24,426 bases of DNA from the IMG/VR virus record IMGVR_UViG_3300021961_000612, positions 1-24,426 of that record; one strand, 5' to 3'. Source of the stretch: a virus. A program made the position numbers and the translations under genes. Every line of letters starts with the position of its first letter. Positions within the stretch are counted from its first letter, which is position 1. Below the pieces are notes generated by a model. It was given only the letters and a program-made list of their open reading frames with translations. It searched no databases and was not told the DNA's origin. This document shows positions 1 through 24,426 of the stretch, piece after piece.

Positions 1-391
1 CCTTTTGCTGAATTCTTAGAGTGATTGAGTGTAGAACACTATCATGTTCCGAATCGAATAACCGCTGAATGTCAAATACTCTGCAACCATATACAAGCTC
101 GGTTGAATTCAATGAGGCGGCATCTAAAAGCGTGCGGATTTGATTAACCAGCTCAAGGTCTTCCGCCTGCCTAGTTTGCCAGACAGAAATTTGTACCAAT
201 CTATCCCTGCTTAGAACTTTCTTATCCCCAAGAAGTGAAGGCGGATTTGCTAGTTCGTCAGAAATTGTTATGTAGGGCATTGGTGTTTGAGGTGGAGAAA
301 TATCTCTAAATATTTTAGAGCCGACTCCAGTGAGCGAAGCTGAAACCAAAATGCTCCTAATGGCCGCAGGGATAGATACGAAGGTCGGCAT
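1..391 (-). CDS. Tail terminator / tail completion protein, DUF3168-like (C-terminus beyond left edge)
   Basis: An open frame on the minus strand starts with ATG at 391-389 and runs off the left edge with no stop, giving 130 residues. It begins MPTFVSIPAAIRSILV and contains PYITISDELANPPS and a strand-like VQISVWQ. This layout (short N-terminal helix, then 'PYI...', then 'vqi.vw' and a helix with a 'D...VYGCRVFD'-like end) is typical of the small tail-completion or tail-terminator proteins that follow gp10-like proteins in siphophages. Its ATG overlaps the TGA of the preceding gp10-like gene by one base (TGATG), so translation is probably coupled. The order connector, head closure, gp10-like, tail terminator is the standard siphophage order and supports the call. 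The family name is inferred from position and general pattern. The frame is clear. Confidence 0.7.
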   Translation of the reverse strand, partial: MPTFVSIPAAIRSILVSASLTGVGSKIFRDISPPQTPMPYITISDELANPPSLLGDKKVLSRDRLVQISVWQTRQAEDLELVNQIRTLLDAASLNSTELVYGCRVFDIQRLFDSEHDSVLHSITLRIQQK

Positions 392-906
392 CACATATCC
401 ATTTCTACGCCAACAGTTGAAGATGCATTTATCTTCATGGCTTTTCTTGTATAAGCCTTAACTAATCTTTCTTTTACTATGTCCACAGCTTTGCCTCTCA
501 TTGATAGCGCTGCTACGCGCATGAATGGGCGAGGCACAACATCTTTTGTGCCATATTCAAGTTCTTTTGCTATTGGCGATGTCGAACCAAATTCTGCTAT
601 TGCAGGATTTTGATTTGTCTTACTTACTATTCGAGAAGTAATTGATGGTAGAAGTGTTTCCCCGGGTAGTGCGGCTGGAGGTTTTCCAGGGCTTGAAGAA
701 TAACGAATTTTACCCTTATGAATATAGGGTTTATGGGTTCCGGGCTTGCTAATTAGTTCACGCACTTCATCGGCGCCAGTATCTGCAATTTCGCCAGCGG
801 CGGCGCGCATTTCATAAATGCCAGAAAGAACTAACTGTTTAACCGCTTTTTCTACACCGACAAAGCCGGCATAAATTTTTTGAGTGTTGGTAGGTTTTTT
901 AGCCAT
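391..906 (-). CDS. HK97 gp10-like head-tail/neck component
   Basis: This 171-residue protein starts at ATG 906, eight bases inside the end of the upstream gene, with AGAAGG nine bases upstream. The C-terminal half contains KELEYGTKDVVPRPFMRVA, which matches the signature 'leyGT....rPFmrpA' of HK97 gp10-like proteins. The N-terminal half is a predicted helix rich in charged residues (GFVGVEKAVKQL...AADEV-type pattern). Members of this family sit between the head-closure protein and the tail terminator and contribute to the neck or tail-tube joining. Neighbours on both sides are connector genes in the expected order. Length is normal for the family. Confidence 0.8.
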   Translation of the reverse strand: MAKKPTNTQKIYAGFVGVEKAVKQLVLSGIYEMRAAAGEIADTGADEVRELISKPGTHKPYIHKGKIRYSSSPGKPPAALPGETLLPSITSRIVSKTNQNPAIAEFGSTSPIAKELEYGTKDVVPRPFMRVAALSMRGKAVDIVKERLVKAYTRKAMKINASSTVGVEMDM

Positions 907-1246
907 TCTTTAACGACCTTCTGCAAAAAGCACGAAGATGAGTTTTCGTAAAAGCTATACCCTCAACTTCATAAGTCCCATTCAGTACGCTATTCAAATT
1001 TTCTAAAACTATCAAGTCTCCATACTCGATATCTGTAGATAAAGGAAGACGTATAACAATTTTTCTTTCTTCGCCAATCTGTCCGATAGCATCAGAATTT
1101 ATTTCTCGCGCTGCGTCTTGATGCACTGAGCCATAGACGCTGACATCGTCGGCTAAGACAGTCCAAATTCCCTCCGACTGATTTATGTAGTCAATAGAAT
1201 TTGGATTGTGGTGTCGAACCTTAATTAGGGTTGTAGCCCCACGCAT
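899..1246 (-). CDS. Head closure (stopper)-like protein
   Basis: This is a 115-residue protein. It starts at ATG 1246, right after the stop of the connector gene at 1249, and ends overlapping the gp10-like gene by eight bases. It is mostly predicted beta structure, with motifs such as DVSVYGSVHQDAAREI and IEYGDLIVLENLNSVLNGTYEVEGIA. A GTYEVEG-type ending is characteristic of small barrel stopper proteins (SPP1 gp16 / HK97 gp7-like fold). Such proteins plug the portal-connector channel after packaging and provide the tail docking surface. The call rests on position between connector and gp10-like genes plus fold impression; I recognise no catalytic residues. Confidence 0.6.
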   Translation of the reverse strand: MRGATTLIKVRHHNPNSIDYINQSEGIWTVLADDVSVYGSVHQDAAREINSDAIGQIGEERKIVIRLPLSTDIEYGDLIVLENLNSVLNGTYEVEGIAFTKTHLRAFCRRSLKNG

Positions 1247-1248
1247 GT

Positions 1249-1809
1249 CTACCTAACTATCCTTCTCTTGAGCCGACTAATTATTTTTAGTTCTTGTTCA
1301 GTAAACCCTGATTCGCCTTTGTTGCCGAAAACATAATCGGTACCTTCAACATTTAATCTCTCAAGACCTTGAGCGTCAGCCAAGAATTTGCTCATCTCTC
1401 TAGCGCTTGCCGTAAAAAGAACCCTTTCCAGCACCACTGAGTCCGAGTCGTAAACACCAGCTGTGTAGGTAACCAAAGCTATGTAACCTTGTCCGGCAAT
1501 TCTGACATTGTCAATTCCCCATGGGTAAATATCAAAATCACTAATTACTTGATTAACCATTTGGTTATTCATCCCCACACTAAACGCGGTAACGCTGCGT
1601 ACTGGTGAATTACGCAAAAAGATTTGGCGTTGCCCTATCTCGAGCATGTGCTTTTCATTAGTGAAGACCTGAGCGTACAATGGCTTGTTGAGGTAGTAAG
1701 ATAGCTCATTTTCCAGCGTCATTAAAATAATTGACGCGGCTTCCTGCTGGGTATCCGTAAAAGTTTTACCCATAAAGCGCTCAAGGTCGGTGTAATTCAA
1801 AATCGCCAT
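1249..1809 (-). CDS. Head-tail connector (adaptor) protein, gp6-like
   Basis: The protein is 186 residues when started at ATG 1809 (MAILNYTDLERFMG). The frame is open upstream to an ATG at 1896, but the extra 29 residues look like translated leader and contain no family motif, so the shorter start is preferred. The start MAILNYTDLERFMGK and the phrase AASIILMTLENELSYYLNKPL fit the all-helical N-terminus of HK97 gp6/SPP1 gp15 adaptors ('ya..ddle..lg..l....a..li..as..ie.yl.rp'). The middle has the usual '...LRNSPVRSVTAFSV' strand. These proteins form a 12- or 13-mer ring under the portal. It is the first sizeable gene after the promoter at 1917-1945, together with head closure, gp10-like and tail terminator. 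Confidence 0.7.
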   Translation of the reverse strand: MAILNYTDLERFMGKTFTDTQQEAASIILMTLENELSYYLNKPLYAQVFTNEKHMLEIGQRQIFLRNSPVRSVTAFSVGMNNQMVNQVISDFDIYPWGIDNVRIAGQGYIALVTYTAGVYDSDSVVLERVLFTASAREMSKFLADAQGLERLNVEGTDYVFGNKGESGFTEQELKIISRLKRRIVR

Positions 1810-1916
1810 ATTGCGATAATACACTAAAACAAAAAAATTAGTTCTAGGCGTTAAATTTTGACGCAGCACTAAAGGCTGATGCCCACAAATGGCCAATAAT
1901 TAAGGCCAATTCATCA

Positions 1917-1945
1917 TCTATACAGCCAATAAATTTGGCGGTCAA
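1917..1945 (-). promoter_or_regulatory. Sigma-70-type promoter for the connector/tail operon
   Basis: On the minus strand, TTGACC (1945-1940) is separated by exactly 17 bases from TATAGA (1922-1917). It lies in the roughly 145-base gap between the small gene 1955-2110 and the connector gene. The leader from about 1910 to 1810 contains a short inverted repeat (TGGCC...GGCCA near 1890-1908). It would re-initiate transcription downstream of the capsid-gene terminator at 2150-2186. The hexamers are close to consensus but not perfect, so activity is inferred. Confidence 0.5.
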
Positions 1946-1954
1946 TAATGATTT

Positions 1955-2110
1955 TTATTTAGTTTCGATGTTAAACAAATCGGAAGAAGCGATTGGAAGT
2001 ATTTTGTACTTCTTTGCTTGCTCGATGCTGATGCGCTCGCCTTTTCTTGCTACCTTGACGAGCTCACCATTGACTTGTTCAAAAATATCTTTTGGTGATA
2101 CTACTTGCAT
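1955..2110 (-). CDS. Small conserved-looking protein after the capsid gene, function unknown
   Basis: A 51-residue frame reads MQVVSPKDIFEQVNGELVKV and ends IASSDLFNIETK before TAA at 1957-1955. It sits between the major capsid gene and the connector gene, where many siphophages carry a very small protein. Codon use and residue make-up (amphipathic helix ISIEQAKKYKIL) look protein-like and there is no competing frame on this strand. The ATG at 2110 has no strong Shine-Dalgarno sequence. It lies just past the terminator at 2150-2186, so it would be expressed by read-through or from a weak promoter. I do not recognise a family. Confidence 0.6.
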   Translation of the reverse strand: MQVVSPKDIFEQVNGELVKVARKGERISIEQAKKYKILPIASSDLFNIETK

Positions 2111-2149
2111 GATTTATTCACTATATCAAAAGAACCGGGTAATAGCAAA

Positions 2150-2186
2150 AGCCCCACGCTTTTCCTATTGCTAGGGGCGTGGGGCT
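2150..2186 (-). terminator. Rho-independent terminator after the major capsid gene
   Basis: A 10-bp perfect stem (AGCCCCACGC at 2150-2159 with GCGTGGGGCT at 2177-2186) encloses a second 4-bp stem (CCTA/TAGG, 2164-2175) with a 4-base loop. Read on the minus strand, the hairpin is followed at once by TTTTGCT. It begins about 24 bases after the capsid stop. Stem GC content and the U-run make this a convincing intrinsic terminator for leftward transcription. Confidence 0.85.
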
Positions 2187-2209
2187 AAAGCTTTATTAAT
2201 TAATCGCTA

Positions 2210-3484
2210 TTAAGGAGCGGCTGGAGCCTCGTTAAGAGTTACCTCAACGAACGACTCTGGGCGCTTAACAGCAAGAGCAATGCGCTCTTCGGCCAAAACG
2301 GCTACTGCGTTTCGTACGAAGAAATCACTGTGCTGCTCAGCAACACGGATTGTGCCTTCCATGCGGTCGTACAGTGTTGCACCAACGCCGAAGGAGCCAA
2401 TCAAGACTTTGCCTTCAGTGATTGCTGGTGTGCTGACGATTGGCAAGCGCCACAAACGTGCTTCTGCACCGATTGATACCGACATAACCATGATGTGACG
2501 GTTCTGTTCATCCTTGGTCAGTTCGATGTCTTCCATGTCGTTCGGGTGCATAATGATGCCTGTTGGCTCATAGTATGCAAGGAGCGACTTGGTGATACCG
2601 CGACGGATTGCGTCGATGCGGCTGTCACCAACTGCGCCTGCCGACCAGTTGAGGGTTTGGACGCCCGATACGTTACGGATACCGGTCAGGTTTGAGCCCG
2701 AGCCGTTACCGTTAAGAATCTGGTCATCTTCCGTCAAGCGAAGGCCGTAAAGCAATTCGTTGTCGATGATTCCACGCAATGTTGGCTCGTCTTCGAGAAC
2801 GTTGCGGTGAGCAACTTCGAAGTGAGCAATTGTGCGTACTGGAGCCTGTACACCAACAACAGTCATTGACGACTGTGGCTTTGATGTAAATACTTCTGGT
2901 GTGCCTGAGCGCTCAGAAACAGTAGCAGCATTGTTTGTAAAACCGCTTACACGGAAGTACTCAATCATGTTGCTATTTGTTTGCTGTACGTTGAACAAGT
3001 CACGTACTCGCGAAACGCGCTTTGCGCGGTCTACGATGCCTTCGCGTTGCGGTGTACCGAAATCACCAGGAGTACCTGATGGCAATGCGGTGAACACGTC
3101 CTTGGCTTGGAATGGAGCCTGCATGGTGTAACCATTGCGGCCATTGCCAATTGCCTTGAACTCATCTGAATCGATGAAGCGCTGACCAATTGACTTGCGT
3201 GAGTCACTGGACGAGAAGTCAACTTTGCTGGTCTGTGCTGGAGCTACTGAACCAGTTGCCCAACTCTTGACTTCGCTAAGTCCTTCAAGTGCTTCGATTT
3301 CTGCGCGAATCTCTCGTGCTTTCGCAAGATTCGAGCGGAATGCTTCTACGTGCTTTACTTCTGCTTGAACTTCTGAAGCACCCTCTTCGCGATTGCTCTC
3401 GACGTGCATGACAATTGAGTCATTCTCGGCGATTACGTTCTTGAGGGCACCTTTAAGTTCCTTCAATCGGCTGTCATAAGCCAT
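2210..3484 (-). CDS. Major capsid protein, HK97 fold
   Basis: The protein has 424 residues. Residues 1 to about 90 are a charged, helical delta-domain-like segment (ELKGALKNVIAENDS..., then EVKHVEAFRSNLAKAREIRAEIEALEG) of the type that acts as a built-in scaffold and is cut off by the prohead protease. The remainder carries HK97-fold features: a GTPGDFGTPQREGIVDRAK stretch before the N-arm, a long E-loop-like region, 'LLYGLRLTEDDQILNGNGSG' for the spine helix, TGIIMHPNDMEDIELTKDEQ, and the end 'LIGSFGVGATLYDRMEGTIRVAEQHSDFFVRNAVAVLAEERIALAV' (given here only as motif order). It starts at ATG 3484 with AAGGAG eight bases upstream (3493-3498). Its own promoter (3552-3580) and terminator (2150-2186) bracket it, consistent with the very high expression a capsid protein needs. 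Confidence 0.93.
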   Translation of the reverse strand: MAYDSRLKELKGALKNVIAENDSIVMHVESNREEGASEVQAEVKHVEAFRSNLAKAREIRAEIEALEGLSEVKSWATGSVAPAQTSKVDFSSSDSRKSIGQRFIDSDEFKAIGNGRNGYTMQAPFQAKDVFTALPSGTPGDFGTPQREGIVDRAKRVSRVRDLFNVQQTNSNMIEYFRVSGFTNNAATVSERSGTPEVFTSKPQSSMTVVGVQAPVRTIAHFEVAHRNVLEDEPTLRGIIDNELLYGLRLTEDDQILNGNGSGSNLTGIRNVSGVQTLNWSAGAVGDSRIDAIRRGITKSLLAYYEPTGIIMHPNDMEDIELTKDEQNRHIMVMSVSIGAEARLWRLPIVSTPAITEGKVLIGSFGVGATLYDRMEGTIRVAEQHSDFFVRNAVAVLAEERIALAVKRPESFVEVTLNEAPAAP

Positions 3485-3551
3485 GTTATTAACTCCTTTA
3501 GAGTATTTTTGTTTATAGGAAGGGACACAAGGTAAGCACCTCGTATTGATA

Positions 3552-3580
3552 ATTATGGTCTAAGTAAAATCTTCTGTCAA
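3552..3580 (-). promoter_or_regulatory. Strong sigma-70-type promoter for the major capsid gene
   Basis: On the minus strand TTGACA (3580-3575) is followed after exactly 17 bases by CATAAT (3557-3552), 11 of 12 consensus positions. The predicted start near 3545 leaves a leader of about 60 bases ending in AAGGAG and the capsid ATG. It lies in a 128-base gap, the largest in the head operon. This is the best promoter match I found in the window. Confidence 0.75.
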
Positions 3581-3612
3581 GCAGGGGCTAATAGATTTAC
3601 CAGCTTCTTTTT

Positions 3613-3909
3613 TTAACTCTCATCCTCATCGCCGTCGTCATCTATGAACGCCTGAAAAAATTGCTCCCAGGTGATGTCGTTGGGTCGACGCGCATCCGTA
3701 ATGAGTCCGCCCCTAAATGCGACCGTTGGACCAGGAGAGACTGCCCGCAATACAGAAATAACCTTTTCAAGTACGGCGCATGCTATGAATGGCGGAACCG
3801 AGCCTAAATCAACGCGAATCGGTTCATTTATGTCATCGTAAGATATTGAAACAGTTATAACCGGGAATTTAAGGTCGTTCTCTTGGAAGAACGGTTCGCC
3901 GCTATCCAT
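3613..3909 (-). CDS. Small acidic-tailed protein upstream of the capsid gene, function unknown
   Basis: The chosen start is ATG 3909 (MDSGEPFFQENDLKFPVITV), one base after the TAG of the phosphoesterase gene, giving 98 residues. The frame is open further upstream but that part overlaps the phosphoesterase. The N-terminal half is beta-like (VITVSISYDDINEPIRVDLG). A helix follows (FIACAVLEKVISVLRAV). The C-terminus is strongly acidic (FIDDDGDEDES). No family recognised. Its position between the phosphoesterase and the capsid promoter suggests it is the last gene of the portal-to-phosphoesterase transcript. Confidence 0.6.
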   Translation of the reverse strand: MDSGEPFFQENDLKFPVITVSISYDDINEPIRVDLGSVPPFIACAVLEKVISVLRAVSPGPTVAFRGGLITDARRPNDITWEQFFQAFIDDDGDEDES

Positions 3910-3910
3910 C

Positions 3911-5068
3911 CTATTCGTCAGCTGAGAATAGTTCGCCGCGGAAAATAGTTTCACCGTTAAAGATAGGGACCATCTCAAGCTGGAACTTGCTATTGCCTTC
4001 CTTGTAGGTTACGACAGCCATGCCTTGTTGCCAGTTCTCCGTTGCATTTATCGGTCTACCAAACGAGTCGGTCGACCCCTTAACGGAAGGAACAGCACCA
4101 TCGGTCCTGCATAAACAGCCAGGCGATGCCGCAAACCATGTTTTTGCACCATCAAAAGTTCTGCGGGTGATGTAGGTCTGTTCAATTCTATGAATATGAC
4201 CATGGATAATTGAGATTCTTTCAGAGTCAACTACTGCCTTAGTAGTTGAACCGTTAGACCTAACTTTGTCACCGTGTACGCAGGCCAAGTTTTCATTTAG
4301 GTAAAAAATGCCGGCCGGATATCCGTCAACATACTCAACATCAATACTGTCAAGACGCAATAAAAACGGCACGCTCATTACAGGCCATTCTTCTGGAGCT
4401 TCGGCTCTCTTCAAATGTAAAGCGGCAGCAGCATTTTTCAGAATTGATTTCTGGATACGCCTATCATGATTGCCCTCAAGTAAAACTATTTTGGCGTCTG
4501 GAGCGTTAGCCCTTTGTTCACAAAGAAATTTATAACCTCTATCAATTGAGGCTTGGGTTGTCCTTGCGAACATTGGCTCTTGCTCAAATCTTCCAAATTC
4601 TGGAAAATCCAAGAAGTCGCCCAAATTAACAACCACGTCAGGGTTTAAATATCTAACCAACTTAAGCGCAAGGTTCATTGCCTTTTCGTCGTGAAATGGG
4701 TCTAGCGTCCCATCTTCATACAGACGAAAACCGATTTGTGGGTCTGGCAAAATTACTGCAGTTTTAAATTCAGTCTTGACACTTTTTGTTTTGGGAAAAG
4801 ATTTGATGTTGATTGGCTGTGCTTGCTGTACAACAGGCCAAGCCGGTCCTTCATGCCACTTTGGGTGAATTGCTATCGACATTCCACCTAGGTCATGAAT
4901 CTGGGCGGTACCATCTTCATCTTTTGTCAAACCTTGCCACTCAGAAATTTTGACTTTACTTACTGAGCCAATGTCGTCGATTGGAATTCCAGAACGCTCT
5001 AATAGTTCTGTAATTTTGTTTAACTTTGATTTTTGTATCTCGGAATTTAAATCTTCTTTAAGGCTCAC
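3911..5068 (-). CDS. Calcineurin-like metallophosphoesterase
   Basis: This 385-residue protein uses a GTG start at 5068 with GGGGGAG close upstream; the upstream gene's stop lies inside that spacer. From about residue 100 it has the ordered metal-binding motifs of calcineurin-like phosphoesterases: ILPDPQIG (D109, with Gln where His is more usual), VNLGDFLD (D151), LLEGNHDRR (N200, H201, D202), CVHGD (H265) and IIHGHIHR (H291, H293). These residues coordinate two metal ions and hydrolyse phosphodiester or phosphomonoester bonds. The substrate is unknown; nucleic acid or nucleotide is likely in a phage. The N-terminal 27 residues (MSLKEDLNSE..., ...ITELLERSG) resemble those of the small protein encoded just upstream. 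It is embedded in the head operon, an odd place for an enzyme. Confidence 0.88.
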   Translation of the reverse strand: MSLKEDLNSEIQKSKLNKITELLERSGIPIDDIGSVSKVKISEWQGLTKDEDGTAQIHDLGGMSIAIHPKWHEGPAWPVVQQAQPINIKSFPKTKSVKTEFKTAVILPDPQIGFRLYEDGTLDPFHDEKAMNLALKLVRYLNPDVVVNLGDFLDFPEFGRFEQEPMFARTTQASIDRGYKFLCEQRANAPDAKIVLLEGNHDRRIQKSILKNAAAALHLKRAEAPEEWPVMSVPFLLRLDSIDVEYVDGYPAGIFYLNENLACVHGDKVRSNGSTTKAVVDSERISIIHGHIHRIEQTYITRRTFDGAKTWFAASPGCLCRTDGAVPSVKGSTDSFGRPINATENWQQGMAVVTYKEGNSKFQLEMVPIFNGETIFRGELFSADE

Positions 5069-5069
5069 G

Positions 5070-5321
5070 TTACTCCCCCATCATTGTGACGTTAATAATT
5101 TTTACACCGTTATTTCTGCGCCAATGCAATATGGCTGATTTGCCACATTGAATATCTTTCTTTTTCAAAACCCTCTCAATTAGGCGGGTTGGGATTTCTG
5201 GATTCTTTAAAACGCTTATTAAATATTCTCTATCTTCTTTACTTAATTTTTCTAATAGTGAATCCATCTTGGTTGATTTTGCGCGTGACAGTTCAGCATT
5301 AAATTCATCTTTTAGTTTCAT
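5070..5321 (-). CDS. Small helix-turn-helix-like protein
   Basis: This protein has 83 residues when started at ATG 5321 (MKLKDEFNAELSR), which has GGAGG four bases upstream. A longer version from TTG 5351 would run through a perfect hairpin and lacks a ribosome site, so it is rejected. The N-terminus (MKLKDEFNAE, then a helix ending DSLLEKLS) resembles the N-terminus of the phosphoesterase encoded next. The C-terminal half (NPEIPTRLIERVLKKKDIQC, then GKSAILHWRRNN) looks like a small HTH: short helix, turn, then a recognition helix ending in a WRR basic cluster. Similar small proteins with 'aL..rG..vs.saV.rwRr' endings are common in actinophages. DNA binding is inferred, not shown. Confidence 0.7.
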   Translation of the reverse strand: MKLKDEFNAELSRAKSTKMDSLLEKLSKEDREYLISVLKNPEIPTRLIERVLKKKDIQCGKSAILHWRRNNGVKIINVTMMGE

Positions 5322-5326
5322 CGGTC

Positions 5327-5347
5327 CTCCACGGTCCACCCGTGGAG
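5327..5347 (-). promoter_or_regulatory. Hairpin sequestering the ribosome-binding site of the small HTH-like gene
   Basis: A perfect 8-bp stem, CTCCACGG (minus-strand reading, 5347-5340) with CCGTGGAG (5334-5327), has a 5-base loop. The GGAGG Shine-Dalgarno (5330-5326) for the ATG at 5321 lies almost wholly in the 3' arm. There is no U-run after it, so it is not a terminator. Formation in mRNA would hide the ribosome site; translation from the upstream gene ends at 5372, about 25 bases before the hairpin. Confidence 0.55.
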
Positions 5348-5371
5348 TCAAGTATAGGACAGATTAAAGGT

Positions 5372-5779
5372 CTATTGTGCGATTTCTTTGAGGAGCTGAT
5401 GGAATTCTTTTAGCTCCGAGTATGAAATCGAGAAATTCTCAACAGCTGGAGCAGCAACTTCTTCTGTGGTTTCAACTGCTTCAACCGCTTCTTCTGCTTT
5501 GACCTCAGCCTCAACAACAGCTTCAGCAACTTGCTCTTCAGCTGCAACGACTTCCTCAGCTGCAACGACTTCCTCAGCTGCAACTTCTGCAACTGGCGCT
5601 TCTTTTACGTCTTCCACAAGTTCATCTGTTGATGCTTTAACATCAATGACTTCTTCCGTTGCAGCAACTTCGGCTTCAACTACTTCCTGGGATGGACTCA
5701 ATTGCTTCAAGGCCTCGCTGAGTTGCTTGGCAACAAGTTCACTAATTTTTGCTTCAAGTTCAGCGCTAATTGTATCCAT
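5372..5779 (-). CDS. Probable separately translated scaffold from an internal in-frame start
   Basis: Inside the preceding gene, in the same frame, ATG 5779 (MDTISAELEAKISELVAK) is preceded at six bases by AGGAG (5790-5786), extending to GAGGAG. That is a better ribosome site than the one for the full-length protein. The product would be 135 residues: an N-terminal coiled-coil helix, the VAAEE repeat region, and the C-terminal helix ending in KEIAQ. It would be a free scaffold made in excess of the long form. Nested in-frame scaffolds are established for lambda (Nu3 within gene C). That it is used here is inference from the ribosome site and domain boundary. Confidence 0.5.
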   Translation of the reverse strand: MDTISAELEAKISELVAKQLSEALKQLSPSQEVVEAEVAATEEVIDVKASTDELVEDVKEAPVAEVAAEEVVAAEEVVAAEEQVAEAVVEAEVKAEEAVEAVETTEEVAAPAVENFSISYSELKEFHQLLKEIAQ

Positions 5780-6538
5780 CGAATTCTCCTCGTCTTGAGT
5801 CACATTATTATAGTCTGCTTTTTCTTCCTGTGCAGCTAAGCTATAGTCCGATTGGATATCGCCGGTAGCCGAAATTTCAGCATAGCCCAAAAGAATGAGC
5901 TCATCTAATTTATTGTCCTCATTATCCAGGAGTTCAATAAGGGCGTCATCATCATTTGCCTCAACAACTAGACCTTTATAAAGGGTCCCACTGTCTTCCC
6001 ATTCAACCTTAACCCCAATGTCAATAAGGCTTTTGCGGCTAAAATAGCTATTTTCGTGGCTCATACTTACCTCGTTGATGGGTTCGGTTATTAATCCCTT
6101 ATATAACATTAGCGCATCCACGTCCTCATCTGATTTAAGTTCCGGAGTTGGCATATCTGCATCGGCATAATGGGCGGCTAAGTGCCTATAAACGCCTTCG
6201 CGGGCAGCACCCCTAAGAACTGTCCCAGACCGACCACCGTTCAAAACAGCTATGGCTGAGGACAAAGCCCTGAACGAAGCCGCCCCAGGCTTGCCATCAG
6301 AATCAACAAAATGATGAATAAAGCTGTAGTGGGTCTTTCTGTCGCCATCAGTGTTTGGCGTTTGATAAGTAAAAATGTCGTCGTAATACGAAATCGAGGA
6401 AGGCGATGTGATGTTCTTGTATTGGGCTGTTCTGTCCCAAGGAGAATCCATGTTGATTTCGGTCTTGTGGGTTGAGACAGCCCGACCATTTGGGCCAGAT
6501 TTTTTTAATTCAAGATTATCTGTTGTCTCTTTTTCCAT
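5372..6538 (-). CDS. Capsid assembly protein: duplicated protease-tail domain fused to Glu/Ala/Val-rich scaffold
   Basis: This 388-residue protein starts at ATG 6538, one base after the TAA of the prohead protease gene (TAATATG); a TTG at 6547 is possible but less likely. Residues about 45-135 (IFTYQTPNTDGDRKTHY, FIHHFV, VLNGGRSGT, GVYRHLAAHY, LKSD) repeat the C-terminal domain of the protease gene. A middle part (about 150-240) contains acidic strands (VEWEDSGTLYKGLVVEANDD). The last 135 residues are extremely rich in Glu, Ala and Val, with tandem VAAEE units, and end in a helix (YSELKEFHQLLKEIAQ) like that of scaffolding proteins, whose C-terminal helix binds capsid subunits. Position between protease and capsid genes is where a scaffold is expected. 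See the separate internal-start entry. Confidence 0.75.
   Translation of the reverse strand: MEKETTDNLELKKSGPNGRAVSTHKTEINMDSPWDRTAQYKNITSPSSISYYDDIFTYQTPNTDGDRKTHYSFIHHFVDSDGKPGAASFRALSSAIAVLNGGRSGTVLRGAAREGVYRHLAAHYADADMPTPELKSDEDVDALMLYKGLITEPINEVSMSHENSYFSRKSLIDIGVKVEWEDSGTLYKGLVVEANDDDALIELLDNEDNKLDELILLGYAEISATGDIQSDYSLAAQEEKADYNNVTQDEENSMDTISAELEAKISELVAKQLSEALKQLSPSQEVVEAEVAATEEVIDVKASTDELVEDVKEAPVAEVAAEEVVAAEEVVAAEEQVAEAVVEAEVKAEEAVEAVETTEEVAAPAVENFSISYSELKEFHQLLKEIAQ
5541..5585. repeat. 18-bp tandem repeat in the scaffold coding region
   Basis: The unit GCTGCAACGACTTCCTCA occurs at 5541-5558 and 5559-5576, followed by a partial third copy. It encodes the tandem VVAAEE/EVVAAEE residues. 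Being in multiples of three it can change copy number without breaking the frame. Confidence 0.85.
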
Positions 6539-6539
6539 A

Positions 6540-8813
6540 TTAAGCAATTTCTTTCGTCAATGGAGTTTTGATAATACCATTTTTAATCATCAAATTATCC
6601 ACATATGAATCCGACTTTAGTGTCGGTGGCTTAGTACCAAAATCTCTGTAGTGGCGAGCCAGGTGTCTGTACACAGCTTTTCTATCTTCACCGCGTAAAG
6701 TTGTGCCGGTTCTTCCGCCGTTTAACACGGACATTTGAACTCTAAGTTCAGACATGGCTGCAGCTCCTGCGCGCCCATCTTTTGATACGAAATGATGAAT
6801 GAACGTGTAATGAGTCTTTCGGTCGCCTTCTGTATTTGGATATTGATAGGCAAAAATCTTGCTGTAGTAATCTTTGTCTGCTGGTGAACGAACAGAAAGA
6901 ATCGCTTGACGATTTAGATTTTCTGAATCCGAAACAGCCGATGAATGACTTGGAATTGGTCCGCCGCTTGCCTTGACTTCATTATCTTTTTTGTCAAGCT
7001 CTTTTACGGTTGCTGATTTTTCAGATATGAGTTCTTCTTTGATAATCCAAAGTTTGCAAATTGCTTCTGGTTCAATTTCACCATCAACAATTTCGCAACG
7101 CTTTCCACCCTGGAAGAAAGCGCAGTTCATACACATCAGACCTTTTTCCTTGAATGGGTTTGTTTCCGCAGATGCGTAATGCGCTCCATCAGGGCCAGCG
7201 GTCTGGTCCCACTTACCAAACTCTTCAGCCATTGTTTCAAATAGGTCGTACATGGTGAACTGACGAGGAGTTAAGCCACTCTCTTCTTGCTCTGCGATTC
7301 CCTCAATCATCTCATCTTGATGAGGCACTAAATCCTCTTGTTTGCTGCCTTGTGTCTCTGCTGCATAAAGAGCTGCCATATGACTGCGAGCCTCAGCGAG
7401 GGTTTGATGGCACCCACCAGGAACTGGTGTGCTTTCGCCCTCTTTAATAACTGCGTATCCGCTACACCCATTGGCGTTGCTTGAAATACGGTATGGCTTA
7501 CCTTCATCTGTTCGGCGGCGGCGGCGTGGTTGACGACCAACAACACCCGGACGTTCTGGTGTCCCAAACGAACCAGGATTGCCTTCGGGCATGTCGGTGT
7601 AAATATCTTTCTTGAGGCCGTCCTCTTCTTCGTCTTCATCTTCGTCACTCATATCCGGCTTGTCAATCAGTCTGAGAGTAGAAAATCTATGACCTACCAA
7701 AACGTCTGTTCGAGAAAACGACATTCCCTCATTACGATAAATACGAATTAGCGCGGCTGGATTTTCTGGCGTGCCAGTGATTTCGAAATCACTATCCGGA
7801 ACATTGATAACTCCGTTGCGCACAATGCGTTCGATTTTGCCGGTCGCTCTGCCTCCCGAAGAATTCCAAGAAACAAAATCCCCAACCTCTAACTCATCTG
7901 GTTCTGCCTTGCTTTCATCTCTGCTGTTCATCGCATCAACAAGCTTCTGGGACCAGCGTCGTCCTTCATCTCCACCCCATAGTTTCCAAGCTATAAGCCC
8001 AGCTCCTGGATAGCCATCAGCTCCAGGTCTACTATTTGCCGGTGTGCGAAGGTCTACTTCGTGGCGCGGGAAATAACGTGCGATATGACGTGCTTTTTCC
8101 GGGGAAACAGTTGCGTTATTAATTAAATAATTGGCTGTGTTCTTCCCTACTGATGTACCGCCGCGATTAAATTCTTTAGACCAGTCAAGTCCAATTTGTG
8201 CTTGCTTCTTGACACCTGATGGTATTTTGAAATTAATATCTGAGTAACGCCCAACCTTGCCCTCTGAAACTATTGTTTCTTCATTATTTTCAATTTCTTC
8301 AGCGTCATCTTTCACGCTAAGAGTTCTTGTGTTTGGTGCAGCACCAAAAAGAACAGGAGAGTACTCGTAAAGTTCTAGTGTTTTGATGTAGCGAATTCCG
8401 CTTTTTTCATCAACTCTTGATTTGCCCTCTGGAACAGAATACCCGATTGACCATTCTTGCTCTTCAGCAAAGAATTGAACGTCATTGAAAGCGTCCCTAC
8501 CGCGACTTGTATTTAGATTGAATTGCATTTTTACCAAAAGGGCACCTGCATTTTTTTGACGCAAATCTTCGGGGAGCCTTGGGTCATTTGGCATCAATTC
8601 TTCGACCTTAAGAGTCTTAGCAACAGGGATATTTGTATCGTGCGACCAAACGCCTTTTGGGTTTCTCTTCCGTAACGTATTTTTATATGCGCCCGGCTCA
8701 ATGATGTCATTAACTGAGTCAACAATATTGGTCACGGAAACGATTGCTTCAACAACCCCGTCAACACTGTCAACATTTCTAATTTCCGAAACTGATACGT
8801 TTTTATGTTCCAC
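6540..8813 (-). CDS. HK97-type prohead protease with long multi-domain C-terminal extension
   Basis: At 757 residues this is about four times the usual protease. It starts at GTG 8813 with GAGGT upstream. Residues 1-170 are the protease: VSVTNIVDSVNDIIEPGAY, GVWSHD (H58), EEQEWSIGYSVPEG (S122) and LELYEYSPVLFGAAPNT are classic family motifs. It matures the capsid by cutting the capsid delta domain and scaffold. Then follow: a region with AGLIAWKLWGGDEGRRWSQ (about 190-300), a Tudor-like barrel beginning LEVGDFVSWNSSGGRATGKI (about 300-370), an acidic DEDEDEEED linker, a segment CSGYAVIKEGE...GGCHQTLAEAR, a four-Cys patch (MCMNCAFFQGGKRC, later ICKLW) likely to bind a metal or cluster, and a terminal domain (NTEGDRKTHY, FIHHFV, VYRHLARHY) duplicated in the next gene. 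The tail domains occur in other actinophage proteases; their role is unknown. Confidence 0.88.
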   Translation of the reverse strand: MEHKNVSVSEIRNVDSVDGVVEAIVSVTNIVDSVNDIIEPGAYKNTLRKRNPKGVWSHDTNIPVAKTLKVEELMPNDPRLPEDLRQKNAGALLVKMQFNLNTSRGRDAFNDVQFFAEEQEWSIGYSVPEGKSRVDEKSGIRYIKTLELYEYSPVLFGAAPNTRTLSVKDDAEEIENNEETIVSEGKVGRYSDINFKIPSGVKKQAQIGLDWSKEFNRGGTSVGKNTANYLINNATVSPEKARHIARYFPRHEVDLRTPANSRPGADGYPGAGLIAWKLWGGDEGRRWSQKLVDAMNSRDESKAEPDELEVGDFVSWNSSGGRATGKIERIVRNGVINVPDSDFEITGTPENPAALIRIYRNEGMSFSRTDVLVGHRFSTLRLIDKPDMSDEDEDEEEDGLKKDIYTDMPEGNPGSFGTPERPGVVGRQPRRRRRTDEGKPYRISSNANGCSGYAVIKEGESTPVPGGCHQTLAEARSHMAALYAAETQGSKQEDLVPHQDEMIEGIAEQEESGLTPRQFTMYDLFETMAEEFGKWDQTAGPDGAHYASAETNPFKEKGLMCMNCAFFQGGKRCEIVDGEIEPEAICKLWIIKEELISEKSATVKELDKKDNEVKASGGPIPSHSSAVSDSENLNRQAILSVRSPADKDYYSKIFAYQYPNTEGDRKTHYTFIHHFVSKDGRAGAAAMSELRVQMSVLNGGRTGTTLRGEDRKAVYRHLARHYRDFGTKPPTLKSDSYVDNLMIKNGIIKTPLTKEIA

Positions 8814-8861
8814 GGCTACCTCGCGCTAGAAAATACCACAAATATAGGCAGATGTGTGAAC

Positions 8862-8878
8862 GTCTAGTTCGACTAGAC
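8862..8878. promoter_or_regulatory. Perfect short hairpin/dyad in the portal-protease gap
   Basis: GTCTAGT TCG ACTAGAC is a 7-bp perfect inverted repeat with a 3-base loop, in the 78-base gap between the portal stop (8892) and the protease GTG (8813). On the minus strand a T6 run precedes rather than follows it, so it is not a leftward terminator. It could be an mRNA processing or stability element or a protein-binding dyad. The half-site ACTAGAC also occurs in the subtilase/RNR divergent region at about 16429-16435. Confidence 0.5.
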
Positions 8879-8891
8879 AAAAAAGTATAGA

Positions 8892-11045
8892 TTAGATAAA
8901 CGAAAGAGTGCATCGGCAGTTAATTACCGATGTGCTGTCGTTTTCAAAATCTCCAGGGAAGCTAACGCTTTTACCGTTTACATCAAAAACTTCGTCAATA
9001 CCAACGGTTGAGTTAGCAACAACTTGATGCTCCTCCCTGCCGTGTTCCTCGTCTAAATGTACCCATGTTTTTTTGGTAAAGCCCAACTGCTTGGCTGCCC
9101 AAAGCAAACCAGCGTTAAAAGCCCCGCCGACTTCTGTCTTGACTATTAATTTCATTCTTTTAGTAAATGAAGCCGACATCCATTCATCGATTGAATTCAC
9201 AAACGATTGATGGGGCTTGCCTTTGTGGTCATCAATAATCTTTTGAATGTTTTTGGCTGTTGTTTGATTTACAACCAAAATATGATTTGCACGATTTTCA
9301 ATCAAATCCGTAATTTGTTTTTCGCCTAAATCGAGCTTGTCAATTGATTGCCCGGCAATTTCAATTGCGCCATCAAGGAATGTTGCAGAAATCCATGTTT
9401 TTGCATCCGCCTTCAATTGCGCATCCCAAATTTTGATATCCAAAACATCATCTACTGATACCGCTTCGCCCGATTCCCACTTCTCTTTCATTTTCTTAGA
9501 CGAGCTCTTTTCGTGAGTCACCCTTTGTTGGCGTTTAAAAAATGAACCAATCTGCAAAGTAACACTTGCTTCTAAACGCTCCAATTGTCTCGCTCGCCTA
9601 TTGATTCCAGAATCCTCAACCTTTACACTTTCGATTTCGTGTGAAAGCGGAGTTAGGGCTGGGGAATAAACGGCACGCGGGCTTGGGTCGTTGCTGTCTG
9701 TCGAAACTCGCCCTTGAGTCGGAGTGTTAACGCCATTTGGGGCGCTCGGTACAGTTGGGTCCTCTTGTCCATTTGGCCTCTGGCCCGGTCTTTGATTTGG
9801 GTTCAGCAATCCTGCACCGTCACCCGACATCATCACTGGTGAAAGATTTGTTGGGATTAGCAGCTCGTCAATACCAACGGCCTCACGACCTGTCAGGTTT
9901 CTATATTCATCAATACTGATAGCACCCTGCTTGAGTTCCTCTAAGTGGAACTTTGAGCGCTCTCTGTCGTCGCGACTAAGAATCGCCACAGAGGACAAGT
10001 CGAAGGCGAAGTATGTGCTTGGGTCTGTATCTAAAACATCAAACGCTCTTTCTAGGAGCGTCAGGTGCGGCCGCATAGTTTCTCGCCAAAAAACCTCAAG
10101 CTCAACATCAGCATTGGCAAATGTCCTGTTTGCAGCATTGCCCAAAACCGATTCTGGTACACCAAAAGCTAAAAGGATTTCTTCTTTATTATCTTTTCTA
10201 GCTTCCGAATATTGAGAATCCCTTTGATTTGTGGCTGTATCAATAAAATCAGCATCTTCGGCCGAAATAACAGTCATTCGTCCTGCACCGCCAATGTTTG
10301 AACCAGTTGAGCCCTTAAAGCGGCGAGCTATTTCTTCTGATTGCTCGTCCTCTAACTCGCCTTTGATAACAAGCAAACCACCTGGTCGCGCATCGTTAAT
10401 AATGAAGTTACGGTTAAAAACTCTTGCGTAGTAGTCGTACTCAATTGCTAAACCAGCCGATTCAAGTGGGGTCTGGCCTTTGTATGGGTCAATTGGATGT
10501 GGGACCCTAATCCAAATCATACTTTGTGGGTCAATAACTTTCTTTGGTTGATTTGGGTATTCAATTGAATAGCCCGAAACAAAAGTCTTCATGTCCGGAA
10601 TTGGAAAGACATATTGCGGCTGATGTAGATAAAGACCAGTTGTATCTCCAAGTCTGTTTCTCAAAATCTCTACATACGCGCCTTTGCGCGAAAGCAGTAT
10701 CTGAGAAGAAAGCATAAATCTAAAAGTAAAGGCATCTTGATTTTCATTTGCCTTACGATTCAGAACTTCAAGAATTGGATTGTCCCACTTGAATTCTCCA
10801 GTTCTCCAATCGCCAACACGCATTCCGACTGGCAGACTTGCAGAGTTTGACGCTATTGCGTAAACGGCTTTGTAAACCCAAACAACCCTGTCAAGAGCTT
10901 GACTAATGCCTCGCTCAACATCCCAGCCATCTTTGTATGGAGTATTGGGTCTGCTGTACCCAGAAGGCTGGTAGTAGTTTTTCTTTTCCGACACGTTGGA
11001 AAAGCCATTTTGGGTGTGGGTGGTAAAAGACCTAAGGAATGGCAT
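8892..11045 (-). CDS. Portal protein fused to a MuF-like minor capsid domain
   Basis: The protein has 717 residues, starting at ATG 11045. Residues about 45-400 are an HK97-type portal: VVWVYKAVYAIASNSASLP, a 'LLSRKGAYVEILRNRLG' strand pair, SMIWIRVPHPIDPYKGQTPL, ESAGLAIEYDYYARVFNRNF, NDARPGGLLVIKGELEDEQ, then EEILLAFGVPESVLG. Portals form the 12-mer ring at the packaging vertex. A Pro/Gly/Asn-rich linker (about 430-490) leads to a MuF-like end (about 560-717): RMKLIVKTEVGGAFNAGLLW, GFTKKTWVHLDEEHGREEHQ and the closing VINCRCTLSFI. MuF proteins are minor head proteins near the portal. Portal-MuF fusions are known in actinophages. It is the first large gene of the head operon after the terminator at 11327-11379. 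Confidence 0.9.
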   Translation of the reverse strand: MPFLRSFTTHTQNGFSNVSEKKNYYQPSGYSRPNTPYKDGWDVERGISQALDRVVWVYKAVYAIASNSASLPVGMRVGDWRTGEFKWDNPILEVLNRKANENQDAFTFRFMLSSQILLSRKGAYVEILRNRLGDTTGLYLHQPQYVFPIPDMKTFVSGYSIEYPNQPKKVIDPQSMIWIRVPHPIDPYKGQTPLESAGLAIEYDYYARVFNRNFIINDARPGGLLVIKGELEDEQSEEIARRFKGSTGSNIGGAGRMTVISAEDADFIDTATNQRDSQYSEARKDNKEEILLAFGVPESVLGNAANRTFANADVELEVFWRETMRPHLTLLERAFDVLDTDPSTYFAFDLSSVAILSRDDRERSKFHLEELKQGAISIDEYRNLTGREAVGIDELLIPTNLSPVMMSGDGAGLLNPNQRPGQRPNGQEDPTVPSAPNGVNTPTQGRVSTDSNDPSPRAVYSPALTPLSHEIESVKVEDSGINRRARQLERLEASVTLQIGSFFKRQQRVTHEKSSSKKMKEKWESGEAVSVDDVLDIKIWDAQLKADAKTWISATFLDGAIEIAGQSIDKLDLGEKQITDLIENRANHILVVNQTTAKNIQKIIDDHKGKPHQSFVNSIDEWMSASFTKRMKLIVKTEVGGAFNAGLLWAAKQLGFTKKTWVHLDEEHGREEHQVVANSTVGIDEVFDVNGKSVSFPGDFENDSTSVINCRCTLSFI

Positions 11046-11047
11046 GT

Positions 11048-11278
11048 TTAATTCCCGTTAGTAAAGCCGAGGAGCAAACCCGAACCTATTAAAGCGGCGC
11101 TAAGTACAAAAAATCCAACTTCCGGAGAAATTAAAAAAGCACCGACACACATTGAATAGCAGCCAGAAATAAAAGAAGCAAATGCAATCCGCTCTCTAAG
11201 GCTCAAAGATAAGGTTTTGCCCGCAAAAAAAATGCCTACTGCCGCCAAAAGTGTAATTATTCCATAAGCTAAAATCAT
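11048..11278 (-). CDS. Small membrane protein with three predicted transmembrane segments
   Basis: This 76-residue protein ends two bases before the portal ATG. Hydrophobic segments lie at about residues 3-20 (YGIITLLAAVGIFFAG), 32-49 (IAFASFISGCYSMCVGAF) and 55-72 (VGFFVLSAALIGSGLLLGF), separated by a short basic/acidic loop (SLRERI). It could be a holin-type or other membrane protein; the lysis block elsewhere already has a better holin candidate. It is the first gene after the SSB terminator, so it may begin the head transcript. No family recognised. Confidence 0.65.
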   Translation of the reverse strand: MILAYGIITLLAAVGIFFAGKTLSLSLRERIAFASFISGCYSMCVGAFLISPEVGFFVLSAALIGSGLLLGFTNGN

Positions 11279-11295
11279 TTAGAGCCCTTGACGTA

Positions 11296-11325
11296 ATCAG
11301 ACGACAAAAATTTCATAGTTGTAAA
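11296..11325 (-). promoter_or_regulatory. Candidate promoter for the head operon (weak)
   Basis: On the minus strand TTTACA (11325-11320, i.e. the right end) and TCTGAT (11301-11296) are 18 bases apart, 9 of 12 consensus positions. It sits just after the SSB terminator and just before the first head gene (ATG 11278), where a promoter is needed if the terminator is efficient. The match alone could be chance. Confidence 0.3.
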
Positions 11326-11326
11326 A

Positions 11327-11379
11327 CTATAGCAACAGGAAAGCCTTACCCTAAGATAAGGTCTTTCCCGTTGCTATAG
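11327..11379 (-). terminator. Rho-independent terminator after SSB
   Basis: A long hairpin: 10-bp outer stem CTATAGCAAC (11327-11336) with GTTGCTATAG (11370-11379), continuing inward after single mismatches with GGAAAG/CTTTCC and CCTTA/TAAGG. On the minus strand it is followed by TTTTAC. It starts about ten bases after the SSB stop and separates the DNA-metabolism operon from the head operon. Confidence 0.85.
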
Positions 11380-11389
11380 AAAAATTAGA

Positions 11390-11824
11390 TTAGAACGGTT
11401 CTTCTTCGAAAGCACCAACACTGGCAAGTGCCGTCTGGCGTGTTTGTCCAGACTTTCCAGCTGGTGTTGCACCTAGGACCTTAGTAATCCCAGATACTTG
11501 AGCTTTCCTGAGTGATGGACCGCAATCTTCAGCAATCAAAACAACTTTTGAATGCTTCTGACCATCTTTTTCCCAAGTCTGTTGCTCTAAGCGGCCAGTA
11601 ACAATGACCTTTGAGCCTTTCTTGAGGCTTGCTGCAATATTTTCTGCAAGCTCGCTCCATGCTGTTACATCAAAAAAGGATGTTTGTTCTTCCCAAGCAT
11701 CTTCTTTGTTCTTCCAGCTTCTGTTTACCGCAACACTCATATTGGTAAGAGTTGCTCCTGATTTCATTGTCTTCGTTTCTGGGTCTTTTGTTAAATTCCC
11801 AATTATCGTTACCTGTGAACTCAT
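11390..11824 (-). CDS. ssb: Single-stranded DNA-binding protein
   Basis: The protein has 144 residues with a canonical OB-fold start: QVTIIGNLTKDPETKTMKSG, NMSVAVNRSWKNKE, TSFFDVTAWSELAENIAASL, KKGSKVIVTGRLEQQTWEKD. The C-terminus ends EEEPF, an acidic tip comparable to the DDDIPF tail through which bacterial SSB recruits partner proteins. It coats single-stranded DNA during replication and recombination. ATG 11824 is preceded by GGAG at six bases. It is the last gene of the DNA-metabolism operon, directly before the terminator at 11327-11379. The region after the OB fold is shorter than in host SSBs, as usual in phages. Confidence 0.95.
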   Translation of the reverse strand: MSSQVTIIGNLTKDPETKTMKSGATLTNMSVAVNRSWKNKEDAWEEQTSFFDVTAWSELAENIAASLKKGSKVIVTGRLEQQTWEKDGQKHSKVVLIAEDCGPSLRKAQVSGITKVLGATPAGKSGQTRQTALASVGAFEEEPF

Positions 11825-11825
11825 T

Positions 11826-12383
11826 TTATTCTCCTGTATTCGTTGATGTTTCCTGTTTATTGTTTCTCATTTCAAGTAAGAACCAATCTTCAATCCACAT
11901 TATAGCAATAATTGCGTAACCGCAAATATCCAACCATGTGTCATCAATTGGCTCAAACAGCACTGGCCCACCATGTCGCTGGAGATTCTTTAAGCGCTCC
12001 AACTTATCATTTAGGCGAATTGTGATACCGGGGATACCAAAACGCTTAATATTCCCGTGACCATACATCTTTTGCTTACCGATTACCACTTCTCTTACAA
12101 TCTTGCTTGCTTTCTTTGGCGAAATATCTTTTTGATAGGCATAGCCACAAAGAGCAGCGATTGCAATATCAAAAAATTGTTCTTGTAAAATTTCATTATC
12201 TGCTTGGGAATCTGAAGAAAACACCGACTCAACAATGTCTTCAAACTCTTCAAAAATTACTTTTTGGCAGGCACTGCTATCCATCATTGATGCGAACTCG
12301 TGTGAGCCGGTCATGTCATTGATTGAACGCGTAACTATCTCAGCCGCTGTCTCCCAATCTTTTGGCTGGACCTTATTTTTCAT
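11826..12383 (-). CDS. MazG-like / nucleotide modification-associated domain 1 protein
   Basis: This 185-residue, mostly helical protein has an ATG at 12383 that overlaps the stop of the upstream nuclease gene (ATGA). Its C-terminal half carries KQKMYGHGNIKRFGIPGITI, then RLNDKLERLKNLQ and DDTWLDICGYAIIAIMW. This is the pattern of the domain formerly DUF1599 (nucleotide modification-associated domain 1), an all-alpha fold related to MazG/dUTPase-like NTP pyrophosphohydrolases; the Glu/Asp residues of RLNDK and EPIDDTWLD would bind magnesium. In phages such proteins are tied to nucleotide pool control or modified-base synthesis. No base-modifying partner is visible in this window, so pool control alongside the ribonucleotide reductase is the simpler view. 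The substrate is unknown. Confidence 0.8.
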   Translation of the reverse strand: MKNKVQPKDWETAAEIVTRSINDMTGSHEFASMMDSSACQKVIFEEFEDIVESVFSSDSQADNEILQEQFFDIAIAALCGYAYQKDISPKKASKIVREVVIGKQKMYGHGNIKRFGIPGITIRLNDKLERLKNLQRHGGPVLFEPIDDTWLDICGYAIIAIMWIEDWFLLEMRNNKQETSTNTGE

Positions 12384-13153
12384 AATGCACCTTTGTATGT
12401 CATGGGAGCAAGCATAGCTGTTTTAGAGTGCCTGGCCTCCCATTCAAAAACTCGACGAAGAGAAAGAAACATTTCAAAAATATCATCGTCAATTCTTAGT
12501 GGTTGGAAGGACCAATTATCTGGCCTAATCCAAAGAGCGGCGGCGCCATCAATATGTGGAATAGCAATTTCCTTATCGCCATCAAACATTACATCAGCCC
12601 TTGCGTATGCCGCTAGCTGTAAAGCAACTTTGGGGCTGATACCTGAGCGGGTGGTTTTGAAATCCAAAATCATTGTTTTCTTATTGATTCGCGCGATTGC
12701 ATCAAATGAACCAGCATACAAATGAGTTAATGAAAAGACTGACTTTTCGACATGCAACCATTCGGGTTCAAAGCGATTACAGAAAATGTCAAATCTTTCA
12801 ATAAAAGGAGCGAGGTCTGCATCGAAAGGACGAGTCGGGTCAATGATTCTGTTTTCAAAAGCTTCGTGGACTCGTGTGCCGATATCTGCCGCTTTATCCA
12901 ACTCTCTTGATGCAGCATTTTTTAGCCATTCAATTGCTTTGTTGGAATTGCCTGATGCCGCTAATTCATTAATGTAATCCAGATTGGCCATAGCGGCTTG
13001 TGCTGTCATCTTGCTATTCCATGCCCTCAAGAATGGCGATGGGAGCATGTCTAAAACTGAAGTCACCGATGGCGCTGTTACGTTTTTTAAATTTGGGTGC
13101 TCATAATAACGATGGTTGTTGACTTGATAAGTCTTAATCTTCGGATTGGTCAT
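12380..13153 (-). CDS. RecB/Cas4-like PD-(D/E)XK exonuclease
   Basis: The protein has 257 residues. It has the ordered motifs of the RecB-family nuclease domain seen in phage exonucleases: an N-terminal SVTSVLDMLPSPFLRAWNSK segment, DIGTRVHEAFE (catalytic-domain entry, His and Glu), SFDAIARINKKTMILDFKTT (the D...DxK core), and LQLAAYARAD (the 'Q..aY' motif). It would resect or process DNA ends in phage replication, recombination or host DNA degradation. It lacks a visible four-Cys iron-sulfur site typical of true Cas4. It is followed with a 4-base overlap by the MazG-like gene and then SSB, a usual phage DNA-metabolism grouping. Confidence 0.88.
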   Translation of the reverse strand: MTNPKIKTYQVNNHRYYEHPNLKNVTAPSVTSVLDMLPSPFLRAWNSKMTAQAAMANLDYINELAASGNSNKAIEWLKNAASRELDKAADIGTRVHEAFENRIIDPTRPFDADLAPFIERFDIFCNRFEPEWLHVEKSVFSLTHLYAGSFDAIARINKKTMILDFKTTRSGISPKVALQLAAYARADVMFDGDKEIAIPHIDGAAALWIRPDNWSFQPLRIDDDIFEMFLSLRRVFEWEARHSKTAMLAPMTYKGAL

Positions 13154-13177
13154 TTTGTTCTTTCTTTGTTTTTGTAA

Positions 13178-13402
13178 TTAAGCCTGTTGATTTAGTTTGT
13201 TGTATTCCGACCAGTCGGTTTGCAATTTATAAGAACATTCAACAACCTCTGGTGGAGCATCTCTTTCGTACAACTCTAAGCCAAAACCAAGAACAATAAA
13301 CCTTGGCGTTGGATATTTCATCGTTAAAGTTTTTTTATTGTAACTACCGCCAACTAATTTTATTTCAGCTTTGTCTATGGTTGTTGGCTTGCGCTGGGCC
13401 AT
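13178..13402 (-). CDS. Small protein of unknown function
   Basis: This 74-residue protein starts MAQRKPTTIDKAEIKLVGGS at ATG 13402, one base after the stop of the ribbon-helix-helix gene. It has a basic N-terminus, a beta-like middle (TPRFIVLGFGLELYERD) and an end rich in aromatic and charged residues (CSYKLQTDWSEYNKLNQQA). No family recognised. Its tight spacing in the DNA-metabolism operon supports it being real. Confidence 0.6.
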   Translation of the reverse strand: MAQRKPTTIDKAEIKLVGGSYNKKTLTMKYPTPRFIVLGFGLELYERDAPPEVVECSYKLQTDWSEYNKLNQQA

Positions 13403-13403
13403 T

Positions 13404-13568
13404 CTATTTAACGTTAATTACTTGACTTCTTATGAATTCGCCAACGCTCACGCGATTCTTTTTTGCTATTTGTTTAATTTGAGCGACTTGTTTTTTTGTA
13501 AAGCGTACAGTTATTCTTTCGTCCCCGTTTGCTTTACCTGTCTTATCCACTTTCCTGGGCTGAGCCAT
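13404..13568 (-). CDS. Ribbon-helix-helix (Arc/MetJ-type) DNA-binding protein
   Basis: This 54-residue frame has its ATG at 13568 overlapping the TAA of the upstream gene (TAATGG); it ends TAG at 13406-13404, one base before the next ATG. The sequence has the ribbon-helix-helix layout: strand ERITVRFT, helix A KKQVAQIKQIAKKN, turn RVS, helix B VGEFIRSQVI. The strand residues of a dimer would enter the DNA major groove. The N-terminus (MAQPRKVDKTGKANGD) is basic and probably flexible. It lies in the middle of the DNA-metabolism operon and could autoregulate it. No toxin-like partner is obvious next to it. Confidence 0.8.
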   Translation of the reverse strand: MAQPRKVDKTGKANGDERITVRFTKKQVAQIKQIAKKNRVSVGEFIRSQVINVK

Positions 13569-13897
13569 TATTTTGATTCCTTTAATTTATTTAATACATT
13601 TTCAATGCTTTCAACCGATTCGTTGTAATCATCAACAAAAGTTTTATCTAAGACAATAGATTCTGTTTCTGGGTCAACTGAAAGCATTTCTGAAAGCATT
13701 TTTAATTTATTAAGCGGGTTGGTGATTTCCGTAAGAAAAGAATTTATGACCTTTTCGTAGTGGTCCAACTGTTCGCGTTGCGGGTTTGCTGACTCTTGAG
13801 CGAACATAACCGGTACATCATTCCCACCAAGAGCTCCTGCGTAAATGACGAACGATTCGTCTGGGTTGCCAATGCTAAATCCTGAAATTTTTGACAT
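13568..13897 (-). CDS. Conserved-looking helical protein of unknown function
   Basis: The protein has 109 residues. ATG 13897 has AAAGGAG six bases upstream, one of the best ribosome sites in the operon. The first 35 residues look globular (FSIGNPDESFVIYAGALGG). From about residue 40 to the end it is helical with heptad-like leucines (DHYEKVINSFLTEITNPLNK, then SVESIENVLNKLKESK), so a coiled coil is possible. No family recognised. It overlaps the ribbon-helix-helix gene by one base and may be co-translated with it. Confidence 0.65.
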   Translation of the reverse strand: MSKISGFSIGNPDESFVIYAGALGGNDVPVMFAQESANPQREQLDHYEKVINSFLTEITNPLNKLKMLSEMLSVDPETESIVLDKTFVDDYNESVESIENVLNKLKESK

Positions 13898-13945
13898 GTA
13901 ATCTCCTTTGCTTTATCTTATCAGACCTATATGAGTTGCGTTGAT

Positions 13946-14407
13946 TTATGAATCATAATCTTTGTTGTAAATCATGTCCATGACCTCACTGGGCTCAAGC
14001 AAAAATCCTTTAGCGGGGTTATCGCTATTCTCGGCGAAAACAACTTTTGCGCTTTCAGTAAATCTATCTTTGTTTTTTCTTAAATAAGATTTAAGTCTTT
14101 TGACTGACACTATTACGAATGATTCGTTTAGCGAATAGACGTATAGCCACCAGTCAGCTGTGGTTACATTAATCCCGCTATTTTTCCACTTTACAGAACC
14201 ATCTAAATTCCTTGCTCTTTGAGGATTTTGCTGGGTTTCAACAACCATTCTTCCGTTCCTGTATCTATCGGTCTTGACCTCGGCGGAACCCTGAATTACC
14301 TGTTCGTAAAATGACTTTATAAATTGCTCGCCATCTTCTCCGTATTTCAAATCGTTTTTGAAATTAAACGAATTCGATGGGATGTCAAATCTATTCTCGT
14401 AAACCAA
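13946..14407 (-). CDS. Predicted PD-(D/E)XK-like endonuclease
   Basis: The protein has 153 residues with a TTG start at 14407. GAGGT five to six bases upstream overlaps the subtilase stop, implying coupling to that gene. The layout NDLKYGEDGEQFIKSFYEQV (helix with Glu), AEVKTDRYRNGRMVVETQQN (strand-turn-strand with E-x-K and a later Glu), WKNSGINVTTADWWLYVYS, SFVIVSVKRLKSYL resembles small phage PD-(D/E)XK nucleases related to resolvase or repair enzymes, with 'VKTD...vE' as the presumed metal site. Proteins of this look are common in tailed phages but are usually annotated hypothetical. Nuclease activity is inference. Confidence 0.6.
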   Translation of the reverse strand: MVYENRFDIPSNSFNFKNDLKYGEDGEQFIKSFYEQVIQGSAEVKTDRYRNGRMVVETQQNPQRARNLDGSVKWKNSGINVTTADWWLYVYSLNESFVIVSVKRLKSYLRKNKDRFTESAKVVFAENSDNPAKGFLLEPSEVMDMIYNKDYDS

Positions 14408-14410
14408 TAG

Positions 14411-16360
14411 CTACCTCTTCATCGGCTTTATTGGAACATATTTGTACCAAACTAATTTGCCTTTAATTCTCTTACAGACGAAATTGACTTTATTTGTTCT
14501 TTTACGCAAACCAATCTTCTTGCAAGACCGCAATGGTTTGGTCGGTTTAACTGGTGAGGAAGAAACGCCCAGGGGTGTAGAAAGTATTGGAACCGAGGGC
14601 GCAACTGTAATCAGCGGTTGGATAGTTGTGGTTGTGGTGGGCATAGCAACTGTTGTGGTCGTTGTAGTAGTTGTTGGCTCACTACTCCCGCCACCTCCGC
14701 CGCCGCCACCGCCACCACCACCGCCACCGCCGCCGGTGCTAGTTCCGCCACCAATTGGTTTTGGGATTGTCGTAGTACTGGTGGTTGTGGTCGTAGTAGG
14801 GATGGTTGTAGTGCTTGTGGTTGTAGTCGTTGTCGCAGGAATCGTGGTTGTGGTCGCCGGAACAGTAGTTGTAGTTGTACTCGTCGTACTGGTCGTCGTT
14901 GGGGCCAAAGTGGTTGTTGTAGAAGTCGTCGTTGGGGCAATAGTTGTCGTTGGGGCAACTGTCGTTGTGGTGACTTCTGGGACCGTAGTCGTAGTTGTTG
15001 GAGCGATGGTTGTCGTTGGTGCAACAGTGGTGGTGGTTGTCGTTTCAGAATTTTGTGTTAGCGGGATTGTTGTGGTGGTGGATGTAGTAGAAGTAGAAGT
15101 AGAAGTAGTAGTCGTAGTGGTCGTGGTAGTCGTTGTAGTTGACGATGCTGGACCAGACGAACCATTAAAAAGCTGTATGTTTGGCGAACCTGTTTCTACC
15201 GCATTTATAACTCCAGATGTCGCCATGTCAAGTATTGACTGAGCAATAACAGAATGGCTTGCCGAAGGATTTGTTTCTAGTAATAAAGCAGCAACACCAG
15301 CAACATGTGGCGACGCCATTGAAGTCCCACTAGAACTTCTAACTGCATTACTTGCTCCGACCCACGCTGATTCAATTGATGAGCCAGGAGCAAAAATATC
15401 TAGGCATGAACCAAAATTAGAAAATCCAGACTTTTCATTTGCGCTGGTTATTGAGCCAACCGTAAGCACAAGCGGCTCGGAGGCTGGAGAGTAATTACAA
15501 GCGTTAGCGTTTGCATTACCAGCAGCAACAACAACTGTTATGCCATCTTCTATTGCGCTTCTAACCGCATCGTTAAGACTTGTTGAGGATGTAACGACCA
15601 AACTCAAATTCATTACGGCTGGTGTCCCCGAAGAATGATTTGCTATCACCCAGTTGATTCCACTGATAACACCCGAGACACTTCCAGACCCTCTGCAATT
15701 CAGGACTCTTACTGGAGTAATCGTCACATCTTTGGCTACTCCATATTTTGTCCCACCCAAAGTTGCAGACACATGACTTCCGTGCCCATTGCAGTCTTCG
15801 GTCCCGTATGTATCAGCAACAATGTTGTAGCCATCATTGATTCTGCCCGAGTATTCTTCGTGCCCTGAATTTATTCCAGTGTCAACCACGTATGCAGTAA
15901 CACCATTACCCGTTGTGTCGTAGGAATAAATCCCATCTCGGGTCAAACTGCGTTGGTCTATTCTGTCAAGATTCCACAATGTGAAAGCTCCAGAACTATC
16001 AAGAAGAGATTGTTCGCCAGCCAAAAATACTTCTTCGTCTTCTTCTACATATTTGACCTGCTCGTCTTCTTGCAATTTTTCAACATCCGAAGCTGTGAGC
16101 TCTGCCACAAATCCATTGGTGGCCAAATTGAATACTCGTAAAACGTTCATGCCGGTTTTTTGTAAATCTAAAACAAACTCTTGGACAAGCACGTCATCTT
16201 CAAGAGTGACGATGTAAGTCTTAACCTCTGACAAATCTGTGGATAACTTTGCTGAAAAATTTGAACTTTGTCCCAGGTCGTATGCTAAAGTTTTTTCACC
16301 TACAGAAGGCAGGGCGAGGGCAAAAACCAAAAAAATAAACTTAATAGGTTTTGTATTCAT
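14411..16360 (-). CDS. Secreted S8 subtilase (proteinase-K-like) with Thr-rich stalk, poly-Gly and basic C-terminus
   Basis: The protein has 649 residues. It has a signal peptide (KPIKFIFLVFALALP, cut near residue 26), an I9 inhibitor-type propeptide (about 46-112, KTYIVTLEDD...FVAELTASDVEKL), then the catalytic domain (about 125-400) with D160 (AYVVDTGIN), H193 (DCNGHGSHVSATLGG), oxyanion N282 (AAGNANANACNYSPA) and S347 (SGTSMASPHVAG). All four are intact, so an active secreted protease is expected. Residues about 405-555 are almost wholly Thr with Ser, Val, Ala, Pro, followed by some 16 consecutive Gly, more Thr, and a basic end (SCKKIGLRKRT, VCKRIKGKLVWYKY) like the short Cys/Lys C-terminal modules of actinobacterial surface proteins. 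ATG 16360 has GGAG upstream and a TATAAT-type promoter. This looks like a host gene captured by the phage; it is the first gene of the operon leading into DNA-metabolism genes. Confidence 0.93.
   Translation of the reverse strand: MNTKPIKFIFLVFALALPSVGEKTLAYDLGQSSNFSAKLSTDLSEVKTYIVTLEDDVLVQEFVLDLQKTGMNVLRVFNLATNGFVAELTASDVEKLQEDEQVKYVEEDEEVFLAGEQSLLDSSGAFTLWNLDRIDQRSLTRDGIYSYDTTGNGVTAYVVDTGINSGHEEYSGRINDGYNIVADTYGTEDCNGHGSHVSATLGGTKYGVAKDVTITPVRVLNCRGSGSVSGVISGINWVIANHSSGTPAVMNLSLVVTSSTSLNDAVRSAIEDGITVVVAAGNANANACNYSPASEPLVLTVGSITSANEKSGFSNFGSCLDIFAPGSSIESAWVGASNAVRSSSGTSMASPHVAGVAALLLETNPSASHSVIAQSILDMATSGVINAVETGSPNIQLFNGSSGPASSTTTTTTTTTTTTSTSTSTTSTTTTIPLTQNSETTTTTTVAPTTTIAPTTTTTVPEVTTTTVAPTTTIAPTTTSTTTTLAPTTTSTTSTTTTTVPATTTTIPATTTTTTSTTTIPTTTTTTSTTTIPKPIGGGTSTGGGGGGGGGGGGGGGGSSEPTTTTTTTTVAMPTTTTTIQPLITVAPSVPILSTPLGVSSSPVKPTKPLRSCKKIGLRKRTNKVNFVCKRIKGKLVWYKYVPIKPMKR
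14680..15145. repeat. Low-complexity tract encoding Thr-rich stalk and poly-Gly of the subtilase
   Basis: About 450 bases of near-repetitive sequence: on the plus strand gt-rich triplets (gtcgtagtggttgt-type) complementing ACN Thr codons, and a ccgccgccaccgcc run at about 14690-14735 complementing Gly codons. Repeated peptide units are VAPTTT, IAPTTT and TTSTTTT. Codons within the Thr run vary (ACA, ACC, ACT, ACG), so the protein repeat is maintained although the DNA is not a simple microsatellite. It produces long but meaningless antisense frames. Confidence 0.85.
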
Positions 16361-16385
16361 TGAGTTCTCCTTATGGGGATAATCA

Positions 16386-16413
16386 ATTATAGGGTCTCAG
16401 CCCCAAAAACCAA
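16386..16413 (-). promoter_or_regulatory. Promoter for the subtilase operon
   Basis: On the minus strand a perfect TATAAT (16391-16386) lies 16 bases after TTGGTT (16413-16408), about 25 bases before the subtilase ATG, with GGAG in between. The -35 match is poor (3 of 6) but actinobacterial promoters often rely on the -10 alone. The 136-base region up to 16496 is shared with the divergent ribonucleotide reductase gene, for which I see only AAAGG before the ATG and no clear promoter. Confidence 0.5.
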
Positions 16414-16496
16414 CATTCGATTACGTCAACTAGACAAGTGACTCGAACTAAATTTGAGAAACTTTTAAAACCAACAAAACGCCAGAAAGGCTGAAT

Positions 16497-18422
16497 ATGA
16501 CACTATTAGACCAATCCTTCGTCGATTCTTACGCAAACAAGAAGGCCCCTTGGGGTTTTAATGGCCTGGGCGAAATTGTGTTCTTGCGCACCTACAGCCG
16601 TAAAAAAGAAAACAACGAAAATGAAACTTGGGTCGAAACCCTCCAGCGAGTAATCAATGGCGCGCACGAAATAGGTGTTGAGTACACAAAAGAAGAAGTT
16701 GAAAAACTTTTTGACCACTGCTTTAACCTTCGATGCTCGTTCTCGGGTAGGGCAATGTGGCAACTCGGGACACCGCTTGTCAAGAAGTTTGGAGCGTCAT
16801 CTCTCAACAACTGCTACTTCACCAACATTGAAAAAATTGAAGACTTTGAACTGCTTTTTGAATACTTAATGCTTGGTGGTGGAGTTGGGTTTTCGGTTGA
16901 GCGCTCTAAAATCCATGACTTGCCCAAGGTTCGAAGTGGCGTAGTTGTTACTCATGAAAAAACCAATGATGCCGATTTAATTGTTGCCGACTCCCGACAG
17001 GGCTGGAACAGACTACTTCACGCAGTACTTAAGTCTTACTTTTATACCGGCAAATCATTTAGTTACTCAACTGTTTTAGTCCGTGAGTATGGTGCAGCTT
17101 TGAAAACTTTTGGTGGTACAGCATCCGGACCGGGAGCGTTAATTGATGGCATCAAAGACATTTGCGAAGTTATGGATAATCGGGTCGGCAAAAAACTTCG
17201 CTCGGTGGATGTATTGGATATTTGCAACATCATAGGACGAATTGTTGTTTCTGGTTCTTCGCGAAGAAGTGCTCAAATTGCAATGGGCGACCCAGATGAC
17301 GTTCTCTTCTTGCGAGCAAAGAACTGGTCTTCAGGTAATGTCCCTGCATGGCGAGCCAATTCAAATAACAGTATTTACGCTGACTCGTTTGAAGAAATCC
17401 AACAAGAGCTTTGGAGAGGTTATGACGGCTCTGGCGAACCATACGGTCTATTGAACCGCAGACTCGCTAGGAAAGTGGGACGCCTCGGCGAAACCAAAGT
17501 TGATAACTCGATTGAGGGCTTTAACCCATGCGCTGAAATTGCTTTGGCCGATGGTGAGTCCTGCAATTTGTCAACAATCTTTTTGCCGAACGTGGAGTCA
17601 CTGGAGCAAATGAAGGAAATCTCATACTTGCTTTATAAGACTCAAAAGCAAATCACTCGCATGAATTATTCATACCAAAAGACAACAGACATAGTCAGCA
17701 AAAATTCCAGAATCGGTCAATCCATAACTGGAATCCTGCAGAGCTCGCCAGAACAAATTGAGTGGCTCGATGATGCCTATAAGTACCTAGAAAATCTTGA
17801 TACTGAATATTCAAAAGCTAAAAACTGGCCGAAGTCAGTAAGACTTACAACTGTTCAACCATCAGGGACTCTTTCACTACTGCCTGGAGTCACCCCTGGG
17901 GTACACCCAGCTTTTGCCCCTTACTATGTGCGACGTGTTCGGTTTGGTTCTTCAGACCCGCTAGTTGAAGCGTGTAGGAAGCGTGGCTATAAAACTCAGT
18001 GGGATATTGGTCTTGACGGACGAGAAGACCACACGAGATTAGTGGTCGACTTCCCATGTAAATCGCCAGAAGGTTCGACTCTCGCCAAGGACATGACCGC
18101 CGTACAGCAACTTGAATGGGTCAAGAAGATGCAAACTGTCTGGGCAGATAATGCCGTATCGGTGACCGTGTACTACCGCAAGGAAGAGCTTGACTCAATC
18201 AAGGAATGGCTGTCGAAGAATTATGACAAGAGCGTCAAGTCAGTTTCTTTCTTGTTGCACGCGGAGCACAACTTCGTCTTGCCCCCATACGAGGAAATAA
18301 CCAAGGAAGAATACGAAAAGATGGCTTCAAAAATTGACCAGTCCATCCCGTTGATTCAAAAATCTTTTGAGGGTGAAATCCTTATGGATGATTGCGCTAC
18401 TGGGGCTTGTCCAATTAAATAA
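16497..18422 (+). CDS. nrdJ: Adenosylcobalamin-dependent class II ribonucleoside-triphosphate reductase, monomeric type
   Basis: The protein has 641 residues. It reduces ribonucleotides to deoxyribonucleotides for phage DNA synthesis, using coenzyme B12 to form the thiyl radical. Visible key residues: C106 (SLNNCYFTN) and C356 (DGESCNLS), the redox pair; C345 within FNPCAEIAL, with N343 and E347 forming the radical site; and a C-terminal CATGACPIK (C633, C638), the mobile pair that is re-reduced by thioredoxin. Other family motifs are LMLGGGVGFSVERS and PSGTLSLLPGVTPGVHPAFA. The order matches the Lactobacillus leichmannii-type monomeric enzyme; it is somewhat shorter. AAAGG precedes ATG 16497. 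It is on the opposite strand to its neighbours, between the lysis and DNA-metabolism blocks, suggesting insertion as a separate unit. The host presumably provides B12. Confidence 0.95.
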   Translation: MTLLDQSFVDSYANKKAPWGFNGLGEIVFLRTYSRKKENNENETWVETLQRVINGAHEIGVEYTKEEVEKLFDHCFNLRCSFSGRAMWQLGTPLVKKFGASSLNNCYFTNIEKIEDFELLFEYLMLGGGVGFSVERSKIHDLPKVRSGVVVTHEKTNDADLIVADSRQGWNRLLHAVLKSYFYTGKSFSYSTVLVREYGAALKTFGGTASGPGALIDGIKDICEVMDNRVGKKLRSVDVLDICNIIGRIVVSGSSRRSAQIAMGDPDDVLFLRAKNWSSGNVPAWRANSNNSIYADSFEEIQQELWRGYDGSGEPYGLLNRRLARKVGRLGETKVDNSIEGFNPCAEIALADGESCNLSTIFLPNVESLEQMKEISYLLYKTQKQITRMNYSYQKTTDIVSKNSRIGQSITGILQSSPEQIEWLDDAYKYLENLDTEYSKAKNWPKSVRLTTVQPSGTLSLLPGVTPGVHPAFAPYYVRRVRFGSSDPLVEACRKRGYKTQWDIGLDGREDHTRLVVDFPCKSPEGSTLAKDMTAVQQLEWVKKMQTVWADNAVSVTVYYRKEELDSIKEWLSKNYDKSVKSVSFLLHAEHNFVLPPYEEITKEEYEKMASKIDQSIPLIQKSFEGEILMDDCATGACPIK

Positions 18423-18437
18423 TGTTATACTTGAGCA

Positions 18438-18590
18438 ATGCTCAAGGAACAACGACACGATAGCGAAGATGACATCCATGAGGTTTTGCGCTGTCTGCGA
18501 AACAGGGTTGTTGAATTAGAGAGCGCTCTTGATGCCATGCGAGGCGAGCTTCGCGTAGCCCAGCAAGAACGATGGGCTAGAGATAACTAA
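18438..18590 (+). CDS. Small coiled-coil protein downstream of the ribonucleotide reductase
   Basis: This 50-residue frame begins 15 bases after the reductase stop on the same strand (MLKEQRHDSEDDIHEVLRCL) and ends with TAA at 18588-18590, five bases before the end of the convergent ferredoxin gene. The middle (LRNRVVELESALDAMRGELR) has heptad spacing of Leu/Val and strong charge alternation, so a short coiled coil is likely. No recognised family and no strong ribosome site. It is probably co-transcribed with the reductase. Confidence 0.6.
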   Translation: MLKEQRHDSEDDIHEVLRCLRNRVVELESALDAMRGELRVAQQERWARDN

Positions 18591-18595
18591 ATACT

Positions 18596-18844
18596 TTAGT
18601 CGACCTCAATAAAAATACATTCGCCTGGGCAGTCCTCAGCAGCTTCAACGACCGCGTCAGTCAGACTGTCTGGAAATGAAGCCAGACCAGCCGCGCCCTC
18701 TGGGTTGCCCCTCAGTTTTGAAAATACTTTCCCATTCTCTTGGACGTAAGCCAGACCATCCTCGAGCATGATGAAAACATCCGGGGCTACCTCTGCGCAC
18801 AGACCATCTCCAGTGCATAAATCTTGGTCAATCCAAACTTTCAT
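18596..18844 (-). CDS. Ferredoxin, 3Fe-4S type
   Basis: This 82-residue protein matches small actinobacterial 3Fe-4S ferredoxins in length and layout: KVWIDQDLCTGDGLCAEVAPDVF (C10, C16), then LAYVQENGK, and AAEDCPGECIFIE (C72 with Pro after it, plus an extra C76). Position 13, where a fourth cluster Cys would lie in 4Fe-4S proteins, is Asp, favouring 3Fe-4S. Such ferredoxins usually pass electrons to cytochrome P450s or other oxidoreductases; none is visible here. Its ATG overlaps the stop of the holin-like gene (ATGA), so it is translated as the last gene of the lysis operon, converging on the ribonucleotide reductase unit. A role in feeding reductant to a phage or host enzyme is inference. 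Confidence 0.9.
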   Translation of the reverse strand: MKVWIDQDLCTGDGLCAEVAPDVFIMLEDGLAYVQENGKVFSKLRGNPEGAAGLASFPDSLTDAVVEAAEDCPGECIFIEVD

Positions 18845-19122
18845 TGCTGGCTATCCGGTATACCATCGCCATCTTTGTCTTCGGGGTTTCGACCAGTCGA
18901 AATCATTAGGCCAGCCAGCGTGCCGGTAATAAAGGTAGCAACGCTTGAGAGAACTCCAAAAAACATTTTGTCGTTTTCTGCTTGAGCGCCAATTGGTTGA
19001 GCTACAAATACGAGCGCCCAAAGAACGCCAATTGTTGTGATTGCCAGCACAAAACCCAATACGCAACCAATAACAAATTTAAGTCGGGCGTCAAGTTCTG
19101 CTGGTGTCATTCGTTGTTTCAT
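18841..19122 (-). CDS. Holin-like membrane protein with acidic calcium-binding-like tail
   Basis: The protein has 93 residues from ATG 19122 (MKQRMTPAELDARLKF), which overlaps the lipoprotein stop (ATGA). The frame extends upstream inside the lipoprotein gene but that part has no protein-like pattern. Two hydrophobic segments (FVIGCVLGFVLAITTIGVLW, and FFGVLSSVATFITGTLAGLM) are joined by a short loop; the C-terminus is RNPEDKDGDGIPDSQQ, a DxDGDGxxD calcium-loop-like motif. Size, two membrane spans, charged tail and position in the lysin operon fit a holin or related lysis membrane protein. Timing of lysis by pore formation is the inferred role. Confidence 0.65.
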   Translation of the reverse strand: MKQRMTPAELDARLKFVIGCVLGFVLAITTIGVLWALVFVAQPIGAQAENDKMFFGVLSSVATFITGTLAGLMISTGRNPEDKDGDGIPDSQQ

Positions 19123-19388
19123 GGCGCCACTGTCTCCTCTGTTAGAATTGTTTCTATTGTGACTTCTACGGTTGTTTCTGTTGGGTCCCAACCAAGCAAG
19201 GTTTTTGTGCAGCTTCCATCTACTTCGCATATTGGCGGCTCACATTCTTTAGCTCCCCAATTTTCTGGGTCTTGACATGAATACCTATAGCTACCGTCGT
19301 AACCACAGGACGTTAGTAGGAAAATCAAAATTGCTAACCAAATAATCATTAAAAAATAAAAAAATTTGCTTCTGGCAAAATAAATCAT
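19119..19388 (-). CDS. Small Cys-rich lipoprotein in the lysis block
   Basis: The protein has 89 residues. A hydrophobic leader (MIIWLAILIFLLTSC from Met14, or the longer start at 19388) ends in a lipobox LLTSC with Cys28 as the lipidation site. The mature part begins CGYDGSYRYSCQDPENWGAK and contains further Cys pairs (KECEPPICEVDGSC). This CGYDGxYRYxCQDPxNW... pattern is familiar to me from uncharacterised small lipoproteins in aquatic phages. The tail is Thr/Glu-rich. It overlaps both neighbours by four bases (ATGA at both ends). An outer-face membrane role in lysis or superinfection exclusion is possible; function is unknown. Confidence 0.75.
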   Translation of the reverse strand: MIYFARSKFFYFLMIIWLAILIFLLTSCGYDGSYRYSCQDPENWGAKECEPPICEVDGSCTKTLLGWDPTETTVEVTIETILTEETVAP

Positions 19389-19582
19389 TTAGCACCAGCT
19401 CCCTCTAACTCAATTCCTTCAATCTTGTCCAAGTAAGCCTGAACCTCTGCACGACTCATACCCTCATTGAAAAGAGCCCATTCAAAAGCTTCGCGACCTT
19501 CTCCGGTTGCGCCAAGAACAATAGAGGCATATAGCGTTTCCGCTATATCGCGCCAATTGTTTTTTTCTGTTTTTTCAGACAT
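19385..19582 (-). CDS. Small acidic protein of the lysis block, function unknown
   Basis: The protein has 65 residues: MSEKTEKNNWRDIAETLYAS followed by a helical region (EAFEWALFNEGMSRAEVQAY, LDKIEGIE). No membrane span and no recognised family. The ATG at 19582 has an ideal AGGAG at seven bases, but that site lies in a 9-bp hairpin (19590-19615), suggesting controlled translation. Its stop overlaps the start of the lipoprotein gene (ATGA), so control here could extend through lipoprotein, holin-like protein and ferredoxin by coupling. Confidence 0.7.
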   Translation of the reverse strand: MSEKTEKNNWRDIAETLYASIVLGATGEGREAFEWALFNEGMSRAEVQAYLDKIEGIELEGAGAK

Positions 19583-19589
19583 GGGTTTT

Positions 19590-19615
19590 CTCCTATGGCA
19601 ATTATCCCATAGGAG
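19590..19615 (-). promoter_or_regulatory. Hairpin sequestering a ribosome-binding site in the lysis operon
   Basis: A 9-bp perfect stem, CTCCTATGG (minus-strand reading 19615-19607) with CCATAGGAG (19598-19590), has an 8-base loop. The last five bases of the 3' arm, AGGAG, are the Shine-Dalgarno for ATG 19582. On the minus strand a T8 run comes before the stem, not after it, so it is not a terminator for the lysin transcript. Confidence 0.65.
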
Positions 19616-19648
19616 TAAAAAAAATTGTCTTAAGCTAAAAACTAAAGC

Positions 19649-20380
19649 TTATTTATCCCAGACGTTCCAGTTCCCTAGACCGCTTGCTGAGTTGTCCATG
19701 ATGTACTTAGCAACCTTTAAGTTGCAGTGGACATCAAACAGGCCTTCAAGACCCGTCCCACAAACATTCTTGGTGACCGTCTTCCAACAAGAATTTATTT
19801 GTATAAGTCCACGGTCAATCGAGCCATCTTTATTCAGGGTCCAAATAACATTGCCTTTTGAGTCAAATTTTGCATTGACTGCTGCTGGGTTACATCGAGA
19901 CTCACGGTAGGCAATATAAGAAAAGACCTCTACAGGTTCAAGACCATACTGAGCGAAAAGTGGTTCAAATTGAGGACAGCGGTGTGTTGGGTCTTCGGAA
20001 ATGTTGTAACGGCGCTTATTGCCGTCCTTGATTGGGTTTGGCAGGGCTGGGAGAAAGGCTGTTTCTAGCCCTGCTCGCTCCAAGGCGCTCAGGTGAGCTG
20101 CCCTAGTTGCTGGGCCATAATGACCGTCCGCAAGGACTCCCAGAATGGTCTGAAGCTGACTCACTCGTTCGCTTCGTTCGTTGAATAGAAAGGATGCCGT
20201 CAGAAGTGAATTCTTGTCCTCTTTGGCCTTGCTCGGAGACTCGATTACCTTAAGGGTGTAGGAGCTGGCTGGTCGGGGTGTTTGCCTGTCTTCCCTGGAT
20301 TCAGCTAGTGAATTTCCGCCGATTCCAATTGCTGCTGTGAACCATAAACCTATAGCTACTGCTAATTCCTTGGTAAACAA
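19649..20380 (-). CDS. Peptidoglycan-degrading lytic transglycosylase (endolysin or exolysin)
   Basis: The protein has 243 residues with a TTG start at 20380, five bases after AGGAG. It has an N-terminal hydrophobic signal-like segment (ELAVAIGLWFTAAIGIGGNS, residues 5-24). A peptidoglycan-binding-like repeat follows at about 72-102 (ERVSQLQTILGVLADGHYGPATRAAH; 'lQ..Lg...DG.yGp.T..A'). The catalytic part at about 130-243 has YIAYRESRCNPAAVN with E160 as the expected general acid, DRGLIQINSCW, and NLKVAKYIMD...GNWNVW, the SLT-type order. It cleaves the glycan strand of host peptidoglycan. With an export signal it may be released independently of the holin. Five Cys in the catalytic domain suggest disulfides outside the cytoplasm. 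Confidence 0.85.
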   Translation of the reverse strand: MFTKELAVAIGLWFTAAIGIGGNSLAESREDRQTPRPASSYTLKVIESPSKAKEDKNSLLTASFLFNERSERVSQLQTILGVLADGHYGPATRAAHLSALERAGLETAFLPALPNPIKDGNKRRYNISEDPTHRCPQFEPLFAQYGLEPVEVFSYIAYRESRCNPAAVNAKFDSKGNVIWTLNKDGSIDRGLIQINSCWKTVTKNVCGTGLEGLFDVHCNLKVAKYIMDNSASGLGNWNVWDK

Positions 20381-20394
20381 ACTCTCTCCTATCG

Positions 20395-20865
20395 TTAGCC
20401 GCCTGGAGGTAAAGACTTAGTAAGACCTAGTTTTTCGGCCTCGGCGGGATGGTCATGTTTCCATCGGTGATGCGCTCTGCATAGCACCTGACAGTTATTA
20501 GGGTCTAAGTAATTGCCTCCTCGACCCCGAGGGATAATTTCATCAATGTCCAATATGCTTGAACACGGTATAGACCCTAGCAGGAATTTCGCTTGACACA
20601 ACCCCATGTCGCGTTTCATTACTATACGCCTTACTTTTTCACGCTCTTTATCTTTTTCTTTAGTTTTAGCGCTTTTAAACTTGAGTGGAGTCGACTTAAC
20701 TTTCTTTTGTTGAGTAACTGAAGGTTTGTCAAGACATTTTCTTAATCTTGCGCGCGAATCACGCTGACCTTCAACTAAATAAAGGTTTCCAAAGCTCCCA
20801 CATTTTTCGTATTTACAATTTTCTTTTCTGCCTTCACAATTTCCTTTATGGGAAAATGTTTTCAT
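20395..20865 (-). CDS. HNH endonuclease next to terminase
   Basis: The protein has 156 residues; ATG 20865 overlaps the terminase stop (ATGA). The N-terminal part carries several Cys (GNCEGRKENCKYEKCGSFGN, then LRKCLDK), likely a small zinc module, then a strongly basic Lys-rich linker (about 55-78). The HNH core at about 85-150 reads GLCQAKF, LDIDEIIPRGRGGNYLDPNN and CQVLCRAHHRWKHDHPAEAE. The Asn and the C-terminal His-His are present, but the first motif reads IDEII where family members often have a His. HNH proteins beside terminase genes assist cos or headful cleavage in several phages (for example HK97 gp74), the likely role. Confidence 0.85.
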   Translation of the reverse strand: MKTFSHKGNCEGRKENCKYEKCGSFGNLYLVEGQRDSRARLRKCLDKPSVTQQKKVKSTPLKFKSAKTKEKDKEREKVRRIVMKRDMGLCQAKFLLGSIPCSSILDIDEIIPRGRGGNYLDPNNCQVLCRAHHRWKHDHPAEAEKLGLTKSLPPGG

Positions 20866-22193
20866 ACGATGATTCTTACGTTCTTCCCTTTACGGGAAAC
20901 AAGTGCTTGAATTGCTCCGGAGATTGCATCAACTTGGTCGTCATGGGCACCATAAGGAAAGACTTCACATTCATCCAATAAAGCAGAATTCCAATTACCC
21001 CTAGACAGCATTACGTTGCCAGCCTCTGAAGCTGCAGAGAAAACACCCGCCCTGTCCTTCTTGGCAGTGTTGGACTTTACCCCTTTGAAATTAAAACCAG
21101 GGACAACGGTTCTGGCGTAATGGTCAATTACGTTAACTCCAGAGGAGCCTGGTTCTTGTTCCATAATTATCTTGACCGACAAGCCATCTTCCTGGGCTGT
21201 TTGAGATATTAGTTTCTCAACTTCGTACGGAGTCCCGCGCATTCTTCTGATATCTAAAATGAAATATCTTCCATCTTTGGTTCCTACCAATGCGCCGACT
21301 GTCCAGTCTGGGTCGGTGCCATGCTTTTTTGCAGTGGCCGCCAAGTCCCAATAACGGACTTTTTCTATGCCTTCCGGGATTACTCCGGTTATTGCAAACC
21401 AGTCCCGCTTAAACATGCCGCCTTCTTCTCTGATTTCCCAGTTGCCGTCAAGTAGGCGAGCTTTTTCAATTGCGTCAAGCTCGTCAAGACTCTTGATATA
21501 GGTATCTGCATCGAGCGATGGGTTGTCTGAAATTTTTGCTGGCATGAATTTTCTATCTTCGCTTCTGTTAAGCAAAAATCTTTCATAGACCCAGTTGTTC
21601 CCTGGACCTCCAGGGTTGGTGGCAGCCCTCACTCGAAGAGGGATATCCGCCGAGGACATACCGCATCTTGGGCATCTCAGTAAATTGTCAGATGGGGCTG
21701 GTTTTCTAACTCGGGAGAAACCTACATATCTAAAAACTCTGTCGGTTTTCCATTGTGTTAATTCATCTACCCCAACAAAGTGATAAGCGAACGATTGGAA
21801 TTTGTATCTGTCCTCGTCTCTTTCACAGTGGTCAAAAGAAAGTGTCGCGCCAGACGGGAATGTCCACCGCTTATTGGTGCCGACATATTGAGCGTCGGTG
21901 TTAGCGAGCCACGCATTACATCTATCAATGAACCCGTCAGGACCTGAGAGTTGTGGGTATGTTTGACGCAAAAGCAAAGCTGAATACCCGGGAACACAAA
22001 TGTATTGAAGCGCCGCCATCAGCAGAGCATCGCTTTTACCTCCACCAGCCGCGCCGCCATACAAAGCTTCGCGCGTTGTTGACCATGTCAAAAATGCCGC
22101 CTGCTTCGGGTGCATGTTGTGGGGCAATTGAAAGCCGCATGGGACTTTGTAATTTGTTAGCGAAGCTAATTGTTCACGCGTTGTCTTGCTCAT
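20862..22193 (-). CDS. terL: Terminase large subunit (ATPase-nuclease)
   Basis: The protein has 443 residues and is the DNA-packaging motor. N-terminal ATPase: EALYGGAAGGGKSDALL (Walker A at about 46-54), YHFVGVDELTQW (Walker B Asp142 with catalytic Glu143) and AATNPGGPGNNW (coupling motif). A CPRCG pair at about 173-176 is an insert. C-terminal RNase H-like nuclease: RYWDLAAT (D282), KIIMEQEPGSSG (Glu about 344) and HDDQVDAISGAI (Asp about 418 and 421). The nuclease cuts concatemers to unit length and the ATPase drives translocation through the portal. It overlaps the small subunit gene by 20 bases and the HNH gene by four. The portal gene is about 10 kb away, which is unusual. Confidence 0.96.
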   Translation of the reverse strand: MSKTTREQLASLTNYKVPCGFQLPHNMHPKQAAFLTWSTTREALYGGAAGGGKSDALLMAALQYICVPGYSALLLRQTYPQLSGPDGFIDRCNAWLANTDAQYVGTNKRWTFPSGATLSFDHCERDEDRYKFQSFAYHFVGVDELTQWKTDRVFRYVGFSRVRKPAPSDNLLRCPRCGMSSADIPLRVRAATNPGGPGNNWVYERFLLNRSEDRKFMPAKISDNPSLDADTYIKSLDELDAIEKARLLDGNWEIREEGGMFKRDWFAITGVIPEGIEKVRYWDLAATAKKHGTDPDWTVGALVGTKDGRYFILDIRRMRGTPYEVEKLISQTAQEDGLSVKIIMEQEPGSSGVNVIDHYARTVVPGFNFKGVKSNTAKKDRAGVFSAASEAGNVMLSRGNWNSALLDECEVFPYGAHDDQVDAISGAIQALVSRKGKNVRIIV

Positions 22194-22782
22194 CTACTTC
22201 TTCCACGACTGCTGCTTCGATAATTTCATCTTCATCCCAAGCATTCAAAACATTGGATGGTAAATCCCCGGAATCAACAAGCGCCTGAAGGATTGCTCTC
22301 TTCCTTGTCTCGTCTTCTTCCAGCGTCGCCGCTTTTTCAATCTGCATGCCGTCATTGGTATTGCTTAATTCAAGCTTGACGGTGTTGTTGTCTCCCCATT
22401 CTTGAGGCCAGCGCTTAGCAAGGAATCTTTCGGCTGCTTTCCAGTCACCACCTCTTGCCTCTTTGAACCAAGAAAGAACAAGGCCGGCTTGTGCTTCGCT
22501 TTCCGCACGACTTATCTCTTGTGCAAATTTTAAATACGGCTCTTCTTCTGGTGATGGGTCTTGACCATCTTGTATTGCTTTTTGTTCAGTCAGCCCTCTG
22601 TTAATCCACCTAGATACAGTCATCCTGGTTATACCAACTGCCTCTGCCGCGCGGGCATATGTCATGCCGCCACGCATCAAGTCCACGATTGAGGGTCCAA
22701 GTGTTTCGCACAGGGACACGGACTCACCGTTGACTTTTCTTGGTTGGCGAGCACCAATGGGGAATTTATTATCGGAGGTCAT
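22174..22782 (-). CDS. terS: Terminase small subunit
   Basis: The protein has 202 residues with an N-terminal HTH (GMTYARAAEAVGITRMTVSR then WINRGL) that would bind the packaging site. A helical middle (FAQEISRAESEAQAGLVLSW) fits oligomerisation, followed by EARGGDWKAAERFLAKRWPQEWG, a motif frequent in small subunits of this type. The C-terminus is very acidic (DEDEIIEAAVVEEVDEQDNA), where it contacts the large subunit. ATG 22782 overlaps the upstream stop (ATGA). It is directly followed by terL with a 20-base overlap. Confidence 0.9.
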   Translation of the reverse strand: MTSDNKFPIGARQPRKVNGESVSLCETLGPSIVDLMRGGMTYARAAEAVGITRMTVSRWINRGLTEQKAIQDGQDPSPEEEPYLKFAQEISRAESEAQAGLVLSWFKEARGGDWKAAERFLAKRWPQEWGDNNTVKLELSNTNDGMQIEKAATLEEDETRKRAILQALVDSGDLPSNVLNAWDEDEIIEAAVVEEVDEQDNA

Positions 22783-23054
22783 TTAATTTTTTGAACGTAA
22801 ATTCCGTCATGGGCTTTAGGGATATGAGTTTTTACCTTTACACCCTTCCTGTATGCAGCCATATAGATAGCCGACCTCATCGACTCTACGGAAACATGAA
22901 AGTCCTCATACTGCTTCAATCGCCACACCGAGCCATCCAACCACTCGCCCCATGGGTATTTTTCTTCTGTCGCCCTGCGTGGCCAGGTGATGATATCCCT
23001 CAGTCTTGGTTTTGTTTCTTCGGCTTGAAGTTGATTATTTTCAGAGTTTTGCAT
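22779..23054 (-). CDS. Small protein of unknown function before the terminase genes
   Basis: The protein has 91 residues. It has a charged N-terminus, then ITWPRRATEEKYPWGEWLDG, VWRLKQYEDFHVSVESMRSA and IYMAAYRKGVKVKTHIPKAH. The part from WRLKQ to the end (short strand, helix VESMRSAIYMAAYRKG, strand VKVKTHI) could be a small DNA-binding fold. Small proteins with the same 'DG..w.l..g.df..s.......a...g..v.t' pattern occur in actinophages. It overlaps both neighbours. Function not known. Confidence 0.7.
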   Translation of the reverse strand: MQNSENNQLQAEETKPRLRDIITWPRRATEEKYPWGEWLDGSVWRLKQYEDFHVSVESMRSAIYMAAYRKGVKVKTHIPKAHDGIYVQKIK

Positions 23055-23358
23055 CTGGATTTTCCTTTAAGAAATCGTCAATTGCCATTTCCAATAATTT
23101 GTCGTTGTTCCTAATTCTTTCAATGAGTGTCGCAACCCAAAACAATGAATAACCAGACGCATCCGCAATCGCTTGCATTGTGCCATCACCAGTTCTCCAG
23201 GTATTGAAGATGTCAAAGCGCAATCTATTTTCTGCAAGCTTGGTTTGTTTACGTAGAGCATTAAGAGCCTCGCGCCTTCTACCAAGTCTTGATTTGACCT
23301 CATCGGTCAACTGTCTTGGTTCATTTGCCACAGGCATGTATGCAACCTTTTCAGCCAT
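23041..23358 (-). CDS. Putative helix-turn-helix protein
   Basis: The protein has 105 residues. It has a basic helical N-terminal half (SRLGRRREALNALRKQTKLA) followed by a likely HTH: RTGDGTMQAIADASGYSLFW, then VATLIERIRNN. The 'gtmqaIAdasGyS..wV' stretch matches a typical helix-turn-recognition-helix spacing. It may be a regulator or a packaging accessory upstream of the small terminase. It overlaps the preceding gene by eight bases and the next by 14, so it is part of the same transcript. Confidence 0.65.
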   Translation of the reverse strand: MAEKVAYMPVANEPRQLTDEVKSRLGRRREALNALRKQTKLAENRLRFDIFNTWRTGDGTMQAIADASGYSLFWVATLIERIRNNDKLLEMAIDDFLKENPDAKL

Positions 23359-23836
23359 TTTCTTCCTCTTCTAATTGCTCAAAAAGCGAGTATTCATTAT
23401 CTAGATATTTTGAATAACCAGTTGGGTCGCCGGTCTGCAAGCGGGCAAATTGAAACACAATTTCCTTATAGGCTTTTTGGTAGTCCATATTTGCAACATC
23501 TGCTGGTTCAACAATCGACGCCATGGATTGAATTGCCTCGTCTTGTCCTGCTACGTAGGGGGAGAGACTCCCCGGAGAATTCCTCAGGAAGCGATTCTTT
23601 TTTAATACATAGTTCCACAACCAGTAAGAAGTGAAATGAAGATTGTGGGTGATGACTCTGTATCGATTTAGTTTTTCGATTGCATCTTCCAAGACAAATG
23701 CAGGAATAACAACAGAATCAAAAACCAATTCCGAGTTCTCCGTATCCGTGACCTTGAGAATCTTTTTGAAGTCAAGAGCCATTTCCATTTGTTCTACGGT
23801 CTCATCAATCCACTGTTCGTTTTCGTCAGTCGTCAT
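23351..23836 (-). CDS. Tail-assembly-chaperone-like or unknown helical protein
   Basis: The protein has 161 residues. The N-terminus is acidic (MTTDENEQWIDETVEQMEMA), the middle has VIPAFVLEDAIEKLNRYRVI and a Tyr/Trp-rich stretch (LHFTSYWLWNYVLKKNRF), and the end is acidic (YSLFEQLEEEENG). The 'DYQKAYKEIVFQFARLQTGD' segment resembles nothing I can name. The function in the call is only a loose guess; treat it as hypothetical. Its frame is sound: no alternative frame, good codon usage, overlapping spacing with neighbours. Confidence 0.6.
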   Translation of the reverse strand: MTTDENEQWIDETVEQMEMALDFKKILKVTDTENSELVFDSVVIPAFVLEDAIEKLNRYRVITHNLHFTSYWLWNYVLKKNRFLRNSPGSLSPYVAGQDEAIQSMASIVEPADVANMDYQKAYKEIVFQFARLQTGDPTGYSKYLDNEYSLFEQLEEEENG

Positions 23837-23915
23837 CTGATTCCCTATCGCAAACAGTGACCGGCTTTACTTTTTCAGCAAAGCAATAACAATTCCGGTG
23901 CATTTCATTATTCAT
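23826..23915 (-). CDS. Tiny Cys-containing ORF with a very strong ribosome site
   Basis: A 29-residue frame (MNNEMHRNCYCFAEKVKPVT..., ending in an acidic ESDDD) starts at ATG 23915. Its leader reads GGGAGGAGGGG, four bases before the ATG, the strongest Shine-Dalgarno in the window. It overlaps the stop of the upstream gene and the first 11 bases of the next, as the other genes of this operon do. There is a CxC motif plus a third Cys. It could be a real micro-protein or only a translational entry site for the next gene. Confidence 0.45.
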   Translation of the reverse strand: MNNEMHRNCYCFAEKVKPVTVCDRESDDD

Positions 23916-24096
23916 CTTTCCCCTCCTCCCACATTGCGTCGTAGATGCAGTTAACAAGAGCGTGCAGGGTCTTTTGCTGTTCATTCAAAGGTTGGCTCAC
24001 GCCGGTCCAGCCCTGGTTTTGCTCAGCAACTAAAGATGACAACATGTCATTGGTCGTATCGGCTGGTGCCAAAGCGATTTTTGAAAAATTCGTCAC
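23908..24096 (-). CDS. Small protein of unknown function, first gene of the packaging operon
   Basis: The protein has 62 residues with a GTG start at 24096, preceded by GGAG at nine bases. N-terminus MTNFSKIALAPADTTNDMLS, C-terminal helix EQQKTLHALVNCIYDAMWEE. No family recognised. It is the rightmost minus-strand gene and borders the divergent intergenic region with the WhiB-like gene. Confidence 0.6.
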   Translation of the reverse strand: MTNFSKIALAPADTTNDMLSSLVAEQNQGWTGVSQPLNEQQKTLHALVNCIYDAMWEEGKDE

Positions 24097-24247
24097 TGTC
24101 TAAGACTCCTATACGACCCAATGCCTTGTTTGTGTATTTTTCGATTTAGGAATTGCTTCCACATCTCATTGCAATTTACCACATCAACAGCACCCCGTGC
24201 GTACATAAATATAAATTTAAAATAGTCGTCAAATTAATTGTGTTAAT
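24097..24247. other. AT-rich divergent intergenic region
   Basis: These 151 bases separate the leftward packaging operon from the rightward WhiB-like gene and should hold both promoters. The section 24200-24240 is very AT-rich. On the minus strand TTGACG (24232-24227) could be a -35 element, but the best following TATATT is only 13 bases away, so no promoter is assigned. No gene was found here. Confidence 0.4.
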
Positions 24248-24426
24248 ATGCCACGACTTATGGAATATCTAGATGAACCTGAATGGAATATATCGGGAGG
24301 TATCAATGGTATTCGTATTGACAGACCCAAGTGGATTCACAAATCATCATGCCGCGGCGAAGACACGAACATCTTCTACCCCGCTCCTGGAGATGTCGAC
24401 AAGCTTCGATTAGCAAAACAGATTTG
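24248..24426 (+). CDS. WhiB-family transcriptional regulator (N-terminus; runs off right edge)
   Basis: An open frame from ATG 24248 gives 59 residues (MPRLMEYLDEPEWNISGGIN...) and continues past the edge. From about residue 29 it reads KWIHKSSCRGEDTNIFYPAP, then LRLAKQI followed by TG, very likely a Cys codon. This is the WhiB N-terminal pattern 'W...A.Crg.dt..FFp......a...C', whose first Cys binds the 4Fe-4S cluster. The other cluster residues (CxxCxxxC) would lie outside the window. WhiB proteins bind host RNA polymerase sigma factor; phage versions such as TM4 WhiBTM4 interfere with host WhiB2 and cell division. It is on the plus strand, divergent from the packaging operon. ATG 24260 is an alternative start. 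Confidence 0.8.
   Translation, partial: MPRLMEYLDEPEWNISGGINGIRIDRPKWIHKSSCRGEDTNIFYPAPGDVDKLRLAKQI

Follow-up and report, generated by a model that had tools for sequence, protein, structure and literature searches.

Why would a phage prohead protease and the product of the gene directly downstream carry the same domain? The locus that raises this question lies in a 24,426-base virus record from IMG/VR, analysed at full length and called the window below. A megablast search with the whole window gave no match, and the lineage to which it belongs consists of uncultured viruses of bacteria. We refer to the shared domain as DOM, to the copy at the protease C-terminus as copy A, and to the copy near the start of the second gene as copy B. 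What we find is a real, old and uncatalogued domain pair in a familiar setting, with the following features.

8892..11045, minus strand: portal protein with a Mu-F-like C-terminus (Pfam Phage_portal, E 2.3e-50)
6540..8813, minus strand: prohead protease gene, 757 aa, multi-domain (Peptidase_S78, PHROG 80)
8262..8813, minus strand: S78 protease domain region, residues 1-184 (Pfam match at residues 13-174)
7899..8261, minus strand: helical module of the protease, residues 185-305 (PHROG 2859 match at residues 186-300)
7743..7883, minus strand: Hva1_TUDOR domain of the protease, residues 311-357 (Pfam PF11160, 28.7 bits, cut-off 24.1)
7047..7136, minus strand: four-cysteine module of the protease, residues about 560-589 (from sequence only)
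6561..6974, minus strand: DOM copy A, the protease C-terminal domain (BLASTP, tree, family alignment)
5372..6538, minus strand: second gene (tail or scaffold-like protein), 388 aa from the ATG at 6538
6080..6496, minus strand: DOM copy B, in the second gene (homology to A; AlphaFold2 model, pLDDT 96.9, pTM 0.89)
5882..6025, minus strand: SH3-like stretch after copy B (sequence and family alignment only)
5438..5872, minus strand: Glu/Ala/Val-rich acidic tail of the second gene (59% E+A+V)
5375..5431, minus strand: C-terminal motif SISYSELKEFHQLLKEIAQ of the second gene, common to all second genes and to the fused L074-type proteases
2210..3484, minus strand: major capsid protein, HK97-type (about 137 residues precede the HK97 fold; PDB 3qpr)

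The protease gene sits between the portal and major capsid protein genes. Its product matches Pfam Peptidase_S78 (E 5.3e-12; 46.6 bits against a cut-off of 21) and the PHROG 80 head maturation protease (E 7.7e-32), and from the S78 match we predict it to be an HK97-type prohead protease. It scored 48.9 bits against the NCBIfam equivalog TIGR01543, below the cut-off of 59, and is thus a divergent S78 member rather than an equivalog. The helical module is also found in head proteins of other phages, with tblastn matches in Roseobacter, Vibrio and DSL-LC01 phages. The protease and second-gene ORFs are both on the minus strand, with the coordinates that the preliminary description gave. The second ORF was listed as 5372-6547 (391 aa from a TTG); a start at the ATG at 6538, one base past the protease TAA, appears likelier.

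The shared domain

Copies A and B aligned by BLASTP with 67 identities over 138 positions (49%; E 2e-40). The optimal local score was 348 and the maximum from 300 shuffles was 72, ruling out chance similarity. The preliminary description had stated that the protease C-terminus recurs near the start of the next protein and that the copies are adjacent and in the same orientation, and both statements were confirmed: the two genes are on one strand, one base apart. It had also put the identity at well over half, which holds for a 96-residue core (60%) but not for the whole domain, where about half of the residues are identical. DOM is about 139 residues long (protease residues about 618-756) and begins upstream of the IFAYQ stretch, at a SHxT/THKT motif, making it longer than described before. 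No third copy was found in the 24,426-base record.

Searches of Pfam, PHROGs, NCBIfam and PDB sequences with DOM returned only noise; matches to Pfam Tox-HNH-HHH were weak (best E 0.015) and were set aside. An AlphaFold2 model built from 64 homologues (pLDDT 96.9, pTM 0.89) likewise found nothing above noise in the PDB (Foldseek best E 1.4, VIA-align best Z 3.0). This absence assigns no function by fold and does not amount to proof of a new fold. Among predicted viral structures, the model matched three unnamed proteins at E 3e-5 or better and, weakly, the prohead protease of Halobacterium phage ChaoS9 (E 0.098).

Scans of viral contigs and of genome contigs yielded 116 and four DOM-encoding stretches, respectively. 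Because 31 of the 33 DOM proteins outside the window's lineage match the PHROG 80 head maturation protease, DOM is a widespread, general accessory domain of phage prohead proteases. By its confident AlphaFold2 model, it is also a folded module. Few cultured carriers exist (Thermus phage Riverbug, Streptomyces phages Xkcd426 and Mischief19, Moorella phage MTATph1). A tblastn search of cultured phages with the window's DOM gave no match at 1e-3, and a search with an outside copy found four. Methanocaldococcus virus MFTV1 is a further carrier, weak in BLAST and clear in a profile search (E 4e-20). Depending on the phage, DOM lies N-terminal or C-terminal to the protease, and the domain order and content around it vary widely, with the TUDOR domain and a ferritin-like insert also gained and lost. 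In Riverbug, DOM lies at the border with the C-terminal part and splits a Mu-like protease profile there, between positions 140 and 155. This widespread phage head domain is absent from Pfam, PHROGs and NCBIfam; a solved relative was found neither through sequence nor through Foldseek, and its histidines are strictly conserved.

To describe this conservation we numbered residues by alignment A3. Across 24 A copies, 23 B copies and 32 outside copies, H10, K54, H62, G87, R89, G91, H105 and H109 are invariant, and H61 is replaced by N in four copies. A and B copies alike carry all of the invariant residues, which indicates that neither is decaying. In the stand-alone DOM protein of MTATph1, the HH and HxxxH histidines have all been replaced while the profile match is retained. 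Together, the invariant residues and the MTATph1 losses point to a functional site of some kind, and the histidines suggest a role beyond docking.

Age and arrangement of the two copies

The origin of the pair was considered in a tree of 94 DOM copies, in which deep forks are poorly resolved by the short alignment. All protease-terminal copies (A) form one clade (99/91) that includes the L074-type copies, and the B copies of clades I and II (defined below) form a separate clade (94/82). Across these two clades, A-A identity is 71% and B-B identity 63%, compared with 37-57% between A and B within one genome. Orthologues from different clades thus resemble each other more than the two copies in one genome do, which dates the pair to before the lineage spread; A and B are old paralogues shared across related phages.

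This tree is most simply explained by a duplication in an ancestor within the lineage. Alternatively, B could have been recruited independently from the protease accessory domain of another phage rather than copied from A. The deepest B copies, those on the second genes of L069, L071 and L072, are placed outside both A and the remaining B copies (99/92), and they are about equally near to outside copies (43%) and to clade I B copies (45.5%), as such a recruitment would have it. However, a single clade of all B copies is compatible with the data (p-AU 0.367), and the forks at issue are the deep ones that the alignment resolves poorly; we regard independent recruitment as unlikely. The recent, local duplication of the protease C-terminus proposed in the preliminary description is extremely improbable despite the adjacency of the copies on one strand, in genes one base apart, because a clade holding only A and B of the window's lineage was rejected (log-likelihood 70 lower, p-AU 0.0056) and the orthologues are the closer relatives. 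That description had held that separate, deeply diverged clades shared with unrelated phages would speak against local duplication; the copies do fall in separate clades, which are shared with related phages.

ARRANGEMENTS. How the copies are placed on genes was compared along a backbone tree (portal, protease core and capsid protein, midpoint root). L074, L077 and L078 fall outside, followed by group III (L018, L069, L071, L072), clade II (L017, L044, L048, L055, L060, L064 and others) and clade I, which holds the window. In L074, L077 and L078, the protease, DOM, the acidic tail and the C-terminal motif share a single gene. In group III and clade I, the protease with A is on one gene and B with the tail on the next, except that in L068 and L070 of clade I the tail gene lacks B and is otherwise intact. 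Clade II has a protease-B-A gene followed by a tail gene without DOM, and L008 has protease-B-A plus a tail gene with B at a different position. The preliminary description had asked whether other phages have one or two copies: counted over the scanned whole records, which are incomplete genomes, DOM is present twice per record in the lineage, three times in the record of L008, and once in each of ten scanned outside records.

Because group III and clade I share the protease-A and B-tail layout, the simplest reading is that it was the ancestral layout of all three groups and that B was copied onto the protease in clade II. A is the last domain of every protease in the lineage. B, by comparison of these layouts, is mobile, standing on the second gene, beside A on the protease, on both, or being lost. 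In relatives, a TUDOR-like domain is also common to the protease and the tail gene (BLASTP E 2e-8 to 3e-5); the second gene of L014 scored 22.1 bits against Hva1_TUDOR (PF11160), below the cut-off of 24.1. In the cultured phages with the nearest proteases by sequence, GMA6 and Cantare, the protease gene also encodes an acidic tail but no DOM.

The second gene and the scaffold question

Copy B is followed by a Glu/Ala/Val-rich region, as had been described (59% E+A+V over ORF residues 226-370). The motif [DE]L[KR][EDQ]F..L[IVL] occurs in the last 45 residues of 61 of the 16,453 ORFs from all loci, and all 61 are second genes of the lineage or L074-type fused proteases. What defines the second gene is its acidic tail and C-terminal motif rather than DOM, for both persist without DOM in L068, L070, L017 and L064. 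The proposal that a protease appendage had become a capsid-assembly protein finds no support on this point, nor on another, because in L074, L077 and L078 the tail and motif are part of the protease itself. Nor is this a scaffold read in frame inside the protease gene, the second gene being a separate ORF one base downstream.

As a scaffold, the role that the preliminary description gave it, the second-gene product is only putative. The major capsid protein shows homology to HK97 gp5 (PDB 3qpr; E 1.6e-49, residues 138-418) and has about 137 residues ahead of the homologous region, so that it is HK97-like with a putative N-terminal arm of delta size. HK97 has no separate scaffold, and its delta domain does the scaffolding (PMC8508860); an HK97-type capsid protein with its own arm would make a separate scaffold unnecessary. 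The position, acidity and conserved C-terminal motif of the second gene would suit a scaffold or prohead-core protein. We consider it as likely that the product is a protease-loading tail as that it is a scaffold or prohead-core protein.

Possible roles of the two copies

How proteases enter the prohead is only partly understood. Given the fused form in L074, L077 and L078, the window looks like a protease and its tail as two genes with one DOM each. Our preferred explanation, which we hold tentatively, is that the copies help the two proteins to co-assemble. The one-gene form would have come first, and each half would have retained a DOM when the gene split. Entry of the tail protein into the growing prohead would depend on its acidic tail and C-terminal motif, which may bind the capsid protein or its delta-like arm. 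The protease would enter with it, helped by DOM-A and DOM-B through A-B contact or through a partner common to both, and would cleave the tail and the capsid arm at a later stage.

Several observations favor co-assembly: the A/B homology (E 2e-40) with orthologous copies throughout the lineage; the single ORF for protease, DOM, acidic tail and motif in L074, L077 and L078; the restriction of the motif to second genes and fused proteases (61 of 16,453 ORFs); the Riverbug DOM at the border between protease and C-terminal part, together with the protease-family membership of 31 of 33 outside carriers; and the TUDOR-like domain common to protease and tail gene in relatives. If both chains meet in the prohead, B would be expected on the tail gene, beside A on the protease, or on both as in L008, and its moves between the chains fit a co-localisation that the shared domain may bring about. 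Against co-assembly, each of the ten scanned outside records has one copy only, and the tail genes without DOM in clade II, L068 and L070 imply that some phages do without a DOM-DOM link from one chain to the other. Against the fused-to-split order, the L074-type copies fall inside the A clade, although an A+B clade that excludes them is compatible with the data (p-AU 0.129). An AlphaFold2 model of the natural tandem B-A protein, made in search of an A-B contact from only nine similar sequences, reached a pLDDT of 46.6.

The main rival to co-assembly, and a real possibility, is that DOM has a catalytic, metal-binding or ligand-binding site inside the prohead, with the protease and tail as mere carriers, either of which could deliver it, and the tail copy raising the dose. 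Such a histidine-rich site may explain why H10, K54, H62, R89, H105 and H109 are invariant in all three sets of copies, why the stand-alone MTATph1 copy lost its HH and HxxxH histidines together, and why most carriers have only one copy. However, DOM matches no enzyme in fold or sequence, and the invariance is also compatible with a structural metal site or an interface.

A stricter form of co-assembly seems doubtful to us. Here the two paralogues would form a docking pair of a new kind, in which A on the catalytic chain binds B on the tail chain through the conserved His/Arg-rich site and so loads the protease into the prohead. If true, the pair would replace the covalent or nested link of other phages, and the transfer of B to the protease in one sub-lineage would have made the pairing internal.

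It is also conceivable, but rather improbable, that DOM is a shuffling head-module domain whose two copies here have no pairing and no joint function. The wide variation in domain order and content, the N- or C-terminal position of DOM in different phages and the similar coming and going of the TUDOR domain and ferritin-like insert are what shuffling would produce, but A and B have both retained every invariant residue throughout the lineage, deep branches included, and every lineage protease has kept A as its last domain.

Under co-assembly, the duplicated domain would give two separate genes the link that P2, lambda and herpesviruses obtain from a covalent or nested protease-scaffold. In lambda, the protease, Nu3 and the portal form one initiator complex (PMC3224144), and in both lambda and P2 one gene encodes protease and scaffold (PMC8508860). 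As with lambda gpC/Nu3 and P2 gpO, the protease and scaffold-like part in the window share sequence and are encoded between portal and capsid genes, but here the genes are separate, neither is nested, and the shared part is a duplicated folded domain present on both. Herpesvirus UL26 and UL26.5 also share sequence between protease and scaffold, and the C-terminus of the scaffold, which ends in a short motif, binds the capsid protein (PMC12474303); those genes overlap and their shared sequence is identical, whereas the window has diverged paralogues (about 50% identity). HK97 gp4/gp5 has the same S78 protease family and an HK97-type capsid protein with an N-terminal arm of similar size, and it lacks the separate scaffold, whereas the window has an extra tail protein and DOM. 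Riverbug has DOM between the protease and a C-terminal part, but its Mu-like protease belongs to another family, with a single gene and a single DOM. Closest to the window, L074, L077 and L078 have the same portal, protease, capsid and phosphoesterase order, the same C-terminal motif and a DOM, and differ in encoding the protease, the tail and a single DOM within one gene. In the lineage, one system exists in several natural forms: fused, split with a DOM on each part, with both copies on one part, with three copies, or with a copy lost. This variety makes co-assembly testable through comparison and simple pull-downs.

Domain insertions in the tail gene of relatives

In L060, a relative of the window from clade II, the gene encoding the acidic tail and conserved C-terminal motif (the tail gene) lacks the DOM domain and has acquired a different one.

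L060:4229-5662, tail gene with a ferritin-like domain (Pfam PF00210)

The ferritin-like domain occupies residues 254-390 (PF00210, E 1.6e-12) and is an insertion upstream of the C-terminal motif. In a second relative, L008, copy B of DOM lies at about the same position in the tail gene. The site looks as if it were a slot for domain insertion.

Stand-alone DOM and further protease modules

L117:3953-4330, DOM-only gene, 125 aa (Moorella phage MTATph1)
Window 7047-7508, minus strand, GCSGYAVIKEG...GGCHQTLAEARSHM module and four-cysteine module, within the protease
L124:4559-7009, predicted protease-capsid fusion protein (Roseobacter phage CRP-811)

The conserved HH and HxxxH histidines are gone from the MTATph1 protein, whose gene has DNA-metabolism genes as neighbours. 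Look-alikes of the two window protease modules were found in the DOM protein of L075 (1528 aa) and in DSL-LC01 head proteins. The predicted CRP-811 fusion carries at its N-terminus the helical module and TUDOR-like stretch that are also present in the window protease.

Other genes in the window

3911-5068, minus strand, metallophosphoesterase (PHROG 20266, E 2.2e-89)
14411-16360, minus strand, subtilisin-like protease with I9 propeptide (Pfam, E 5.5e-36)
16497-18422, plus strand, B12-dependent ribonucleotide reductase-like gene

Both in the window and in relatives, the metallophosphoesterase gene separates the tail gene from the capsid gene. The subtilisin-like protease gene sits amid phage genes, with terminase on one side and portal on the other, and the reductase-like gene is on the strand opposite to the head genes.

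Follow-up and report, generated by a model that had tools for sequence, protein, structure and literature searches.

What might a bacteriophage gain from a complete subtilase equipped with an export signal and a long stalk? The window (the whole stretch of 24,426 nt that was analysed) encodes a portal protein, a capsid protein, a prohead protease, a terminase and a single-strand DNA-binding protein (SSB), all recognised by Pfam or PHROG profile matches, and is phage DNA. It ends within a whiB-like gene, which is complete in a separate IMG/VR contig (L001) that runs beyond the window end and is 100% identical to the window from 6880 to 24426 (17.5 kb), with both junctions of the protease gene inside. 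WhiB is used as a marker for actinobacterial phages (PMC6802176, PMC10202952) and its presence therefore points to an actinobacterial host. The protease gene and its surroundings comprise the following features:

11390-11824, minus strand: SSB, in the strand block of the protease (Pfam/PHROG)
12380-13153, minus strand: exonuclease (phrog_298), in the strand block of the protease (PHROG match)
13946-14407, minus strand: phrog_13596 protein (g13946), in the same operon as the protease (PHROG match)
14411-16360, minus strand: stalked subtilase gene, 649 aa (Pfam, PHROG, solved-structure relatives, structure model)
16361-16496, no strand: divergent intergenic region of 136 bp, near-identical in the 83%-identical relative L002
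16497-18422, plus strand: class II (adenosylcobalamin) ribonucleotide reductase (RNR), neighbour of the protease and marker of the accessory island
18596-18844, minus strand: ferredoxin (Fer4_15), recurring near the subtilase in relatives
18841-19119, minus strand: small two-TM protein (phrog_25359), 71-91% identity in relatives
19119-19388, minus strand: small lipoprotein with lipobox LLTSC (read from sequence), conserved in relatives
19649-20380, minus strand: SLT/lysozyme-like protein, N-terminus hydrophobic, bounding the accessory island on the right
24248-24426, plus strand: start of the whiB-like gene (complete copy in L001), actinobacterial-host marker

The subtilase ORF reads from 16360 to 14411 on the minus strand and starts with ATG. 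Upstream of this ATG, the intergenic region holds an SD sequence (AAGGAG, 16367-16372) and a TATAAT at 16386-16391; a consensus promoter scan upstream of the protease did not report the TATAAT, and a -35 element was not clear. Only 3 nt separate the stop codon from the phrog_13596 gene, after which the block continues to the exonuclease and SSB genes, as expected from the original prediction that the protease heads an operon leading into DNA metabolism. This position is peculiar to the window phage and its near twin L002, since in other relatives the protease lies on the other side of the RNR and in several follows envelope-type genes.

The encoded protein is divided as follows:

16283-16360, minus strand: signal peptide, residues 1 to about 26 (read from sequence)
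16022-16225, minus strand: I9 inhibitory/chaperone propeptide, about residues 46-113 (Pfam PF05922 and structure model)
15161-15976, minus strand: proteinase-K-type S8 catalytic domain, residues 129-400 (Pfam, solved-structure relatives, structure model)
14561-15160, minus strand: Thr-rich stalk, residues 401-600 (sequence composition)
14687-14734, minus strand: Gly16 run in the stalk, residues 543-558 (sequence composition)
14414-14524, minus strand: basic two-Cys C-terminal module C613-x15-C629-x6-L-x-W (motif comparison)

A complete secreted subtilase with signal peptide, propeptide, triad, stalk and a C-terminus rich in Cys and Lys had been predicted, and all of these parts were found, with the numbering of D160, H193, N282 and S347 exact. 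The signal peptide contains the hydrophobic stretch FIFLVFALALPSVG, with possible cleavage after TLA-YD. Inhibitor_I9 (PF05922) matched residues 67-113 (1e-8; 36.2 bits, cut-off 21.2), ahead of the catalytic domain, and the model of the propeptide reached block-mean pLDDT values of 93-96 across most of its length. Peptidase_S8 (PF00082) matched residues 151-383 (5.5e-36; 124.8 bits, cut-off 21.8), and the PHROG profile phrog_3677 'protease' assigned the protein to this family with 3.7e-65. The D160/H193/S347 triad and the oxyanion residue N282 are all intact in S8 motifs, which identifies the protein as an S8 subtilase. Its top solved relatives are proteinase-K-type enzymes (4.8e-86), placing it in the proteinase-K-type S8A group, and cysteines 190/222 and 288/319, predicted to form disulfides, align with the conserved cysteines of that group. 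Of the 405 residues in the AlphaFold model (mean pLDDT 86), 301 score above 90. Target TM-scores of 0.94-0.95 were obtained for its catalytic domain against keratinase, Serratia proteinase K and aqualysin I. A type VII secretion mycosin (TIGR03921) was considered and rejected, with 110.4 bits against the curated cut-off of 278.75 and no visible C-terminal TM helix.

With proteinase-K-type S8A enzymes (aqualysin I, Meiothermus keratinase, Vibrio and Serratia proteinases) the window protease has the catalytic motifs, the Cys pattern and the I9 propeptide in common, at about 50% identity in the catalytic domain. Unlike these enzymes it is phage-encoded and carries a Thr-rich stalk with Gly16 and a basic C-x15-C-x6-LxW C-terminus. 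Export, self-processing and proteolysis are proposed because the parts fit established S8/I9 biology, and judged from its sequence the protein is very probably an exported, active protease.

Residues 403-600 of the stalk consist of 49.5% Thr with only four charged residues, and the expected poly-Gly run lies inside the stalk. The C-terminus (residues 601-649) holds 17 K/R and no D/E. Neither Pfam nor a fold search with the C-terminal module gave a significant match; structure prediction proposed three short strands with moderate confidence. A search of actinobacterial genomes with the module, which the original prediction had recommended, revealed that 40 of the 151 genomes in one family, nearly all of them small, carry C-x15-C-x6-LxW copies. 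The bacterial copies inspected sit directly behind a hydrophobic export signal, often with Thr-rich linkers next, and one of them, CKVKGRKRTVNGVTFVCRNAKGKLVWRK, is closely similar to CKKIGLRKRTNKVNFVCKRIKGKLVWYK of the window phage. These exported actinobacterial proteins thus have the same Cys/LxW spacing, Thr linkers and export as the window protease; in them, however, the module is N-terminal and belongs to other enzymes, whereas in phage proteins it is C-terminal, here at the end of a subtilase. Finding this module next to Thr linkers in proteins that actinobacteria export lends moderate independent support to retention in the envelope, first suggested from stalk and basic C-terminus. From stalk, charge and module, we consider it probable that the protease is retained on the cell surface. 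By analogy, the module might instead serve folding, stability or substrate binding: in the halolysin SptA, the extension behind the subtilisin-like catalytic domain likewise contains two disulfide-forming cysteines and helps stability and substrate binding (PMC3158780). The SptA extension is a modelled beta-jelly-roll-like domain, the window module a short three-strand prediction. In a related phage, another exported protein (247 aa; L227, 865-1608) also ends with the C-x15-C-x6-LxW module.

The same locus was found in related phage contigs. In L002 (83% DNA identity) the protease is at the same place beside the RNR, with the intergenic region almost unchanged, and the two protease genes differ with a dN/dS of 0.076 (catalytic domain 0.048). 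Homologues are present in more than ten related phage contigs, and in the phage relatives the catalytic motifs are intact, with dN/dS of 0.02-0.07. Such strong purifying selection on the parts of the protein argues that they did not come together by accident. Where the terminase is at least 82% identical, all contigs that reach from the SLT gene across to g13946 hold an island of 5.2-9.6 kb in the interval between these two genes, with a stalked subtilase as well as a class II RNR in it. At terminase identities of 71-81%, the 14 contigs spanning this interval have 0.6-1.3 kb there and neither RNR nor subtilase; one phage of this group carries a subtilase elsewhere, near a ferredoxin. A general link between RNR and protease was rejected beyond this phage clade (9 of 80 RNR loci).

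On the opposite side of the RNR, the relatives' protease lacks an I9 domain. In several relatives the genes directly ahead of it encode an NAD-dependent epimerase, a methyltransferase-like protein and a 236-aa protein that matched nothing in Pfam, a set suggestive of glycan modification; other islands contain a carbamoyltransferase or a PhyH-type dioxygenase. The glycan-type genes are absent from the window phage. In L067, of another lineage, the phage subtilase gene is directly preceded by one (7219-9843) for an exported protein of 874 aa, in which very long poly-Thr stalks are combined with a hydrophobic segment at the C-terminus. Such neighbours are consistent with envelope remodelling, of which they are no proof, and the epimerase and methyltransferase could instead act in DNA or virion modification. 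No tyrosine integrase was found among 14 related records, which may be fragments, and a prophage-only role is therefore not favoured; two of the 14 have a resolvase-type domain.

The term 'host-like' in the original prediction could be taken to mean recent capture from a host. Among bacterial proteins, actinobacterial exoproteases come closest, with about 50% identity. In a tree under a site-heterogeneous model, 12 actinophage subtilases formed one clade against 38 bacterial sequences (support 98/91), and a second mixture-model tree gave the same clade against 57 others (56 bacterial, one other viral; support 98/88), a set that also held, for each phage lineage, its best bacterial matches. With the phage subtilases apart from the bacterial ones in both trees, recent host capture is not favoured. 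Because the two phage lineages were separated in a quick LG+G4 tree, their single origin is likely rather than certain. The stalked actinophage subtilases are likely, to judge from their sequences, an old phage gene family with different lineages on either side of the RNR. A Thr-rich linker and a C-x(15)-C-x(6)-L-x-W ending are common to both lineages; the L066 and L067 subtilases, within the clade, keep the linker and have a different C-terminus. 'Acinetobacter phage MD-2021a' (CAKLQH020000012.1) was rejected as the closest isolate because its subtilase is flanked by bacterial genes; the record is probably mislabelled host DNA. One bacterial genome (G461, contig 244, 9064-15307) holds five tandem subtilase genes with 42-48% identity to the phage catalytic domain.

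The explanation that we prefer, at a probability of roughly 0.5, is a Sec-exported, self-activating, envelope-tethered protease that trims the cell surface. During infection the host Sec system would export the protease; the I9 propeptide would fold the catalytic domain and then be cut off, and outside the cell the two disulfides would form. Held on the exterior of the infected actinobacterium by its basic two-Cys module and its Thr-rich stalk, which is probably glycosylated, the enzyme would trim surface proteins there. Removal of receptors and other surface proteins would let competing phages fail to adsorb and keep progeny from sticking to debris. We infer the substrate, the timing and the benefit; that surface trimming for superinfection exclusion or virion release is the benefit has about even odds. 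The intact active site, the propeptide, the confident fold and dN/dS values of 0.02-0.08 argue for a tethered protease, as does the predicted architecture of signal peptide, S8 domain, Thr linker and C/C/LxW ending common to two actinophage subtilase lineages. The epimerase and methyltransferase genes ahead of the protease agree with envelope modification. Several points tell against the explanation: the proteases encoded across the RNR lack the I9 propeptide, the window phage has no epimerase and methyltransferase genes of this kind, and the module is C-terminal in phages but N-terminal in the bacterial proteins. In addition, a review of superinfection exclusion (PMC11436027) does not mention 'protease' or 'proteoly'.

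Among possible benefits we would rank surface trimming first, nutrient supply and help in lysis next and a virion function last. As an auxiliary metabolic gene, the protease would digest dissolved or surface proteins, and an oligotrophic host would take up the peptides for phage production. Proteinase-K-type enzymes are broad exoproteases, the genomes bearing the module are small and the RNR is another precursor-supply gene on the phage, but freed peptides would diffuse and feed neighbours (a tether lowers this loss, not to zero), genes for transporters or peptidases were not seen next to the protease, and the RNR does not track the protease outside the phage clade; we regard nutrient supply as unlikely. 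Slightly less likely still is an enzyme that breaks down a proteinaceous surface layer to complete lysis and virion release. The relatives' protease shares one strand block with the SLT lysozyme, the lipoprotein and the two-TM protein; yet no recognised endolysin/holin pair adjoins it, DNA-metabolism genes lie beside it in the window, and related phages without the island manage without it.

A virion-associated protease aiding entry, as suspected for subtilases among baseplate genes, is very improbable. The subtilase gene of cyanophage S-H38 does sit between baseplate genes, but that enzyme has no signal peptide, and a signal peptide with a propeptide is unsuited to cytoplasmic virion assembly. 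No tail or virion gene adjoins the window protease, whose neighbours are the RNR, phrog_13596, exonuclease and SSB genes, and this counts for the surface-protease explanation. That the locus is an assembly chimera, or a phage contig fused with a piece of a host gene, as the closeness to actinobacterial exoproteases might suggest, is refuted by L001, which is identical across both junctions, by the same protease/RNR junction in the diverged L002 and by the homologues in related phages, and the protease is phage-encoded, as the original prediction held.

A complete exoprotease had been called unusual in a phage. S8 domains themselves are known in tailed phages, from phrog_3677 and from isolate subtilases of Agrobacterium phage Atu_ph07, Sinorhizobium phage Phosso, Bacillus phage Goe3 and cyanophage S-H38, with 29-41% identity to the window protease over parts of the catalytic domain, and the stalked type is common in related actinophages; to this extent the description was too strong. 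It stands for export, as none of these four isolate subtilases has an N-terminal signal peptide, unlike the window protease. The literature yielded no description of a phage subtilase that is exported and stalked, and the protease terms searched for do not occur in two papers on freshwater actinophages (PMC6802176, PMC10202952). Given the lack of such a description and of signal peptides in the four isolate subtilases, the exported stalked architecture is counted as new, S8 subtilases in phages being already known.

Exclusion of other phages and surface change are usually credited to lipoproteins, membrane proteins and glycan enzymes. If the tethered-protease explanation is true, an exported, stalked, phage-evolved protease adds surface proteolysis to these means, in the setting of whiB-carrying phages and their actinobacterial hosts. 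A wider reading, which we put forward tentatively and hold to be somewhat doubtful, is a phage gene family for proteolytic remodelling of the infected-cell surface in aquatic actinobacteria: phage-evolved exoproteases displayed on stalks, with an attachment module common to exported proteins of the host group, for superinfection exclusion and progeny release. A further outcome is a two-Cys envelope module that has no name as yet and whose binding target is open to direct test.

Some further genes of the window deserve mention. Several divergent actinophage lineages (L061, L064, L073, L185, L196) also have a Fer4_15 ferredoxin close to their subtilase, and its identity reaches 86% beyond the near twins of the window phage. 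The two-TM protein is conserved about as well as the terminase, and the LLTSC lipoprotein is a candidate exclusion factor in its own right. The prohead protease ORF (6540-8813, 757 aa) shows an Hva1_TUDOR domain match beside Peptidase_S78.
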